Source: Spartobacteria bacterium (GTDB lineage: Bacteria > Verrucomicrobiota > Verrucomicrobiia > Chthoniobacterales > UBA10450). From it: a stretch of DNA of 64,000 bases. The DNA is taken from NCBI GenBank assembly GCA_003169975.1, contig PNAA01000025.1, positions 75,700-139,699 on the forward strand, in the 5' to 3' direction. The position numbers were made by a program, and so were the translations under genes. The notes under the pieces are model-generated. The model had not been told where the DNA came from. It saw only the letters and a program-made list of their open reading frames with translations, and did not search any database. Of this stretch, positions 1 through 64,000 are shown piece by piece. Numbering within the stretch: the stretch's first letter is position 1; each line of letters begins with the position of its first letter.

Positions 1-2733
1 GGCGACCAGATGGCCGTCCACGTGCCCCTCTCGGTCGAGGCGCAAATGGAAGCGCGCATGCTAATGCTCGCGCCGAACAATATCTTTTCGCCGTCGAGCG
101 GAAAACCGATCACCACGCCGTCGCAGGACATCACGTTAGGCTGTTATTATCTCACGCAGAATCCGCGCCGCGCCGCGGGCGCCGCGGTGGAAACGCGCCT
201 GCCGCTTTTCGACAACGCGACTGAAGTTGAGTTCGCGATGGCCGATGGGGCGGTCAAGACGCACGATCGGATTCGCCTGCGGAATCCGGATTTCGGTAAA
301 GAAACCATCTACGGCGACGCCGAAACGCGCGTTATGGAAACGACCGCGGGTCGCGTCATCTTCAACGAGATCTGGCCCGACAAACTCGGTTTCTTCAACA
401 AAGCCGCCGGCAAGAAGCAGCTCAGCGACATTATCTGGCGTTGTTACCAGGTGGCCGGCCAGCAGGGCACGGTCGAGACGCTCGATCGCCTCAAGGAACT
501 CGGCTTCGCGGAAGCGACCAAGGCCGGCGTGTCGATCGGCATCTCCGACATGATCATTCCGAAGGAGAAAGAGCTCCAGCTCGCGAATGCCTACAAACAG
601 ATCAAGCAGGTCGAACAGCAGTACCGCAAAGGCATCATCACTGACGGCGAGCGCTACAACAAGATCATCGACATCTGGACCCACGCGGGCGACGAGATTT
701 CCAATGTCATGTTCCGTACCCTCGAGCATAACGAAGGCCGCAAAGAACTGAACCCGGTCTTCCTGATGGTCGATTCCGGCGCGCGCGGCAACCGTCAGCA
801 GGTGAAGCAGCTGGCCGGGATGCGCGGTTTGATGGCGAAGCCCTCGGGCGAAATCATCGAGCGGCCGATCACCTCGAACTTCCGCGAAGGTCTGACCGTG
901 CTCGAGTATTTCATCTCCACTCACGGCGCGCGCAAGGGTCTGGCCGACACCGCGCTCAAGACGGCGGATTCCGGTTACCTGACGAGAAAGCTGGTCGACG
1001 CGTCGCAGGACGTGATCATCAACGAGATCGATTGCGAAACGGTCAACGGCATCACGGTGCGCGCCATTTATGAAGGCGACGAAGAAGTGGTCGATCTCGC
1101 GACCCGCATCATCGGCCGCGTCAGCTGTGAAACGGTGGTCGATCCGGTGACGAAAAAGAAAATCGTCAAGGCGAATCAGTTGATCGACGAGCCCATCGCC
1201 GCCGCGATTGAAAAAGTCGGCGTGGAAAGCCTCAAGATTCGTTCCGTCCTGACCTGCGAAACCGGGCGCGGCGTTTGCGCGCATTGCTACGGACGGAACC
1301 TGGCGACCGGCCAGTTCGTGAAGCTGGGCGAAGCAGTCGGCATCATCGCCGCGCAATCGATCGGCGAACCGGGCACGCAGTTGACGATGCGGACCTTCCA
1401 CATCGGCGGCACCGCGAGCCAGACCTTTAAGCAGCCGATCATCAAAGCGAAGAACGACGGCCGCGTGCAGTTCAATGAGCTGCGCACCGTGCAGTCGCTC
1501 GACGGCAACTGGATCGCGCTCAATAAGAACGGCTCGATCAGCCTGCATAACGAAGAGGGCCGGGAAATCGAGCGCTACAATATCGTCATCGGTTCCGTCA
1601 TCTCGATGGCCGACGGCGCGAAGGTGAAGAAAGGCGAAACCTTTGTGCAGTGGGATCCCTATAACGTCCCGATCTTGACCGACAAAAGCGGCAAGATCGA
1701 ATTCCGCGACATGATCGCGGGCGTCACCATGAAACGCGACGTGGACGAGGCGACCGGGCTGATGGGCACCGTCATTATCGAACACAAGGAAGACCTGCAT
1801 CCGCAGATCGTGATCGTGGGCGACGACGGCGAAGTAGCCGCGAGTTATTCCATTCCGGCGGGCGCGCACGTCATCGTCGAGGCGAATCACAAGATTCGCG
1901 CCGGCGCCTTGCTCGCCAAGACGCCGCGCAAGATTGCCAAGACCAAGGACATTACCGGCGGTCTGCCACGCGTGGCGGAATTGTTCGAGGCGCGCCGTCC
2001 GAAAGATGCGGCCGAGATCGCGAAGATCGACGGCATCGTCGAAATCGGCGGCACGGTGCGCGGGAAACGGAAGCTGATTCTGAAGGACACCGCGACCGGC
2101 GCGGAAGAAGAGCACCTCATTCCGCTGAACAAACACATGATCGTGTTCAAAGGCGACTTCGTGAAGAAGGGCTCGCAACTAACCGAAGGACCAATCGTGC
2201 CGCATGAGATTCTGGAGATTTGCGGACCGCAGGATTTGCAGGAGCACCTCGTGAACGAAGTGCAGGAAGTTTACCGGCTCCAGGGCGTCGAGATTAACGA
2301 CAAGCACATCGAGATCATCGTTAGGCAAATGCTCCGCAAGGTGAAGATCACCGACCCGGGCGACACCGCGCTCCTCTGGGGCGACCAGATCGATAAGCTC
2401 GAGTTCGAAAAGCAAAACGCCGAAGTCGTGAAGCAGGGCGGCAAGCCGGCCGAAGCGACCCCGGTGCTGCTCGGCATCACCAAGGCTTCGCTCGAAACCG
2501 ACAGCTTCATCTCCGCGGCGTCGTTCCAGGACACGACCCGCGTCCTGACCGAGGCTGCCACGTTGGGCAAAGTCGACAAGCTGCGCGGCTTCAAGGAGAA
2601 CGTGATCATGGGTCACCTCATCCCGGCCGGCACCGGCTTCCCGGCGGTGCGCGAGATCAAACTTGTCGAACTCGGCGAGCAGGTCGGCGCCCCCTTAATG
2701 GAAGAGCCGGAACCGCAACCCGCGCTTGGCTAA
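1..2733 (+). CDS. rpoC: DNA-directed RNA polymerase subunit beta' (5'-truncated by window edge)
   Basis: The frame is open from base 1 (Gly-Asp-Gln-Met-Ala-Val-His-Val), so the gene begins upstream of the window. About 910 C-terminal residues are present. They include the post-active-site block, the bridge-helix region ([20 protein letters not shown]), the second zinc site (Cys of NEIDCET plus [13 protein letters not shown]), the trigger-loop segment ([19 protein letters not shown]) and the C-terminal region with IIVRQML. The catalytic NADFDGD motif lies upstream and cannot be seen. The product is the core polymerase subunit. A terminator-like hairpin follows the TAA stop, so this is probably the end of the rpoBC transcription unit. 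Two copies of the CGTTAGGC octamer lie inside the gene (near 134 and 2319). Confidence 0.98.
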
Positions 2734-2756
2734 AATAAATTCCATGCTGTAGAAAT

Positions 2757-2790
2757 GAGGGCCGCACGCGAGTGCGGCTCTCATTATTTC
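2757..2790 (+). terminator. Terminator-like hairpin after rpoC
   Basis: Arms 2757-2767 and 2772-2782 pair over 11 bp with one G-U pair, around a GCGA loop. A short AT-rich tail (ATTATTTC) follows. The hairpin lies 24 bp after the rpoC stop and just before the likely ATG of the next gene. The tail is poor in uridine, so termination efficiency is uncertain. Confidence 0.6.
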
Positions 2791-2793
2791 ACG

Positions 2794-3336
2794 ATGTCGA
2801 TCGCAACCAAAACCGGAGATGCCGGCGAAACCTCGCTCATGTATGGCCGGCGCGTATCCAAGACGGATGCGCGGGTCGATGCTTACGGTTGTGTCGATGA
2901 ACTGAATTCGGCACTCGGTCTCGTCCGGGCGACGGCCGGGGCGGCGCAGGTTGGGGAGCAGATTCTCTCCATCCAAAAAGAGCTGGTCACGGTGATGGGT
3001 GAACTGGCGACCGCGCCGCAAGACCTCGCGCGTTATCAAAAGGACGGCTTTGCCCTAACGACCGCCGCAATGGTCGATCGCCTGACCGCGGCGATTGACG
3101 ACCTGGAAAAAGATAAAACGCTTTACGGGAAAGGCTGGGCCATGCCGGGGAACAACCCGCTCGCCGCTGCGCTCGACCTGGCGCGCACGGTCTGTCGCCG
3201 GGCCGAGCGCCGTGTCGCCGCGCTCGAGGTGAGCGAACATGCCCAGGCGGAAATCCTTCGTTATCTGAACCGTCTCTCCGATCTCTGCTGGCTCCTCGCG
3301 CGTTTCGCGGAGAAAAACGGCGCCGCTGCGGCGTGA
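2794..3336 (+). CDS. pduO: ATP:cob(I)alamin adenosyltransferase, PduO type
   Basis: Encodes about 180 residues with the PduO/MmaB N-terminal signature (TKTGDAGETSLMYG) followed by RVSKTDARVDAYGCVDELNS. Near the C-terminus it has the ALDLARTVCRRAERRV helix, with the Arg/Glu residues typical of the ATP and corrin site. The family transfers the adenosyl group of ATP to cob(I)alamin to make adenosylcobalamin in the cytoplasm. The ATG at 2794 is chosen because the family signature starts at the third residue. The in-frame ATG at 2755 would add 13 residues encoded by the terminator hairpin. The DLH-family gene begins 18 bp downstream on the same strand. Confidence 0.93.
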   Translation: MSIATKTGDAGETSLMYGRRVSKTDARVDAYGCVDELNSALGLVRATAGAAQVGEQILSIQKELVTVMGELATAPQDLARYQKDGFALTTAAMVDRLTAAIDDLEKDKTLYGKGWAMPGNNPLAAALDLARTVCRRAERRVAALEVSEHAQAEILRYLNRLSDLCWLLARFAEKNGAAAA

Positions 3337-3354
3337 GGTTTTCTTGAAACCGCC

Positions 3355-4146
3355 ATGACCGTTACCGATCACGAATTCGTCGACCTTCCGACGCCCACCG
3401 GCCCGATGCGCACGCACGTCTTGCGCCCTGCGGCGGAAGGCCGCTATCCGGGCATCCTGCTTTTCTCGGAAATCTTTCAGGTCACCGCCCCCATCCGTCG
3501 GACGGCGGCGTTGCTTGCCGGGCACGGGTTCCTCGTCGCAGTGCCGGAGATTTACCACGAATACGAACCCGCCGGCACTGTGCTCGCCTACGACAATACG
3601 GGAGCGGAGCGCGGCAATGCTCTCAAGACCACCAAGCCGCTCGACGCCTACGATGCCGACGCGCGGGCGGTCTTGAAATACCTGACCGAACATCCCGCCT
3701 CGACTGGCAAGCTCGGCGTCATGGGCATCTGCATCGGCGGCCATCTCGCATTTCGCGCGGCGATGAATCCCGGCGTGCTCGCCGCCGCCTGCTTTTACGC
3801 CACCGATATCCACAAGCGCGGTCTCGGCGCGGGCATGAATGACAACACGCTCGATCGCATTCCCGAGATCGCCGGCGAAATGCTCATGGTCTGGGGCCTC
3901 CAGGATCCGCACGTCCCGCTCGAAGGTCGCTTGAAAATCCATGCCGCGCTCGAAGCGGCCGGCACGTTTTTTCAATGGCACGAGTTCAACGCCGCCCACG
4001 CTTTCCTGCGCGACGAAGGCCCGCGTTACAATCCCGTGCTCGCCCAGCAGAGCTACGCGCTCGCGCTGGAAATGTTCCAGCGCCGGCTCGCGGAGGGCGA
4101 TGTCATCGCCGCGAAACCGGCGGACGCCGGCGAGACGAAGCATTAG
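3355..4146 (+). CDS. Dienelactone hydrolase family protein
   Basis: A 263-residue alpha/beta hydrolase of the DLH family. The nucleophile elbow is GICIGG with a catalytic Cys, followed by the acid in WGLQDPHVP and the His in AAHAFLRDEGPRYNP. Together these form the Cys-Asp-His triad typical of DLH rather than the Ser triad of ordinary esterases. There is no signal peptide, so it is probably cytosolic. The family hydrolyses dienelactones in chlorocatechol breakdown, but most members have unknown substrates and nothing nearby suggests aromatic catabolism. It probably shares a transcript with the adenosyltransferase upstream. The C-terminal 25 residues are low-complexity and not needed for the fold. 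Confidence 0.88.
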   Translation: MTVTDHEFVDLPTPTGPMRTHVLRPAAEGRYPGILLFSEIFQVTAPIRRTAALLAGHGFLVAVPEIYHEYEPAGTVLAYDNTGAERGNALKTTKPLDAYDADARAVLKYLTEHPASTGKLGVMGICIGGHLAFRAAMNPGVLAAACFYATDIHKRGLGAGMNDNTLDRIPEIAGEMLMVWGLQDPHVPLEGRLKIHAALEAAGTFFQWHEFNAAHAFLRDEGPRYNPVLAQQSYALALEMFQRRLAEGDVIAAKPADAGETKH

Positions 4147-4190
4147 GAAGGCAGGCGCGGAACTGAGTTTGCGCCCGGCCGCGAAACTCT

Positions 4191-4329
4191 TTCCGGGTAG
4201 CGCACGTGTCTCGCGTGCGGGCGATGGCGTCCTCGCCATCGCGAACTTTCTCAGAAGCGCACGTGTCAGGAAAAGTTCGTTGCGGTGGAACACCGCAACC
4301 AGCACGCGAGACGCGTGCGCTACCCGGAA
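4191..4329. repeat. Composite palindromic repeat, type GTAGCGCACG
   Basis: Outer arms of about 28 bp (4191-4218 and 4302-4329, starting TTCCGGGTAGCGCACG) are near-perfect inverted repeats. Inside are two smaller perfect hairpins: GCGATGGCG/CGCCATCGC (4221-4242) and TTGCGGTG/CACCGCAA (4280-4298). The element fills the gap between two convergent genes and resembles the 6085-6204 element in layout. No transposase is present, so it looks like a REP/MITE-type non-autonomous element. It may also end transcription from both sides. Confidence 0.8.
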
Positions 4330-4348
4330 AATTCCCTCGGCGCGCGAC

Positions 4349-6019
4349 CTATTTCGGCAGCTCGTCGTCCCTACCCAGATACTCCCAGCGTTGCAGAGAA
4401 AGCGGCACGTTCCCGTTCTTCCAGACGTAATCGTGGAAGGCGCGCAGATTGAATTTTTCACCCTGCTGCAGGCGCGCTTCGGCGAGCAGCTTGGTGATCT
4501 GGAGTTTGCCGATCTGGTAGGTGATGGCCTGTCCCGGACCGGTGGAGAAGGCGGTCGCTTCCTGCCGGGCCGTCGCCGGATCCATCGGCACTTTCGTTTC
4601 GAGATATTTCGCCGCTTGCTCGAGGGTGAATTCGCCAAGCGCGAGTTTCACGTCGACTTCCACGCGGAGCGCGCGCAGACGCATAAAATTGTAAATGATC
4701 TCGCGAGTGTGCGGGCTGTCGTCGAAGAGACCGGCCTGCAGCATCATCTCCTCGGCGTAAAAGCCGATGCCTTCGTTCGCGCCGGAGTCATAGTAATGCC
4801 GCCGGATCGGGTCGTCGTGTTTCCAGGAAAGGCAGAGCTGAAAATAATGGCCCGGGATTCCTTCGTGGGCGGTGAGAGGCCGCGGATCTTGCGCCGTGGC
4901 GCGCCCAAAGTAACCGAGCTTGGCGGAAGGCGGATCAACGTAACGGATGCAGTTCTCTTGCAGACGTGACGGCGAAGTGAAGTCGTCCATTTCTCCGAAG
5001 CCATCGAGCGCATGCAGATAAGCCGGCATCGCACGCATGGTGTAGTGCTGCATCCATCCGGGCACGGTGAGAATGCCGCGAGTTTCGAGAAAATCGCGGA
5101 TCTGCAATTCTTTCGCGGCCGTGTCCGCGATCCAACGGTCGGTGTTGTCCGCGATCTTCAGCGGCGGAACATCCTTGTTCCGGTTCTTCTCATACGCTTC
5201 GAAGGCCACCGCGCGATTCCATTCCTGCCGACCCATGGCGAGGAGTTCTTCGGGCGCGTAGGGGAGCAAAGCCACGTTCCGCAGAAAGAAAAGGTAAGCG
5301 TCCCGGCCGAGCGCGGTTTGCGCCGGCAACGAAGGCAGTTCTTTCTGTAGTCGTTGCCGAAAATTCTCCAGCGCGTCCTCGGCGCTCTCCGTGGCGCCGG
5401 TCAACTCCGCTTCCTTCAAAGTGGTCGAGGGCTGGAGCGCGGTCGCCATCTCCTGCAAGCGCGGCCGGATTTTCTCGAGCGCCCGAATCGCGACGCTGGC
5501 GAAGGGCGCGGGTGGATTCGTTAGGTTGGCGGTCGCGTTTTCCAGGATGGCGGGAATGTTTTCAATCCGGACGAGGATTTCCCGGCTCCGTGTTTCATCA
5601 TAAGGGGCAGGTACGGTTAACGCCTCCACTACCGGGGTGAGCGTTTGCTCGAGGTAAAAGTTGGGGTCGCGCTTCCAGCGCGGATTGATTTCCAACTCCC
5701 AGTGCACGCGTGCCAGGGCGGAGCCGATCAGCCGATAATCGACCTGCTGCGGGACGGGCCATTTGCTGGCGTCGACTTGTTTCCAGCGCGCCTCGAACTC
5801 GCCGAGATCCGCGCGGCGCTTCGCGATGGCCGCGGGAGACCAATCGCGGATTCCACCCGGGCGCTGCATGCGATTGACATCGTCGCTGGTGAACGGCGCG
5901 TATTGCGCGCGCCAGGTCCAGAAGTCCTGCGCGAGCTTCTGGAGTGGAGTGTTCGGCGGCTCTCCGTAGATCCGGCCGACGAGAAGGAGTGAAATGGCAA
6001 GAATGGCGGCTTGTTTCAT
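4349..6019 (-). CDS. Exported DUF885 family protein, putative metallopeptidase
   Basis: About 556 residues from the ATG at 6019, which places a signal peptide at the N-terminus (MKQAAILAISLLLVGRIYGE). The open frame extends further upstream into the palindromic repeat, but that part is not protein-like. The DUF885 core is clear. HEGIPGHYFQ at about residue 385 provides a His-Glu...His metal-binding pattern, followed about 30 residues later by NEGIGFYAEE with further acidic ligands. DUF885 proteins are predicted zinc-dependent peptidases; the substrate is unknown. The gene lies 189 bp downstream of the permease run and is separated from it by a palindromic element, so it is probably an independent unit. 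Confidence 0.85.
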   Translation of the reverse strand: MKQAAILAISLLLVGRIYGEPPNTPLQKLAQDFWTWRAQYAPFTSDDVNRMQRPGGIRDWSPAAIAKRRADLGEFEARWKQVDASKWPVPQQVDYRLIGSALARVHWELEINPRWKRDPNFYLEQTLTPVVEALTVPAPYDETRSREILVRIENIPAILENATANLTNPPAPFASVAIRALEKIRPRLQEMATALQPSTTLKEAELTGATESAEDALENFRQRLQKELPSLPAQTALGRDAYLFFLRNVALLPYAPEELLAMGRQEWNRAVAFEAYEKNRNKDVPPLKIADNTDRWIADTAAKELQIRDFLETRGILTVPGWMQHYTMRAMPAYLHALDGFGEMDDFTSPSRLQENCIRYVDPPSAKLGYFGRATAQDPRPLTAHEGIPGHYFQLCLSWKHDDPIRRHYYDSGANEGIGFYAEEMMLQAGLFDDSPHTREIIYNFMRLRALRVEVDVKLALGEFTLEQAAKYLETKVPMDPATARQEATAFSTGPGQAITYQIGKLQITKLLAEARLQQGEKFNLRAFHDYVWKNGNVPLSLQRWEYLGRDDELPK

Positions 6020-6084
6020 AAAGATCGAGCAGTCGACTCTATCGCTCTGGCGGAACTGGAGGAGCAAAATCGTCGCGGCTGGTT

Positions 6085-6204
6085 GGGGAGCGCACGCGAC
6101 TCGCGTGCTGTTTCCGGCGACTCGCCGGAAACTTCCCTTAAGTGTCGCACTGGGATGTGCTCGGCGAGTCGCCGAACACGGCACGCGAGTCGCGTGCGCT
6201 CCCC
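6085..6204. repeat. Composite palindromic repeat with perfect 24-bp arms
   Basis: Arms 6085-6108 and 6181-6204 (GGGGAGCGCACGCGACTCGC...) are exact reverse complements. Inside are two hairpins, TTTCCGGCGA/CTCGCCGGAAA and a GGCGA/TCGCC stem flanked by TGTGCTC/GAACACG. It has the same architecture as 4191-4329: outer arms carrying GCGCACGCG(A/T)CTCGCGTGC plus two inner stems. It sits after the last permease of the long operon and is a good candidate for its transcriptional end. Confidence 0.82.
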
Positions 6205-6208
6205 GGAC

Positions 6209-8794
6209 TCACTCGGAGCGCAGCGCGACCATCGGGTCGACCCGCGCGGCGCGACGCGCCGGCAGCCAGGTGGCGAGTAACGCCGCGGCGGCGAGGACGA
6301 GCGGCGCAATGGTGAAGGCGATCGGATCGAGCGCGCCGACTTCGTAAAGCAACCCGCTCACGACTTTTCCGGTCAGGACGGCGAAGAGCAGCCCAAGCGC
6401 GACACCGCTCACGAGCATGACCGCGGTCTCGCGCATGAACATCCATTGCACCACTCCGGGGCGCGCTCCCAGCGCCATGCGGATGCCGATTTCCCGCCGC
6501 CGCCGCGCGACCGCGTAGGCTTTCACGCCGTAAATCCCGATCACGGCGAGAGTGAGCGCGAGTCCGCCGAAGACGGAGAAGAGCGCCGCTCCCGCGCGCA
6601 CGACCCAGAGTTCCACGTTGCTCTCGAGATGTTGCGAAAACGTCTTCAGCGAGAGGATGGGCAACACCGGATCGACTTCGCGCACGGTGCGGCGGATGAG
6701 ATCGGCCGCGGCCGTCTCACTCGTGCGGTCGAGTGCGGCGAATTTGATGATGAAGAAAACGTTGCTCTGGAAACCGCGGGCGAACGGCAGGTAGAGAGTG
6801 CCCGGAAGTTCCTTCTCGAAAAGCGCATCGCGCGTTGCCGGCACGATGCCAATGATTTCGATCGGCTCGTTAGGCTTCAGTGCGCCGCTTGAGTCGTCGT
6901 TCATGCCGATACCGGCCCGGCCGCCGCCTTTCGAGGGCGCGGCGTCGACCGCGATCTGGATCTGTTGCCCGAGCGCGTCACCCCGGGGCCAGAGTTTTTT
7001 CGCCAGGACGTCGTCGACGATCGCGACCGCGGGTCCGCCGGGATTTGTCGCCTCCGCGACGTTAAACGCCCGGCCCCGCGGAAAATGCAGTCCGACCGTC
7101 GTGAAATAATCCGCGCCCACGCTGTCCCAGCGGGCCTCGAAAGCGAGACCTTCCGCGGCTGTTGCCGGATGAGTCTCCGGCGCCGCAGTGATGCCGGCGC
7201 GCTGCACTTTCTTGCTCAGCGAAATCATCCCGAACGGCACGGTGGCGGAGATGCTGGCGTGTTCGACGCCGGGCAAGGCTGCGAGCCGCTCCTGCAACTG
7301 GCGATAAATCTCGCGTGACTGTTTTTGATTGTGGCCGCCGAGGCTGGCGTCGACCTCGAGGAGGAAGCTGTGGTCGACCTTTATTCCGGGATCGACGCCG
7401 GCGGCCTTGTTCGCCCCGCGGATGAAAAGCGCGGCGGCGGTGAGGAGGGCGAGGGAGAAGGCGATCTGTGCGACAACGAGTGGATTGCGCGGGAGAAATT
7501 TCCAATGTCGCCTAACGATATCTTCGGCGGCGTTTTCTTTCAAGTCGCCGATGACGAGGCCGCGCGAGAGTTTGAGGGCTGGCCCGAGCGTGAAGCAGAT
7601 CGTACCGATCAGGCAAAAAACGAGGGTCGCGCCTAACAATGCCGGATTGGGTCCGCTCTGCCAGACGAGATCGAGTGGGAGCATGTGGCCGAGGGAAGCG
7701 AAAAGCAGGTCGGAGGACCAAAGCCCGAGGAGGATGCCGAGCCCGCCGCCGAAGAGAGCGAGCACGAAACCTTCGATCAAGAGCTGCCTGACAATTCGGC
7801 CGCGGCTCCCGCCGAGCGCCTGGCGGATGGCAATTTCCTTCCGTCGCGCCGTTCCGCGGGCGAGGAGCATGTTCGCGAGATTGAGGCAGGCGACGAAAAG
7901 GACGATGAGCGACATCCCGAGGAGCAGTGGGGCGACGCCGCCGAGGAAGCCGTCGCCCTGCGGACTCGTGCTCGTGGAGAAACGCGAGAGCGGCGCGGTC
8001 ATGAAGGTTTGGTTCTTCTGCTCGACGGGATAGGCCTTTTCCAAATTCGTCGCGAGCGTCTTGAGCGCGGGGAGCGCGGCGGCCGCGCTCAGGCCCGGCT
8101 TGAGGCGCCCGATGAGCAGCAACTGCGTGCCGGAGCGGTCGCCTAACGAATTGCGGTTATCCTGCTCGAAATCGTTCGCCACCTGGTCGTAAACGCCGAT
8201 GGGCAGCCAGACTTCCGCGGAGACGATCTGCATCGTCCCGGTGAATCCTTCCGGCATGATCCCGACGATCGTGTAGGGCCGGCCATTGATCAGCATTTTC
8301 GAACCGAGCAGCGCCGGATCGAATCCCTGCTTCTTCCAATAGTTGTGACTCACGATCGCGACCGGGGTGTTGCGCCCGGGCGTTTCTTCCTCCGGGAGAA
8401 AGGAGCGTCCCTGCGCCGGAGAATGACCGAGGACAGAGAAATAATTCGAGCTCACGACATCGGCAAAAGCGCGTCGCGTGTCGCCTTTTTCTCCGAGCCC
8501 GACCAACGCGAGATTGTGCGCACAGAGGCCGGAGAAGACCGTGTTCTGCTCCCGAATATCTTGATAAGTCGGGTAGGAAAACCCGCGAAAACTCTTCGGG
8601 TTCTTCGCGTCCTGGGAAAAGAGCTGCACGATTTCGGCCGGCCGCGCGTAGGACGGCGGCTGGAAAAAGAGCGTGTGAATGAGGCTGAAGACGGCGGTGT
8701 TGACGCCGATGCCGAGGCCGAGGGTGAGGATGGCAATGAGGCTGAAGCCGGGCGACTTGAGCAGGAGGCGAAAAGCGTAACGGAGATCGTTCAT
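6209..8794 (-). CDS. MacB/FtsX-type orphan permease 1 (ADOP-like; distal end of array)
   Basis: At 861 residues this is the longest of nine paralogous permeases. It begins with the family signature MNDLRYAFRLLLKSPGF and a first membrane segment at about residues 18-42. A MacB-type periplasmic domain follows (with ARPAEIVQLFSQD and GYSPAQGRSF-like blocks), then an FtsX membrane domain around 275-400. A second copy of the periplasmic-plus-FtsX layout ends in ARRAARVDPMVALRSE. The extra length is an insertion of about 30 residues in the second periplasmic domain (PSKGGGRAGIGMNDDSSG). This duplicated layout matches the acidobacterial duplicated orphan permease family. No ATPase is fused. The start lies 52 bp after the previous permease. 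Confidence 0.93.
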   Translation of the reverse strand: MNDLRYAFRLLLKSPGFSLIAILTLGLGIGVNTAVFSLIHTLFFQPPSYARPAEIVQLFSQDAKNPKSFRGFSYPTYQDIREQNTVFSGLCAHNLALVGLGEKGDTRRAFADVVSSNYFSVLGHSPAQGRSFLPEEETPGRNTPVAIVSHNYWKKQGFDPALLGSKMLINGRPYTIVGIMPEGFTGTMQIVSAEVWLPIGVYDQVANDFEQDNRNSLGDRSGTQLLLIGRLKPGLSAAAALPALKTLATNLEKAYPVEQKNQTFMTAPLSRFSTSTSPQGDGFLGGVAPLLLGMSLIVLFVACLNLANMLLARGTARRKEIAIRQALGGSRGRIVRQLLIEGFVLALFGGGLGILLGLWSSDLLFASLGHMLPLDLVWQSGPNPALLGATLVFCLIGTICFTLGPALKLSRGLVIGDLKENAAEDIVRRHWKFLPRNPLVVAQIAFSLALLTAAALFIRGANKAAGVDPGIKVDHSFLLEVDASLGGHNQKQSREIYRQLQERLAALPGVEHASISATVPFGMISLSKKVQRAGITAAPETHPATAAEGLAFEARWDSVGADYFTTVGLHFPRGRAFNVAEATNPGGPAVAIVDDVLAKKLWPRGDALGQQIQIAVDAAPSKGGGRAGIGMNDDSSGALKPNEPIEIIGIVPATRDALFEKELPGTLYLPFARGFQSNVFFIIKFAALDRTSETAAADLIRRTVREVDPVLPILSLKTFSQHLESNVELWVVRAGAALFSVFGGLALTLAVIGIYGVKAYAVARRRREIGIRMALGARPGVVQWMFMRETAVMLVSGVALGLLFAVLTGKVVSGLLYEVGALDPIAFTIAPLVLAAAALLATWLPARRAARVDPMVALRSE

Positions 8795-8846
8795 AGGATT
8801 TTTGATTGCGGATCCGCCTGAGGCGGACTGACTGCGGATTTGAAGA

Positions 8847-11270
8847 TCATTCGGTGCGGAGTGCGATCATGGGATCGACTTTGGTGGCGCGTCGCGCTGG
8901 GATGAGGCAGGCTACGAGCGACACAGTGGTCATGACGAGGGCGGTGCCAAGAAGAGCGGCGACAGGCAGCGCTGGCACGTCGAAGAGAACGCTCTGCATC
9001 GCTCTTCCTGCCAGCCACGCGCCGATCAAACCGAGGATGGTTCCGGCGGCGAGAAGCCGCAGGCCTAACGAGAGGAATTGCGTTCCGATCTGCCGCGTCT
9101 GCGCGCCGAGCGCCATGCGAATGCCGATCTCGCGCCGGCGTTGCGCGACGGCGTAACTAAGAACTCCATATGTACCAACGGCCGCCAGGAGCAGCGCGAC
9201 GCCGGCGAAAATTCCGGCGAGTAGCGCCGGCGAGCGACGCGCGATGAGGCTCTCCGCAACGCGAGTGTCCATCGAACGAATGTTATCGACCGCGAGTGCG
9301 GGATGCGCTGCGCGCACCAGCTTGCGCAGCGTCTCGGCGAACGCTTCCGGGCGCTGGCTTGTGCGGGTGACGATGAAAATACTGGCGCTGTCGCGATAAG
9401 CGTAAGGCAGGTAAACCGCGCCTTGCCCCTGCGCTTCGGTGAGCGCGGCTTGCTTCACGACGCCGACAACGCCGACAACTGTAAACAGCTGCGCGTCGTC
9501 TTTTTCGTCGCCGAGCGCGATCCTTTGGCCGAGCGCGCCGCCCTTAGGCCAGTAACGCCGGGCCAAATCTTCGTCCACCACACAAACGCGTTCCGCGCGG
9601 TGAGAATCTGCCGAGGTGAGGAAGCGTCCTTCGCGCAGGTCAATGCCGAGGGCCGAGAAGTACTCGCCGTGAACGGCATAAGAATAATGGCCGTGGACCG
9701 ATTGACCCGGCGGTGGCACATAGCCCTTAGGTGTGACTGCGGTTTTGCCGCTGTCGCCGCTCAGCGGAATGCTCGTGATCGTTCCGGTGGCGGCGATTCC
9801 CGGTTGCTGGCGGATGGATTCGAGCAAGCGATCGACGATGCCGACTCGCTCCCGCTGCAGATCCCATGAGACGGTGCACTCGCCGGTGAGAACGTGATCT
9901 GGGCGAAATCCGGGAGAAACCGCCATCACTTTTTTCAGGCTCAGGCCGAGCAGCGCCGCGCCCGCGAGCAAGACAAATGCGAGCGCAATCTGGGCAACGA
10001 TGAAGCCGTGGCGAAGACGTTGCGTGGCGCGGTTGATCGTGCCCGTGCGCGATTCCGATTGCAGCGCGTTCGCGAGATGACTGCGGAGGTTGAACCAGGC
10101 GATCGGCATCGCGATTACCACCCCAAGAACCACCGAACCGACGAGGCCGATCGACGTGAGCCATCCATCGAACGCGATATGTGCGCCGAGCGGCAAACGA
10201 TTCGCGCCGAGGACCTGCAGCAAATGCGTTCCCCACGCGCCCACCAAGACACCGAGTAATCCGCCGGTCGCAGTCAGAAGAACGGTTTCAGTCACGACTT
10301 GCCTAACGACATGCCCTCGGTTCGCTCCCATCGATTGGCGGATGGCTATTTCTTTCGCTCGATCGCTCGCGCGGATCAGGAAAAGATTTATGAGATTCAC
10401 TGCGCCAATGAGCAGGAGGAAAAACACACCGGCCTGCATCAGCAAAAGCGTCGGACGAACGGAGCGGACGTGATCCGCGTGCAGCGGAACCACCGGCGAG
10501 CGAAAGCCGGCTTCGGCCATCATTTTCGCCTCCGGATTGTCCTTCTCGACCGCATCATTGTGCGCGTCGATCTGGGCTTGCGCTTCCGCGATGGTGGCGC
10601 CGGGTTTTAACCGCGCGATCAGGTGGGTGCCGCCGCCGCCAGAATGGCGCGCCTTCGGTCCACGCTGTTCCATATCGGATTTTATCGGGAGAAAAACGCG
10701 CGCCTCGGACGAGAGAAAACGAAAAGCAGGAGGCAGGACGCCAACAACCTTTCTTGGGATACCGTTTATGCGGGTATCACGACCCAAAATGTTTGGATCG
10801 GAATTGAAACGCTGGCGCCAGAAGGCGTCCGTCAAAATAATGACGTTCTTCTGTGCGGCCGTTTCTTCCTCGGTGAAGTTGCGACCGATCGCGGGACTTA
10901 CCCCAAGGGTCGTGAAAAATTCCGGCGAGATGCGCACGATTTCCTCTTGTTGCATGGAGCCCGGATCACCGACGGTTTCGGCTCTCTCCATAAAAAGGGA
11001 AAGGCTCTCGAAGGCCGGGATGTTGCCGCGCCGCTCGTAGTAATTGGTTATCGACGAGCCGTCATTCTCAACGCCGGCTTTCGGATAGGTGTTGTAAATC
11101 GTCACCAGCCGATCGGGTTGCGGAAACGGCAGCGGCCGCAACAGAACAGAATCGATAACCGCGAAGATGGCGAGGTTCGCGCCGAGACAGATCGCGACCG
11201 TGGCCAGCGCGGTCACGGTGAAGGCCGGAGTCTTGCGCAGTTGCCGCAAAGCGTAGCGAAGATCGTTCAT
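8847..11270 (-). CDS. MacB/FtsX-type orphan permease 2
   Basis: 807 residues, starting MNDLRYALRQLRKTPAF. It has the duplicated MacB-periplasmic plus FtsX architecture: the first FtsX block contains LIGAVNLINLFLIRASDRAKEIAIRQSMGANRG, and the second contains RRREIGIRMALGAQTRQIG. The C-terminus is PARRATKVDPMIALRTE. The first periplasmic domain (TYPKAGVENDGSSITNYYERRGNI) differs strongly from those of its neighbours, so it is an old paralogue rather than a recent copy. It is inserted in the inner membrane with large external domains. Transport substrate is unknown. Confidence 0.93.
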   Translation of the reverse strand: MNDLRYALRQLRKTPAFTVTALATVAICLGANLAIFAVIDSVLLRPLPFPQPDRLVTIYNTYPKAGVENDGSSITNYYERRGNIPAFESLSLFMERAETVGDPGSMQQEEIVRISPEFFTTLGVSPAIGRNFTEEETAAQKNVIILTDAFWRQRFNSDPNILGRDTRINGIPRKVVGVLPPAFRFLSSEARVFLPIKSDMEQRGPKARHSGGGGTHLIARLKPGATIAEAQAQIDAHNDAVEKDNPEAKMMAEAGFRSPVVPLHADHVRSVRPTLLLMQAGVFFLLLIGAVNLINLFLIRASDRAKEIAIRQSMGANRGHVVRQVVTETVLLTATGGLLGVLVGAWGTHLLQVLGANRLPLGAHIAFDGWLTSIGLVGSVVLGVVIAMPIAWFNLRSHLANALQSESRTGTINRATQRLRHGFIVAQIALAFVLLAGAALLGLSLKKVMAVSPGFRPDHVLTGECTVSWDLQRERVGIVDRLLESIRQQPGIAATGTITSIPLSGDSGKTAVTPKGYVPPPGQSVHGHYSYAVHGEYFSALGIDLREGRFLTSADSHRAERVCVVDEDLARRYWPKGGALGQRIALGDEKDDAQLFTVVGVVGVVKQAALTEAQGQGAVYLPYAYRDSASIFIVTRTSQRPEAFAETLRKLVRAAHPALAVDNIRSMDTRVAESLIARRSPALLAGIFAGVALLLAAVGTYGVLSYAVAQRRREIGIRMALGAQTRQIGTQFLSLGLRLLAAGTILGLIGAWLAGRAMQSVLFDVPALPVAALLGTALVMTTVSLVACLIPARRATKVDPMIALRTE

Positions 11271-11301
11271 GGAATGTTAGATGTTCGATGCCTGATGTTT
11301 T

Positions 11302-13731
11302 TCATTCAGCGCGAAGAGCAATAATTGGATCAACGCGTGACGCGCGGCGCGCCGGGATATAGCAGGCGAGCAAGGCTACGAATCCGAGCAGCAGCGAAAT
11401 GGCAACAAAGGTCATAGGATCTGCTGCGTTCACGCCGAAGAGGAGACTTGCGATCACGCGATTGAGACCGAGCGCTCCGGCCAAACCGACGCCGATCCCG
11501 ATTAGAACGAGCGTCATCCCCTGCCTGACCACCATGTAGAGCACATCCGCGGTTTGCGCGCCGAGCGCCATGCGAATGCCGATGTCCTGTGTGCGCTGGG
11601 TCACCGTGTAGGCCATCACGCCGTAAATCCCGATGGCGGCGAGGAGCAGGGCGGCGCAGGCGAAGACCGCAAAGAGCTGCATCGAGACCCGGCGCGTGCC
11701 TAACGAGTTCGCAACCACGTCGTCCATCGTGCGGACGTTGTAGATAGGCTGGTCCTTGTCGAGCGCCTGTACTTCGTGTCGCAAGGTACTGGCGAAGGCA
11801 GCAGGATCGCCGGCGGTCCGAATCACCAGCCCCATGAAATTCCACTGCGAGTCCTGGGCGTGTGGAACGTAGATTTGCGCGCCGCCCTCGCCGGTAAGAG
11901 AACCCGTCTTCGTGTCGCCGACCACCCCGACGATTTCGCGCATGAATTTTTCATCGCGGCGATGCCCTCGAAATGCAGACCAGATGCTGAGGCGTTTGCC
12001 GATCGCGGCTGTGGGCGAACCGAAGTGACGCTTCGCGGTGGTTTCGTTGATGATTACCACCTTCGGTCCGTCAGCATTGTCGCGAGGTTCGAAGGTGCGT
12101 CCGGAAAGCAACGGAATTCGGAGCGCGTGAAAATAATCGCCCGTGATGGTGGAGAACATCGCGTCCTTCGCTTCGTCCACCGTGAGCGGCCGGCCTTCCG
12201 GAATAAACCCGCGTCCAATCGCATAACCACTGGGGTTGAGCGGAAGATTGACGCTGCCTCCCGCCGCTTGCACGCCCGGCACCACTTCCAGCCGTTCTAT
12301 CAGTTGCCGGAAAAATTCCACGTTCTGCTGATCATCTTTGTATTTCGGACCCTGCAACGCCAGGTTGGCGATGAGGACGTTGTGCGCATTGAAGCCGGGC
12401 CGAATCTCTTGAAGACGGAGGAAGCTCTTGATGAGCAATCCAGCGCCAACCAGCAGCATGAGCGAAAGGGCGACCTCACCGATCAACAGCAGGCTGCGCG
12501 CACTTGTCCGCCGATGTCCTTCGCCGCTGCGTCCGCCTTCTTTCAATGCGCTGGTGACGTCGAGCTTCGAGGCTTGGAGCGCGGGGACGATGCCGAAGAG
12601 AATGCCGGTAAGCGCCGAGACGCCGAGAGCGAACATCAGGACGCGATAATCAATTCCGATCTGCTCGAGCCGCGGCCCGCCTTCGGGCAACATCGACATC
12701 AGTAGATCGGTTAACCAAATGCTGAGGACGAGTCCCGCAGCCCCGCCGATTGCCGAGAGCAGAATGCTCTCCGTCAGCATCTGCCGCAGAACGCGCGTGC
12801 GACTCGCGCCCATCGCGGCCCGGATCGCAATTTCCTTTTGCCGCGCGGCGCTGCGGGCGAGGAGGAGATTGGCTACGTTCGCGCAGGCAATGAAGAGCAC
12901 GAATCCGACGGCGCCAAGGAGCGCGAGGAGGGACGGTTTTACCTCCCGAACGAGCCGTTCGTGGAGCGTCGAAACAAACACGTCCCAACCTTTGTTGGTC
13001 TCCTGAAACTGCTTGGCGAGCTGCGAGTTGATGGCGCTGAGACGAGTTTGCGCCTGCTTCAGATCGACACCGTTATTCAGGCGCGCGATCGCCGACCACA
13101 CGCGGTTATCGCGCGGTTCGTCCGAGAGATTGACCGCGCTCGGCACCCAAACTTGGGTTTGCTCCGGGTATTCAAACCCCGGCGGCATCACGCCGATGAT
13201 CGTGAGGGGCCTTGAGCTCATCTGGACCTGTTTCCCGACGATGGCCGGATCAGATCCGAAGCGGCGCTTCCATAAGCCGTGGCTGATGATCGCGACGCTT
13301 TGCGGCCACCCTTTGTCGTCTTCGGGAACGAACGTTCGCCCGAGAACAGGCTGCACCCCGAGCACAGAGAAGAACCCGGTCGTCACACCGGCGCGCGGCA
13401 CGCGCTCCGGCTCCGCCCCATCCGCTCCAAGGTGGGCCTCGCCGGTCCAGTAGGCGGCGGTGCTCGCGAAGAGATCGGTTTGTTGCGACCAATCAGTAAA
13501 GTCGAGAAACGAGATGTTGCTTTCGGTAATGCCCGCCGCCCCAGGATTTTTGCCTTCGATGTAGATGATGCGTTCAGCGTCCGGAAACGGAAGCGGCCGG
13601 AGGAGAACGCCGTTCACCAGGCTGAAGATCGCGGTGTTGGCGCCGATGCCGAGAGCGAGTGTCAGAATCGCGACGAATGTGAAGCCTGGCGCTTTGCGGA
13701 GTTGACGCAGGGCGAAGCGAAGGTCGTTCAT
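11302..13731 (-). CDS. MacB/FtsX-type orphan permease 3
   Basis: About 809 residues from the ATG at 13731 (MNDLRFALRQLRKAPGF). The frame is open 22 codons further upstream, but that segment reads through the short repeat at 13738-13768 and lies outside the family alignment. The protein has the duplicated periplasmic and FtsX halves: first FtsX block FIACANVANLLLARSAARQKEIAIRAAMGASR, second block TQRTQDIGIRMALGAQTADVL. The end is ARRASRVDPIIALRAE. The gene follows permease 4 by 82 bp, one of the wider gaps in the array. Confidence 0.93.
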   Translation of the reverse strand: MNDLRFALRQLRKAPGFTFVAILTLALGIGANTAIFSLVNGVLLRPLPFPDAERIIYIEGKNPGAAGITESNISFLDFTDWSQQTDLFASTAAYWTGEAHLGADGAEPERVPRAGVTTGFFSVLGVQPVLGRTFVPEDDKGWPQSVAIISHGLWKRRFGSDPAIVGKQVQMSSRPLTIIGVMPPGFEYPEQTQVWVPSAVNLSDEPRDNRVWSAIARLNNGVDLKQAQTRLSAINSQLAKQFQETNKGWDVFVSTLHERLVREVKPSLLALLGAVGFVLFIACANVANLLLARSAARQKEIAIRAAMGASRTRVLRQMLTESILLSAIGGAAGLVLSIWLTDLLMSMLPEGGPRLEQIGIDYRVLMFALGVSALTGILFGIVPALQASKLDVTSALKEGGRSGEGHRRTSARSLLLIGEVALSLMLLVGAGLLIKSFLRLQEIRPGFNAHNVLIANLALQGPKYKDDQQNVEFFRQLIERLEVVPGVQAAGGSVNLPLNPSGYAIGRGFIPEGRPLTVDEAKDAMFSTITGDYFHALRIPLLSGRTFEPRDNADGPKVVIINETTAKRHFGSPTAAIGKRLSIWSAFRGHRRDEKFMREIVGVVGDTKTGSLTGEGGAQIYVPHAQDSQWNFMGLVIRTAGDPAAFASTLRHEVQALDKDQPIYNVRTMDDVVANSLGTRRVSMQLFAVFACAALLLAAIGIYGVMAYTVTQRTQDIGIRMALGAQTADVLYMVVRQGMTLVLIGIGVGLAGALGLNRVIASLLFGVNAADPMTFVAISLLLGFVALLACYIPARRASRVDPIIALRAE

Positions 13732-13737
13732 ATAAGA

Positions 13738-13768
13738 GTAGCGCAAGCTTCCAGCTTGCCTTTTTTTT
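13738..13768. repeat. Short hairpin repeat (GTAGCGCAAGCTTCCAGCTTGC type)
   Basis: Perfect 7-bp stem GCAAGCT/AGCTTGC with a TCC loop at 13743-13759, followed by eight T on the plus strand. It lies in the 82-bp gap between permeases 4 and 3. The leading GTAGCGC matches the arm of the 4191-4329 element, suggesting the same repeat superfamily. The T-run is on the wrong side to terminate the minus-strand operon. Confidence 0.6.
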
Positions 13769-13813
13769 GGGTCATCCCGCGCCTGCGGGAGAAGCATGCG
13801 TTAGATTTTGTTT

Positions 13814-16246
13814 TCATTCGGATCGAAGTGTTACCATCGGATCGACTTGGGTTGCGCGACGTGCGGGCAGGAGGCAGGCAAGAAGCGCCGCAGCGGCGAG
13901 CACAAAAACGACAAAGGCTAAAGTCAGCGGATCACGCGCTCCGACTCCGTAGAGAAAATTCGCCAGCAGGCGGCCGAAGACGAGCGCAGCGGCCAAGCCC
14001 ACGCCCAATCCGATTCCGACAAGACTCATGCCCCGCCGCAAGATGAGACGAAACACGACTGCGCGTTGCGCACCGAGGGCCAGTCGAATCCCGATCTCGC
14101 GCGTGCGTTGCGTGACGGCATAGGCCAGCGTTCCATAAATCCCGATCACAGCGAGCGCGAGCGCGAGCCCAGAAAAAAGCGCTACCAGAATCACGGACAG
14201 CCGGCGCGTCGCGAGACTTTCCGCGAGCCGATCGTCCATCGAGCGTACATCGAAAATGGGCTGGTCGGGGTCGAGCGCGAGCACGGCATTGCGCACCGCG
14301 CTGGCTAGCGCCAGCGGATCGCCAGCGGATCGCACGAGCAGAGTATTCTGCACGTCCGGGTATTGCGCGGTGGGAAAGTAAGCTTGGACCAGTTTCGGCT
14401 CCGCCGTCGCGAGATCGTCGTGAAGCGCAGTCGGCACGACGCCCACGACGGTAAACTGCGTGCGCGGCCGGTCGCGCACGAGGTTGTTGATCTGTTGACC
14501 GAGCGGATTCTGGCCGGGAAAAAACTTTCTCGCAAATGCTTCGTCGATGATGACAACGCTGGGTTTGTTGAGCGAGTCTCCCGCGTCGAAAGCGCGCCCG
14601 CGCAACAGCGCCATGCCCATCGCCTTGAAATAATCAGGCGACACCTCCTGCTCTTCCGCTAACGGTTCCTCCCCTGGCTTCGGGTCAGGCCGGCCCGTGA
14701 TTGCGAAAGCAATCTGCGCTCCGCCGCCACTGCCGAACGGCGCGTTGTCGCTCAGCGCGACCGCGCGGACACCGGGCAGACCGGCGATCTGCTCGAGCAG
14801 CCGCCGGTAAAGCGCGGCCATCTCGGCTGGTCCGTTGGGATTGCCGCGGTATTTCAATCCCGGGAGTTTGATTTGTATCGCCAGCACATGGCCAGGGTCG
14901 AATCCGAGCCGCACATTTTGGAGCGCCGCGAAACTTTTTAGGAGCAGCCCGGCGCCCGTGAGCAACACGCAAGCGAGCGCCACCTGCCCGATGACGAGCA
15001 GCGCCTGACTGCGCTGGCGGCCCGGCCCGGCGGTGCCGCCGCGGCCCGCCTCTTGCAGCGCGGAATTGAGATCGCCGCGCGAGATTTTCCAGGCCGGGAA
15101 AAAACCGAAAAGCAAACCCGTGCCTAACGAAACCAATGCCGCAAACGCCAGCACCACACCATCGACGCGTACTTGCTGGAAGCGCGGAATGTCTTTCGGA
15201 CTGAGCGCGCGAACTGCATCGACGCCCCAGACCGCCAACAGCAGGCCCAGCCCACCGCCGATCACCGCCATCAACACGCTTTCGGCGAGCAATTGCGAGA
15301 GAAGCCGCCCGCGACTCGCGCCCAGCGCCGCGCGTACCGCGATTTCCTTTCGCCGCCCGGCCGCGCGAGCGAGCTGTAGACTCGCCAGATTCGCGCAAGC
15401 GATCAAGAGCACAAAACCGACCGCGCCCAGCAGCAGCCAGAGCGTCTCGCGATATTCGCCGACCGTGTTCTCCAAGAGCTGAGTAAACTTCACGCCGTTG
15501 CCAGCATTGCTGTTCGGATATTGTTTTTCGAGGCCCTGGGAGATGACGCCGAACTCGGCCTGCGCCTGTGCGATCGACACGCCTTTTTTCAGCCGTGCGA
15601 TGCCGAACAAGCCCGCGTAGTGACTGTCACGTTGCGTGAGATACCGCATTTGGGCGTAGTAACCGAAGGGCGCGTAGAGATCGATGTTGCGCGGGTTGGT
15701 CAGCGTCGCGGGCATGACGCCGACCACCTCATAAGAAATGAAGTTCAGCGTCAGAACCCGCCCAATAATGCCCGGATCGGCACCGAACCTCCTGCGCCAG
15801 AGTGCTTCGCTCAGCACGACGACATTAGCGCCGCCGGACAAGTCATCGCGTTCCGAAAAGACGCGACCGAGTTTCGGCGCGAGGCCGATTACTTTGAAGT
15901 AGCTCGCGGTGACAAATGCGCCGTGCAGCGTTTCCGGCTCGCCGTTCCCTGTGAGATTAAAATCGTCGCGGCGATAGACCGAGAGATCGTCGAAAGTGTG
16001 CTGGGCAGCGCGCCAGTCGAGGTAGTTAGGATAAGCGACTGACATTTCGCCAAATTCCGGCCGGGTCTCCGAAAGCTGATAAAGCCGGTCCGGTTCGGGA
16101 TAAGGCAACGGTCGCAAGAGAACGGCATTGACCACGCTGAAGATCGCGGTGTTCGCGCCAATCCCGAGCGCGAGCGTCGCAATGGCGATGATGCTGAAGG
16201 CCGGCGATTTCCAAAGCAACCGCAACGCATAGCGAAGATTGTTCAT
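13814..16246 (-). CDS. MacB/FtsX-type orphan permease 4
   Basis: About 810 residues from the ATG at 16246 (MNNLRYALRLLWKSPAF). The longer open frame to 16333 would overlap the upstream permease and is outside the family start. Domain order is the usual membrane segment, periplasmic domain, FtsX, periplasmic domain, FtsX. Landmarks are FVLLIACANLASLQLARAAGRRKEIAVRAALGASRG and TQRTREIGIRLALGAQRAVVF, and the end is ARRATQVDPMVTLRSE. The start is only 7 bp after the stop of permease 5, the tightest permease-permease junction in the array, supporting co-transcription. Confidence 0.93.
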   Translation of the reverse strand: MNNLRYALRLLWKSPAFSIIAIATLALGIGANTAIFSVVNAVLLRPLPYPEPDRLYQLSETRPEFGEMSVAYPNYLDWRAAQHTFDDLSVYRRDDFNLTGNGEPETLHGAFVTASYFKVIGLAPKLGRVFSERDDLSGGANVVVLSEALWRRRFGADPGIIGRVLTLNFISYEVVGVMPATLTNPRNIDLYAPFGYYAQMRYLTQRDSHYAGLFGIARLKKGVSIAQAQAEFGVISQGLEKQYPNSNAGNGVKFTQLLENTVGEYRETLWLLLGAVGFVLLIACANLASLQLARAAGRRKEIAVRAALGASRGRLLSQLLAESVLMAVIGGGLGLLLAVWGVDAVRALSPKDIPRFQQVRVDGVVLAFAALVSLGTGLLFGFFPAWKISRGDLNSALQEAGRGGTAGPGRQRSQALLVIGQVALACVLLTGAGLLLKSFAALQNVRLGFDPGHVLAIQIKLPGLKYRGNPNGPAEMAALYRRLLEQIAGLPGVRAVALSDNAPFGSGGGAQIAFAITGRPDPKPGEEPLAEEQEVSPDYFKAMGMALLRGRAFDAGDSLNKPSVVIIDEAFARKFFPGQNPLGQQINNLVRDRPRTQFTVVGVVPTALHDDLATAEPKLVQAYFPTAQYPDVQNTLLVRSAGDPLALASAVRNAVLALDPDQPIFDVRSMDDRLAESLATRRLSVILVALFSGLALALAVIGIYGTLAYAVTQRTREIGIRLALGAQRAVVFRLILRRGMSLVGIGLGVGLAAALVFGRLLANFLYGVGARDPLTLAFVVFVLAAAALLACLLPARRATQVDPMVTLRSE

Positions 16247-16253
16247 GGAAGTT

Positions 16254-18674
16254 TCATTCAGCGCGCAACGTGGCGATCGGATCGGCGCGAGAAGCGCGTC
16301 GCGCCGGAATCCAGCAGGCAAGAAACGCGACACTCGTCAGCAAGAATGAGACTCCGATCAAAGTTGCCGGGTCAGTGGGGCCAATCCCGAAGAGCAGGTT
16401 CGCGATTATTCGTGTCAGCGCGAACGAGGCCAACAGACCCAGCGCGACGCCGATCACGGCCAAGGTCATTCCCTCCGCCACCACCATTTTGAGGACGTCG
16501 CTTTTTTGCGCGCCTAACGCCATGCGAAGGCCGATCTCTTTGTTTCGTTGTGTGACGAAGTAGGCCATGACGCCGTAGATCCCGACCGCGGCGAGCGCCA
16601 ATGCGAGCGTCGAGAAAATGCCGAGCAGGAGCATGACGAATCTGCTCCGGGCCATGCTTTGGGAGAGCAGGTCCTCCATCGTCTTGATCTCGAAGACGGG
16701 CTGATCCTTGTCCAAGGCCAGGACTTGACTGCGAATCGCGCCGATCAGGCTCGCGGGTTCGACCGTCGTCCGCACGACGAGGCTCATGAAATTACGCGGG
16801 ACCTGGCGGTAGGGCTCGTATAACTCCGGCTTGATTTCTGCGTCGAGGCTGCGGTGTTTTACGTTGCCGACCACGCCGACGATTTCCGCCCAGGCGAGCT
16901 TGCCGTCGTCCTCCAAACCCAGTCGTTTTCCGAGCGCGCTCCGGCCGGGAAAAAATCGCCGGGCCAGCGCTTCGTTGACCACGAGGACGTGCGGCGTGTC
17001 CGCGCGATCTTGTTCCGTTAACTGCCGGCCCTCCAGCAGGGGGATGCGCATCGCCTGGAAATAGCCGGGGGTGACCAAACGCTCACCAGGCTCCGCCCGA
17101 TCGGCCATCGGAAGGATGGGCTGCCCTTCGATTAACACGCCGGTGGTCGAGTCGCTCCCGCTCATCGGCAGAGGATCAACGCCGCCGGCGGAGGCGACGC
17201 CGGGCAATCGGGTGACGCGTTCGAGCAATTGGTCGAAGAAGACGTTCGCCTGTCCGCTTTCCCTGTACTTCTGTCGCGGCAAAGCGATGCTCAGCGTGAG
17301 GAGATTCTTCGCTTCGAATCCGGGGCGGGCTTGTTGCAATCGCCGCGAACTCCTGAGCATGAGTCCGGCGCCGACGAGCAGGAGGAGCGCAAGCGCGACT
17401 TCGGAAATCACGAGAAGACGCGTCAGGCGACTGCGCTTTCGCCCGCCAGTAGCGCGGCCGCTTTCCCGCAGCGAGTTATCCAGGTCGGGTTTGGACGCCT
17501 GAAGCGCGGGAGCGAGCCCGAAAAGGACACCGGTGAGAAGCAGAATGCCTAACGTCCAAAGGAAGACCGCACCGTTCAGACCGATCTCGTTCAGCCGTGG
17601 CAGATCGGCGGGCGCAAGGTTTCTGAGAAGGTCGATGCCCCAGGAGGCGAGAAGAAGGCCACCGAGGCCGCCCAGCGTCGACAACATCAGGGATTCAGTC
17701 AGGAATTGTCGGATGAGCCGGCCGCGTCCCGCCCCAAGCGCCAAACGAATCGCGATCTCTTTTTGGCGGCCGACGAGCCGGACGAGCATCAGGTTAGCAA
17801 CATTCGCGCAGGCGATGAGCAGGACAAACCCAACCGCGGCGAAGAGCACATAGAGATAGGGTTGAATGTCGCCGACCAACTGTCGATGCAGCGGGATGAT
17901 GTTCACGCCGGCCCAGGTGTTCGTGGCGGGATACTGGGTTTGCAGTTGCCTAACAATGACGTTCATGCCCGCCTGGGCCTGCTCCACGGAAACGCCGGCT
18001 TTCAGCCGGCCCAGGACATAGAGATAATGCGAGATGCGGTCGCCATCCTTCGATCCGCGTCGCAGCGGCGTCCACATTTCCACCTGGAAGCTGGCGGGAA
18101 ATTGAATCTGGAAATTGGTCGGCATGACGCCGACGACGGTGCATGGCTCGCCATTAAAAGTGAACGACCGGCCGATCACGTTCGGGTCGGCATCGAAGCG
18201 GCGCTGCCACAGTGCGTGGCTCAGGATGACTGTGCGGGCAGCGGTTGGTTTTTCTTCCTCAGCCAGGAACGAACGGCCGATGGTGGGTTGGATGCCGAGC
18301 AGGTCGAAAAAATCAGCGCTCACAACCGCGCCTTGAATCCTCTCCGGCTGCGTCGAGCCGGTAAGATTGAAATTGGCGTAGGTGAGCCCGGCGATTTGCT
18401 GGAAAACCCGGTTCTGGGCGCGCCAATCGTAGAAATTTCCCAGCGCCACTTCGTTGCGCAGATTCGCTTCCGCGCCGGGTTGCCGGTTCGTCTCCCAGAC
18501 AGCGACGAGCCGTGCCGGCTCCTTAAAGGCGAGGGGATGAAAGAGCACCGCATCGATCACGCTGAAGATCGCGCTGTTCGCCCCAATCCCGAGCGCGAGG
18601 GTGAGGATGGCGATGAGGCTGAAACCGGGCGACTTCAGCAGCATCCGGAAGGCGTATTTGAAATCGGTCAACAT
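16254..18674 (-). CDS. MacB/FtsX-type orphan permease 5
   Basis: 806 residues, starting MLTDFKYAFRMLLKSPGF. It is a duplicated MacB-like permease. The first FtsX block is LLIACANVANLMLVRLVGRQKEIAIRLALGAGRG, the second is TQRNKEIGLRMALGAQKSDVLKMVVAEGM, and the end is ARRASRADPIATLRAE. The relic at 21170-21281 is most like the C-terminal part of this paralogue. The gene starts 25 bp after permease 6, and the gap carries a copy of the octamer (on the coding strand CCTAACG). Confidence 0.93.
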   Translation of the reverse strand: MLTDFKYAFRMLLKSPGFSLIAILTLALGIGANSAIFSVIDAVLFHPLAFKEPARLVAVWETNRQPGAEANLRNEVALGNFYDWRAQNRVFQQIAGLTYANFNLTGSTQPERIQGAVVSADFFDLLGIQPTIGRSFLAEEEKPTAARTVILSHALWQRRFDADPNVIGRSFTFNGEPCTVVGVMPTNFQIQFPASFQVEMWTPLRRGSKDGDRISHYLYVLGRLKAGVSVEQAQAGMNVIVRQLQTQYPATNTWAGVNIIPLHRQLVGDIQPYLYVLFAAVGFVLLIACANVANLMLVRLVGRQKEIAIRLALGAGRGRLIRQFLTESLMLSTLGGLGGLLLASWGIDLLRNLAPADLPRLNEIGLNGAVFLWTLGILLLTGVLFGLAPALQASKPDLDNSLRESGRATGGRKRSRLTRLLVISEVALALLLLVGAGLMLRSSRRLQQARPGFEAKNLLTLSIALPRQKYRESGQANVFFDQLLERVTRLPGVASAGGVDPLPMSGSDSTTGVLIEGQPILPMADRAEPGERLVTPGYFQAMRIPLLEGRQLTEQDRADTPHVLVVNEALARRFFPGRSALGKRLGLEDDGKLAWAEIVGVVGNVKHRSLDAEIKPELYEPYRQVPRNFMSLVVRTTVEPASLIGAIRSQVLALDKDQPVFEIKTMEDLLSQSMARSRFVMLLLGIFSTLALALAAVGIYGVMAYFVTQRNKEIGLRMALGAQKSDVLKMVVAEGMTLAVIGVALGLLASFALTRIIANLLFGIGPTDPATLIGVSFLLTSVAFLACWIPARRASRADPIATLRAE

Positions 18675-18699
18675 AAGATATTGTCGTTAGGCGAGGGTT

Positions 18700-21159
18700 T
18701 CATTCCGAGCGCAGGGCAATAATGGGATCGACTCGCGCGGCGCGGCGTGCCGGCAGCCAGGCCGCGAAAAAAGCCACCGCCGCCATCAGGAGCACGATGG
18801 CGCCGAAGGTCAGCGGGTCCCACGCGCCCACTCCGAAGAGCAGGGTGTTAAGCAAACGTGTGGCGGCGACGGCGCCGATCAGCCCGATCCCGACGCTGAT
18901 CGCGACCAGCACCATCGCCTGGCCGACGATGAGCCAGAAGATGGAAGACTGTGCCGCGCCCAGGGCGATCCGGATCCCGATCTCGTTCGTCCGCTGCGCG
19001 ACGGAATAGGCCATCACACCGTAAATGCCGATGGCGGTGAGGAGGAGCGCGGTCCCGGCGAAGATCGAGAGGAGAAGGGCGTTGAAACGCGGCCGGGCGA
19101 GCGAGCGCGAGATGTAATCCTCAAAGACCCTTACACTCGTTAGGGGAATATTCGGATCGACCGCGGCGAGTTGCGCGCGAATCGCCGCAGTCAGGCTGGC
19201 GGGATTCGCGACCTTGGTGCGCACGACGAGGGTCACGCGGTCGAACGGAATCTGCGTCTGCGGCAGATACATCTCGGGCGTGTCTTCGTTGCGCAGCGAG
19301 CGGTGTTTCACATTGCCGACCACGCCGATGATTTCGCGCATTTTTGGTTTCTCATCGCCGGTGCTGAAACCGGGCGTGATCTGTTTGCCGATCGCGTTTT
19401 GTCCGGGGAAATACTTGCTCGCGAAGAGTTCGTTCACGATCACGACCGGCGCGGTATCGAACGCATCGTGCTCGTCGAAAACCCGGCCCTGCCGCACCGG
19501 AATGCCCATCGTCTTGAAGTAATCCGTCCCGGCGACCCGCGCCGGCGCGGCGGCCCGTTGACCTTCCGGCAGCGGATGATCCGCGAGGTCGAAATCCGTT
19601 ACCATATTGCTCGAGCTCAAGGGCAGCGGCATGATCGTGCTCGCCGCTTCCACGCCCGGGAGGGCGCGAATCTTCGGCATCAACTGCTGGAAGAACGCGA
19701 TGATGTTTTCGTTCTTCGGATAGGCCGATCCCGGCAAGTCGAAGCGCGCGGTGAAGAGACGATCCGGGCGCAAGCCGGTCGGCACCTGGCCGAGCCGCGC
19801 GAAACTTTGAATGAGCAGTCCCGCGCAAATCAGGAGGACGAGCGCGAGCGCCACTTCCGCCATGACGAGAGCGTTGCGCACCCGGCCTTTGTGTCCGCCG
19901 TCGCCGCCCGTGCGCATGCCACTTTTGAGGGCGCTATTGAGATCGATGTGCGAGGCCTGCCAGGCCGGGACGAGCCCGAAAATGACGCCGGTGACGAGGG
20001 AGACGAAAAGGGTGAAGGCGAGGACCGCGGCATCGAGCTGGATGTCGCCGATGCGCGGAATATTTTGCGGGATCGCGTGGATCAACCCGGCGGTTCCCCA
20101 CTGCGCGACGAGCAAGCCCAAGCCGCCGCCGAGCGCGGAGAGCACGACGCTTTCGGTGAGCAGTTGCCGTACGATGCGCCCGCGGCTTGCGCCTAACGCC
20201 GCGCGTAAGGCGATCTCCTTGCCGCGGACCGAGGCGCGGGCGAGCAGAAGATTGGCGACGTTCGCGTTCGCGATGAGGAGGACGCAAACAACCGCGCCGA
20301 ACAAAACATAGAGCGCTGTCCGGACATCGCCGATCAGCTCCTCGCGCAACGGTTTCACGATCGCGCCGAAATAGGAATTGGTATCGGGATATTGCTTTTC
20401 GAGATTCGCGGCGATGCCCGAGAGATCGGCCTGTGCCTGCGCGATCGAAAAGCCGGGCTTGAGTCGGGCGATCGCTTCGAGGGTGTGGTTGCCACGCTCT
20501 TCGGTCATCGGCTTTAGCCCCTCCGAGTTCGAGGCGTCTTCGGCGATCGTCACATAGAACTCGATCGACTCCGTCTGGATCGGGAATTGAAAGCGGGCCG
20601 GCATCACGCCGATAACCGTGTAGGGCCGGCGATCGAGCACGACCGTGCGCCCAAGCGCATTTTTCTCGCCGCCGAAATGCTTCTGCCAAAAGTCATGGCT
20701 CAGGATGACCTTGAACCCGCCCGGGCCGCCCCCGGCCTGCTCGTCGGCGCGGGCAAATCCGCGCCCGATGGCTGGCTTGATCCCGAGGACGTCGAAGAAT
20801 TCGGCGCTGCACTTCACTTGGAGGAAGCTTTGCGCGCCGTTCGCGTCGGTGAACGCGACCGTCTGGTCGCGATAAACCGCGCTGCTCGCAAGAGTGCGAT
20901 TCTGTCTCCGGAAATCGAAAAAGTCGGGATAGGAGAGCGAGCCGAGCTGGTCGCGCGGCGTGCCGTCGTGCGTGTTGGTGTTGCCGAAGGCGATCAATTG
21001 TTCGGGCGCGGGAAAGGGCAGCGGCTTGAGGAGAACGGCATTGACGACGCTGAAAATGGCGGTGTTGGCGCCGATCCCGAGGGCGAGCGTGAGCACGGCG
21101 ATGAAAGTAAAGCCGGGCGATTTGCGGAGCTGACGGAGAGCGAAGCGGAGGTCGTTCAT
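18700..21159 (-). CDS. MacB/FtsX-type orphan permease 6
   Basis: 819 residues, starting MNDLRFALRQLRKSPGFTF. The layout is the duplicated periplasmic/FtsX one, with LLIANANVANLLLARASVRGKEIALRAALGASRG in the first FtsX block and AQRTNEIGIRIALGAAQSSIF in the second. It ends PARRAARVDPIIALRSE. The first periplasmic domain has a small Gly-rich insertion (ADEQAGGGPGGFK). It is separated from permease 7 by 143 bp that contain the remains of another permease. Confidence 0.93.
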   Translation of the reverse strand: MNDLRFALRQLRKSPGFTFIAVLTLALGIGANTAIFSVVNAVLLKPLPFPAPEQLIAFGNTNTHDGTPRDQLGSLSYPDFFDFRRQNRTLASSAVYRDQTVAFTDANGAQSFLQVKCSAEFFDVLGIKPAIGRGFARADEQAGGGPGGFKVILSHDFWQKHFGGEKNALGRTVVLDRRPYTVIGVMPARFQFPIQTESIEFYVTIAEDASNSEGLKPMTEERGNHTLEAIARLKPGFSIAQAQADLSGIAANLEKQYPDTNSYFGAIVKPLREELIGDVRTALYVLFGAVVCVLLIANANVANLLLARASVRGKEIALRAALGASRGRIVRQLLTESVVLSALGGGLGLLVAQWGTAGLIHAIPQNIPRIGDIQLDAAVLAFTLFVSLVTGVIFGLVPAWQASHIDLNSALKSGMRTGGDGGHKGRVRNALVMAEVALALVLLICAGLLIQSFARLGQVPTGLRPDRLFTARFDLPGSAYPKNENIIAFFQQLMPKIRALPGVEAASTIMPLPLSSSNMVTDFDLADHPLPEGQRAAAPARVAGTDYFKTMGIPVRQGRVFDEHDAFDTAPVVIVNELFASKYFPGQNAIGKQITPGFSTGDEKPKMREIIGVVGNVKHRSLRNEDTPEMYLPQTQIPFDRVTLVVRTKVANPASLTAAIRAQLAAVDPNIPLTSVRVFEDYISRSLARPRFNALLLSIFAGTALLLTAIGIYGVMAYSVAQRTNEIGIRIALGAAQSSIFWLIVGQAMVLVAISVGIGLIGAVAATRLLNTLLFGVGAWDPLTFGAIVLLMAAVAFFAAWLPARRAARVDPIIALRSE

Positions 21160-21169
21160 TGGGCAGATT

Positions 21170-21281
21170 TCATTCGGCTCGCAGCGTCACGATCGGATCC
21201 AGGCACGCCACCGACCACCGCCAGCGCCATTTTCTCCGCCACCGGCGTCTTGAGGACGTTGCTTTCTTGCGCTCGACATGG
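21170..21281 (-). pseudogene. Relic of a further MacB/FtsX permease (C-terminal fragment)
   Basis: The minus strand at 21170-21199 reads Asp-Pro-Ile-Val-Thr-Leu-Arg-Ala-Glu-stop, the exact family terminus. Just upstream, in another frame (21204-21275), it reads RAQESNVLKTPVAEKMALAVVGGV. That aligns with GAQKSDVLKMVVAEGMTLAVIGV of permease 5. The roughly 50 residues that should lie between these blocks are deleted and the frame is shifted. The fragment has no start of its own. It shows that the array has lost at least one member. Confidence 0.8.
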
Positions 21282-21302
21282 TGTTCTTTATTCGTTAGGC
21301 AA

Positions 21303-23756
21303 TTACTCGGCACGCAGGGTAATCATGGGATCAACGACCGCCGCGCGGCGGGCTGGAATCCAGCCGGCCAGCGCCACCGCGACCGAAAGAACAATCGTCC
21401 CGCCGAGCCAGATGAGCGGCGCGACGGCCGGAAGATCGGCCCAGTAATGACTCGCGACCTCTATTCCGGCCCAGGCCGCCGCTCCGCCCACGACGATTCC
21501 TGACGCCAACAGTCGTCCCGCCTGCGAAGCGACCAGGCGAATCAACGACGCGGCGGTCGCGCCCAGCGCCACGCGAATGCCAAACTCCCGCGTCCGTCGT
21601 GTCACCTGCAGAGCGAGAAGGCCATAGACGCCAATGGAGGCGAGAACGAGTCCGAGCGCGCCAAAGAGCGCCACGAGGGCGAAAACGAAACGCTCCGTCA
21701 CCCACGATTCTGCGGCGGCGGCCTCGAGCGAGATGAGATCGTAAGCCGCGAGTCGCTTGTCCGCGCGCGCCAGGGCACCCCGCACGGTCGCCTCAAGAGA
21801 TTTCGGCTCGCCCGCGCTCTCCACCACGAATGTCATTTCGTCGCCACCGCTCGCGAGCCAGCGCGACAGCGGCAGGCAAACCGTCCCGACGACTTCGCCA
21901 TCGTCCGGATCGGCGATCGCCTTGGTGTCCGCGACGACCCCGACGACCGTGAACCAGGGCCGGGGACTATCGAGGCGGCCGGATTTTACTCTCTTGCCTA
22001 ACGGATCCTGGCCGGGCCAAAAACGGCGGGCGAATGATTCGTTAACGATGCAGACCGGCGTGGAATCGACGCGATCGGTTGCGGCAAAATCGCGCCCGCG
22101 CAGGAAGCGCTGGCCAATCGTCGTGAAATATCCCGGCAACGTCCCGCGCATGTAGGCGTAGTAAGCCGCGCGCGGTTCCGACGGGTGACCGCCCTCGGGC
22201 ACGCAAGCCATCAGATCACGCGCCGCTTCCATCGGCGCGGGCGCGGTGACGCTCGCGGAGCGGACTCCGGGCAGGGCGCGCAGTTCTCCGAGCGTGGTGT
22301 CGATCGTGCGCGCCCGTGCATCCCGTGAGGTGAAGAGCCGATCGGACAACATCGCGTTGAAGACGAGCCGGTGTTCGGTGGCAAAGCCCCAGGGTTCGTG
22401 CACGATTTTGTAAAAATATTGCGTGAGCGTGAGGCTGCCCATGAGCAGAACCGCCGCGATCGCGATTTCGATGACGATGAGGCCGCCGAGCAACCGCCGT
22501 GTGCCGCGATCCAGCGTCGCTCCGCGGCCGATGCTTCCGAGCGAACGCCGCAAATCTGTCCGCGCTGCGCGCCACGCCGGGAGCAGACCGAAGCCGACGC
22601 CGATGAGCAGCATCGCACCCGTGGCAAAACCAAAGACGGGCCAGTCGAGTCGAACACCGTAATCAAATTCGCGGATTGCGCTGCCCGTCGCGTCCGCGCC
22701 TTCAGGACTGAGCGCGACCAGCGCGGGCGTAAGCCAGCCCGCGACGAGTAATCCGAGCGCCGTCCCGAAGGCAGCGAGGACGAGCGTTTGCACGAGTCCT
22801 TCCCGAATGAGGCGACCGCGCGTGGCACCGAGCGCGGAGCGCAAGGCCATCTCCGCGTCCCGCTCGACCACGCGGCCGAGCATCAAGCCGGCAAAGTTTG
22901 CTGCCGCAACGAGCAGCGCACAAAGGGCCGCCCCCGCGATGAGCAGAAGCTTCGGCCGGAGATCCATGATGAAGCTGTCGCGTAGCGGAATGAGATGGGC
23001 GCGCGGCGCGTTGTTCGGATCGGGCGCCGCTCGATTGATCGCCGCGCACATCCGGCGGACGGCGGCATCCGCTTGCGCAATGGTGATGCCCGCCCGGAGC
23101 CGCGCCACACCGTAAAGATAGTGATTGGGCTGACCGGTCGCGGCGAAATTGAGGGCGAGCGGCAACCAAATTTCAGCGCGATATGGATGACGAAACATCT
23201 TCGGCATCACGCCCACGATGGTGTAGGACGCGTCGTCCAGTTTGATCGTGTGTCCCAGGACATCCCCGCGTCCCCCGAGATTCCTTTGCCAGAAATCATG
23301 GCCGACAATCACCACGCGCGGACCGCCCGACTGATCTTCGGCGACCGTGAAGTTCCGTCCGAGCGCCGGCTGCAGGCCAAGGACGTTCAAGAAGTTGGCG
23401 CTGATCCGCGCAGCCGGGAAACTTTGCGCGGACTCGCCAGGGTTCGCGGCGGTGACACTCGCGCCGGTGGCGACGCCGATCCCTTCGAAAATGTCGTGGC
23501 CGTACTCGCGCCATTGCCGAACAGTCTTCTCCGCCAGATTCAGCGAGTTACCGCGCGCTCCGTTTTCTTCGAGTGTCTCGTAAAGCCGCACTAATCGATC
23601 GGCCCGCGGAAAAGGCAGCGGTCGCAGCAGGGCGCTCTCGATGACCGAAAAGATGGCCGTATTCGCGCCAATCCCGAGCGCCAGAGTAACGATGGCAACA
23701 ATGCTGAAACCGGGCGATTTCCGGAGGGAGCGAAAGGCGAAGCGGAGGTCGTTCAT
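21303..23756 (-). CDS. MacB/FtsX-type orphan permease 7 (divergent)
   Basis: 817 residues, starting MNDLRFAFRSLRKSPGF. It shares the architecture but is one of the more divergent members. The first periplasmic domain has LRRLYETLEENGARGNSLN-like sequence instead of the usual blocks. The first FtsX domain uses ALLVAAANFAGLMLGRVVERDAEMALRSALGATRG, where most paralogues have CANVANLLLAR. The second FtsX block (TRRTREFGIRVALGATAASLI) and the end (ARRAAVVDPMITLRAE) are standard. It starts 58 bp after permease 8. The divergent external domains suggest a different ligand or partner. Confidence 0.92.
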   Translation of the reverse strand: MNDLRFAFRSLRKSPGFSIVAIVTLALGIGANTAIFSVIESALLRPLPFPRADRLVRLYETLEENGARGNSLNLAEKTVRQWREYGHDIFEGIGVATGASVTAANPGESAQSFPAARISANFLNVLGLQPALGRNFTVAEDQSGGPRVVIVGHDFWQRNLGGRGDVLGHTIKLDDASYTIVGVMPKMFRHPYRAEIWLPLALNFAATGQPNHYLYGVARLRAGITIAQADAAVRRMCAAINRAAPDPNNAPRAHLIPLRDSFIMDLRPKLLLIAGAALCALLVAAANFAGLMLGRVVERDAEMALRSALGATRGRLIREGLVQTLVLAAFGTALGLLVAGWLTPALVALSPEGADATGSAIREFDYGVRLDWPVFGFATGAMLLIGVGFGLLPAWRAARTDLRRSLGSIGRGATLDRGTRRLLGGLIVIEIAIAAVLLMGSLTLTQYFYKIVHEPWGFATEHRLVFNAMLSDRLFTSRDARARTIDTTLGELRALPGVRSASVTAPAPMEAARDLMACVPEGGHPSEPRAAYYAYMRGTLPGYFTTIGQRFLRGRDFAATDRVDSTPVCIVNESFARRFWPGQDPLGKRVKSGRLDSPRPWFTVVGVVADTKAIADPDDGEVVGTVCLPLSRWLASGGDEMTFVVESAGEPKSLEATVRGALARADKRLAAYDLISLEAAAAESWVTERFVFALVALFGALGLVLASIGVYGLLALQVTRRTREFGIRVALGATAASLIRLVASQAGRLLASGIVVGGAAAWAGIEVASHYWADLPAVAPLIWLGGTIVLSVAVALAGWIPARRAAVVDPMITLRAE

Positions 23757-23814
23757 TGAGTTTGCGGCTTGTGACGGTGGAAAAAATGACGGCGCTCGAA
23801 TGATTCGTTAGGCA

Positions 23815-26199
23815 TCATTCTGCCCGCAATGCCTCCATCGGATTTACCCTGGTCGCGCGATGCGCCGGCAGCAGACAGGCCAGCAGCGCCACCGCCCCGA
23901 GCAGGAGAGTGGTGCAGGCGAAAGTCAGCGGGTCGTGCGCGTTCGTTTGGAAAAGCATCGAACCCATCACGCGCGCGGCGATGAACGTGGCCCCGAGACC
24001 GAGCAAAAGGCCGAGTCCAACCAGTTTGCCACCATGAGTGAGGACGAGCCGAAGCATGTCGCTGCGTTGCGCGCCGAGTGCCATCCGAATCCCGAACTCG
24101 CCGGTCCGCTGGACGACGCTGTAGGCCATCACGCCGTAGATGCCGACGGACGCGATCACGAGCGCGACAACCGAGAAGACCACGAGCAACATCATCGCAA
24201 ATCGCTGTTTCGCGATCGTCTCCGACAGAATTTCTTCGAGCGGGCGAATGGCGCCGATCGGCTGGTCTTTGTCCACGGAATAAACCGCGGGACGCAATGC
24301 GCCCGGCGCTCCGGTCGTGCGCAGGACGACGTTCAGCGAAGAGAACGGTTTCTGCGCGAACGGCTCGTAGGTCTGGCTCGTTGTCTCCTTGTCGACGCCG
24401 TACTGTTTGATGTCACCGACGATGCCGACGATCTGCCGCCAGGTGTCGGGCCCGTTGGTCACGTTGATCCGTTTGCCGATCGGGTCCTCGTTAGGGAAAT
24501 ACTGCCGGGCGAGCGTTTCGTTAATGATCAGGACGCGTGGCGCCTTCGCATTGTCCTGCGCGGTGAAGAGGCGGCCGCGGACCAGGCGGATACCCATCGC
24601 GCGGAAATAATCGGGCGTCACCGCGTAGTAATTGGTGCTCGGCAAATCGCTCGGCGCCATCGGCGGGCGGCCTTCGATATTAAAGCCAAGCACCCAGTCG
24701 CCCAGCAGCGGCAGGGTATGAGTGAGACCAACGGCCTGCACGCCGGGCAGCGCGCGCAAGCGTTCGAGGAGCGCATCGGCGAACGCCACTTGCTGCTCGT
24801 CCTGCTCGTATTTTTTCTCCGGGAGCGCGAGGCGCAGCACGGTGGCATTGGCCGGGTTGAATCCGGGATCGACGTGGGTCAGCCGCATGAAGCTGCGCGC
24901 GAACAGGCCGGCCCCGCCTAACAACACCAGCGCGAAGGCGACTTCGATCACGACCAGCGCGCCGCGCAATCGGCCGCGGGTATCGGTCGATCCGCGCGAG
25001 CCTTGCTTCAGTGCTTCGTTGACGTCGGTATGCGCGGCGAGCCAGGCCGGCGCGACGCCGAAAACCACACCGGTGAGAACGCTGAGCGCGAGGGAAAAGA
25101 AAAGAACCGTCGCGTCGAGATGAATGTCGGCGGCGCGCGGGAGATCGGGAGGCGCGAGCGCCAGCAAAACGTCGAGGCCCCAGCGGGCCACGAGCAGACC
25201 GGCCGCGCCTCCCAGCAGGGCGAGGAGGACGCTCTCGGTCAACAGTTGCCTAACGAGCCGCGCACGGCCGGCGCCGAGCGCGGCGCGAATGGAAAGCTCG
25301 CGCCGTCGCGCCGTGGCCCGCGCGAGGAGGAGATTGGCGATGTTTGCGCACGCGATCAGGAGGACGCAACCGACCGCGCCGAGGAGGGTGTAGAGGACCG
25401 CGCGCACATCGCGCACGCTGTAATCGAGCATCGGCATGACAAAGACGCCCCAGCCTTTATTGGAGTCGGGATATTGCTTCGCGAGCTGGGCTGTGAGCAG
25501 CTTCAATTCGGCGTTGGCCTGGGCGACGCTCACGCCGGTTTTCAAGCGCGCGGCTACCTTGAGATAATGCGCGCCGCGCTCCTTGTTGCTCCGCTCCTCC
25601 GCGCTGAAGGCCATCGGCGTCCAGACGTCGACTTGGCTCGCCTGACCGAAATCCGGCGGCGCGACACCGACGACGGTGTACGTCTCGCCGTCTAGTTGCA
25701 CCGAGCGCCCGATGATTTTTTTGTCGCCGCCGAAAACGCGTTCCCAAAACGGATTGCCCAAGACGACAACGTGATTTTTGCCGGGCACGTCTTCCTCCGG
25801 CAGAAAGGTTCTACCAAGGACCGGATGAACGCCGTAGACATCGAAGTAGTGCGCGGTGGCTTTGACCTCGATGAGCCGTTGCGGCTCACCCTCACCGGTC
25901 AGGTTAATCTGCGAGCCGCTGTAGGCGGCGATCGCGGAATACAATTTCGTCTGTTTCTCCCAGTTGAGATAGTTCGGCGGCGAAACGGAAAATTCCGGGA
26001 ACTGCGGCAACTGCGTTTCGCGGATGACGACGATCCGATCCGGCTGCGGGTAATCGAGCGGCCGCAGGAGGACGCCGTTAACGACGGAGAAAATCGCAGC
26101 GCACGCGCCGATCCCGAGGGCGAGCGTCAGGATCGCGATCGCGGCAAAGCCGGGCGATTTGCAAAGCTGGCGAATGGCATAGCGGAGATCGGCCGGCAT
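23815..26199 (-). CDS. MacB/FtsX-type orphan permease 8
   Basis: 794 residues, the shortest intact member, starting MPADLRYAIRQLCKSPGF. Duplicated periplasmic/FtsX layout with LLIACANIANLLLARATARRRELSIRAALGAGRA and VQRTGEFGIRMALGAQRSDML; the end is HRATRVNPMEALRAE. The second periplasmic domain is slightly shorter than in the paralogues. It begins 26 bp downstream of the TSGG-repeat gene, with the octamer (coding strand GCCTAACGA) a few bases before the start codon. Confidence 0.93.
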   Translation of the reverse strand: MPADLRYAIRQLCKSPGFAAIAILTLALGIGACAAIFSVVNGVLLRPLDYPQPDRIVVIRETQLPQFPEFSVSPPNYLNWEKQTKLYSAIAAYSGSQINLTGEGEPQRLIEVKATAHYFDVYGVHPVLGRTFLPEEDVPGKNHVVVLGNPFWERVFGGDKKIIGRSVQLDGETYTVVGVAPPDFGQASQVDVWTPMAFSAEERSNKERGAHYLKVAARLKTGVSVAQANAELKLLTAQLAKQYPDSNKGWGVFVMPMLDYSVRDVRAVLYTLLGAVGCVLLIACANIANLLLARATARRRELSIRAALGAGRARLVRQLLTESVLLALLGGAAGLLVARWGLDVLLALAPPDLPRAADIHLDATVLFFSLALSVLTGVVFGVAPAWLAAHTDVNEALKQGSRGSTDTRGRLRGALVVIEVAFALVLLGGAGLFARSFMRLTHVDPGFNPANATVLRLALPEKKYEQDEQQVAFADALLERLRALPGVQAVGLTHTLPLLGDWVLGFNIEGRPPMAPSDLPSTNYYAVTPDYFRAMGIRLVRGRLFTAQDNAKAPRVLIINETLARQYFPNEDPIGKRINVTNGPDTWRQIVGIVGDIKQYGVDKETTSQTYEPFAQKPFSSLNVVLRTTGAPGALRPAVYSVDKDQPIGAIRPLEEILSETIAKQRFAMMLLVVFSVVALVIASVGIYGVMAYSVVQRTGEFGIRMALGAQRSDMLRLVLTHGGKLVGLGLLLGLGATFIAARVMGSMLFQTNAHDPLTFACTTLLLGAVALLACLLPAHRATRVNPMEALRAE

Positions 26200-26225
26200 C
26201 TGTTCCCCTTCTCGTTAGGCGTCGT

Positions 26226-27236
26226 CTACTGCTGCGCAGTTTGTTTGTCAGCGGAGACGATCTCGATCGAACCGGCGCTGCTGCGCAGGACGAGTTTCGT
26301 GCCGCCGCCGTTCAACGTGCCCTTGAGCGAATCGCTCTCGGTGCTGCTCCTTGAGATGGGCAAATCGCTCCGCACGCGGCCCGCACTGGTCTCGGCGTCG
26401 ATCGTTAGGGCGGCGTTCGCTGGCGTAAGCACCGTGATGTTGCCACCGGAGGTTTCCAGTCGCACATCACCGGCGACGGGCGAGGGGAGAATGGCGGAAA
26501 CCGATCCGCCGGAGGTTTCGGCGCTCAGCTTTCCGTTGATGCTGCCGAGCCGCAATTTGCCGCCGCTGCTCTCTACTTTCGTGTCGCCGACGCGGTTCAG
26601 CACCGTGACGTTGCCACCTGAAGTATCGACGTTCAATTTGCCGCGGCCGCCGGTGACTTCGATCCGGCCGCCGCTGGTATCGAGATCGGTCGTGCCATCG
26701 CAATCCTTCACCGTGATATCGCCGCCGCTCGTGTCGGCGTGAATCTCACCGTGGATTTGGCCGAAATTCAGGTCGCCCCCGCTGGTGTCGACCTTCACCT
26801 CACCCGTGAGGCCGTGAGCGGAAACGTCGCCGCCCGAGGTATCAAGATCGAGGTTGAAATTGGACGGGACGCGCAGGGTGTAGCGAGCGTCGGTCCGGGA
26901 GTGACCGAACATTCTCCAAAGCTGCGAGCCTAACGAATCGCGTTTGTGGATGGCGCGCACGATGACCTTGTCGCCCTCGGTGGTGATCGTGACCGGAACC
27001 GCCTTAAAGTATTCCTCCTCCTTTTCCTTGGAGGAGGCCTGGATTTTCCGGTGGACATCGACGACGACCTTGTCGTTCTCGCCCGGTGCGACGTCGATCG
27101 AGCCAAAGTCAACGTCGACGACCAGTTTGCCACCCGGTTTGGCGGCACGCGTTTCGTGAATGTTTTCTTCCGTCGCCGCCGCCGCGCCGAGCACGGTGAC
27201 GATGAGGAAGGCGGATATCAGGATTGGTTGTTTCAT
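26226..27236 (-). CDS. Exported DUF4097-like TSGG-repeat protein
   Basis: 336 residues with a signal peptide (MKQPILISAFLIVTVLGAAAA). From about residue 125 it consists of eight or more repeats of 17-22 residues. Each is centred on (D/E)TSGG followed by a beta-strand-like hydrophobic pair, as in DTSGGDVSAHGLTGEVKV. This is the pattern of DUF4097/DUF2807 putative adhesin folds, predicted to form a right-handed beta-helix or stacked sheet outside the inner membrane. It sits inside the transport operon, 24 bp after the second ATPase gene and 26 bp before permease 8. It could therefore be a periplasmic or outer-membrane partner or an envelope-stress sensor; that role is inference. Confidence 0.87.
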   Translation of the reverse strand: MKQPILISAFLIVTVLGAAAATEENIHETRAAKPGGKLVVDVDFGSIDVAPGENDKVVVDVHRKIQASSKEKEEEYFKAVPVTITTEGDKVIVRAIHKRDSLGSQLWRMFGHSRTDARYTLRVPSNFNLDLDTSGGDVSAHGLTGEVKVDTSGGDLNFGQIHGEIHADTSGGDITVKDCDGTTDLDTSGGRIEVTGGRGKLNVDTSGGNVTVLNRVGDTKVESSGGKLRLGSINGKLSAETSGGSVSAILPSPVAGDVRLETSGGNITVLTPANAALTIDAETSAGRVRSDLPISRSSTESDSLKGTLNGGGTKLVLRSSAGSIEIVSADKQTAQQ

Positions 27237-27260
27237 TGCGGGTTTTCCTTCTGGTTGCTC

Positions 27261-27941
27261 TCAGTGCACAATCCAGCCGTCGCGCAGCTGGATGATGCGG
27301 TTGCCGTAGGCGGCGTTCGTTTCGGAATGCGTGACCTGGATGATGGTGGTGCCGTCGGAGTTCAGCCTTTTGAAAAGCTGCATGATTTCCTCGGCCTGGC
27401 TGGAATGGAGATTGCCGGTCGGTTCGTCGGCGAGAATAAGCTTCGGGCTCGCGATGACGGCCCGCGCGATGCTGACGAGCTGCTGCTGGCCGCCGGAGAG
27501 CTGACGCGGATAAAGATCTTTTTTCCCGACAATCGAAAAGCGATCGAGCGTGTCCGCGACGAGCGCCGTTCGTTCTGATTTGCTGTAACGGCGATAGGAG
27601 AGTGGGATGTCGAGGTTCTCGTAGACCGTCAGGTCATCGAGCAGGTTGTAGTTTTGGAAAACGAAACCGATCTGCTCATTGCGCAGGATGGTGCGCTCTT
27701 TCGGTTTCAGGCGGTGGACCGCCGTTTCGTCGAGGTAATACTCACCGGTCCAGCCGACGTCGTGCATGCCTAACAAGTGCAGGAGAGTCGATTTCCCGGC
27801 GCCGGATGGTCCCATCACGGAAACGAAATCGCCATCCTCGACCGTGAGATCAATGTCGCGCAGGATGTAGACGAATTGCTGTTTGCCTAACGGGTAGGAA
27901 CGCTCGATGTGTTCGAGCCGGATGAGTGGGCCGGTCTTCAT
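27261..27941 (-). CDS. ABC transporter ATP-binding protein (LolD/MacB type), second copy
   Basis: 226 residues. Walker A is GPSGAGKST, the Q-loop is [10 protein letters not shown], the signature is [14 protein letters not shown] and Walker B is LILADEPTG. Two positions differ from the usual LolD/MacB pattern: the residue after LSGGQQQ is Leu instead of Arg, and the D-loop reads NLHSSQ instead of NLDS. The other ATPase in this operon has both canonical forms. The start is one base after the stop of permease 9, so the two are probably co-translated and work together. It most likely energises permease 9 and possibly the orphan permeases downstream. Confidence 0.94.
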
Positions 27942-27942
27942 A

Positions 27943-30390
27943 TCAACCTCGGCCGAGGGCGATCATCGGGTCGGCGCGAGTGGCGCGATGAGCCGGGATG
28001 TAACTGGCGAGAAACGCGACCAGGGTAAGGGTGAGGGTGACGACGAGGAAGGTCGCAAGGTCGAGCGCGCTCGTGCCATAGAGCGCGGAGCGCAGGACCG
28101 AAGTGCTGAGCAAAGCGACGATCAAGCCGAGCAGAGTGCCGGCCGCAATCAAAGCGCCGGCCTGGAAAATCACCAGTCGCAGGACGTCGGAGCGCTGCGC
28201 ACCGAGCGCCATCCGGACGCCGATCTCATGCGTCCGCTGGACGACGAGGAACGACATCACGCCGTAGATGCCGACGGCCGCGAGCACGAGCGCGACGCCC
28301 GCGAAAACCGCGAGGAGCACGACCGAAAGCTTGCGCGGCGCGATCGAGTCCGCGACGACCTGCTCGAGCGTGCGCACATGAGCGATCGGCTGCGCGGGAT
28401 CGATTGCCTGCACTTCGCGCCGGATCGCGCTCGTGAAGCTGCTCGGATCCTGCGAGCTGCGCACGGCGAGGATGACGGAGGAATAAGGCACCTGCGCGAC
28501 CGGGACGTAGAACTCGGGCTTCGCTGGTTGATCGAGCCCCCGATGGCGCAGGTCGCCGACGATTCCGACGATCGTCGAAATGGCCGGGGTGGTAAAAGGA
28601 ACCCGGATGCGTTTGCCCAGCGCGCTTTCGTTAGGCCAATAGCGCTCGGCGAGCGCACGGTTGATGATGACAACCGGCGGAGCGTCCAGTTTGTCGGCCG
28701 CGGTGAAGAAGCGCCCCTGCACGAGCGGAATCTCCAAGGTCCGGAAATAATTGGGCGAGACGATGCGATCTTCCTCATCCGGTCCGGGATGCGCGTCGTC
28801 GCTCATTCTTCCTTCGATCCCGAACGAGCAGTCGCTGTTAATGCCGCTCATCGGCAAGATGGTCGCTAGGCCGATCTGGCTTACCCCGGGCAGACTGGCG
28901 ACGCGGCGCTCGAGCTCGGCGAAGAAGGCGGCTTGTGTTTTGTTGTCCGGGTAACGCTGCGCGGGCAGGGAAATCTCCGCGGTCAGGACGTTTTTCGCAT
29001 TGAAGCCTGGGTTGACATTTTCCAGCCTAACGAAACTCTTGAGGAGCAATCCCGCGCCCGTCAGGAGAACGAGAGCGAGGGCAACTTCCGCGACGACCAG
29101 AACGTTGCGCAGCCGGTTATGCCGGCGGCTCGAAGTCGATCCGCGGCCGCCTTCCTTGAGCGCTTCGGTCAGGTCCGGCTTGCCGCTGGCGAGCGCGGGG
29201 ACGAGGCCAAAAATCAGGCCTGTGCCGATTGCAATCGCGAGAGTAACGAGCAGGACGGTGCCATCGATTCGGACTTCGCTCAGGCGCGGGATGGTCTGGG
29301 TGCCGAGCGTCTTTACAAGATCGATCGCCCAGATGGCGAACAGGACGCCCACTGCTCCGCCGAAAATCGCCAGGACGACACTTTCCGTCAGGCCCTGGCG
29401 GAGCAGGCGCGCGCGGCTCGCGCCGACGGCGACGCGGATGGCCATTTCGCGCTCGCGCGCGGAAGCCCGCGCGAGCAGCATGGTAGCGAGGTTGGCGCAG
29501 GCAATGAGGAGGACGAGCGCGACCGCACCGAGCAGGATGAGGAGCAGCGGCTTCATTCCGCCGATGACCTGCTCCTTGAGCGGATAAAGCATCGCGCCAA
29601 AGCTTTCGGTCTGCGGATAATTATCTTTGAACCGCGGCCGCATCGCCCGCACGACGGTTTCGATTTCAGCCTGGGCCTGCTGCGCGGAAACGCCGGGCGC
29701 AAGCCGGCCGATCACGCCGTAGCTGCGCGAGCCGCGTTGTTTCATTTCCGCATCGGTGAAGCCCAGCGGCTGCCAGATGTCGGCCTGCTCGCCGAACTGC
29801 GCGCCCGTGATGTTGAAGAGCGGGAGGGGGAATTCAAAGCTCGCGGGCATGATGCCGACGACGGTGAAAGCGCGACCGTCGGCCAGCACCCTGCTCCCGA
29901 GGACGCGCGGATCGCGATCGAATTTCCGCCGCCAGAGCCGCTCACTGATCATGACAACGTCGTTGCGGCCGACCGCGCATTCCTCCGCGCGAAAAATGCG
30001 ACCGCGGATCGGTTGCACGCCTAACAATGGAAACAGATCGGCCGAAACCGTCGCGCCGAAAATGCGTTCCGCGACATCGCCCTCGGAAAGATTGTAGGTG
30101 GCGGTGGTGAAGGCGGCGAGCTTCTCGAAGCTTTTGAGTTGGGCCTTGTAGTCGAGAAATTCCGGCGGCGAGACCGGGATGGCGTCGAGGTGCTGGGCCT
30201 TGAAATGCTCGAAGAGGAGAACGAGGCGGGCCGGATCCTCATAAGGCAGCGGCTTGATGAGGAGCGCATTGACCAGGGTGAAGACCGCGGTCGTCGCGCC
30301 GATCCCGAGCGCGAGGGTGAGAATGCCGACGAGCGCGAAGAGCGGATTTTTAATCAGCTGCCGGAGCGCGAAGCGAATTTCTGAGATCAT
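27943..30390 (-). CDS. MacB/FtsX-type permease 9 (paired with ATPases)
   Basis: 815 residues, starting MISEIRFALRQLIKNPLF, the promoter-proximal member of the array. It has duplicated periplasmic and FtsX domains with LLIACANLATMLLARASAREREMAIRVAVGASRA and VQRTHEIGVRMALGAQRSDVL. It ends in HRATRADPMIALGRG, which departs from the ALR(A/S)E ending of its paralogues. It is the only permease flanked by ATPase genes on both sides. The ATG overlaps the stop of a small upstream reading frame in an ATGA arrangement, a translational-coupling pattern. Confidence 0.93.
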   Translation of the reverse strand: MISEIRFALRQLIKNPLFALVGILTLALGIGATTAVFTLVNALLIKPLPYEDPARLVLLFEHFKAQHLDAIPVSPPEFLDYKAQLKSFEKLAAFTTATYNLSEGDVAERIFGATVSADLFPLLGVQPIRGRIFRAEECAVGRNDVVMISERLWRRKFDRDPRVLGSRVLADGRAFTVVGIMPASFEFPLPLFNITGAQFGEQADIWQPLGFTDAEMKQRGSRSYGVIGRLAPGVSAQQAQAEIETVVRAMRPRFKDNYPQTESFGAMLYPLKEQVIGGMKPLLLILLGAVALVLLIACANLATMLLARASAREREMAIRVAVGASRARLLRQGLTESVVLAIFGGAVGVLFAIWAIDLVKTLGTQTIPRLSEVRIDGTVLLVTLAIAIGTGLIFGLVPALASGKPDLTEALKEGGRGSTSSRRHNRLRNVLVVAEVALALVLLTGAGLLLKSFVRLENVNPGFNAKNVLTAEISLPAQRYPDNKTQAAFFAELERRVASLPGVSQIGLATILPMSGINSDCSFGIEGRMSDDAHPGPDEEDRIVSPNYFRTLEIPLVQGRFFTAADKLDAPPVVIINRALAERYWPNESALGKRIRVPFTTPAISTIVGIVGDLRHRGLDQPAKPEFYVPVAQVPYSSVILAVRSSQDPSSFTSAIRREVQAIDPAQPIAHVRTLEQVVADSIAPRKLSVVLLAVFAGVALVLAAVGIYGVMSFLVVQRTHEIGVRMALGAQRSDVLRLVIFQAGALIAAGTLLGLIVALLSTSVLRSALYGTSALDLATFLVVTLTLTLVAFLASYIPAHRATRADPMIALGRG

Positions 30391-30596
30391 GGCGCGCTTT
30401 TTACGGTTGTCATCCCGAACGCACTCGAGGGATCACGGGGTGGAACCTTCAGGGTTAATTCCACGGGATCCTTCGACCCCGAATCCTTGCGGGGCTCAGG
30501 ATGACGGAGATGCGCGACGGCGACGTTGATGGCGAGGAGGACGAGGATGAGGAGCGCCTTCAGTGATCCGTCGCTAAGACCAGCTGCGCGCATCAT
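30387..30596 (-). CDS. Possible 69-residue single-span membrane peptide
   Basis: Reading from the ATG at 30596, the first half has a hydrophobic segment (KALLILVLLAINVAVA) that could span the membrane. The second half is translated from a palindromic repeat (30409-30505). The start is 11 bp after the first ATPase gene and the TGA overlaps the ATG of permease 9 (ATGA). The tight packing suggests it is translated, if only to carry ribosomes into the permease gene. The sequence itself is not a recognised family, and the repeat may have replaced the original C-terminus. Confidence 0.4.
   Translation of the reverse strand: MMRAAGLSDGSLKALLILVLLAINVAVAHLRHPEPRKDSGSKDPVELTLKVPPRDPSSAFGMTTVKSAP
30409..30505. 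repeat. GTCATCCCGA-type palindromic repeat
   Basis: An imperfect inverted repeat. It begins GTCATCCCGAAC at 30409 and ends GGCTCAGGATGAC at 30505, with internal GATCACGGGGTGGAA / TTCCACGGGATCC complementarity. This belongs to the widespread bacterial class of TCATCC...GGATGA dispersed palindromes. Here it lies inside an operon and is read through as part of a small reading frame. Confidence 0.7.
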
Positions 30597-30607
30597 TTCG
30601 CTCCCCG

Positions 30608-31306
30608 TCAGGCGGCGATTTTGTCCTCGACAACCCGGCCGTCGAACAGGTGGATGGTGCGGTCGGCGTGCTGCGCGAAGCGTGCGTCGTGGGTGACCAT
30701 GCAAATGGTCGCCCCGCCGGCGTGCAGTTCCTTCAACAGGTCCATGACCGCTTCGCCGTTGCGCGAATCGAGGTTGCCGGTCGGTTCGTCGGCGAGGAGA
30801 ATGGCCGGTTTCCCGGCGAGGGCGCGCGCCACCGCGACGCGCTGCTGCTGGCCGCCGGAGAGCTGGCTCGGCAAGTGTTTCGAACGATGGCCCATGCCGA
30901 CCCGCTCGAGCGCTTCGTTGACGAAGGCCTTGCGTTCGCCTGCCGGCATGCCGCGGTAGGTCAACGGCAGTTCGACGTTTTCAAAAACAGTCAGGTCGCC
31001 GATGAGATTGAAGCTCTGGAAGATGAAACCGATCTCGCGGTTGCGAATCCGCGCGCGCTCCGGGAAAGAAAGGTTCGCGACCTCGCCGTTCTTGAGCGTG
31101 TAGCTGCCGCCCGATGGCGTGTCGAGCAACCCGAGGATCGAGAGGAGCGTCGATTTTCCGCACCCCGACGGGCCGGCGATGGAGACGTATTCGCCGGTGC
31201 GAATGTCAAGGTGAATGCCGGACAAGGCGTGAGTCTCGACTTCGTCGGTGAGGAAGACTTTGGTGACACTGTCGAGGTGAATCAGGGTGTGGTTTCCGTT
31301 GTTCAT
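30608..31306 (-). CDS. ABC transporter ATP-binding protein (LolD/MacB type), first copy
   Basis: 232 residues with all canonical motifs: Walker A GPSGCGKST at about 45-53, Q-loop FIFQSFNLIGD, signature LSGGQQQRVAVARAL, Walker B ILLADEPTG, D-loop NLDS and switch His in VTHD. It matches the ATPases that drive MacB/LolCDE-type mechanotransmission permeases. It lies between the adaptor gene (39 bp upstream) and permease 9, the classical adaptor-ATPase-permease order of MacAB-like exporters. The N-terminus starts at the ATG at 31306. Confidence 0.95.
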   Translation of the reverse strand: MNNGNHTLIHLDSVTKVFLTDEVETHALSGIHLDIRTGEYVSIAGPSGCGKSTLLSILGLLDTPSGGSYTLKNGEVANLSFPERARIRNREIGFIFQSFNLIGDLTVFENVELPLTYRGMPAGERKAFVNEALERVGMGHRSKHLPSQLSGGQQQRVAVARALAGKPAILLADEPTGNLDSRNGEAVMDLLKELHAGGATICMVTHDARFAQHADRTIHLFDGRVVEDKIAA

Positions 31307-31345
31307 GTTGTGGTTTGGTTGGGTAAGGTAATGAGAAACTCAGAG

Positions 31346-32671
31346 CTAGTTGAGGCGAATCCGGTCGTGCGAATCGTAGGCGCTGGTGTCGGATAGGATG
31401 ACTTGGTCGCCCGCGTTCAGGCCGCTCAGGATTTCGATGGTGTTGACCGAGCTGCGGCCGAAATGGACCGGGGTGCGAATGGCTTCGCCGCTCGACGTCA
31501 ATTTGAAGACGCCGACCGTTGCTCCGTCCTGGGCAAACGCGGGCCGGCCGACGTAGAGCACGTTGTCGAGGCGCTCGAGTTCGATCGTTCCGTCCACGCT
31601 CAAATCGGGGCGCGCGCCTTTCGGGAGGGGGCCATCGAGCGCCACGTCGACGGTGACAGTCCCTTGTTCAACCGCGGGGTCGACCCGGATGACATGGCCG
31701 GGAATGATCCCGTTGCGCGTGTCGATCGAAGCCGGCTGGTTGATCTGAATATCCTTCGCCTGCGTCTCGGCGATTTTGATCTGTGCCTTTAGTTTCGTCG
31801 GGTCGGCGACGCGGGCGATGTTCGTTCCCGGGATGACGCGCTGGCCGACTTCCACCGGCAGTTGTTGCAGCACGCCGGTCATGCCGGCGCGCACGTGCAG
31901 GGCCTCGACTTCCCGCACGCGCATTTCCGCCGAGGCTTTGAATTGTTCGACCGCGGCCTGCTTGGCGGCGAGTTGCGGCTCAATCGAGTCCTGGGCAAAA
32001 GCGAGACGCTTATCCTCGATCGCATCACGATTGGCCAGTTCATCTCTTTTGATGATCGAGGTCTTGTAGGCGAGATCGGCGATGAGCCCGCTCTTCTTTA
32101 AATTTTCGTTCGTCTCGGCTTCCATTTTGGCCTGCTGATATTCCGAGTGAACCTGGGCGGTGGTCGATTCCTGATTGAGCAGCTCGCGCTGGAGCGTGGC
32201 CCGGAGCGTCGTCAATTCCGCGTCCGCGCCTTTCTCCTGGAGCTCGGCATCGCGCGCCGCCTGCTGGAGGTCCGGACTGGAGAGTTCCACGATTAACGTG
32301 TCGGGCTCGACATGCGCGCCCGGCCTAACGACGATCTTTTCGACCCGGCCATCTTTCGCCGCGGCGATCCAGCGAATGTCTTCCGGCACGAGTGTGCCGA
32401 GGCCGCGCACCTGGCGGAGCATCGGCCCGCGCTTCACCGTGTCGATCCAGACCGAAGCGCGATCGACGCTCATCGCGGCGGGTTTTAGCCGCGAGATGAC
32501 CACCGTGATGACGATAAGGCCGAGCACCGAAGCGGCGGCGATGATTAGCCGCCGCTTCTTCTTCCGGCGGGCAACATCGGGGCGCGGGACATCCATGGAC
32601 GAAGTGACCGGTGTGAAGCCCGGAGTTTGCGCGGGCTGAGCGCCGGCAATCACTTCGAAGCTTCTTTGCAT
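31346..32671 (-). CDS. HlyD/MacA-type periplasmic adaptor (membrane fusion protein)
   Basis: 441 residues. A basic cytoplasmic tail (RRKKKRR) precedes a single membrane anchor at about residues 43-61. A split lipoyl/beta-barrel region follows (GRVEKIVVRPGAHVEPDTLIVEL and later GVLQQLPVEVGQRVIPGTNIARV), around a long alpha-helical hairpin rich in Glu, Gln and Ala. The C-terminal membrane-proximal domain ends SAYDSHDRIRLN. Such adaptors link an inner-membrane ABC permease to an outer-membrane channel. No TolC-like gene is in the window. The gene is the second of the sigma-54-dependent run, 18 bp after the small membrane protein. Confidence 0.93.
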   Translation of the reverse strand: MQRSFEVIAGAQPAQTPGFTPVTSSMDVPRPDVARRKKKRRLIIAAASVLGLIVITVVISRLKPAAMSVDRASVWIDTVKRGPMLRQVRGLGTLVPEDIRWIAAAKDGRVEKIVVRPGAHVEPDTLIVELSSPDLQQAARDAELQEKGADAELTTLRATLQRELLNQESTTAQVHSEYQQAKMEAETNENLKKSGLIADLAYKTSIIKRDELANRDAIEDKRLAFAQDSIEPQLAAKQAAVEQFKASAEMRVREVEALHVRAGMTGVLQQLPVEVGQRVIPGTNIARVADPTKLKAQIKIAETQAKDIQINQPASIDTRNGIIPGHVIRVDPAVEQGTVTVDVALDGPLPKGARPDLSVDGTIELERLDNVLYVGRPAFAQDGATVGVFKLTSSGEAIRTPVHFGRSSVNTIEILSGLNAGDQVILSDTSAYDSHDRIRLN

Positions 32672-32689
32672 GATGACCTATCCGCGCGC

Positions 32690-33007
32690 CTAAAGCACGC
32701 CGGCGTGGTGGATGAGGGTCGCGACCGCCTGGACGCTGTTCACGATCGGCAGGACCGCGGTCAGGATCAGCGCGGCGAAGACGCCGGCTTCCACCGCGAA
32801 ACTGCGCGGTGCTTCGTCGGCGAAATAGCGGTTGCTGATTTCCAAGAAGGAAGGGCCGTGGAATTTCACCGGTGTCCCGCAGCCGCCGAGCAACGTCGAG
32901 CTCTGATAGCTTTGGTCGGTTTGCGGAAAACTCCGGCCGTGGCGCGAAGCGCGCGGGTCGGATGCATGCCGCTGGTTGAGATCTTGGATTTGAGGTGTGG
33001 TTTTCAT
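32690..33007 (-). CDS. Small membrane protein at the head of the transport operon
   Basis: 105 residues, not a family I recognise. The N-terminal 55 residues are polar. From about 70 there is a hydrophobic stretch (EAGVFAALILTAVLPIVNSVQAV) compatible with one membrane span. Two Cys-Gly/His residues (GGCGTP and IHHAG) are notable. It is the first gene after the -24/-12 promoter, which lies about 80 bp upstream, and is followed 18 bp later by the adaptor gene. Its position suggests a small accessory or sensing subunit, but function is unknown. Confidence 0.65.
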   Translation of the reverse strand: MKTTPQIQDLNQRHASDPRASRHGRSFPQTDQSYQSSTLLGGCGTPVKFHGPSFLEISNRYFADEAPRSFAVEAGVFAALILTAVLPIVNSVQAVATLIHHAGVL

Positions 33008-33088
33008 ATTCTTTCTGCTGGTTACTGGTGAGATGCGTTCGATCTCGCGTTTGGATTCAGAATTATTTCGGGAGGCGCCGACTCCTAT

Positions 33089-33104
33089 TGCAATGCCCGT
33101 GCCA
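33089..33104 (-). promoter_or_regulatory. Sigma-54 (-24/-12) promoter for the transport operon
   Basis: The minus strand reads TGGCACGGGCATTGCA. This matches the sigma-54 consensus TGGCACG-N4-TTGCW at every defined position, with the essential GG and GC at the right spacing. Transcription would start near 33077 and run into the small membrane protein (ATG at 33007), leaving a leader of roughly 70 nt. An NtrC-type activator and its kinase are encoded immediately upstream. Confidence 0.88.
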
Positions 33105-33202
33105 GCCGAATTTTAATTTTGTAAGTAGTTGCACTACAATTCTTTGTGTGGACACTCGATTTTTCCACCGCGCCGCTTTTGCCTCAGCGATGGGATTACT
33201 TT

Positions 33203-33218
33203 GTCCCGATTGCGGGAC
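33203..33218. promoter_or_regulatory. Candidate activator-binding site (enhancer)
   Basis: GTCCCGATTGCGGGAC is a perfect 6-bp inverted repeat with a 4-bp spacer, centred about 105 bp upstream of the -24 element. That distance is typical of bacterial enhancer-binding protein sites. A second dyad, GTAGT-TGC-ACTAC at 33125-33137, lies much closer. The assignment to the adjacent NtrC-type regulator is inference from position and symmetry. Confidence 0.45.
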
Positions 33219-33297
33219 GCGCGGCAGCACGGCCTCCGGCAGTCAGGGACGACGCCCAACTTCCGCCCATGGGCCTCTCTTCAAATTCGTTATGGCC

Positions 33298-34644
33298 CTA
33301 ACGAGGCAGGCGCAGGAGCGCTTCGCAGCCGGAACGATCGCTGCGGTTGGCGAGCGTGAGCGTGCCCCCGTGCGCTTCGGCGATTTGCCGGCTGAGCGCG
33401 AGGCCGATACCCGAGCCACCCGGTTTGGTGGTGAAAAATGGGACGAACACATTCTCCGGATTCATGATGCCCGGGCCTTCGTCCCGCACGAAGACTTCCG
33501 CGTAGTCGGCCAGTTCGCGCCAGCCGGCCGTCACTTTCCCGCCGGTTTCGAGTGCGGCGTCGACTGCGTTGTGCAGGATATTGATGAGCAGCTGCTCAAT
33601 CTGCGCCGCATCGGCTGCGATCGCGATCGCCGGCCCTTCGGCGAGCCGCACCGCGAGCCGCGTCTCCAGGTCGATCACCCGCCTGACGAGTTCGCCAAGG
33701 TTGATCTCCTCTTTCTGCGGCGGAGGCAGGCGGGCGAGGCGGGCGTAGGCCTGCATGAAGCGGCTGAGCGATTCCGCGCGAGCCGCGATCACGTTCAAAC
33801 CGCTCCGCGCATCGTCGCGCCAATCGGCCGGCGGCGGATCGCGCCGGAGCAACGTCTCTAGGCTCCCGGCAATCGACTTGATCGGCGCGAGCGAGTTGTT
33901 CATCTCGTGCCCGAGGACTCGCACGAGACGCTGCCACGCTTTGCGCTCCTCTTCGCGCAGGGTTCGGCTCAGATCGGTCAGCACGAGCAACTCGTGGGGT
34001 AAACCGTGTTCCCGATAGCTGCTCCTCCGCACGCCCCAGCGGCCGGAAGCTCCCGGGAAATTCAAGGTCAGCGGCGCGTCTTCATCGGCGTCGAGGCAGA
34101 CGGCCAAACCGAGATCGCTTGCCCGGCGGCCGAGCAGCTTGTCGATCGGTTGGCGCAACAGGTTTTCGCCGGCGCGATTGACCAGGCGGAGCCGTCGTTC
34201 GGGATCGAAAGTAAAAACGGCCACGTCAATTTCCGCCATGATCGTGCGGAGCAGCGCCGTTGCCTCGAACGCCCCGAGGCGCTGCACGCGCAAGGTTTCG
34301 CCCAACTGATTGATCTCGAGCAGCACTTCGCCGAGCGCATCGTCGGCCCGCGCGCCGCGCGCCCGAATCGAGTAGTCGCCTTCGCGCAGCGCGGCGAGCA
34401 GGTTGCTCATGGTCTGCAGTGGACGAACGATGCGTTCCCGCGCGCTGGCGAGAAAACCCAATGCGCAGACGGCGATGATGAGGGTGAGCGTCCAATCGAC
34501 CTTGGCGCTGAAGTCGCCGAACCAGAGCAGCGCCAGCGCCACGATCATGGCGGGCGCGCACGCGCCTAACGTCAGCCAGGTCAGCCGGTTTTCGTGGGAA
34601 AGGCGCGGCCGCCCCCGCAATTTCTGATTTGCCTGGCTCGCCAT
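33298..34644 (-). CDS. NtrY-like sensor histidine kinase
   Basis: 448 residues. Two membrane segments at about 25-43 and 50-66 (WLTLGACAPAMIVALALLWFG; LTLIIAVCALGFL) are followed by a HAMP-like linker (RIVRPLQTMSNLLAALREGDYSIRARG). A PAS-like domain and the H-box VLGHEMNNSLAPIKSIAGSL come next. The ATPase domain carries N-box INILHNAVDAA, G1 DEGPGI and G2 GGSGIGLALSRQIAEAHGG. HEMNNSLAPI is the NtrY/NtrB-type phosphoacceptor motif. A good ribosome site (GGAGAG) precedes the ATG. With almost no periplasmic loop between the helices, it probably senses a membrane or cytoplasmic cue. The partner is the regulator 44 bp upstream. Confidence 0.94.
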   Translation of the reverse strand: MASQANQKLRGRPRLSHENRLTWLTLGACAPAMIVALALLWFGDFSAKVDWTLTLIIAVCALGFLASARERIVRPLQTMSNLLAALREGDYSIRARGARADDALGEVLLEINQLGETLRVQRLGAFEATALLRTIMAEIDVAVFTFDPERRLRLVNRAGENLLRQPIDKLLGRRASDLGLAVCLDADEDAPLTLNFPGASGRWGVRRSSYREHGLPHELLVLTDLSRTLREEERKAWQRLVRVLGHEMNNSLAPIKSIAGSLETLLRRDPPPADWRDDARSGLNVIAARAESLSRFMQAYARLARLPPPQKEEINLGELVRRVIDLETRLAVRLAEGPAIAIAADAAQIEQLLINILHNAVDAALETGGKVTAGWRELADYAEVFVRDEGPGIMNPENVFVPFFTTKPGGSGIGLALSRQIAEAHGGTLTLANRSDRSGCEALLRLPR

Positions 34645-34688
34645 GTTTTCTCTCCAATCGGCAATCCGAAATCAACAATCAGAAATTC

Positions 34689-36035
34689 CTAGAGTCCATA
34701 GTGCTGGAGACGCCGGTAGAAGGCGCTCCGGCTCAGGCCTAACGACTCGGCGGCTTTGCGCGCATTGCCCTCGTGCCGGGCGAGCGCCTTCTTGATCAGG
34801 AAAGCCTCCACTTCCTCCAGGCTCATTTCTTCCAGTCGCGGGGAGCCGTTCGTTGTGCTCGTTAGGCCAAGATCGTTCGGCTTGATCTGCGCGCCTTGCG
34901 CCATCAGGACGGCGCGCTCGATCACGTGATCCAGTTCGCGCACGTTCCCCGGATATTCGTGCCGGATGAGCGCTTCATGGGCGGCCGGCTCGAACCCGGT
35001 GAGTTTTTTCCGATAACGTTCGGCGTGCTGCCGCAGGAAATGCGCGGCGAGGGGGGCGATATCTTCCCGCCGCTCGCGCAACGGCGGCAGCGCCACCTCG
35101 ATCGTGTTCAGGCGAAAGAGCAAATCCTGCCGGAACCGTCCGGCCGCGACCTCCTCCTTCAGGTTGGAATTCGTCGCCGAAATGATCCGCACATTGGCGT
35201 GCAAAGTGCGCGACGAACCGACGCGCTCGAACTCGCCCGTCTCGATCACCCGCAACAATTTCGCCTGCTGACTCATCGGCAGGTTCGCGATCTCATCGAG
35301 AAAGAGGGTGCTTTCGTCGGCCAGTTCGAAGCGTCCCGCGCGATCCGACTTCGCGTCGGTGAACGCTCCCTTCACGTGGCCGAAGAGTTCGCTCTCAAAC
35401 ACCCCTTCGGACAAGCCGCCCATGTTCACCGTGATCATGATCTTGCTCGCCCTCCTGGAGAGCAAATGGAGCGCGCGCGCCACGAGCCCTTTGCCGGTCC
35501 CGTTCTCGCCCGTGATCAGGACATTGGCGTCCGAAGGCGCCACGCGGGTGATCAATTCGATCACGGGCCGCATCTGGGGCGAGTTGGAAATGATGTCCGG
35601 CATTTTCCCCCGGAGCAGTTCATTCTTCGCCTCGAGCTGCTGGCTTTTGCGGAGCGCGCTGCCGAGCGCGATCTGGGTGCGGACGATGGCGAGGAGGCGA
35701 TCGTTGTCCCACGGCTTGGGGACGAAATCGCGCGCCCCGAGTTTCATCGCTTCGACCGCGAGATCGATCGTAGCCCAGGCAGTCATGACCACGATGGGCA
35801 ACGTCTCATCGCTCGCCTGAATACGCGGGATGACCTCCAGCCCTTCCTGTCCCGAGGTCGTATCGCGGGTGTAATTCAGATCCATCATGAGGAGCGCGTA
35901 GTTGCGTTTCTCGAGCGAATTGAGCATCGCGCCTAACGATGTTACCGTGTCCGTTTGGTAACCTTCGCCCTTGAGCAGGATGCGCAGGGCCTCGAGCACA
36001 TCGGGCTGGTCGTCGGCGATAAGGATGCGGCTCAC
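34689..36035 (-). CDS. NtrC-family sigma-54-dependent response regulator
   Basis: 448 residues from a GTG start. A receiver domain (LIADDQPDVLEAL, phosphoacceptor Asp in LLMMDLNYTRD, conserved Lys in PKPW) is followed by a sigma-54 interaction AAA+ domain. That domain has Walker A GENGTGKG, the sigma-54 contact loop GAFTDA and Walker B LFLDEIANL. A Fis-type helix-turn-helix closes the protein (HEGNARKAAESLGLSRSAFYRRL). It is transcribed with the kinase. The perfect -24/-12 promoter downstream is the obvious target, making the transport operon inducible by phosphorylation of this protein. Confidence 0.96.
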   Translation of the reverse strand: MSRILIADDQPDVLEALRILLKGEGYQTDTVTSLGAMLNSLEKRNYALLMMDLNYTRDTTSGQEGLEVIPRIQASDETLPIVVMTAWATIDLAVEAMKLGARDFVPKPWDNDRLLAIVRTQIALGSALRKSQQLEAKNELLRGKMPDIISNSPQMRPVIELITRVAPSDANVLITGENGTGKGLVARALHLLSRRASKIMITVNMGGLSEGVFESELFGHVKGAFTDAKSDRAGRFELADESTLFLDEIANLPMSQQAKLLRVIETGEFERVGSSRTLHANVRIISATNSNLKEEVAAGRFRQDLLFRLNTIEVALPPLRERREDIAPLAAHFLRQHAERYRKKLTGFEPAAHEALIRHEYPGNVRELDHVIERAVLMAQGAQIKPNDLGLTSTTNGSPRLEEMSLEEVEAFLIKKALARHEGNARKAAESLGLSRSAFYRRLQHYGL

Positions 36036-36202
36036 AGCATAACGATGAACCGCATTTCGCGCGCGGCGTCAATTCCACGAGCGGAGCGGGCCGGGTCGTT
36101 AGGCGAAGGGAAGGGCCCGTCGAAGCGACCACAGGGAGCGCGATTTCGCGGCTGTGATTCGTCGCTGGCTCGGCGAAAAAGTCCCTGTCGGCCGCCAGCA
36201 TT

Positions 36203-37095
36203 ATGACGTTGCACACGATTCATCTGATCATCGTCTTCGCGCTCGTGATCGGCGCCTTTGTCGCGTTCCTCCGCGAATGGCTTCCGCCCGGTCTGGTCGC
36301 GCTCAGCACGCTCGCGATTCTCCTCGTGAGCGGGACGATTGGCACGGAAGACGTACGTAAGGTCTTCAGCAACAGCGCGCCGGTCACCATCGGTTGCATG
36401 TTTGTCCTGAGCGCGGCGCTGGAAAGAACCGGCGCGATCGATGCGCTCGCCCGGATTTTCCTGCGCCTGGCAGGGACGAGCGAACTGCGGGCCCTGCTCG
36501 CGCTCGCGGTTTTTACGGTTCCGATTTCGGCTTTCATGAACAAGGCGGCGAGGGTTTCGCGCTGTGGCAACAGCTTGCGACCGATGAAAAAGAGATAAAC
36601 GGCGCCAATCGCCGCGTAGATGAGATCGGCGGCGGGATGGCGCGCCAGTTCCTGATGCAGGCGGTGATCAGCCGCGATTCGCCGCTCGTCGGGAAGACGT
36701 TCGCCGAGACGCCGCTCGTTAGGCTGCGCGAGGCGCGCATCATTGATGTGACCCGCCACGGCGGGCCTGTAGCCACGCTCTCGGTCACCTATTTCGTCGC
36801 GATGGTGCTGACGGAGTTCATCGGCAACAACGCGGTCGCCGTGCTCCTGACTCCGATCACATTTGAGATCGCGGCCAGCCTCGGATTGGATGCACGGCCT
36901 TTTGCCGTCGCGGTCATGTTTGGCAGCAGCGCGAGTTTCGCCACACCGATTGGTTATCAAACCAATACCTACGTCTTTGGCGCCGGCGGCTACCGCTTCG
37001 TTGATTTTCCGCGGGTTGGCGTCCCGCTCAATCTCATCCTCTGGGTCGCGGCCAGTATCCTCATTCCCATCTTTTGGCCTTTCGTGGCGAAGTAG
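36203..37095 (+). pseudogene. SLC13/DASS-type transporter pseudogene with inverted segment
   Basis: The forward N-terminal part (36203-36541) encodes three membrane segments of an SLC13 family permease, ending in the family block FTVPISAFMN. The sequence that should follow is missing. Instead, about 36537-36625 encodes on the opposite strand DLIYAAIGAVYLFFIGRKLL-PQRETLAALF, the piece that normally precedes the first TrkA-C domain. The forward strand then resumes in another frame with a TrkA-C fragment (SRDSPLVGKTFAETPLVRLREARIIDV) and the last membrane helices (NNAVAVLLTPI, SASFATPIGYQTN). Perhaps 200-250 residues are lost. It cannot make a functional transporter. Confidence 0.85.
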
Positions 37096-37285
37096 AATCG
37101 GCTAGTGCGCCGGGATACTGCGAGTTTTTTCATAATTTGATGTGCGTTGGGTTTGTGTTGTACGATTTTTCCTGGGAAATACGTTAAAATATGACTCGTG
37201 TCTGCGTGCGAGGACGGACGCCGGGGAGTTCCGGGCGCGCTTTTGGACCGTTCAATTGGCCCGTTGGCTGCTCCCCTTTCAGGGT

Positions 37286-37513
37286 ATGAAAATGTTTCTT
37301 CTCCTGGTGATGAGTGTCACCGCGCTCTTTGTCTGGCAGCGGTACGGCAGCAGCAATGCCGCGCCCGAAAGCAAACCGGCGACGGCGAGCGCTGCCGCAT
37401 CGGCCACGCCACGACCTGTATATGAACATGATTGGGCGAAGCACTCCCTCGATCACGCGCAGGAAGTGGCGAATCAGGTGCGGGAGACGCGCCAGCAAAA
37501 CGAGCAGCCGTAG
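37286..37513 (+). CDS. Small membrane-anchored hypothetical protein
   Basis: 75 residues from the ATG at 37286, which places a membrane segment at the start (MKMFLLLVMSVTALFVWQRYG). An Ala/Ser/Pro-rich linker and a charged helical tail (EHDWAKHSLDHAQEVANQVRETRQQNEQ) follow. A longer frame from 37142 is possible but its first 48 residues look random. I do not recognise a family with certainty. The gene is isolated, with 190 bp of non-coding sequence upstream and no clear partner. Confidence 0.55.
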   Translation: MKMFLLLVMSVTALFVWQRYGSSNAAPESKPATASAAASATPRPVYEHDWAKHSLDHAQEVANQVRETRQQNEQP

Positions 37514-37655
37514 GACCTTAAATCGTTGATCGTGGGGATGGCTAAACGGGTATTCGCACGACCGTCTTGACGTTTTAACGATTGCACGCTTCCAAAGCTG
37601 GCGACAAGAGTTGCCTAACGGTTGCGGTTTCCCGAATCGCGGAGCAGCTTCACGC

Positions 37656-38009
37656 GTGAACTCGCTGCTCTTCCGGATCGCCGCGGCGCTTTGTTTTCTG
37701 GCGGTGGCGCTGGGGGCGTTCGGCGCGCACGCGCTTAAGGGAACGCTGGCGGCCAACGCCATGACCGACGTCTGGAACAAGGCGGTGCTTTACCATTTCG
37801 TGCACGCGCTCGCGCTCCTCGTGCTTGCCTCTTGGCCGGCGGCGAGTCGGGCGCCGGCGGCGTTCTTTGTCAGCGGGATCGTTCTCTTCAGCGGAAGCCT
37901 TTACCTCATTGCCCTAACGAACCTAGGATGGCTCGGCCCGATCACACCGTTCGGCGGGCTCTGTTTTTTGGCGGGCTGGATCTCGCTCATCGCCTGGCCA
38001 CCGCGCTGA
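37656..38009 (+). CDS. DUF423 family membrane protein (YgdD-like)
   Basis: 117 residues with four predicted membrane helices and the DUF423 blocks ALGAFGAHALK, VWNKAVLYHFVHALALL, FSGSLYLIAL and GWLGPITPFGGLCFLAGW. The GTG at 37656 is chosen because GGAG lies 11 bp upstream and the first helix begins right after it. A TTG at 37611 would add 15 unrelated residues. The family is widespread, small and integral to the inner membrane; its function is not established. It is followed 65 bp later by the MscS-type gene. Confidence 0.88.
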   Translation: MNSLLFRIAAALCFLAVALGAFGAHALKGTLAANAMTDVWNKAVLYHFVHALALLVLASWPAASRAPAAFFVSGIVLFSGSLYLIALTNLGWLGPITPFGGLCFLAGWISLIAWPPR

Positions 38010-38074
38010 GAGCGGGCCAGCGCACTTGCTTGCTGCTCTGCGCGCCGCTCTGCTAATGTCGATCCGTCCTTCAT

Positions 38075-39577
38075 ATGCTGGCCCTCGCTGAAACCGAACA
38101 ATCGGTCGCCACGATCGCGGTTTTTATCGTGACGTTCCTCGGCACCCTCGCGCTCGGGCGGCTGCTCAAGCGCCGGGCTGGCGTTCCCTTTGGGATTTTC
38201 TTTCAGCTCTTTGCCCTCACCCTCGCTTTCTACACGGCGGCCTGGGTTTACGGACTCGAATTGCAGTGGCGCAATCACGCGGGCGCGGCGCTCGTCCTTC
38301 TGAGCACGGCGGTGGTGATCGCGCTGGTCGATCGTTATCTCTGGGATCTTTATTTCGAACAAGGCCGCCAGACCGTTATTCCGAAGTTCCTCCGCGACCT
38401 GGTCGCAGGCGTCATTTTCCTCATCGCCCTCCTCTTGGTCTTGAGTGTCGGCTATCATGCGCAGAGCCAGTTGACTTGGCTCCTCTCGGGCTCGGGCCTG
38501 GCCGCCATCATCCTCGCTTTTGCGACCCAGAATCTCCTCGGCGGCGTGATCGCCGGCATGTCGGTGCAGATCAACAAGCCCTACAAAGTGGGCGATTGGC
38601 TTCACGTCGGGGAGCGCTTTGCCGAGGTCATGGAGATCAACTGGCGTTCGAGCCGGCTGCGGACCAACGACAACATTTACCTCGATATTCCGAATAACGA
38701 GATCGTCCGCACGACCATCGTTAATTTGCACTATCCGACGAATCTGCACGCCATGCGCGTCCGGGTAGGGATCGATTACAACGTCCCGCCAAATCGGGTC
38801 AAGGATGCGCTTTTTCGCGCGGCCATGAGCGCGAAAAACGTGTTACCGGAACCGCCAGTCAGAGTTTTCCTGGTCGATTTCAGCGATTACTCCATGATCT
38901 ACGAAATCAAATTTTACTTGGGCGATCATTCCAAGATCAACGAGACCAACGACTCGGTCCGCACCAACGTCTGGTACGAACTCAAGCGGCAGAACATCAC
39001 CATTCCGTTCCCGATTCGGACGCTCGAAATCAACCGCCGGGCGGCGGCGAAGCCCCACGAACAGCATGGACGAGCGCGCACCATCCTCGAAGGGGAGCCG
39101 CTTTTTGCTTCTCTCGCCGAAGCGCAGCTCGACGACCTGATCCGCGCTTCCAGCACGTTGCGTTTCGGACGCGGGGAAAAGTTGATCGAGCAAGGCGCGG
39201 AGGGGTCGTCGATGTTTGTGCTCCTGCACGGGACGGCGCACGTCTCGGTCGCACAAAATGGAGCGATGATTCGCGTCGGCTCGCTGCGGATGGGCGATTC
39301 GTTTGGCGAAATGTCCCTGCTCACCGGCGAGCGCCGCTCGGCGACGGTCCGCGCGGAGGACGACTGCGAAGTGCTGGAGATCAGCAAGCCGGCGATGGCG
39401 GCGCTGCTGCGTGAGGCTCCCGAATGCGTGGCGCAGCTCAGCGAGCTCCTCGCGGCGCGCAAGATGGAGACGGAAGGCCTGCTCAAAGACGCCCAGCAAA
39501 GCCCGGGCGAGGAAACAAGAAAACGGGAATATCGAGCCACCTTTCTGCGGCGCGTGCGCTCTGTTTTCGAATTGTAG
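38075..39577 (+). CDS. MscS-type mechanosensitive channel with C-terminal cyclic-nucleotide-binding domain
   Basis: 500 residues. Four to five N-terminal membrane helices lead to the MscS pore helix and beta domain (GLAAIILAFATQNLLGGVIAGMSVQINKPYKVGDW). The cytoplasmic alpha/beta domain runs to about residue 320, ending IPFPIRTLEI. From about 345 to 470 a cNMP-binding fold follows, with the phosphate cassette GDSFGEMSLLTGERRSATVRA containing the Glu and Arg that hold the cyclic phosphate. The fusion suggests a channel gated or tuned by cAMP or a similar nucleotide as well as by tension. Such fusions are known in several phyla. No obvious partner is adjacent. Confidence 0.93.
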   Translation: MLALAETEQSVATIAVFIVTFLGTLALGRLLKRRAGVPFGIFFQLFALTLAFYTAAWVYGLELQWRNHAGAALVLLSTAVVIALVDRYLWDLYFEQGRQTVIPKFLRDLVAGVIFLIALLLVLSVGYHAQSQLTWLLSGSGLAAIILAFATQNLLGGVIAGMSVQINKPYKVGDWLHVGERFAEVMEINWRSSRLRTNDNIYLDIPNNEIVRTTIVNLHYPTNLHAMRVRVGIDYNVPPNRVKDALFRAAMSAKNVLPEPPVRVFLVDFSDYSMIYEIKFYLGDHSKINETNDSVRTNVWYELKRQNITIPFPIRTLEINRRAAAKPHEQHGRARTILEGEPLFASLAEAQLDDLIRASSTLRFGRGEKLIEQGAEGSSMFVLLHGTAHVSVAQNGAMIRVGSLRMGDSFGEMSLLTGERRSATVRAEDDCEVLEISKPAMAALLREAPECVAQLSELLAARKMETEGLLKDAQQSPGEETRKREYRATFLRRVRSVFEL

Positions 39578-39756
39578 AGGCAGGGCTGTAAAACGCCTTC
39601 CTGGCAAGGAAGCGTGCTGGAGAGCTCGGCATGAGAGAGAATCCGCGGGTGATCCCGCGCTTCGCGGAGCGACGGGTCGGCCGCGGCGGCCATCAAAGCG
39701 TTTGCCACCCTAGAAAACCCTTCTAAAGTCCAGCACTCTTTAGTCCGGCCCGATCT

Positions 39757-41832
39757 ATGACTCTCTTAGCCTTATCTTTTCTCAGCTCCGGCGTCTCGCT
39801 TTCCATGCTTTGTGCGGTGGCGGGCCTCGTCTTTGCCTTTTTTCTAATCTTCTCGGTGATCAAGGCCTCCCCCGGTAACGCCCGCATGCAGGAAATCGCC
39901 GGCGCCATCCAGGAAGGCGCGAAGGCTTATCTCAACCGGCAGGTCATGACCATCAGCGCGATCGCCGTCGTCATTTTCATCCTCCTCTTCATCTGGAAAG
40001 ATCACGCCACGGCCGTCGGTTTTGTCGTCGGCGCGGTCTGCTCGCTTTCGGCCGGCTTTATCGGAATGCGGATCGCGGTGCTCGCCAATACCCGTACCAC
40101 TCAGGCGGCGACCACGTCGCGGACGGCTGCGCTGCGAATCGCTTTTAACGGCGGCGCGGTGACCGGTCTGCTGGTCGTCGGTCTCGCCCTACTCTCGGTC
40201 GGAATTTTCTACACCGTCGCCGGCCAAATGCTCGGCCATGACCTCGCGGTAAAGAGCCTCATCGGCCTGGCCTTGGGGGCGAGCTTGATCAGCGTCTTCG
40301 CCCGACTGGGCGGCGGCATTTACACCAAAGCGGCCGATGTCGGCGCGGATCTCGTCGGCAAAATCGAGAGCGGCTTGGAAGAAGATGATCCGCGTAATCC
40401 AGCGACGATCGCCGATAACGTGGGCGACAACGTCGGCGATTGCGCGGGAATGGCGGCCGACGTTTTCGAGACTTACGCGGTCAGTTTGATCGGCGCCATC
40501 CTGGTCGGCGCACTAACTCTCGCGTCTACACCGGCTGCGATAATCTATCCGTTCGTGCTCGGAGGGATCTCGGTTCTGGGCGCAATCTGCGGCATTCTTT
40601 ATGTCAATGTCAGCGGAGGCAAGCCGGGCAACGTCCTGATGGGCGGAGTGATGGCGAGTGCTCTCGTCTCGGCTGTTCTCTTCTGGCCGGCGACCCACCT
40701 TCTTTTTCCGGAAGGCGTCGTGATCGCAAACGTCGCGCGCTCCGCGAACGACCTTTATTTTGCCTCGCTCGTCGGCTTGCTCATGACCGGCATCGTGGTC
40801 GTGATCACGAACTATTACACGTCGATGAACTGCGGCCCGGTCCGCAAAATCGCGAAGGCCTCTGAGACCGGTCACGCAACTAACATCATAGCCGGGCTCG
40901 CGCTCGGACAACATGCGACCGCGCTGCCGGTCGGTTTTATCGGTCTCGCGATCCTCTTCAGTTTCCATTTCGCCGGCCTTTACGGCATCGCGATCGCGGT
41001 CATGAGCATGCTTTCGATGGCGGGCATCATTATCTCACTCGACGCTTTCGGTCCGATCACCGATAACGCTGGCGGCATCGCGGTGATGAGCCACCTGCCG
41101 AAGGAAGTGCGCGGCGTGACCGACGAGCTGGACGCCGTCGGCAACACGATGAAAGCGGTCACGAAAGGTTACGCGATCGCCTCCGCCGGTTTGGCGGCGC
41201 TGGTCCTCTTCGGTTCCTACGTCGAGGAATTGCGGGCCCACGTCACGGCGGCGGGACGGTCCTTCAACTTCCAGTTTTCGCTCACGGAACCGAAGGTGAT
41301 CATCGGTCTCTTTATCGGCGGGTTGCTGCCGTTTGTCTTCACCGCCTTCAGCATGGACGCAGTCGGCAAAGCGGCCGGCGCGGTGGTGCGCGAGGTGCGC
41401 CGGCAATTGACCGCCAAGCCTGGAATCCTGCGCGGCGAAGATAAACCCGATTACGGCACCTGTGTCGATATTGTGACGAAAGCGGCGTTGCGCGAGATGA
41501 TCGTTCCGGCACTCTTGCCGGTGGTGTTTGTCCTGGCGGTGGCGATGATCAAACCGCTTGGTCCGGTGGTGTTAGGGGGATTGCTGGTCGGCACAATCGT
41601 GACCGGCTTGTTCGTCGCGATCGCCATGACATCGAGCGGTGGCGCCTGGGATAACGCGAAGAAATTTATCGAGGAAGGCAATCTCGGCGGCAAAGGATCT
41701 TTCGCCCATGCGGCGTCGGTCACCGGCGACACGGTGGGTGATCCCTACAAGGATACTGCCGGCCCGGCGATTAACCCGATGATTAAAGTGGTGAATATTG
41801 TTGCCATCCTGATCATTCCGATCTTCTTTTAG
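39757..41832 (+). CDS. hppA: Membrane-bound proton-pumping pyrophosphatase, K+-independent type
   Basis: 691 residues with about 16 membrane helices. The substrate site is [18 protein letters not shown] followed by [30 protein letters not shown]. The C-terminal acidic site contains [15 protein letters not shown] and [23 protein letters not shown]. At residue 466 the motif [10 protein letters not shown] carries Lys where K+-dependent enzymes have Ala, which assigns it to the K+-independent H+-pumping class. It hydrolyses cytoplasmic PPi and exports protons, saving ATP at low energy. It stands alone; 179 bp without a gene precede it and hold only weak inverted repeats. Confidence 0.96.
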
Positions 41833-41855
41833 GCTTCGCCTAACGATTGTCCGTC

Positions 41856-42215
41856 ATGGACCCGCAGGATTTTCAACTCATTCCCGCACCGCAGCGGGAA
41901 ACCCCGGCCAAAACCGACGCGGGCGCGAGCCCTTTCAAGATCGTGGTCGATCCCGAAATGCGCGCGCAACTGCGGCGGGCGCTGATTGATCTGATCGACA
42001 ATCACGACGAAGCCCTTGCGGCCCATTATGCCGATGGCAAGCTGGCGCTCGAATCCTACAAGGAATACATCGAAGTCTTCGCGCGGAGTTTGAAGGAAAC
42101 GATGGAAAGCCGGGAAGGCGTCTCCTATCTCCTGCGCGCCGTCGGGTTCGACGTCCCGCCGGAAGAAGTCAATCTGCGACCGGATTTGCGCTGGAAGCCA
42201 GGCGGCCAGCCCTAA
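41856..42215 (+). CDS. Conserved-looking hypothetical protein, mostly helical
   Basis: 119 residues from the ATG at 41856. No signal peptide and no membrane span. A Pro-rich N-terminus (LIPAPQRETPAK) leads to an amphipathic helical region (DPEMRAQLRRALIDLIDNHDEAL, SYKEYIEVFARSLKETMESREGVSYLLRA). Not recognised. Codon use fits its neighbours. An octamer copy lies just before the start and another overlaps the stop region. Confidence 0.6.
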   Translation: MDPQDFQLIPAPQRETPAKTDAGASPFKIVVDPEMRAQLRRALIDLIDNHDEALAAHYADGKLALESYKEYIEVFARSLKETMESREGVSYLLRAVGFDVPPEEVNLRPDLRWKPGGQP

Positions 42216-42354
42216 CGAAAAGCAGATCGCCCTTGCCACGCGGAGCCCGGGCGGACGAATCAGGGAATACCGTGCGCCATCCCAACCGGGCAGGCAGTGT
42301 GATAAAACGCTTGTTTCCCTTCCGGCACTCTGAGAAGAATCAGCGCCGGCACCC

Positions 42355-43632
42355 ATGTCTACCGTCTTGTTGATCGAGGATGACGCCGAAAGCCGTCGGA
42401 TGACAGCGGAACTTTTCTCGCGGGAAGATTGGACGGTGATCGAGGCGGGCGACGGCGAGGCTGGGATCAGCCTTGCTTTGGAGCACCGACCGCAGTTGGT
42501 CCTGTGCGATCTGCTCATGCCGAGAGTGAACGGCTTTCAGGTCTGTCGCAGCATCCGGCAGCAATTACAGCGCACGAAGATCATCATCGTTTCCGGCCGC
42601 GATTATGGCGTCGATCGCGCCAGCGCGATCGAAGCCGGAGCCGACGAATATCTGGTGAAGCCGATCTTTTGGGAAAACTTGCGCGAAGTCATCGAGCGCG
42701 TGATGCCGGCGCCTGCCGACGGCCCGGGGATCACCGGTCGGCTGCCGGATTTCATGCCGCCCTCTACCCGCCTGAAATTTTGGGGCGTGCGCGGCTCGAT
42801 TCCAGTTCCGGGATCATCCACCGTGGGCTACGGCGGGAACACCAGTTGTATCGAAGTGCGTGCCGACGGCGAGATCATCATCCTCGATGCGGGCTCCGGC
42901 ATGCGCGAGTTGGGCATTGCCCTGGAAGCGGAATTCGGAACCAGGCCGATCAAGCTGACGCTTCTCATTTCGCATACTCACTGGGACCACATCCAGGGCC
43001 TGCCATTTTTCCTCCCGGCGTATAACGGTAACAACTCGATGCGCTTGCTCGGATATAGGGGAGCGGATGAGGGGCTTGCGGCTATCCTGGCCAGGCAGAT
43101 GGAACCCTCGGTTTTTCCGCTCAGCTTGCGCGCCCTGCCGAGCACGATCTCGATCGAAGAGCAGAAGGAGATGGCTTTCTCGATCGGAAAAGTGCGGGTC
43201 CAGGCGTGCTTCGTGCATCATCCGGGCATCTGCGTCGGCTACCGTCTTTACACTTCCAACGGTTCGATTGCCTATCTCCCCGATAGCGAGCCCTATCCAG
43301 CCCATGCCGCGGCTGAGCGCGCCAAGCTGGTCGAGTTCTTGCACCGGGCCGATGTCCTGATCATCGATGCGCAATACACCGACGACGAGTACCAAAAGAA
43401 GGTCGGCTGGGGACACGGCTCGCTCAGCAGCGTCGTCTCCCTCGGGCTCGACGCCGAGGTGAGGAAACTCTTCCTCTTTCATCATGACCCGGGTCGCGAC
43501 GATCGAGCGGTGGATGAGATCGTGGAATCGGCGCGCATGATCGTCCTGGAAAGCGGCAAACCGATGGAAGTGGACGCAGCGCGCGAAGGCTCCGAGGTCT
43601 GGCTTGGTGCGCACCTGGCAAGAACGCCGTAG
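42355..43632 (+). CDS. Response-regulator receiver fused to a metallo-beta-lactamase-fold hydrolase
   Basis: 425 residues. Residues 1-120 are a CheY-like receiver (VLLIEDDAESRRM, phosphoacceptor Asp in LVLCDLLMPRVNGF, Thr/Ser in IIVSGRD, Lys in LVKPI). From about 140 a PhnP/COG1235-like metallo-beta-lactamase domain follows, with LKFWGVRGSIPVPG, GYGGNTSCIEV, the metal motif SHTHWDHIQG, a His in CFVHHPG, and LFHHDPGRDD near the end. Phosphorylation may control a hydrolase, perhaps a phosphodiesterase acting on a signalling molecule. The output reaction is not known. No kinase gene is adjacent. Confidence 0.9.
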   Translation: MSTVLLIEDDAESRRMTAELFSREDWTVIEAGDGEAGISLALEHRPQLVLCDLLMPRVNGFQVCRSIRQQLQRTKIIIVSGRDYGVDRASAIEAGADEYLVKPIFWENLREVIERVMPAPADGPGITGRLPDFMPPSTRLKFWGVRGSIPVPGSSTVGYGGNTSCIEVRADGEIIILDAGSGMRELGIALEAEFGTRPIKLTLLISHTHWDHIQGLPFFLPAYNGNNSMRLLGYRGADEGLAAILARQMEPSVFPLSLRALPSTISIEEQKEMAFSIGKVRVQACFVHHPGICVGYRLYTSNGSIAYLPDSEPYPAHAAAERAKLVEFLHRADVLIIDAQYTDDEYQKKVGWGHGSLSSVVSLGLDAEVRKLFLFHHDPGRDDRAVDEIVESARMIVLESGKPMEVDAAREGSEVWLGAHLARTP

Positions 43633-43674
43633 GGCGGACAAGCAGCCGGCGCGCCACGGCGAGAATTGGCGCTG

Positions 43675-44202
43675 TTAACCGCGCAGCGCCTGGGTGAAGC
43701 GAATCAACTCGGCCGCGACTTGCTCGATTCGCTGGCTGATCCCCGCATCGGTCAGGGTGTCATCATCAAACGCGTCGCCTGTGGCAAAGACAAAGCGGGG
43801 GATGATCACGCAGCGAAAATCGAGCATCAGACTATTGGCATAAGCCATCACTGACATATAGCTGTTCGTCCCTCCCGCCGCGCAGAGAAAACCAACAACC
43901 TTGTCTTCCCAGGCACTGCCCGTTAGTTCAATCATATTCTTGGCCGATGCGCTCACGTCATAGTTATAGACCGGCGCGGCTACGATGACTCCGTCGGCCG
44001 CTGCGATGGCCGCGCTCAGTTTTCGCGCCGCCGGATGCGCATAACAGGCATCAGCGTCGCACAAAGGCAGGTCCATCTCGGCGAGGTCCAGCCACCGGCA
44101 ATCAACCCTCGCCTTCTCGAGATGGGCGAACGCGATGCGGCCCATCCTACGGCTGTTGCTGGAAGGGTTTCCGCTGGAGCTGACCACCAGGTATTTCGGC
44201 AT
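43675..44202 (-). CDS. NADPH-dependent FMN reductase family flavoprotein
   Basis: 175 residues with a flavodoxin-like fold. The phosphate loop is SSSGNPSSNSRRMG, the flavin-binding block is VAAPVYNYDVSASAKNMIEL, and a second loop is CAAGGTNSYMS. The family reduces flavins or quinones with NAD(P)H in the cytoplasm. The gene is convergent with the receiver-hydrolase fusion and follows CorA by 15 bp on the same strand, so it probably shares the CorA transcript. No frame defects. Confidence 0.88.
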   Translation of the reverse strand: MPKYLVVSSSGNPSSNSRRMGRIAFAHLEKARVDCRWLDLAEMDLPLCDADACYAHPAARKLSAAIAAADGVIVAAPVYNYDVSASAKNMIELTGSAWEDKVVGFLCAAGGTNSYMSVMAYANSLMLDFRCVIIPRFVFATGDAFDDDTLTDAGISQRIEQVAAELIRFTQALRG

Positions 44203-44217
44203 AAAAACGAACGAGCT

Positions 44218-45273
44218 CTAGAGCCAGCGCCGCTTTTCAAAATAAAGAATCTGGCCCACCGCCACCGCTAGCATCAAGAGAAGGACGGCCCCATAACCAT
44301 AGGGCTTTGTCAGTTCCGGCATATGGGCAAAATTCATTCCATAGACCCCGGCGATGAAGGTGAGAGGAATGAAAACCGACGAGATAACAGTCAGCACGCG
44401 CATGATCTCGTTCGTCCGAAGACCGATGCTCGAAATGTGAATTTCGGTCAGGCCGGAGAGCACATCGCGATAGCTCTCGACCACATCCATAAGTTGGACG
44501 CTATGGTCATAGCAGTCTCGCAGATAGATCTTGGTCTCCGGACGAATCAGACCGGGATCTTCGTGCAGGAGCAGGTTCGTCACATCGCGTAACGGCCAAA
44601 CCATTCTCCGAATCTGAGTCAGCGTTCGTTTATGCTCATGCAGGCTGCCCACCGGGCGGACCAGCGGGTTGCCGACTAACTCATCTTCGATCGCGTCAAT
44701 CTCCGTCCCGATCGATTCCAAAACCGGGTAATAGTGGTCGATGATGGAGTCGAGCAAGGCGTAGGCGAGGTAATCAGAGCCCGCGGTTCGGATCCGGCCT
44801 TTCGCGCTTCGGATGCGTGCCCGCACCGGCTCAAAGACATCGAAGTCGGCTTCCTCCTGCAAGGTAATAAGGAAGGTCTTGCCGAGGAACATACTCACCT
44901 GCTCACCGCCTATTTCCTTCTTATGGTTGAGATACAGCATCTTCGCGACGATGAAGAGATAGTCATCATACTGTTCCACTTTGGGACGCTGATTGGTATC
45001 GAGCACGTCTTCGAGGGCCAGCGGGTGCAGGTTAAAGCGTTGTCCAAGGACCCGCAGAACGCTGAGATCGCCCAGGCCATCCAGGTTGATCCAGGTCACG
45101 AGCTCGTTATTGAGATGCGGGAGGAGTTCGTCACAGCCAACATCCTTGCGCTCTTCGAGACAATCGGGTCCGTAATCAATCAAGGTGATAACCGGCGGCT
45201 CACTCGGAGAATCCTGCGGTAGCTTGAGCATTCCCGGCGCTTCGCCTGGGACTATGGAACGTCTTTTGAACAT
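44218..45273 (-). CDS. corA: CorA family magnesium/cobalt transporter
   Basis: About 351 residues from the ATG at 45273; a longer frame to 45309 adds an unlikely leader. It has the cytoplasmic funnel domain, with the HPLALEDVLDTNQRPKVEQYDDY block, and a long stalk helix. The two C-terminal membrane helices are joined by the YGMNF signature (AGVYGMNFAHMPELTKPYGYGA), which forms the selectivity filter. The basic end EKRRWL is typical. It imports Mg2+, or Co2+, across the inner membrane. Confidence 0.95.
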   Translation of the reverse strand: MFKRRSIVPGEAPGMLKLPQDSPSEPPVITLIDYGPDCLEERKDVGCDELLPHLNNELVTWINLDGLGDLSVLRVLGQRFNLHPLALEDVLDTNQRPKVEQYDDYLFIVAKMLYLNHKKEIGGEQVSMFLGKTFLITLQEEADFDVFEPVRARIRSAKGRIRTAGSDYLAYALLDSIIDHYYPVLESIGTEIDAIEDELVGNPLVRPVGSLHEHKRTLTQIRRMVWPLRDVTNLLLHEDPGLIRPETKIYLRDCYDHSVQLMDVVESYRDVLSGLTEIHISSIGLRTNEIMRVLTVISSVFIPLTFIAGVYGMNFAHMPELTKPYGYGAVLLLMLAVAVGQILYFEKRRWL

Positions 45274-45335
45274 TTTCTTATCGTGTCCTCGTGGGTGGTC
45301 ACAGCGCAAGCGTGAAGCGACGCGGTTACAGACGC

Positions 45336-46787
45336 CTACTTCAGTTTGCGCTTCAGGATTTCGCCGACGAGGCCGGGATTCGCCTGGCCCTGCGAAAGCT
45401 TCATCACCTGGCCCTTGAGGTAGTTGAGCGACGCGGCGTGCCCGCCGCGGAAATCCGCGACCGGTTTGGGATGGGCCGCGATCACCTGTTCGCAGAGCGC
45501 TTCGATCGCGCCCGTGTCGCTCAGCTGCGCGATGCCTTTTTCCTGCACAATCGTGCCGGCCGACTTACCGCTCGCGAACATTTCGGCAAAGACTTCCTTA
45601 CCTTGCGTGCTGCTGATCCGGCGGTCGTGGATCAGGTTGACCAACTCATCGAGTGCGCCCGGCGCGATCGGGGAATTTGCGATCGTTAGGCCGTGATGCG
45701 TGAGCGCGCTTTGCAGGTCGTTCAGGATCCAGTTGGCAAGATGTTTAGGTTTGCGGGCGCCATGCGCCGCGCTTTCAAAATAACGCGCCAGGTCGAGATC
45801 ATCGACCAGCACATCCGCGTCGTAGGCGCTCACCTGGTATTGCGCGATGAAGCGCGCGCGTTTTGCGCCCGGTAATTCCGGCACGAGCGCGCGGACTTCG
45901 TCGAGCAGGCCTTCGCTCTTCACCGGGAGCAGGTCGGGATCGGGGAAATAGCGATAGTCGTGCGCCATCTCCTTGGTGCGCATGAGGAAGGTCTGGCCCG
46001 CGTCATCGTCCCAACGCCGCGTCTCCTGGCGCAGCGTCTCCCCCCGCGCCAGCGCCGCGTTTTGCCGCTCCACTTCGTAGGCGAGCGCGCGCCGGACGCC
46101 GCTGATCGAGTTCATGTTTTTTATTTCGATCTTCGCGCCCAGCGCCTGCTGCGTGATCGGCCGCACGGAAATGTTGCAGTCACAGCGCATCTGACCTTTC
46201 TCCATGTCCGCGTCGCTCACCGCGCCGTAGCGCAGGATTTGTTTTAGCGCGGTGAGAAAGGCGAAAGCTTCCTCCGGCGAATGGATCTCGGGTTGCGTCA
46301 CGATCTCCATCAAGGGTGTGCCGGCGCGGTTGAAATCGATTCCGGTGCTCGTTTCGAAATGAAAACTCTTGGCCACATCCTCTTCGAGATGGATGCGCAC
46401 CAGGCGCACTTTCTTGTCTGGCGCCGCGATCTGCCGCTGCGCGTCCTTGGGATACGCGAACTCGTGCAGCGGGACGCGGCCATTCTCACAGATGGGAAGA
46501 TCGTACTGCGAGATCTGATAATTCTTCGGCATGTCCGGGTAGAAATAATTTTTTCGATCGAAATTGCAGACCGGCGCAATGTCGCAGCCGAGCATGAGGC
46601 CAGTCAGGGCCGTCAGGCGCAACGCCTCGTGGTTCATTGCCGGCAGGGCTCCAGGCAACCCGAGGCAGGTGGGGCAGGTCAGCGAATTCGGCGGCGCGCC
46701 AAACTCCACTGCGCAGCCGCAAAACATTTTTGAGCGTGTCTTGAGCTGCACATGGACCTCGAGGCCGATGGCCGTTAGGTATTTCAT
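45336..46787 (-). CDS. gatB: Aspartyl/glutamyl-tRNA(Asn/Gln) amidotransferase subunit B
   Basis: 483 residues of full family length. It begins IGLEVHVQLKTRSKMFCGC with the zinc Cys residues (second pair in LTCPTCLGLPGALP). The kinase-like core follows (RKNYFYPDMPKNYQISQYDLP, HLEEDVAKSFH, DFNRAGTPLMEIVT). The C-terminal helical and YqeY-like tail has SSTQGKEVFAEM and HAASLNYLKGQVMKLSQG. It transfers ammonia to mischarged Glu-tRNA(Gln)/Asp-tRNA(Asn) with GatA and GatC, which are not in the window. A repeat of about 60 bp separates it from the cvpA-like gene upstream. Confidence 0.97.
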   Translation of the reverse strand: MKYLTAIGLEVHVQLKTRSKMFCGCAVEFGAPPNSLTCPTCLGLPGALPAMNHEALRLTALTGLMLGCDIAPVCNFDRKNYFYPDMPKNYQISQYDLPICENGRVPLHEFAYPKDAQRQIAAPDKKVRLVRIHLEEDVAKSFHFETSTGIDFNRAGTPLMEIVTQPEIHSPEEAFAFLTALKQILRYGAVSDADMEKGQMRCDCNISVRPITQQALGAKIEIKNMNSISGVRRALAYEVERQNAALARGETLRQETRRWDDDAGQTFLMRTKEMAHDYRYFPDPDLLPVKSEGLLDEVRALVPELPGAKRARFIAQYQVSAYDADVLVDDLDLARYFESAAHGARKPKHLANWILNDLQSALTHHGLTIANSPIAPGALDELVNLIHDRRISSTQGKEVFAEMFASGKSAGTIVQEKGIAQLSDTGAIEALCEQVIAAHPKPVADFRGGHAASLNYLKGQVMKLSQGQANPGLVGEILKRKLK

Positions 46788-46845
46788 TCCTTAGAGAAAA
46801 TCTCGCACCACGGCGACCCGATTGAGCATCCGCGCGAAAATTGTC

Positions 46846-46906
46846 TTGTAGGGCAAGCGCTCCGCTTGCCAAAGCGATAAGGGCAGGCGACGCGCCCGCC
46901 CTACAA
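46846..46906. repeat. TTGTAGGGC-type palindromic repeat
   Basis: Ends TTGTAGGGC (46846-46854) and GCCCTACAA (46898-46906) are inverted repeats. Inside is a hairpin GGCAAGCG-CTC-CGCTTGCC-like stem and a second GGCAGGCG/CGCCCGCC stem. The same end sequence appears again at 56957-56982. It lies between the cvpA-like gene and gatB. Confidence 0.72.
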
Positions 46907-46921
46907 TCCCCTCCTGCGCGC

Positions 46922-47797
46922 TCATTTCTTCAGCGCGTAATCCAGCGCCTTCTGGAATTCGAACTTCCGCACCTCGGCCGCGAGGGCCGGATCGTTCATC
47001 GCGTCGATCAGTTTCGGATGCTGCAGCAGCTCGAGGAAGCGCTGACGCCGGATCAGTTCCATGATCTCCGGGTCGTCGCGCAGGGCGACGATCTTCGGGT
47101 TTTCCGTCAGCTCCCTGGCGCCGGGATAGGAGAGGAAGCGCCCCGCGCTCTGGGGATTGGCCGCAATCGTTCCGACTCGCCCGAGCGTCTGGTAAGTCTG
47201 CGCCGGCACAACGTCGACCGCCTTAACCACCTCGCCTAACGAACCGAGCTCGATCGAATTTTTCAGCTTCGCCAGCGAGTCGACCATCGCCGGTGGATTG
47301 CCAGGCGACGGCTCTGGGCCCCCGGTCGACCGTAGCGTCTGACTCCGGGCGACCGCTTGGGTGTGGACTTCGGCATTGGCGATCGCTCCAACGGAACGAA
47401 TCGCGACCACGACCAGCCAGACGCTGAAGAGTCCGAAGAAAATGCCCAACACCCCGCCGCAGAGTCCGTAAACCAGGCGCACGATCCCGGCGCTCTGCTG
47501 GCCGGTGCGCTTGAAAAGAATCGCGCCCAGCGCGTTGATTACTGCGTAGACAGCGAGAGCGAGGATGGCCCCGGCCAGGATCGAAATGAAAAGATCCGGG
47601 GCGCGCAGGAACGGACGCAGGACCGGCAGGAGCAACCGGCCTCCGAAAAGCGCCGCCGCATAAGCGCAGGCCAGAGCGAGCAGACGAACGGTTTGCCTAA
47701 CGACTCCGAGCCGCCAGCCGCGCACGATCTCGAACGCGACCAAGAGGAGGGCGAAAGTGAGGAAGATGGTCTGCCAGAGTGAGGAACCAGCGGTCAT
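46922..47797 (-). CDS. CvpA-like membrane protein with C-terminal extension
   Basis: 291 residues. The first 150 hold four membrane helices with CvpA-like features ([39 protein letters not shown] and [20 protein letters not shown]). The C-terminal 130 residues are soluble and helical, with repeated short motifs around Pro ([35 protein letters not shown]). The CvpA family is linked to colicin V production and envelope homeostasis. The ATG overlaps the aroC stop (ATGA), so translation is coupled to chorismate synthase, probably by operon history rather than function. Confidence 0.78.
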
Positions 47798-48873
47798 GAA
47801 ATGCTGCGTTGGCGCAACGCGTGATCGCAGAGCACCAGCGATGCCATGGCATCGACCATCGGCACCGCCCGGGGCAGAACGCAGGGATCGTGACGCCCGC
47901 GCGCGGCGAGAGTGGTCTCTTTCTTCGCGGCGGTCACGGTTTTCTGTTCGCGCGCGATCGTGGCCGTCGGTTTGAAGGCGACGCGAAAGATGATGTTCTC
48001 GCCGTTGCTGATCCCGCCTTGCACCCCGCCGGAGCGGTTCGTCGCCGTGCGGACCTCATCCTTCCGAATCTCAAACGGATCGTTGTGCTCCGATCCTTTC
48101 ATCGCGGCGGCCCCAAAACCGGAGCCGATCTCGAAACCCTTCGTCGCCGGCAGGCTAAGCATCGCCTTGGCGAGATCGGCCTCGAGCTTGTCGAAGACCG
48201 GTTCGCCCCAGCCGGGAGGCGCGCCCCGGATGACGCACTCGATGACTCCGCCTAACGAATCGCCGCCGGCCCGCGCCTGCTCGATTGCCTGCATCATTTT
48301 CTGCGCCGCAATTTCATCCGGGCAGCGCACCGGATTCGCTTCGACCCTTTCGCGCGTCACGGCCCGGGAATCCACCGTCGCGGCAATGTCATAGACGTGA
48401 GTCACGTAGGCCACGATCTCGAGCCCGGGGAAAAGAATTGCCAGCACCTTCTGCGCGACCGCGCCGGCCGCGACGCGACCGATGGTTTCGCGCGCGGCAG
48501 CGCGGCCGCCACCCTGCCAGTTGCGGATGCCATACTTGGCCTGGTAGGTGAAATCGGCGTGCGAGGGGCGGAACGCTTCCTTCATCTCACGATACGCTTC
48601 CGGCCGCGCATCCAGGTTGCGCACCAGGATGGCGATCGGCGTGCCTAACGTTTCGCCTTCAAAAACCCCGGAGAGAATCTCGCAGCGGTCCGCTTCCTGG
48701 CGGGCCGAGACGAGCGCGCTCTGGCCCGGCCGGCGCCGATCGAGTTCGTGCTGGATGTCGGCTTCGCCTAACGAAATTCGCGGCGGACAGCCATCGATCA
48801 CCACCCCGACGCCGCCGCCGTGCGATTCGCCGAAGGTGGTGATGCGGAAGAGCCGCCCGAAACTGCTGCTCAT
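47794..48873 (-). CDS. aroC: Chorismate synthase
   Basis: 359 residues from the ATG at 48873. Signatures: [22 protein letters not shown] at the N-terminus, the [27 protein letters not shown] block, [20 protein letters not shown], and [19 protein letters not shown] near the C-terminus. It makes chorismate from 5-enolpyruvylshikimate 3-phosphate using reduced FMN. The start overlaps the stop of the upstream PLP enzyme by one base (TGATG) and the stop overlaps the next start, so it is embedded in a translationally coupled operon. Confidence 0.97.
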
Positions 48874-50036
48874 CAAATCGCCGCCAGCGCGGCCTGCAAA
48901 TCGTCGCGCAGATCCTCCACGTCTTCCACGCCGACCGACAGCCTAACGAGCGACTCGGTGATGCCAAGCGCGATGCGTTGCTCTTCAGGAATCGCGCCGT
49001 GGGTCATGATCGGCGGGTAATTGACCAGGCTTTCGACGCCGCCCAGGCTCTCGGCGAGCGAGAAGAGATGTGTGTTCTCGAGGAAACGGCGGGTGCCGGC
49101 GAGATCGGTGTCGAGGATCAAGGTAACCATGCCGCCGAAGCGTCCATTCATCTGCCGTTTCGCCAGGTTGTGTTGGGGGTGACTCGTTAGGCCGGGATAA
49201 CTTGTCCGGCGGACCTTCGGTTCCTTCTCCAGCCAGGCGGCCAGTTCGAGCGCGTTCTCGCAATGGCGCTCCATGCGCAAGGCGAGTGTCTTCAGCCCGC
49301 GCAGGGCGAGAAAACTGTCGAACGGCCCGGCAATCGCGCCGACCGAGTTCTGCAAAAATTGCATGCTGTCCGCGAGCGCGGTGTTGTCGCCCACGACCGC
49401 GACACCGCCAACCATGTCGGAGTGGCCGTTAAGGTATTTCGTGGCGGAATGAATCACCAGGTCAAAGCCGAGTTCGATCGGTCGCTGGATCCACGGACTG
49501 GCGAAGGTGTTGTCGGAAACCGAAATCGCGTTGTGCTGGCGCGCGATCTTCGCGACCGACTCGAGATCGATCAACTTGAGCAGCGGATTACTCGGCGTCT
49601 CCACCCAAACCATGCGCGTGTTTGGTTTGATCGCCGCCGCGATCTTCGCCGGGTCGGTCATGTCGATGAAGGTGAAATCGAGATTCGCGGAGCGCCGGCG
49701 CACTTTTTCGAAAAGCCGGTAGGTGCCGCCGTAAAGATCGTCGCTCACCAGAACATGCGAGCCGCTGTCGATCGTTTCGAGCGCGGTGGACATCGCCGCG
49801 AGACCGGAAGCGAAGGCCCAGCCGCGGGTACCGCTTTCGAGGTCGGCGACGCATCGTTCGTAGGCGCTGCGGGTGGGATTGATCGAACGCGCGTAGTCGT
49901 AGCCTTTGTGCCGGCCCGGGCTTTCCTGCACATAGGTGGAGGTGGCGTAAATCGGCGTCATGACGGCGCCGGTGGAGGGGTCAGGCGATTGGCCGGCATG
50001 AATGACGCGGGTGGCGAGATGGTGCTTCTTTTTCAT
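48873..50036 (-). CDS. Cystathionine gamma-lyase / gamma-synthase family PLP enzyme
   Basis: 387 residues of the Cys/Met metabolism PLP family. Landmarks are [11 protein letters not shown], the cofactor-contacting [21 protein letters not shown], and the PLP lysine in [12 protein letters not shown]. The C-terminal [18 protein letters not shown] block is also present. Sequence alone does not settle lyase versus synthase. The neighbouring cystathionine beta-synthase-like gene favours gamma-lyase in reverse transsulfuration (methionine to cysteine). It lies 108 bp after that gene and is coupled to aroC. Confidence 0.93.
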
Positions 50037-50048
50037 GTCGGAATTCTC

Positions 50049-50148
50049 TTAACCACGGATGACACGGATTTCACGGATGGGAGGGAAGACCTGGGTGGTC
50101 GGATAACAGCGCATTCCTCATTCCCTCTCCGTGTTATCCGCGGTTCAC
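50049..50148. repeat. ACCACGGAT-type palindromic repeat overlapping a stop codon
   Basis: TTAACCACGGATGACACGGA (50049-50068) pairs imperfectly with the complement of TCCGTGTTATCCGCGGTTCA (50129-50148). The element fills the gap between the two transsulfuration genes. The stop codon of the upstream gene (50145-50147) lies inside its arm. Confidence 0.7.
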
Positions 50149-51551
50149 TTCGGCATGTGCAGTCGGAGGTAGGAAAGGAGATCGGTGCGCGTGATCAGGC
50201 CGAGGAATTTATCGCCCTCCATCAGGATCGCGACCCGGCCGCGATCGAAGACGCCTAACAAGTCGGAGATGTTGGCCGCGGGGGAAAGGGTCTCCAGACG
50301 ATCGGTCATGGCCGATTGCACGAGGTCGTTAAACTTGGCCGGATCGCGGGTCACTTTCACGAGGAGATCCGATTCATCAATAATCCCGACGGCGCGCCCA
50401 GTGCCGTTGAGCACCGGCAATTGCGAGACATCGGTCGAGCGCATGCGCTTGAATGTGGTCAGGAGGGTGTCGTTAGGCCCGACGGAGATGACTTCGCCTT
50501 TTTCGTGGCGATGCGAGATCAAGTCGCTCAAATCGCCCTGCGTCGGGCGCTGGACGAATCCCTGTTCCGCCATCCAAAAATCGTTAAACATCTTCGAGAG
50601 ATACTTGTTGCCCGTGTCGCAGATGAAGGTGACGACCCGTTTCTTTTTCGTCTGTTGCCGGCAGTAGCGCAGCGCGCCGGCGAGTAACGTGCCGGTTGAC
50701 GAGCCGCCTAAAATTCCCTCCTTGCGCAGGAGCTCGCGTGCCACCGCGAAGCTTTCCGTGTCATCGATTTCGAAGGCGTCCGTCACGAGCGACATATCGG
50801 CGATATCGGGAATGAAATCCTCGCCGATCCCTTCGACCGCCCAACTGCCGGCTTTCTCCAGTTTCCCGGTCTTGACCCACTCATACAAAATCGACCCGGT
50901 CGGGTCGGCCAAAATCATCTCGAGGTTCGGCTGCACCTTTTTGAAGAAACGGCCGAGGCCGGTCAATGTCCCACCGGAGCCGACCCCAACTACGACCGCG
51001 TCGACGTCGTGGTTCATCTGTTCCCAAATTTCCGGGCCGGTAGTCTGTTCGTGGGCGAGCGGGTTGGCCGGGTTGCCAAACTGGTTGACGTAAAACGCGC
51101 CGGGAATTTCCTCCGTCAGTTTCGCGGCCACATCCTGGTAATATTCCGGGTGTCCACGGGTCACGTCCGATCTCGTCAGGCGAACTTCCGCGCCGAGTGC
51201 GCGGATATGGGCGATTTTTTCCTGCGACATCTTGTCCGGGATGACGAGGATGATGCGGTAACCCTTCGCGCCCGCGATGAGGGCCAGCCCAAGGCCGGTG
51301 TTGCCCGCAGTGGCCTCAATGACTGTGCCGCCTGGCTTTAGTTTCCCTTCACGCTCCGCCGCTTCGATCATGGCGAGCGCGACCCGGTCTTTGATCGAGC
51401 CGGTCGGATTTTCGTTCTCCAGCTTGACGAAAAGCTGGCACGGCCCAGTCTCCAGTCGCGTGATCTCGACCAGCGGCGTGTGTCCGATGAGCGAAAGGAT
51501 CGCCGGCGGTTTGTTAGGCGAAACGGGCTGGGCGAGTGGCGAACTGGTCAT
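50145..51551 (-). CDS. Cystathionine beta-synthase-like enzyme with CBS-pair domain
   Basis: About 468 residues from the ATG at 51551. The N-terminal PLP synthase domain has ENENPTGSIKDR with the PLP Lys, EATAGNTGLGLALI, the phosphate loop GVGSGGTLTGLG and CDTGNKYLSKMF. From about 345 a CBS-domain pair follows (EVISVGPNDTLLTTFKRMRSTDVSQLPVL; ILMEGDKFLGLITRTDLLSYLRL). Catalytic core plus CBS pair is the layout of cystathionine beta-synthase rather than of a plain cysteine synthase. Bacterial CBS pairs often bind adenosyl ligands. It probably forms cystathionine from homocysteine and serine, passed to the next gene's product. Confidence 0.92.
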   Translation of the reverse strand: MTSSPLAQPVSPNKPPAILSLIGHTPLVEITRLETGPCQLFVKLENENPTGSIKDRVALAMIEAAEREGKLKPGGTVIEATAGNTGLGLALIAGAKGYRIILVIPDKMSQEKIAHIRALGAEVRLTRSDVTRGHPEYYQDVAAKLTEEIPGAFYVNQFGNPANPLAHEQTTGPEIWEQMNHDVDAVVVGVGSGGTLTGLGRFFKKVQPNLEMILADPTGSILYEWVKTGKLEKAGSWAVEGIGEDFIPDIADMSLVTDAFEIDDTESFAVARELLRKEGILGGSSTGTLLAGALRYCRQQTKKKRVVTFICDTGNKYLSKMFNDFWMAEQGFVQRPTQGDLSDLISHRHEKGEVISVGPNDTLLTTFKRMRSTDVSQLPVLNGTGRAVGIIDESDLLVKVTRDPAKFNDLVQSAMTDRLETLSPAANISDLLGVFDRGRVAILMEGDKFLGLITRTDLLSYLRLHMPK

Positions 51552-51708
51552 GGAGCAATGGTGAGTCGAGCGGCGCGGCAGGCCGGCGACCACAGCTATG
51601 CAACACCTTGGCCGCGAATCGTCAAGCGCCCTCCGGCGGCGGCGGCCGGATCCCCGTTTATTAGAGACCCCTCGTGATTATTAAGGTTATTGCTGAAATA
51701 AGCGGCAT

Positions 51709-52641
51709 ATGGGTTTCCACCTATCTGGCGAATTATCTTCCCAGGAAATTATTCGCCCGCTGAGCTTTGGATATTTTCGTCAGCCGTTCTCCTCGTGCGC
51801 TGCGAGGGACGGCAGAAGGGCCAAGTTGCCTGACCTCCGTGTCTCGCTTTTGTTGACGGCGTTGCATCGCTTCATTTCGCTCACCGGGATCCTGGCCGGC
51901 CTCCTCGCTGTTTCGTGTCCGACTGCGCGGGCGGACGACGACCCGCTGCAGGGAACGACAGAGGAATTTTTCTCGCTGGTCCGTGCTGGCGCGGTGATCC
52001 TCGAGAACACCGACGGTTCGATCCACGTCTACGGCTGGAACGAGCCGCGCGTACGACTCGTTGCGCTGCGCAAGGCTTACACGGAATCCCGCCTGCATGA
52101 GATCCGCGTCGAGGCCAACGCGCAGCCCGCGTCGCTCACCGTCCGCACAAACATCCCGGCTGAGTCCGGCCTTTTCGCCGATCGTTCCGGCACGGTTGAT
52201 TACACCGTCACGGTTCCCGAGACGGCACAGCTGAAACTGAAGCTCGTGAACGGCGACGTCACGCTGCAAGGATTGCGCGGCGGGAGCGCCCATATCGAGT
52301 TGATCAACGGACGGATCACCGCCCTCAACTGCTTCGCGCGCGTGCAGGCTCGCGCGGTCAACGGCGTGCTGGAGGTCTTTTACGAATGGTGGGAAAATCT
52401 TCCCGCGGCTTTCGATTATGCGCTCCAGCATGGCAAGATCGCCGCTCGACTTCCCGGCAACGCGCGTTTCGCGGTCGATGCTGCGACCGCCAATGGTTGG
52501 ATCCACGAGGGATTTAAGTTTCATTTGCCCACCAACGTCGGCCCCGGCCAGTCGCTCAAGGCGGCCACCGCGCCGGGCGGCGTGGTGTCGTTAGGCTTGC
52601 GCACCGGTCGCGGGAACATCAACCTCGAGGCCCTTCCCTAG
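51709..52641 (+). CDS. Exported DUF4097-like protein
   Basis: 310 residues from the only convenient ATG. A hydrophobic segment at about 50-70 followed by PTARADDD looks like a signal peptide. The true start may therefore be an internal TTG near 51853, and the first 45 residues look non-protein-like. The mature part has the beta-rich pattern of DUF4097 adhesin-like proteins (AVILENTDGSIHVYGWNEPRVRLVALRKAY; LKLKLVNGDVTLQGLRGGSAHIELINGRI). It lacks the TSGG repeats of the operon protein at 26226-27236. Function is unknown. It is divergent from the CBS gene. Confidence 0.75.
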   Translation: MGFHLSGELSSQEIIRPLSFGYFRQPFSSCAARDGRRAKLPDLRVSLLLTALHRFISLTGILAGLLAVSCPTARADDDPLQGTTEEFFSLVRAGAVILENTDGSIHVYGWNEPRVRLVALRKAYTESRLHEIRVEANAQPASLTVRTNIPAESGLFADRSGTVDYTVTVPETAQLKLKLVNGDVTLQGLRGGSAHIELINGRITALNCFARVQARAVNGVLEVFYEWWENLPAAFDYALQHGKIAARLPGNARFAVDAATANGWIHEGFKFHLPTNVGPGQSLKAATAPGGVVSLGLRTGRGNINLEALP

Positions 52642-52650
52642 CGCCAGTGC

Positions 52651-53751
52651 TCAGCGCGTGGCGCCGAATTGCTCCAGCGCCTTGTGGTCGTTCTCTGCCT
52701 TCGCGAGGAGGCCGAGTTTACGGTAGCACTCCTCTCGCTTCGCCAGCGCGGCCACCGTCTGGTTGATCGCGAGTGCCTGGGTCAGCGAATCGATCGCCCC
52801 GGGATAGTCGGCCCGGCGCATTTCCAACTCACCGCGATATTGCCAGGCGGTGGAAAAATTGGGATCGAGTTCCGTCGCGCGTTTGATTTGCTCATAGGCT
52901 TCGGGTTCGCGCTTTAACTTCTCGAGCGCGTAACTCGCTTCGGCGCAGGCGCCGGCTGATTTCGGATCGGACTGGAGCGCGCTTTCGGCATCGGCCAGCG
53001 CGAGTTGTGGCTGGCCGATCTCATTCAACTGCCAGGCGCGATTCGTGCGCAAATCCGCGCTCCCTGGTTCAGCGGTAATTTCCGCATCGAGACGTCTGAT
53101 CGTCTCCAGGAATTCCGGCGAGAGCGCCTCGAGCCGGAGCGTGCTATTGACCGCCGAACTGGCCGGCTCCGCGGTGGGGCTGAGTGCCCGCTCCGCCAAC
53201 GCGCGAAACAACTGCGGGCGGACCGCGGTGGGCGCGAGTTGCGCGGCTTTCGTAGCATCATCGAGCGCCAGCGCCGCGTCTTCGGCGCGGAGGAAAAGCA
53301 GGGCGCGGTCGGTCAGTAATTCCGCGTCGTTAGGCAGGGCGGCCAGGTCCTTGTCCAGCTCGCGCACTTCCGCGAGAAATTTTCCGAGGCGGTCGAACAG
53401 CACGGCTTGTTGCCAGACGAGCGGATCCTGCGGCGCGAGATGTTCTGCGCGGTGCAGATCGGCCAGCGCAGTCTCCCAGTTGTGCAGATGCCGGTAACAG
53501 ATCGCGCGGTTAATCAGCGCGACGATGGTCTCATTTGACTGCATCGCGCGCGTCCAGGCAGCGGCCGCTTCCGGCCAGCGGCCGGCGGCCTGTTCCACGC
53601 GCGCCAGCGTCACCGCCGGCACGACGGAGCGGTTATGCAAGGCCCGGCCTGGCTCTATCCGCGGAGCCCTTTCTTCCTCCGAACTAGTTCGGCGGCAGCC
53701 GATCATGGCGACGAGGATGAGGACGAGGACGAGCCGGCGGGAGAAATTCAT
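52651..53751 (-). CDS. TPR-repeat lipoprotein
   Basis: 366 residues. The N-terminus MNFSRRLVLVLILVAMIGCRR is a lipoprotein signal with the acceptor Cys at residue 19. Seven or so TPR units follow, with typical A/Y/A spacing (RWPEAAAAWTRAMQSNETIVALINRAICY; SADLRTNRAWQLNEIGQPQLALADAESALQSDP; ADYPGAIDSLTQALAIN). It is anchored to a membrane and probably mediates protein contacts. Convergent with the exported protein at 51709-52641; the stops are 9 bp apart. Confidence 0.85.
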   Translation of the reverse strand: MNFSRRLVLVLILVAMIGCRRTSSEEERAPRIEPGRALHNRSVVPAVTLARVEQAAGRWPEAAAAWTRAMQSNETIVALINRAICYRHLHNWETALADLHRAEHLAPQDPLVWQQAVLFDRLGKFLAEVRELDKDLAALPNDAELLTDRALLFLRAEDAALALDDATKAAQLAPTAVRPQLFRALAERALSPTAEPASSAVNSTLRLEALSPEFLETIRRLDAEITAEPGSADLRTNRAWQLNEIGQPQLALADAESALQSDPKSAGACAEASYALEKLKREPEAYEQIKRATELDPNFSTAWQYRGELEMRRADYPGAIDSLTQALAINQTVAALAKREECYRKLGLLAKAENDHKALEQFGATR

Positions 53752-53835
53752 TGGCGCGGACAGGGAAATACGGAAGATAAGGAGAGCGTTCCCGGTTCAA
53801 TCCGCAATCAACAATTAGCGATCAGCAATTCTCAC

Positions 53836-54321
53836 ATGCCTTCCTTCGACATTGTCTCCGAGATCGACAAACAGGAGATCGACAACGCGCTCAACCAGGC
53901 GCGCAAAGAGCTCGCCGCGCGCTTTGATTTCAAGGGGACGGTCGCCGAGATCGAGCACGAGAAGGACAAGATCGTTCTGACGGCGGAGGACGCGTCGCGC
54001 CTGCGCGGCTTGCGCGAGATCGTCATCGGGAAATTGTCGAAGCGCGGGGTTGATCTGCGGAACATCGATCAACAGGAGCCGGCGATTTCGTCGATCGGCC
54101 ACGCGCGGCAGGAGCTGAGAATTCAGCAGGGACTGGAAGGCGATAAGGCGAAGGAAATCATTGTGGCGATCAAGGGCGCGGGCTTCAAGGTGCAAAACCA
54201 GCTCCAGGAACGCCAGATTCGCGTCACGGGAAAAAAGCGCGACGAGCTGCAGGAAGTGATCGCTTTTGTGAAGAGCAAGGATTTCGGCGTTGCGACGTAT
54301 TTCCAGAACTTCAGGGACTAA
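53836..54321 (+). CDS. yajQ: YajQ family nucleotide-binding protein
   Basis: 161 residues starting MPSFDIVSEIDKQEIDNALNQ, the family N-terminus. It has the RFDFKGT block, the GVDLRNIDQQEPAISSIGHARQELRIQQGL centre and the end KSKDFGVATYFQNFRD. The ATG at 53836 is clear; the frame is open further upstream, but only through non-coding sequence. YajQ proteins bind cyclic di-GMP or nucleotides in several bacteria and were once called UPF0234. It is divergent from the TPR lipoprotein gene and 84 bp away. Confidence 0.96.
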   Translation: MPSFDIVSEIDKQEIDNALNQARKELAARFDFKGTVAEIEHEKDKIVLTAEDASRLRGLREIVIGKLSKRGVDLRNIDQQEPAISSIGHARQELRIQQGLEGDKAKEIIVAIKGAGFKVQNQLQERQIRVTGKKRDELQEVIAFVKSKDFGVATYFQNFRD

Positions 54322-54358
54322 CTGTCGGTCGATACGCTGCGTTCCGTTCAGGTTGTTC

Positions 54359-54408
54359 GGAGGGACATGCTTCCGCATGTCCTTGGACGCTCGGAAGCGC
54401 GTCCCTCC
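54359..54408. repeat. GGAGGGAC-type palindromic repeat
   Basis: An imperfect 24-bp inverted repeat with ends GGAGGGAC and GTCCCTCC around two GCTTCCG / CGGAAGC stems. It sits in the gap between convergent yajQ and moaD and probably serves as a bidirectional terminator or REP-type element. Confidence 0.7.
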
Positions 54409-54409
54409 G

Positions 54410-54694
54410 CTAGCCGCCTTGCACCGGCGGCATGATTGCGATTTGATCGTTAGGCTGGATGAGGTAATCGCGCGCGACGAATTCGACCCCTGCGCCAACG
54501 AGAAGGTTGCGATCCCATTTCTCCAGCGCGGAATGGGCCAAATAAAGCTGCGCGAGCAGGTCCGAGACCGTGGCGCCGCCGGGCAAATCGATGGTCGTCT
54601 CTCCCGTTCCGACGATCTCCTTCAGCTGCGAAAAGAATTGCACCGTGATCCGCGTCGCTTGTCGGCGTTCGTCAGTGGTCGTTAGGTGAGGCAA
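54410..54694 (-). CDS. moaD: MoaD/ThiS family sulfur carrier (molybdopterin synthase small subunit)
   Basis: A ubiquitin-like protein ending in the required Gly-Gly (MPPVQGG), with ITVQFFSQLKEIVGT at the N-terminus and LIQPNDQIAIMPPV before the tail. The start is uncertain. A TTG at 54694 is preceded by AAGGAG and gives 94 residues; a GTG at 54643 gives 77. There is no ATG at the family start. It overlaps the 3' end of hpt by about 23 bp with the first choice. As MoaD it would carry thiocarboxylate sulfur for molybdopterin synthesis with MoaE, which is not in the window. Confidence 0.8.
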   Translation of the reverse strand: MPHLTTTDERRQATRITVQFFSQLKEIVGTGETTIDLPGGATVSDLLAQLYLAHSALEKWDRNLLVGAGVEFVARDYLIQPNDQIAIMPPVQGG

Positions 54695-55223
54695 TTTTCT
54701 CCTTCCGCAGGACGCCGATGCACGGGAGGTTGCGATACCGTTCCATGTAATCGAGTCCGTAACCGACCACGAATTCGTCGCCAATATTGAACCCCACGTA
54801 ATCGGCTTCCACCGGGCGCAGCCGTGCCTTCAGTTTGCGCACGAGGACGCAAATTTTCACGCTCAGCGGCCGCTCCGTCGTCAGCTTGTCGCGAATCGCC
54901 GCCAGGGTCACGCCGCTGTCGAGAATGTCGTCGAGGATGAGGATGTGCCGCCCGGCCACATCCGGCAGCGCGACTTGCTTGAAGATCACTTCGCCTGTGG
55001 TCGTGGTGCCGCCGTGATAACTGGCGACGCTCAGGCAGTCCAACTTCAATGAGAGCGGAATGCGCCGGAGCAGGTCCGCGGCGAAAATGAGGCTGCCGTT
55101 GAGCACCGCGATGACGGTCAGCTCGCGGTTTTGATATTCGCCGGTGATCTCGGCCGCGAGCTCATCGAGGCGGCGCAGGATGGTCGGCTCATCGAAAAGA
55201 ACGCGCTCGAGGTCTTCCTGCAT
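54672..55223 (-). CDS. hpt: Hypoxanthine phosphoribosyltransferase
   Basis: 183 residues from the ATG at 55223 (a second ATG 3 codons earlier is possible). It has the PRPP-binding motif HILILDDILDSGVTL, the N-terminal VLNGSLIFAADLLRRI, the flexible-loop region SVASYHGGTTTTGEV and the purine-site end VGFNIGDEFVVGYGLDY. It salvages hypoxanthine and guanine to IMP and GMP. The last six codons overlap the start of the moaD reading frame and contain the octamer (Pro-Asn-Asp). Confidence 0.95.
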   Translation of the reverse strand: MQEDLERVLFDEPTILRRLDELAAEITGEYQNRELTVIAVLNGSLIFAADLLRRIPLSLKLDCLSVASYHGGTTTTGEVIFKQVALPDVAGRHILILDDILDSGVTLAAIRDKLTTERPLSVKICVLVRKLKARLRPVEADYVGFNIGDEFVVGYGLDYMERYRNLPCIGVLRKEKIASPNDH

Positions 55224-55262
55224 CGGGATCACTTAAGCAGGAAAGCAGGAAAGCAGGAAGAG

Positions 55263-55366
55263 AATGTGGGCTTCCGAAGGTAAGAGCCGCCTTTGTGCGG
55301 CGATGGTCGCGGCGCAAGGAAGTGTTTACCTGCACTCGATCGGGGCACAAAGGCCCCTCCCACATT
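55263..55366. repeat. AATGTGGG-type palindromic repeat
   Basis: AATGTGGG at 55263-55270 mirrors CCCACATT at 55359-55366. Inner blocks CCTTTGTGC and GCACAAAGG are complementary. It fills most of the 150 bp between hpt and the next minus-strand gene. Confidence 0.6.
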
Positions 55367-55373
55367 CATCTCA

Positions 55374-55976
55374 TCACGGCTGCGCGAGCGCGGCCGTGAT
55401 TTCCTGCGTTAGTTTCGCGTCGGCCCGGATCGCCGCGCCGCGCCGCCAGAGCTCCGCGGCGCGGGCTTTATCACCGGCTCTCCTCGCGGCTTCGCCCGCG
55501 TTCAGGTAGAGCAGTTGCTGATCAGCCGGTTTCAATTTCGCGGGATCTTTTTCCACCATCGCGAGCAACTCCTCCAACTGCGCGCGCGCGATCTTGCGGC
55601 GGCCGAGAAAGAGCGGAAGCGCTTCATTCGTCACGGCGCGCGTCAGCTGCACCCGCGCGTCCGCCGGGACGGCGGCGGCCGCTTCGTCCATCAGCGCAAT
55701 CCCTTTACGCAAAGCATCGAGCTTCGCCTTGCCGAGCCCAAGGTCGCGGCTGCGCAAAGTGTAGGCGCTGCCCAGGTAAACTCGGGCCACTTGGTCGTTA
55801 GGCTGAACGGCCAGGACCTTCTCCAACTCCGCGATGCAATCGAGCACCGCCTGCTGGTCGCCCGCGAGTCCGCGCGCGTAGAGACCGGCCGCCGGGTTGG
55901 CGCTCGGCGCAGCCGTGCTCACGGCCGCCGGCCAAATGGCACCGACGAAAAGGAGCGCGAGCAGATGCCGGGTCAT
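55374..55976 (-). CDS. Exported TPR-like protein
   Basis: 200 residues from the ATG at 55976, which places a signal peptide first (MTRHLLALLFVGAIWPAAVSTAA). The body is helical with TPR-like periodicity (GDQQAVLDCIAELEKVLAVQPNDQVARVYLGSAYTLRSR; YLNAGEAARRAGDKARAAELWRRG). Probably periplasmic. Its start is very close to the divergent sulfotransferase gene. The 3' end is followed by a palindromic repeat. Confidence 0.78.
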   Translation of the reverse strand: MTRHLLALLFVGAIWPAAVSTAAPSANPAAGLYARGLAGDQQAVLDCIAELEKVLAVQPNDQVARVYLGSAYTLRSRDLGLGKAKLDALRKGIALMDEAAAAVPADARVQLTRAVTNEALPLFLGRRKIARAQLEELLAMVEKDPAKLKPADQQLLYLNAGEAARRAGDKARAAELWRRGAAIRADAKLTQEITAALAQP

Positions 55977-56038
55977 TTGAAACAATGGACAAAGCGACCG
56001 GCAAAAACAAACTTGGGTCACGCCCCCGCGGCGGCTTG

Positions 56039-56893
56039 ATGCTTTTCCGAAACAAATGGCGAGACCCAGACCGGAACATCATCGCGTTCACGACCCACAA
56101 GGCCGGCTCGATGGTGCTCCATCGCGTCCTGAAGGACGTCTGCGAGCTGAACCGCATCCGTTACTATTCGCCTAACGAGAGCCGGACGATGCTCCCGTTC
56201 GACCGGATGTTTGCGGGCCGCGATTTCATCGCGAAGAAACGCGGCTGCTTCGGCCCGATCCGTTTTTTCGTGCCGAGCAAGGCGATCGCCGAGGCCAGCG
56301 TCATCCTCCACCTGCGCGATCCGCGCGATGTGCTCACCTCGATGTTTTACTCCTACTGCTACATGCACGCGGGCGAGATCGACGCCCACACCGGCTATCG
56401 CAAGGAAGTGGCGGAGGCGGGGATCGACCATTTCGTGCTCGATATGGTGGCCGAGCCCTTCTACGCCTACCGCGGCGATTACGGGATCGGCTCGCGCTAC
56501 AAGGAGCATGTCGGCACCGTGCTCGACCGCTACGAGCGCTACCTCACGGAGCTGCTCGGCCGGCCCAACACAACCGTCGTCTCCTACGAGGAGATGGTGC
56601 TGGCCTTCCCTTCCTGGCTGGAAAAGATCGTCAGCGCTTTCGCTTTGCCCGATCCCGACGAGACCCGCGCCGTCGTCGCGGCGCGCCACGCGAACAGCGT
56701 CGCGGCGGGCGAGGAGGATGTGTGGTCGCACAAACGCAAAGTGACGCCCGGCGATCATCGGGAAAAGTTGCAGGCGGAAACCATCCGCGAGCTGGACAAG
56801 ATATTCGCCCCGGTGCTCGACAAGCTCGGCTACTCCGGCCGCGCCTACGCGGAGACCGGCATCCCGGTCCCGCATTGTAGCCGGGGTCGGTGA
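56039..56893 (+). CDS. Sulfotransferase family protein with repeat-derived C-terminus
   Basis: 284 residues from the ATG at 56039. An ATG at 55985 is in frame but would leave only 8 bp to the divergent gene. The 5'-phosphosulfate loop is FTTHKAGSMVLHRVL (residues about 18-32), and the 3'-phosphate motif is LHLRDPRDVLTSMFYSYCYM. It would move sulfate from PAPS to an unknown acceptor, commonly a carbohydrate or cell-surface molecule. The last six codons and the stop come from the palindromic repeat at 56875-56946, so the original C-terminus has been replaced or extended. The catalytic core appears intact. Confidence 0.85.
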   Translation: MLFRNKWRDPDRNIIAFTTHKAGSMVLHRVLKDVCELNRIRYYSPNESRTMLPFDRMFAGRDFIAKKRGCFGPIRFFVPSKAIAEASVILHLRDPRDVLTSMFYSYCYMHAGEIDAHTGYRKEVAEAGIDHFVLDMVAEPFYAYRGDYGIGSRYKEHVGTVLDRYERYLTELLGRPNTTVVSYEEMVLAFPSWLEKIVSAFALPDPDETRAVVAARHANSVAAGEEDVWSHKRKVTPGDHREKLQAETIRELDKIFAPVLDKLGYSGRAYAETGIPVPHCSRGR

Positions 56894-56946
56894 CCCCGGA
56901 CGGGATCGACGTCTTTTCTCCCCGGGGTCACCGACCCCGGCTACAA
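56875..56946. repeat. TTGTAGCCGGGG palindromic element with perfect 25-bp arms
   Basis: Arms 56875-56899 and 56922-56946 are exact reverse complements (TTGTAGCCGGGGTCGGTGAC...). Each arm also contains its own GGGGTC/GACCCC dyad. The spacer is 22 bp. The sulfotransferase TGA (56891-56893) lies in the left arm. Confidence 0.85.
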
Positions 56947-56956
56947 CTTCCCCGGA

Positions 56957-56982
56957 GGCAGGCGGAGCGCCTGCCCTACAAC
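56957..56982. repeat. GGCAGGCG hairpin repeat, CTACAA-ended
   Basis: Perfect stem GGCAGGCG/CGCCTGCC with a GAG loop, followed by CTACAAC. It matches the right part of the 46846-46906 repeat and directly abuts the 56875-56946 element, so two repeat families lie back to back. Confidence 0.65.
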
Positions 56983-57101
56983 GCAACTCAGCTGCGAGCT
57001 TGCAGGGCAATCCGCCCCGGTTGCCGTCGGCTTCGAGTCGCCCAAAAACTTCTTGAGATCATCGGCCCGAAGCGAGAGAGAAACCTTCGCCAGAAAATCT
57101 C

Positions 57102-57821
57102 ATGCCACTCGGACGCACGCCTCTTTTTCGTAAGCTGAGCCAGATGGTGCGGCAGGCGCGTTGGCTGAATGAAAATCCGCAACACCGCACTTTTTTCTTC
57201 GAGGCGCGGGAAGCGGCGCGGGTTTCGCGGCGCGATTTCGTGCGCATGCTTGGCGGGGCTGGGCTGCTGACGGCAGCCGGAGGTCTCGCGCCGCGGCCGG
57301 CAAAGGGATCAACGAGCCTGGGCGCGGCTGGCGGCGAACCGGTGGCGATCATCGGCGCCGTGGTGGCTGGGCTAACGGCGGCTTGTCGTTTACTGCAAGC
57401 CGGCGTGCCTTGCGAAATCTTCGAAGGGAGCGAGCGAATCGGCGGTCGCATGTTGACGAAGTATGACTTCAACAAGGATGCGATGTTTTGTGAGCTCGGC
57501 GGTGAGCTGGTCGACTCGAATCACGCCGCCCTGATCGCGCTGGCGGGCGAACTCGGAGTGGGAATTCAGGAACTCAAAGGCGAGGATAAAGGGGTCGATC
57601 TCTACTTTTTCGGCGGCAAACATTACCGCGACGAGCAGCTCATCCCGCTCTTTCAACCGTTCGCGCAGAAGCTCGCCGCAGATTTTGACGGCATTTACGA
57701 TGCCGAACAGAATTTTACGGAGAAGGCCGCCAGATTCGACCGTGTAAGCCACACGCAACATGTCGACCACCCATTTCTCCACTCCCTTGCCCGTCTCCGC
57801 GAGATACGCCGCGAGACTCAT
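57102..57821 (+). pseudogene. Flavin monoamine oxidase pseudogene with inverted segment
   Basis: The forward part (57102 to about 57735) encodes a Tat-type leader (SRRDFVRMLGGAGLLTAAGG). An FAD-binding region follows with IIGAVVAGLTAACRL, where the middle Gly of GxGxxG is replaced by Val, then IFEGSERIGGRM and the LGGELVDSNH block. At the family's next expected block the coding strand flips: 57821 down to about 57732 on the minus strand reads MSLAAYLAETGKGVEKWVVD, then MLRVAYTVES. This is the segment that should continue the forward frame. About half of the enzyme is missing. It is a non-functional remnant. Confidence 0.82.
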
Positions 57822-57829
57822 CCGATCGA

Positions 57830-58442
57830 GATACGGAGGAAATCAGAGATATCTTCGCTCCTTTCGTACAGGGTTCTTCGTCCATTCACCAACAGTTCGG
57901 CGGCCTGGGCCTGGAGTTATCGATTTGCAAGAAGCTCATGGAGGCCCACGGGGGATCTATTTCCGTCCAAAGCGCCGGCTTGAATCTTGGCTCCAGCTTC
58001 ACGCTCCGATTTCGCTGCGCCGGCGTGGAAGCTGCGATTCCGCTTCCTCAGCGGGAAACGCTGACCGACCCGCTGAGCATCCTCCTGGTCGAGGACCATG
58101 AGGATTCGCGCGACTGTTTGTTCCGGCTGCTGCAGATGCGGGGCCATGACGTCATCGAAGCCGGGAATGGCGCGGAAGCGCTGCAATTCGCCCAAAGCTG
58201 CAGTTTCGATCTGCTGATCACCGATATCAGCCTTCCCGACGTGAATGGATTGGCATTATTGGGAGAAGTTAAGAGAAAAGCAGCCGGGCCTCGAAGGCGT
58301 CACGATGAGCGGCTACGCGATGCCGCTCGATGTGGTAAAAAGCAAGGAAGCCAGTTACCTCGCACATCTCGCCAAACCGGTGAGTCTGGCCCAACTGGAC
58401 GAGGCCATTCGGAAAGTTGTTCATCGGACCCGAATGCAGCCG
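57830..58442 (+). pseudogene. Hybrid histidine kinase fragment (ATPase end plus frameshifted receiver)
   Basis: The fragment begins inside the kinase ATPase domain (EIRDIFAPFVQGSSSIHQQF) and continues with G2 box FGGLGLELSICKKLMEAHGG. A receiver domain follows (ILLVEDHEDSRDCLF, phosphoacceptor Asp in LLITDISLPDVNG). Around 58255-58270 the frame shifts: the rest of the receiver (REKQPGLEGVTMSGYAMPLD, conserved Lys in LAKPVSLAQLDEAI) is in the next frame and ends at 58442. There is no start and no H-box. It is joined directly to the amine oxidase remnant. Confidence 0.82.
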
Positions 58443-58598
58443 TGAATCCAGCATTTGTAAATACACCTGCGGCCCGCAGCATTCCGTGCGATATTAGGTC
58501 GCACGGGTCGTATCGGGAGATTCCCGCCACTCAGATCTTCGCCGCCGCCGCCGGAGCGCAACTGCGCGCTCCGATCACCACGCCACCGCCTCACCAAT

Positions 58599-59576
58599 AT
58601 GGTTTTTTTCCGCATACCCACACACCGCATCAACTGGATCACCAGCTCATTCCTGATGGGCACGCTCGCGCTGACTCTGACCGCGGTGCCGATTTATCTT
58701 TGGCGCTTCGGATTAGATTGGTTCCAGGTGCTGCTCTTTGCCCTGATGCTGATCGCGACCGGTTTTAGCATCACGCTGGGTTATCATCGTCTCTTTTCTC
58801 ACATTACTTTCCGGGCCGCGCTACCGGTGCGGCTCTTGACGGCCATCTTCGGGGCGGCGGCCTTCGAAAACTCCGTCCTGATGTGGGCGAGCGAACATCG
58901 CAATCACCATAAGCACGTGGACCACGACGATGACCCGTACAATATCTCGAAGGGCTTTTTCCATGCCCACATTGGGTGGCTCCTGTTCAAGCTCAATCCC
59001 GAAGGACCGTACGACAACGTTGCGGATCTCGAAAAGGACGGGCTGCTGCGCTGGCAGGACAAACACATTCAGACGATCGCGGTGACGATGGGCTTCGTGC
59101 TGCCGGCGTTACTGGGTGCGGCGTGGAATGGCTGGAGCGGGGCGCTCGGCGGGTTTCTCATCGCCGGGGTGGCGCGCGTCGTGGTCCTGCAGCACTGCAC
59201 CTTTCTCATCAACAGCGCGTGTCATGTCTTCGGGGCCCAGCCGTATTCGAAGAAGTGCAGCGCGCGCGATTCCTTTCTCATGGCGCTCTTCACCTTTGGC
59301 GAAGGTTATCATAACTATCACCACGAATTTCAGTATGACTATCGCAACGGAGTGAAGCCCTGGCAGTTTGATCCGACCAAGTGGATGATCTGGTCGCTGT
59401 CGAAGCTCGGGCTGGCGAGGAACCTGCGGTCCGTGCCCGCGGAGAAGATCCGTTTGGCCGAAGCGCGGCAAATGGCCGAAACGGGCGCCAGTGACGAGCC
59501 GGCATATCTTGTTCCTGCCGTCGCTTCCGTTTATTCAATCATGGGCGGATCCTCGGGATCAGATCAATCTATCTGA
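58599..59576 (+). CDS. Acyl-CoA/lipid fatty-acid desaturase (delta-9 type)
   Basis: 325 residues with four membrane helices and the three histidine boxes of membrane desaturases: HRLFSH, HRNHHKHVDH and HNYHHEF. Together with the conserved Asn/His of HCTFLINSACH these hold the di-iron centre. The family introduces a double bond in fatty acyl chains, controlling membrane fluidity. The C-terminal 45 residues are variable. The upstream 156 bp after the kinase pseudogene hold no clear gene. Nothing in the neighbours explains its regulation. Confidence 0.93.
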   Translation: MVFFRIPTHRINWITSSFLMGTLALTLTAVPIYLWRFGLDWFQVLLFALMLIATGFSITLGYHRLFSHITFRAALPVRLLTAIFGAAAFENSVLMWASEHRNHHKHVDHDDDPYNISKGFFHAHIGWLLFKLNPEGPYDNVADLEKDGLLRWQDKHIQTIAVTMGFVLPALLGAAWNGWSGALGGFLIAGVARVVVLQHCTFLINSACHVFGAQPYSKKCSARDSFLMALFTFGEGYHNYHHEFQYDYRNGVKPWQFDPTKWMIWSLSKLGLARNLRSVPAEKIRLAEARQMAETGASDEPAYLVPAVASVYSIMGGSSGSDQSI

Positions 59577-59633
59577 GCTAAGGTCGATCAGGTGACTTTC
59601 AGTCGCGGTCGTGCGCCGCGACCCGGTCGGCGG

Positions 59634-59912
59634 TTAGTCGCGAATGTGTCGTCTCAGTTCCCACACCCGCAGGGCAGCAAGGAACAGCCGGCGGGTCCGT
59701 TCCAGCCGGCCGACTGGTGGGGGAAGCGGTGGCTCAACCGGGGCGACGTTCTCTTCCGGGGGAGCGTTCCGCTTGCGCGGTCCGTTCGCGCCACGCTTGC
59801 GTAACCGCTGCGCGCGGGGTTTGGACGCCCCCGAGGCAGATTTCTTCTTCTGTCCGGGACCGCCTCCAGCTAGGTCGAGTGGCGTCATGTTTTCGCCACT
59901 GCCTTTCAGCAT
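59634..59912 (-). CDS. Possible small basic, Pro/Arg-rich protein
   Basis: A 92-residue frame on the same strand as ctlX, starting 63 bp after its stop. It is rich in Lys, Arg and Pro (KKKSASGASKPRAQRLRKRG; PPEENVAPVEPPLPPPVGR) with a short hydrophobic helix near the end. Not recognised and compositionally biased. It may be a real disordered nucleic-acid-binding protein or a chance frame in GC-rich sequence; the 59577-59975 gap holds nothing else. Confidence 0.3.
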   Translation of the reverse strand: MLKGSGENMTPLDLAGGGPGQKKKSASGASKPRAQRLRKRGANGPRKRNAPPEENVAPVEPPLPPPVGRLERTRRLFLAALRVWELRRHIRD

Positions 59913-59975
59913 CTCCCGCGCCAGCTTCGCGCCGGTCCCGCTTCTCCGGGGCGAAGCCGCCCGGCGCGAAAACGC

Positions 59976-60908
59976 CTAACGAAGCGGTAGATGGATCGTC
60001 GCCAGCATGCAGCGGGCGCTGCCGCCCGCGAACTCGATGGTGGGCAGGGAGAGCGGGAGCAGGCGGGCGAAGCGTTCGAGGGTGGTGCGCTGCTCGCCGG
60101 TGAGATGGGCGGCGGCGCGGGCGGAGAGGACGAGCAACTTGTCTTGTTCGTTACGCAGATCGAGGGCGTTGCCCGCGAAGTTGGCGATCTGGTTACAATC
60201 CAGCGCGATGATGGTTTTGCCGGTCTCTTCGAGCCGGGCGCGCACTCTTTCCCGCTGCGCGGGATCGTCGATCATCTCGAGCCCGACGAGGGCGAACTGC
60301 GAGCCGAGGCACATCATGACGTTGGTGTGATAGATAGGGCGTCCGTCGTCGCCGCTGCTCGTGAAGGTGAGCGGCTCATAAGCGAAGTCGGCGCAGAACT
60401 TTTCCAGCGGCTCGCGGTCAGCCCGCCGGGAAAGCGAAACGTAGGCGATGCGATGAACGTGGTCGAGGACGAGGCTGCCGGTGCCTTCGAGGTAGAGCCC
60501 GCGTTTTTCGTAGGGCGAATAATCCACCACCTCGGTCACGCGATAGCGCTCGCGCAAGCGCTCGATGAGATCCAGGCGCCGTTCGGGACGACGGGAAGGA
60601 GTATGCATCGGGTAGAGCGCGACCCGGCCATCGTGATGGGTCGAGAACCAGTTATTAGGGAAAACCGCATCCGGTTTCGCGGGCGTGGGCGTGTCCTCAA
60701 AGACGTGCACGACGACCCCCGCGGCTGACAAGGTCTCGACGGCGCAATCGAACTCCGCCTGCGCGCGCGCCGAGATCGTGTCGGGCGCGTCGGCGACGAA
60801 TTCCTGCTGGAAGGCGTTATCCAGCGCCGTCTCCGGATTCGGATAGAACCGGTGCGGCCGGATCATGACGACGGCGTTCGTGCTTTGTTGGGTCAACTTT
60901 TCCCTCAT
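59976..60908 (-). CDS. ctlX: Amidinotransferase-family hydrolase, CtlX type
   Basis: 310 residues from the ATG at 60908 (the frame is open to 60950). Family blocks: the N-terminal VVMIRPHRFYPNPETALDNAFQ, PDAVFPNNWFSTHHDGRVALYPM, GTGSLVLDH, and the catalytic His in YHTNVMMCLG. The catalytic Cys is in FAGGSARCMLATIHLP near the C-terminus. CtlX proteins are guanidino/ureido-group hydrolases proposed to act on citrulline. It is divergent from the TPR lipoprotein gene with a 117-bp shared upstream region. No arginine-pathway gene is nearby. Confidence 0.9.
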   Translation of the reverse strand: MREKLTQQSTNAVVMIRPHRFYPNPETALDNAFQQEFVADAPDTISARAQAEFDCAVETLSAAGVVVHVFEDTPTPAKPDAVFPNNWFSTHHDGRVALYPMHTPSRRPERRLDLIERLRERYRVTEVVDYSPYEKRGLYLEGTGSLVLDHVHRIAYVSLSRRADREPLEKFCADFAYEPLTFTSSGDDGRPIYHTNVMMCLGSQFALVGLEMIDDPAQRERVRARLEETGKTIIALDCNQIANFAGNALDLRNEQDKLLVLSARAAAHLTGEQRTTLERFARLLPLSLPTIEFAGGSARCMLATIHLPLR

Positions 60909-61025
60909 CAGCGGCCGGGCGAAACTAAGGGCAAACCAGCGGCCGGACAACGGGCGCGGCGGGGGATTACGACGAACGAATTTTATGCCGGCAATTTTCC
61001 ACGAAACTCGATCTTATGGCGTGTT

Positions 61026-62603
61026 GTGACGACGACGGCGAGATTCGCCGCGAGTTCCCTCCTTGTACTGGGTTGTCTCGCGGCGGCTGGGGCCCCGGTG
61101 TTAGAGGTCGGGGCGATCTACGGCCAAGTGCTCCGCGAACTCAAGTCCGAGTGTTACGACGAAGCGCTCAAGGATCTGGATACGATCGATGCGCTGGCCA
61201 CGCGCCCGGAGGACAAGGCGGAGTCACTAAATCTGCGCGGCGTGGTGTTGACGCGCGAATGCGAGTATGAGGGCGCGGAGGCGGCGTTGCGCCGAGCGCT
61301 CGAGATCAAACCAAAATTTTGGAATGCGAGTTTCAACCTCGCGGAGATCCCGTTCCTGCGGAAGGACTGGGCCGAGGCCCGCCGTCGTTTCGAGGCGATG
61401 GTGGCGGATGGCAATAACGAGATGGAGAACGATCCGCGACAGCTCATCCAGTACAAGATTCTGCTCACCTGCGTCCTGGACGGGGAAGGCCAGTTGGCGG
61501 ACCGGATGATGAAGGAGTTGGAGCGTGCGAAGAAGAGTCCGGCGTTTTATCATGCTCGCGCCGCAGTCGCGCGGCAGGGCGAGAAACCCAAGGAAGCGAA
61601 AGATTGGATCGTGCTTGCGGAGCAGCAGTTCCCCGCAACCCTGAACAAGCTCTACGCCGAATCGTTTTATGAAATCGGCTGGGAAGAAAAGCCGGCCGGC
61701 GAGGCCCGCGAAGGCTTCGAGATCATTTCGACGGCGGAAGCCGCGGCCCGGAGGCAGGCGGCGGCGCAGGCGAAATTCGCCCAAGCCGAGAACGCATTTC
61801 TTGAGGGCAGAACCGAGACCGCACTGACCTGCCTCCAGCAAGTGGACGAATCCGTGCCAGGCCAGGCGCCGGTCTACAATCTGCGGGGCGAGATCTTGAT
61901 GGAGCAGAAGAAGCTCGACGAAGCGCAGGCTGTGCTGCGCGAAGCGCTCGCGGTTAATCCGAAATTCCGCGAGGCGGAGTACAATCTCGCGCAGGTCGCT
62001 TTCAGAAAGAAGCAATACCAGCAGTCGCGTGACCAGCTGGAGTTACTTTTCGGCCAGACGCCCGGCGGCGGGCAAAACCAGGCGGCGCAGCTGATCAAGT
62101 TCGAAGTCTTCCTGACTTTCCTGCTGGAGAAGAAGGAGAGCCAGGCACAGCAGATGATGAATCAATTCAAGTTCACGGGCGAGACGCCGTCCCTCTACTA
62201 TGCGCAGGCCGCCTGGGCCTTGCAGCACGCGAATCCCGATCGCGGAAACGACTGGGTCGCCTCGGCGCGAAAGATTTATTCGCCCGCACTCAACGTTATT
62301 TTCGCCGAGCCGTTTTACGATCTCGGCTGGTTGGAGAGTCGGCCGCGGGCGATTACGCGCACGACCGAGGCGCCGGCTGAAACCAGCGCCGCGACGTCGA
62401 CCGGGTTGTCTCCGGAGATGTCGGTCAGCTCACCGGACTGGACGCCGAATGCGCTTCTGAGCATGAACAACTGGTCGAAAACCAAGCAGACGAACATGGT
62501 TACGGGCGCGTCCTTTTCGAGGACTGCCCCGCCGATCCTGTTCGCTTTGCCTAACGAGTTGGAAAACTCTGGGGCGTTGCCGTCGATTTTTGATTCGCAC
62601 TAG
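61026..62603 (+). CDS. TPR lipoprotein with internal duplication
   Basis: About 525 residues from a GTG at 61026, which gives a lipoprotein signal (RFAASSLLVLGC). The protein is two related halves of about 190 residues. Half one runs from LNLRGVVLTRECEYEGAEAALRRAL to LYAESFYEIGWEE. Half two runs from YNLRGEILMEQKKLDEAQAVLREAL to IFAEPFYDLGWLE. Both share a TPR pair, a central helical block and the (Y/F)AE(S/P)FY(E/D)(I/L)GW motif. A Ser/Thr-rich tail follows. Function is unknown; repeats suggest a scaffold at the envelope. Confidence 0.8.
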   Translation: MTTTARFAASSLLVLGCLAAAGAPVLEVGAIYGQVLRELKSECYDEALKDLDTIDALATRPEDKAESLNLRGVVLTRECEYEGAEAALRRALEIKPKFWNASFNLAEIPFLRKDWAEARRRFEAMVADGNNEMENDPRQLIQYKILLTCVLDGEGQLADRMMKELERAKKSPAFYHARAAVARQGEKPKEAKDWIVLAEQQFPATLNKLYAESFYEIGWEEKPAGEAREGFEIISTAEAAARRQAAAQAKFAQAENAFLEGRTETALTCLQQVDESVPGQAPVYNLRGEILMEQKKLDEAQAVLREALAVNPKFREAEYNLAQVAFRKKQYQQSRDQLELLFGQTPGGGQNQAAQLIKFEVFLTFLLEKKESQAQQMMNQFKFTGETPSLYYAQAAWALQHANPDRGNDWVASARKIYSPALNVIFAEPFYDLGWLESRPRAITRTTEAPAETSAATSTGLSPEMSVSSPDWTPNALLSMNNWSKTKQTNMVTGASFSRTAPPILFALPNELENSGALPSIFDSH

Positions 62604-62682
62604 GCGACGTTGTTTCCCGCTTTCGCTTTGGTGAGGGAAAATTTGCCTCGGCCGCCGCGCGCGTGACATAGTCGCCAACGTC

Positions 62683-63309
62683 ATGAGCGGCGAATCGAAA
62701 CGTTCCTTCCGGACGCAGCTGGCGCATTGGTTGGCCGAATTGCTCCTCGTTTTCCTCGGAGCGTACGCCGCTTTCTGGTTAAACGGTTACCAGCAACACC
62801 AGCAGGACGCCAAACGCCGCGATCAAATTCTCTCGTCCCTCGAGGAGGAAGCGGAGCAGGGCGTCGCGAATTCCCAAGTCGAAGTCGCCAAGCAGGAGAA
62901 GCGTGCCGCTGAGTTTCGCCGCGCGCTCGCGGCGGGCGAGATGCCACCGCTGCAACCGCTCACCTTCTCCTCCGACTACAACGCGAGTGACGTCTCCACG
63001 CTCCTCCAGGCGGGCGGCCTCGAGTTATTGGATGTAAAGACGATCCTTGCCTTGCGAGCGGCCGAATCGACGATCCGCGGCGGCTTGAGCCAATTGACGC
63101 ATATCGAGAAATTAAGCGACCAACTGATCGTGCCGAATCTCGACGAAGTTATTTTGTTCTTCTATGATCCCGCGACCAAACAACTGCGCAAACGTTTTGC
63201 TCGCTATCCCGATGCCTTGCAGGCGGAGGCGGATTTTTTTCACCAATTGGAGCAAGCGCAGACGTTGCTCCTCCAGCAAATCCAGGCGGAGCGAAAGCGA
63301 CATTGGTGA
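62683..63309 (+). CDS. Small membrane-anchored hypothetical protein
   Basis: 208 residues. One N-terminal membrane helix (HWLAELLLVFLGAYAAFWLNGY) is followed by a long, charged, mostly helical domain (DQILSSLEEEAEQGVANSQVEVAKQEKRAAEFR) and a second helical region. The start of the helix resembles DUF6090-like proteins, but I cannot confirm the family. Its TGA overlaps the ATG of yjbQ (TGATG), so the two are translationally coupled. Confidence 0.72.
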   Translation: MSGESKRSFRTQLAHWLAELLLVFLGAYAAFWLNGYQQHQQDAKRRDQILSSLEEEAEQGVANSQVEVAKQEKRAAEFRRALAAGEMPPLQPLTFSSDYNASDVSTLLQAGGLELLDVKTILALRAAESTIRGGLSQLTHIEKLSDQLIVPNLDEVILFFYDPATKQLRKRFARYPDALQAEADFFHQLEQAQTLLLQQIQAERKRHW

Positions 63310-63728
63310 TGCGCGTCCGCTCCGCGAGTTTTACGGTCGCGACCCGCGGCAAGGGAACTTACGAAATCACAGCGGAAGTCGCGGCCGAGCTGGAGCAATC
63401 TGGCGTCGAGCATGGGACGGTCACGGTGTTCGTTAGGCACACCAGTTGCAGCCTCATTATCATGGAAAACGCCGACCCGACCGCGCGGCGCGATCTCGAA
63501 CGATTCTTCGAGCAGCTCGTCCCGGAGGATACGTCCTATTTCGAGCACACCGCGGAAGGCGGTGACGACAGCACGTCGCACATTCGTTCCGTTCTTACTC
63601 GTTCCACTGAAGTCGTCCCGATCGCAGACGGCCGGATGCTGCTCGGCACCTGGCAGGGAATTTTCCTTTTCGAGCATCGCCGCGCGCCGCACCGGCGCGA
63701 GATCGTGGTCAGTATTATCGGAAGTTAG
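63309..63728 (+). CDS. yjbQ: YjbQ family (UPF0047) protein
   Basis: 139 residues from the ATG at 63309. Family motifs: KGTYEITAEVAAEL, the metal-binding HTSCSLIIMENADP, GDDSTSHIRS and LGTWQGIFLFEHR. Members have weak thiamine-phosphate-synthase activity in Escherichia coli and their true role is unclear. The TAG stop lies inside the palindromic element at 63720-63828, so the last codons belong to the repeat junction. Coupled to the membrane protein upstream. Confidence 0.93.
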   Translation: MRVRSASFTVATRGKGTYEITAEVAAELEQSGVEHGTVTVFVRHTSCSLIIMENADPTARRDLERFFEQLVPEDTSYFEHTAEGGDDSTSHIRSVLTRSTEVVPIADGRMLLGTWQGIFLFEHRRAPHRREIVVSIIGS

Positions 63729-63828
63729 GCGTCCCGCCTGACTCGGCCGGGCGGCCTTCCAGCCCGTCGGCTCCGCTTCGGGCAGGCTGGAAGGCTGCCC
63801 GCCGAGTCAGGCGAGACGCCTAACTTCC
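63720..63828. repeat. GTTAGGCGTC-ended palindromic element
   Basis: Near-perfect inverted arms of about 40 bp, beginning GGAAGTTAGGCGTC and ending GACGCCTAACTTCC. They enclose GCCTTCCAGCC/GGCTGGAAGGC stems. It contains the yjbQ stop codon. The tips carry GTTAGGC/GCCTAAC, seven bases of the genome-wide octamer. Confidence 0.82.
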
Positions 63829-63881
63829 GGCTCTCGACACGCCGTCGCCGAATCGTTAGTCTTAGTGCTCTTTTGAAAACA

Positions 63882-64000
63882 ATGCCCGCTTCCAACAACC
63901 GCCACAACGCTTTGCGCGATCGTTGGAAAATCCCGTCCGTCGATCAAATCATGGTCGAGGAACGGGCCGCCGCCTTCAGCAAACGCAGCATCAAAACTTC
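63882..64000 (+). CDS. 3'-truncated gene start, possibly deoxyribose-phosphate aldolase
   Basis: The ATG at 63882 opens a frame of 39 codons to the window end (RWKIPSVDQIMVEERAAAFS, then KRSIKT). The RSIKT motif preceded by a charged helix resembles the N-terminus of some long-form DeoC proteins, but too little is visible to be sure. No strong ribosome site; the 5' side is the palindromic element and an AT-richer 50 bp. Confidence 0.45.
   Translation, partial: MPASNNRHNALRDRWKIPSVDQIMVEERAAAFSKRSIKT

Follow-up and report, generated by a model that had tools for sequence, protein, structure and literature searches.

A predicted NtrC-type sigma-54 regulon for an ABC exporter with duplicated permeases in a soil bacterium of the Verrucomicrobiota

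Introduction

What switches on a long run of ABC exporter genes, and how much of the run answers to one switch? The window (the whole stretch of DNA that was analysed, 64,000 nucleotides) belongs to a soil bacterium related to Udaeobacter. It carries such a run on its minus strand, with a sensor kinase gene and a response regulator gene on the same strand ahead of it, and a candidate sigma-54 promoter between the two groups (Table 1). Here we address whether this site is a promoter, which activator would act on it, how far its control may reach along the array and whether other genes share it.

Table 1. Features of the array locus and their coordinates in the window.
Feature	Position	Strand	Evidence
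NtrC-family response regulator, GTG start	34689..36035	-	PF00072, PF00158, PF25601, PF02954
Sensor histidine kinase	33298..34644	-	HATPase_c above its cut-off; PAS_8 and HisKA under theirs
Predicted enhancer (UAS) palindrome GTCCCGCAATCGGGAC	33203..33218	-	9-10/10 match in 67/70 loci, at a near-fixed distance
Third predicted enhancer half-site TCCC	33192..33195	-	8 bp past the palindrome core (after GGGA)
Putative sigma-54 -24/-12 promoter TGGCACGGGCATTGCA	33089..33104	-	Exact consensus; site of at least 9/12 in 71/78 evaluable related loci
105-aa single-TM protein, first ORF of the run	32690..33007	-	Equivalent position occupied by homologues in 44 related loci
Periplasmic adaptor (HlyD/MacA/DarC-like membrane fusion protein)	31346..32671	-	PF16576, PF13437; TIGR01730 over cut-off
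ABC ATPase 1 (DarD/MacB/LolD-like)	30608..31306	-	PF00005; NF038007 top match, below cut-off
ADOP-family duplicated permease	27943..30390	-	TIGR03434, 973.7 bits, over cut-off
ABC ATPase 2	27261..27941	-	PF00005
DUF4097 / LiaG-like protein	26226..27236	-	PF13349; NF049997 below cut-off
Eight further ADOP permeases, tandem	6209..26199	-	TIGR03434 whole-genome search; ORFs

Results

The candidate sigma-54 promoter and its conservation

The site reads 33104 to 33089, and re-checking the sequence returned exactly these coordinates. A first-pass annotation of the same DNA had described a consensus-perfect -24/-12 element here, about 80 bp before the first gene. Both points hold: all 12 defined bases of TGGCACG-N4-TTGCW are matched, and 81 bp separate the end of the site from the ATG of the first ORF. 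The GG and GC dinucleotides are 10 bp apart, and numbering them -25/-24 and -13/-12 puts the predicted +1 near 33078, some 70 nt ahead of that ATG. TGGCACGNNNNTTGCA occurs once in the window and never in 100 dinucleotide shuffles. Across the whole genome (4.47 Mb), the pattern TGGCACGNNNNTTGCW gave 4 exact matches, this site included, and its reverse gave 0. With one mismatch allowed, the count was 35 versus 62 for the reversed control, so near-matches are uninformative by themselves, and what counts is exactness and conservation. The annotation had also made its proposal depend on a sigma-54 gene, and the genome encodes rpoN (PF04552, E 5.5e-57, over cut-off).

The other exact matches in this genome are L001, L002 and L003. 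L003 (G000:C37:89237) lies shortly 5' of a gene whose product may be secreted or lipoprotein-like, and L001 has no codirectional gene nearby.

Regarding conservation, we found a site matching 11 or 12 of the 12 bases upstream of the adaptor orthologues of 29 other genomes and of the window, that is, in 30/30 loci; this set includes the window itself (G000) and partly overlaps the 80 named loci of a wider search, so its count is neither independent of the one that follows nor addable to it. The wider search returned loci mostly from Chthoniobacterales and Opitutaceae and a small number from Acidobacteriota, and left 78 loci evaluable for the promoter, L068 and L087 being too short. Ahead of the adaptor gene, a -24/-12 site reaches 9/12 or more in 71 of the 78 loci and 11/12 or more in 52. 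Shuffled sequences reached 11/12 in 3 of 1560 cases and 9/12 in 228 of 1560; taken alone, weak sites are therefore not significant. No small ORF intervenes between the site and the adaptor match in most Opitutaceae loci, where the site stands 20-42 bp ahead of that match. The order regulator-kinase-promoter-adaptor-ATPase-ADOP is conserved among related loci.

Seven of the 78 loci showed no site of at least 9/12. In two of them (L093 and L105) an ADOP gene stands ahead of the adaptor, and the remaining five (L118, L122, L129, L134 and L140) are from Acidobacteriota; in these, except L129, a related regulator gene was found downstream of the ATPase and not upstream of the adaptor. A TGGCAC element is visible in L122, L134 and L140, with a -12 part that looks degenerate. 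On this comparative evidence, the site at 33089-33104 is very probably a sigma-54 promoter.

A predicted enhancer at a near-fixed distance

Further 5' we detected a GTCCC-N6-GGGAC palindrome followed by a third half-site, TCCC; together they span 33192-33218 and had gone unremarked in the first-pass annotation. The palindrome centre lies at about -133 from the predicted +1. Among 70 evaluable loci, 67 match the palindrome at 9-10/10, 2 at 8/10 and 1 (L131) at 7, and shuffled controls gave at least 9/10 in 4 of 1400 cases. Where the palindrome scores 8/10 or better (69 loci), it lies 111-115 bp from the start of the -24 element in 68 cases, and the one exception has 124 bp. The strict triple half-site pattern TCCCRNNNNYGGGAN{5,12}TCCCR has a single match in the window's genome, and the reversed control has 0. 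Palindrome, third half-site and fixed spacing point to a predicted enhancer for an upstream activator. The conservation of alignment columns between enhancer and promoter also led us to suspect an IHF-like element.

Regulator and sensor kinase

The regulator combines a receiver, a Sigma54_activat AAA+ domain and a Fis-type HTH, and gave long matches to solved NtrC-family regulators. The NtrC-type layout and the GAFTDA loop that had been ascribed to it are thus borne out, and this sigma-54 contact loop, a variant of GAFTGA, is invariant in the 48/48 orthologues compared. In its treatment of loop variants, PMC4641369 places GAFTDA among those expected to keep activity. The regulator missed the NCBIfam equivalog cut-offs for NtrC, AtoC, ZraR and NtrX, with a best score of 378 bits versus 714 (AtoC). 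As for the kinase, hydropathy predicts two TM helices (~24-42 and ~49-67) and almost no periplasmic loop.

Predicted members of the regulon in other Verrucomicrobiota

The enhancer, an interval of 94-104 bp and the -24/-12 element were joined into one composite pattern, strict enough that weaker sites escape it. Of 240 Verrucomicrobiota genomes scanned, 14 contain it, at 35 places in all, and 0 contain its reverse. From the 30 places that were fetched and examined, 27 lead into exporter or regulator genes: the adaptor operon in 10 (the window included), ADOP/MacB permeases in 7, the ATPase operon in 4, OEP/TolC genes in 2 and the regulator gene in 2, with 2 further loci where another gene leads and an ADOP follows it. 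The 10 adaptor-operon loci are partly circular, because operons of this kind supplied the pattern; no such circularity affects the loci of permeases, ATPases, OEPs and the regulator. The other 3 sites precede an M13 peptidase (L143) and a TonB-like protein (L152) or are likely due to chance (L156). L143 (G014:C2:6222) may represent an extra member of the regulon in one relative.

In Opitutaceae-like genomes the enhancer is also found ahead of genes for ADOP/MacB permeases, for ATPases, for TolC-type proteins and for the regulator itself. ADOPs with their own enhancer and promoter occur at L158, L159, L165, L166, L169 and L171 (Opitutaceae-like genomes and one family member), and OEP genes belong to the same predicted regulon in the relatives L164, L170 and L172. 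At L151 and L162 the enhancer precedes a regulator gene of the same family (response regulator match of ~68-69% identity); composite sites in that position, 2 of the 30 examined, would amount to autoregulation. In the window, unlike at these two loci, we saw no minus-strand sigma-54 site ahead of the regulator gene. At L151 and L162 a small hydrophobic ORF also stands in front of the regulator gene.

The conservation and the upstream enhancer together back the link, drawn in the first-pass annotation, between the kinase-regulator pair and the array. From these comparisons it follows that the pair, the promoter and the array would form one dedicated regulon. The predicted promoter and enhancer, their fixed spacing, the gene order and the predicted membership of the regulon are all read directly from the sequence.

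A probable second unit in the window's genome

With one mismatch permitted, the triple half-site was found at 19 places in the window's own genome, and the reversed control at 6. A sigma-54 site scoring 10/12 or better stands at the appropriate distance in only 2 of the 19, one at the array and one on contig C18. At both, exactly 87 bp separate the third half-site from the -24 element. The C18 site precedes the gene for a 71-aa single-TM protein (G000:C18:4610-4822, L192), which is probably the second unit of the regulon in this genome. Among 30 loci encoding homologues of this protein in relatives, the copy of this genome included, the same enhancer and promoter are present in 19 and lacking in 11. 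In the window's genome almost nothing beyond the array operon and this one distal gene seems to answer to the regulator. Since the array and C18 sites each stand before a small TM-protein gene, a small membrane protein would be the first product of both units. The 105-aa and 71-aa families look unrelated, neither of them scoring over a Pfam cut-off, and we do not claim homology between the two (hhalign probability 6%).

Gene content of the array and extent of the transcript

The array contains an adaptor, ATPases and MacB_PCD/FtsX permeases; no OEP/TolC gene was seen within it. It holds 9 of the 13 ADOPs that score over the TIGR03434 cut-off (622.3 bits) in the genome, counting the one at 27943-30390. 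The 105-aa protein gave no Pfam or NCBIfam match. A DUF885 protein gene (4349-6184, same strand) begins 24 bp past the last ADOP and could end the same transcript. Between the predicted +1 and the first ORF there is a leader block, TTTGAATCC-N13-GCATCTCA (33029-33063, minus strand), present in 36 of the 45 leaders used. We considered an RNA switch in this leader and discarded it: RNAalifold returned no consensus structure (0.0), and a subgroup has no such block. Searched against Rfam, the leader gave only one sub-threshold match.

Along the proximal genes, the intergenic gaps are 18, 39, 217, 1, 24 and 26 bp, and a single transcript over this part is likely. Distal gaps range from -80 to 143 bp, and the extension of the same transcript over the remaining genes is plausible. 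It is possible, if not the reading we prefer, that the sigma-54 promoter is real and drives only the proximal set (the small ORF, the adaptor and ATPase 1, perhaps also ADOP1 to DUF4097), the distal ADOPs having promoters of their own. The 217-bp gap before ADOP1 and the 143-bp gap between 21159 and 21303 inside the permease run would suit such a division, as would the ADOPs of relatives that have an enhancer and promoter to themselves (L158 and the others named above) and the terminator-like matches of the distal half, which number 27 versus a shuffle mean of 17.9 (sd 4.4). Against it, all array genes are codirectional and the remaining gaps do not exceed 58 bp, sigma-70-like matches are at chance level in total, a weak one at 30413-30386 counting the other way, and the run contains no second enhancer and promoter. 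The promoter- and terminator-like scans do not discriminate between these readings, and a transcript reaching over the whole array is something we infer.

Probable control of the operon by the adjacent two-component system

We consider it highly likely, from the sequence comparisons above, that a sigma-54 promoter heads the exporter operon and is switched by the adjacent kinase and regulator through the enhancer. A bacterium often has several activators, and one could argue that a different NtrC-type protein of the cell acts on this promoter; the co-occurrence of the enhancer and the adjacent regulator across families, together with the same enhancer before the same-family regulator gene in L151 and L162, makes this improbable. 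Near-consensus matches are common in this GC-rich genome, but we reject the reading that the -24/-12 match is due to chance and that the operon has a sigma-70 type promoter, a most remote prospect given that position and spacing are conserved, along with the enhancer, in 71/78 related loci.

Under control by the adjacent pair, sigma-54 RNA polymerase would wait in a closed complex at the promoter. The kinase would sense a membrane-related signal and phosphorylate the regulator, which would then bind the enhancer and loop to the promoter, and the GAFTDA loop and ATP hydrolysis by the regulator would bring about promoter opening. The transcript would carry, in this order, the genes for the small TM protein, the adaptor, the ATPase, the ADOP, the second ATPase and the DUF4097 protein, and probably those of the eight further ADOPs. 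In Opitutaceae-like relatives the same enhancer would drive permease, ATPase, TolC and regulator genes at separate locations. In this scheme the phosphorylation of the regulator, its direct binding to the enhancer, the reach of transcription, the signal and the exported substrate are what we infer. It is established that sigma-54 polymerase stays silent unless an activator acts on it, and it is from this general mechanism that the operon would be off until the signal arrives. The activator-dependent sigma-54 control foreseen in the first-pass annotation finds support at the start of the operon in the site, the enhancer spacing, the regulator and kinase and rpoN.

Discussion

The picture that emerges is that of a predicted NtrC-type two-component sigma-54 regulon for an ABC exporter with duplicated permeases, and this kind of regulon is already known. 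With activators of the NtrC/ZraR/AtoC type it shares the receiver, AAA+ and Fis-HTH domains, the paired kinase and an enhancer ~115-135 bp before the predicted start; it differs from them in having GAFTDA instead of GAFTGA, in scores far below the equivalog cut-offs and in its target, an ABC exporter regulon. The enterobacterial Psp regulon is also sigma-54-dependent, concerns the envelope and comprises one main operon plus a distant gene for a small membrane protein. The layout of the regulon would be similar here, whereas that of the activator is different, PspF being without a receiver domain, and we saw no Psp proteins.

Among the closest known exporters are MacA-MacB-TolC and the darobactin system (DarBCD): the adaptor is like MacA/DarC, the ATPases are like MacB/DarD, and the regulons of relatives include TolC-type OEP proteins. 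Unlike in MacAB and Dar, ATPase and permease are on separate genes and the permeases are of the ADOP type and highly duplicated. The window proteins did not reach the MacA, MacB or Dar equivalog cut-offs.

Regarding prior work, the sections of PMC12316311 (2025) on ABC transporters report predicted sigma-54 promoters enriched before COG0577/COG1136 ABC genes in Opitutia, place FtsX/MacB-type ABC systems under predicted sigma-54 control in Opitutia, Bacteroidia and Gammaproteobacteria, and term this the first evidence for the transporter family. The sigma factor, the transporter class and the bacterial class Opitutia are common to that study and ours. Its approach is PSSM/COG enrichment; the regulator, the enhancer, the operon layout, ADOPs and small TM proteins are not named in the parts that bear on these systems, and neither 'upstream activat' nor 'UAS' occurs in its main text. 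More generally, sigma-54 is tied to the cell exterior in the relevant passages of PMC3162934. In the open-licence papers searched we found none describing this regulator, enhancer or regulon.

ADOP permeases have no ATPase of their own, so the engine that drives them is not evident. A common enhancer that unites ADOPs, ATPases, adaptor and TolC in a single regulon, however dispersed their genes, makes their partnership testable. As a speculation that we hold with little confidence, one dedicated two-component sigma-54 regulon may control tripartite exporters in which a single set of adaptor, ATPase and TolC serves many interchangeable 'orphan' ADOPs, with a kinase that has almost no periplasmic part sensing the state of the membrane or of the transporters, and with the small single-TM proteins, the first product of each sigma-54 unit, as feedback or assembly partners.

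In the parts of PMC7343977 on exporters, the antibiotic tolerance of 'Candidatus Udaeobacter' is linked to MacB-like and other exporters, and a 'Ca. Udaeobacter' genome is reported to contain MacB-like genes, some of them clustered on contig 99. Soil harbours Chthoniobacterales such as 'Candidatus Udaeobacter' in large numbers, and a dedicated switch of the kind predicted here would offer a testable handle on when they produce their exporters.

Follow-up and report, generated by a model that had tools for sequence, protein, structure and literature searches.

A flavin amine oxidase gene in the window, which is the 64,000-nucleotide stretch of Spartobacteria DNA analysed here (G000:C40:75700-139699), carries a segment of about 80-90 bp that has been replaced in place by its own reverse complement, and the distal edge of this segment runs directly into the remnant of a kinase gene. 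The gene has thus switched orientation in place, lacks its C-terminus, is fused to the kinase remnant and has lost a glycine of the FAD motif, and its orthologs elsewhere are intact. We consider it likeliest (probability about 0.6) that this is the recent scar of a loss of function in a dispensable gene, left by one aberrant replication or repair event. We regard the lesion as most likely genuine but of an ordinary kind; another gene nearby provides a second example, and no evidence points to a special process. The genome is a 4.47 Mb draft in 59 contigs, and the closest relatives of the oxidase in named records belong to metagenome-assembled genomes of Spartobacteria and Verrucomicrobia.

The forward part of the oxidase matches the N-terminal FAD-binding domain of PF01593 (profile positions 1-102) with 53.2 bits against a curated cut-off of 19.8 (E 4e-14). 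Its N-terminus is 63-75% identical to the intact orthologs, which form an uninterrupted open frame of 544-608 aa in each of four relatives. A full-length PF01593 domain with an intact GxGxxG motif was not found in the gene, as the C-terminal ~300 residues are gone and a glycine of the motif is now valine (IIGAVVAGL vs IIGAG-AGL in the orthologs). Judged by its residues, the oxidase part is otherwise barely decayed, with changes at 7 of 115 conserved sites, compared with 3-5 in three of the orthologs and 20 in that of G002; such slight decay fits a young event and an assembly error alike.

The inverted block lies on the minus strand, where LDRMSLAAYLAETGKGVEKWVVDMLRVAYT supplies exactly the next ~30 residues of the oxidase, aligned in place, and 26 of 30 residues are identical to the best ortholog, that of G022. 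The protein score of this block is 144, against maxima of 46 in 1000 base shuffles and 41 in antisense windows of the same gene. At the DNA level, the forward match to the orthologs stops at 57727-57750, varying by ortholog and overlapping the flipped part, and the minus strand from ~57830 back to 57730 is 77-78% identical to G022 and G028 over ~100 bp. A separate whole-genome DNA search placed the two halves of the query on opposite strands in both G022 and G010; the match changes strand at query 128-143 and stops at 230-231. Therefore, from the minus-strand score and the opposite-strand DNA matches, the in-place inversion is real in the sequence as assembled.

When 57743-57822 is computationally flipped, the frame is unbroken over both joints and reads continuously (...ARFDRMSLAAYLAETGKGVEKWVVDMLRVAYTIE) with family residues across them, up to ...EKAARFDRMSLAAYLAETGKGVEKWVVDMLRVAYTIE, after which the family is lost; alignment to the G022 protein then scores 947, up from 817. 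Random 80-bp flips raised this score in 18 of 500 cases (highest 910), and these presumably overlap the same segment. The inverted segment may reach about 57737-57828, its edges being ambiguous by microhomology, so that its total length is ~80-92 bp. The preliminary description had read such a block on the minus strand, and its alignment with amine oxidases is borne out by these comparisons. The residues 'VES', which it counted as belonging to the family, arise where reading continues beyond the joint, on the complement of the forward gene; the restored segment truly ends in ...AYTIE, where two orthologs have TIEYG and others LIEYG and VIEYG.

An amine oxidase pseudogene with a simple internal inversion had been proposed. 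The pseudogene and its in-place micro-inversion stand, given the minus-strand block and the effect of the flip, whereas the simple internal inversion does not: the left flank is continuous with the parent gene, and roughly (T)IE is all that is retained on the right ahead of the kinase remnant. The lesion is an inversion with a deletion and fusion, because the C-terminus is missing and the kinase remnant directly abuts, with ~0-10 bp between the inversion end and the fusion joint. The lost C-terminal residues are absent from the genome, in which the search matches two full-length paralogs only. The kinase/regulator remnant is 47% identical to a G010 protein. In a synteny comparison, none of the genes neighbouring the oxidase, the kinase remnant included, adjoins the oxidase in the four relatives.

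Positions of the features of the two interrupted genes within the window
Feature	Position	Strand	Basis
Flavin amine oxidase, N-terminal ~213 residues; intact frame	57102..57739	+	Pfam PF01593, orthologs, residue comparison
Left boundary zone TTCGACCG, codons FDR; imperfect 8-bp arm	57735..57742	+	Flip test; chance-level match to right arm
Inverted segment, 80-bp core, encoding MSLAAYLAETGKGVEKWVVDMLRVAYT, the next block of the oxidase	57743..57822	-	Ortholog alignment, flip test, DNA search
Right boundary zone CGATCGAG; flipped, reads (T)IE, the orthologous next residues; recognisable oxidase ends here	57823..57830	+	Ortholog alignment, flip test
3' remnant of hybrid histidine kinase/response regulator (HATPase_c end and receiver), fused directly to the inversion; frameshift at ~58266-58282	57831..58440	+	Pfam; tblastn in two frames
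SLC13/CitMHS-type transporter (Pfam), residues 1-128, forward	36203..36541	+	Homolog comparison
SLC13 residues 201-228 (28 codons, 84 bp), inverted in place; 129-200 deleted on left side	36541..36624	-	Homolog comparison
SLC13 residues 229-277, then 504-613, forward	36625..37094	+	Homolog comparison

Hairpin-mediated inversion was suggested for this site on the basis of a flanking 9-bp inverted repeat. The repeat is an artefact, a single 9-mer (AGATTCGAC/GTCGAATCT) that was read on both strands: AGATTCGAC has one plus-strand copy near the site (57732), and GTCGAATCT is absent from the plus strand there. The sole genuine candidates for arms are TTCGACCG and CGATCGAG; they agree in 6 of 8 positions, a level that 33% of random sites across the window reach as well. 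The longest perfect arm at the inversion ends is 4 bp, a length reached at 72% of random places, and no long inverted repeats were found at the joints. The local single-strand DNA fold is likewise unremarkable (z -1.15). With arms at chance level, an ordinary fold and an artefactual repeat, hairpin-mediated inversion is without support here.

A second gene in the window with the same type of lesion, also claimed beforehand, was confirmed in the SLC13-type transporter at 36203-37094, where an 84-bp in-place inversion was found and the parts on both strands were recovered. A 216-bp deletion (residues 129-200) abuts one end of this inversion, and a second deletion, in frame and bounded by short direct repeats (CGCnnCGGC), has removed residues 278-503. 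In both genes of the window, one end of the flip rejoins the parent cleanly and the other end is a deletion joint. The flipped SLC13 sequence has at its boundary a hairpin with a 7-bp stem, found at ~1% of random places; the oxidase has no such hairpin, and it was set aside as evidence of mechanism. The homolog in G003, of the same genus (L155, G003:C104:38450-39338), has decayed separately, with frameshifts and a missing N-terminus. Elsewhere in the window, the open-frame list alone gives a tandem run of large MacB/FtsX-like permease genes on the minus strand (6209-30390), with ABC ATPase genes close by.

A recurrent micro-inversion process had been suggested from the two cases. Further cases were sought in 762 kb of this genome (17%), 1.20 Mb of G010 and 0.54 Mb of G003 and G004, together with a few extra loci, with every open frame of 120 aa or longer included. 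Each frame was matched against the DNA of all three genome sets, and opposite-strand pieces of one protein in register were collected. Under strict filters blast carries the forward match on across the flip and no case emerges; under relaxed rules the known cases are recovered, partly since their homologs had been deliberately fetched. Only the two window cases qualified, with no third micro-inversion in the 762 kb of this genome or in 1.7 Mb of its relatives. In a spike-in control with in-silico flips of 84-120 bp in 419 genes, 29-30% were recovered, and 69-71% where a good homolog exists. At the rate of the window (two per 64 kb), ~22 cases would be expected in the other 698 kb, ~6 of them detectable at ~29% per-gene sensitivity, and none was observed. 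Therefore, the genome-wide rate is not that of the window, although a rate several times lower is conceivable, and a widespread recurrent process is not supported. Nor are disrupted genes more numerous here than in the relatives by crude counts of frame-disrupted gene clusters, start-site artefacts included (12 in 0.76 Mb here; 14 in 1.20 Mb and 18 in 0.54 Mb in relatives).

The other survey hits were rejected, as they look like palindromic repeat elements or antisense-shadow frames; L070 was checked residue by residue, and the rest were judged by coordinates, with the same DNA and the same part of the query on both strands. Apparently palindromic repeat elements were the main false positives of the two-strand survey, and L063:13641-13880, L069:11097-11332, L129:8159-8317 and others appear to be such repeats inside predicted frames, matching themselves on both strands. 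Within the window, a 25-bp perfect inverted repeat (TTGTAGCCGGGGTCGGTGACCCCGG...) lies next to a sulfotransferase gene at 56875-56946. Its core GTAGCCGGGGTC has 13 copies in the 762 kb of this genome and none in 1.2 Mb of G010, so that it resembles a dispersed palindromic element specific to the lineage.

In the event that we favour, ~80-90 bp of the oxidase would have been copied in place with the orientation reversed; at the distal edge a jump would have led to the 3' part of the kinase/regulator gene, with the rest of the oxidase and the 5' part of the kinase gene deleted. The route may have been microhomology-mediated break repair, or template switching where a fork had stalled or broken; in such an event the copying strand would move briefly to the opposite strand and then resume downstream. 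This reading is favoured by the frame and family residues that the flip recovers at both joints, by the closeness of the inversion end to the fusion joint, and by the same architecture in SLC13, where the inversion abuts one deletion and a direct-repeat in-frame deletion also occurs. It is favoured too by the loss of the oxidase C-terminus from the genome outside full-length paralogs, by joints free of long inverted repeats, and by reports of this class of mechanism for eukaryotic microinversions. A microhomology-type error of replication or repair is consistent with a deletion joint beside the inversion, with the absence of true repeats and with the short direct repeats that bound SLC13's other deletion; since Ku is encoded in the genome, end joining is a possible maker of the joints instead. 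We infer a joint origin of inversion and deletion through copying or repair, and a product that does not function. Dead genes accumulate deletions, and SLC13 carries one unconnected with its inversion, so a micro-inversion in an already dead gene with a later deletion ending at its edge, or the reverse order, deserves mention as two independent ordinary events; this is unlikely, as in both genes the deletion joint lies directly at one inversion end, which independent events would rarely produce.

Short chimeric joints from library preparation or metagenome assembly would be suggested by the draft state of the genome, by pieces that remain open and little decayed, and by a pair of similar lesions that lie 21 kb from each other on a single contig, with none elsewhere in the sampled sequence. 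Chimeras rarely yield a flip in place that resumes the parent sequence exactly, and the independent frameshift in the kinase remnant, the loss of the FAD-motif glycine and the decayed SLC13 gene of a same-genus relative all speak for genuine gene decay, so that we regard an artefact as rather improbable. It seems very doubtful that repair or replication in this lineage habitually leaves inverted inserts of 80-90 bp, in local clusters, where dispensable genes have deletion joints, which would be a bacterial signature of its own that couples inversion to deletion. Both lesions are most likely neutral micro-inversion-plus-deletion scars of dispensable genes, produced by template switching or by microhomology-mediated repair of breaks. 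If natural, they are two well-resolved examples of a short inversion coupled to a deletion in a soil bacterium, and they leave current models unchanged.

Short inversions inside bacterial coding sequences are reportedly known as intragenic invertons (Chanin et al. 2024, as cited in PMC11868660). The oxidase segment resembles them in being short, intragenic and in place, and its flip restores the frame locally, which could suggest a programmed inversion that switches the gene on and off. However, perfect inverted repeats at its ends do not exceed 4 bp and no recombination sites were found, the rest of the gene is missing so that neither orientation gives a full protein, and the orthologs are in the uninterrupted orientation. 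No recombinase gene was found among the adjacent genes scanned, at ~52.7-63.3 kb only, which comprise a phosphoribosyltransferase, a sulfotransferase, a desaturase, DDAH, TPR, DUF520 and two without family. With no sites found, no recombinase among the scanned neighbours and a truncated gene, the oxidase is hardly a reversible switch, and a programmed inversion is extremely improbable.

In the literature, short inversions are attributed to template switching at short inverted repeats or to microhomology-mediated break-induced replication (PMC8755829; PMC8604942). Such scars are easily missed by pseudogene callers and, in the papers found, are described mainly from eukaryotes; no paper was found that combines microinversion in bacterial genomes with template switching. 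In yeast coding genes, template-switch spacer inversions change 2-5 bp between arms of >9 bp (PMC8604942). The oxidase shares with them an inversion inside a gene, but those lie between inverted repeats, whereas its stretch is ~80 bp long and has no arm of such quality. Human/chimpanzee microinversions (Potapova et al., 2022; PMC8755829) measure 17-33 bp, are pure in most cases and have short inverted repeats at their flanks. The bacterial oxidase flip differs from these in its length of 80-92 bp, its accompanying deletion and its chance-level arms, and is like them a short in-place flip of the kind ascribed to template switching or microhomology-mediated break-induced replication.
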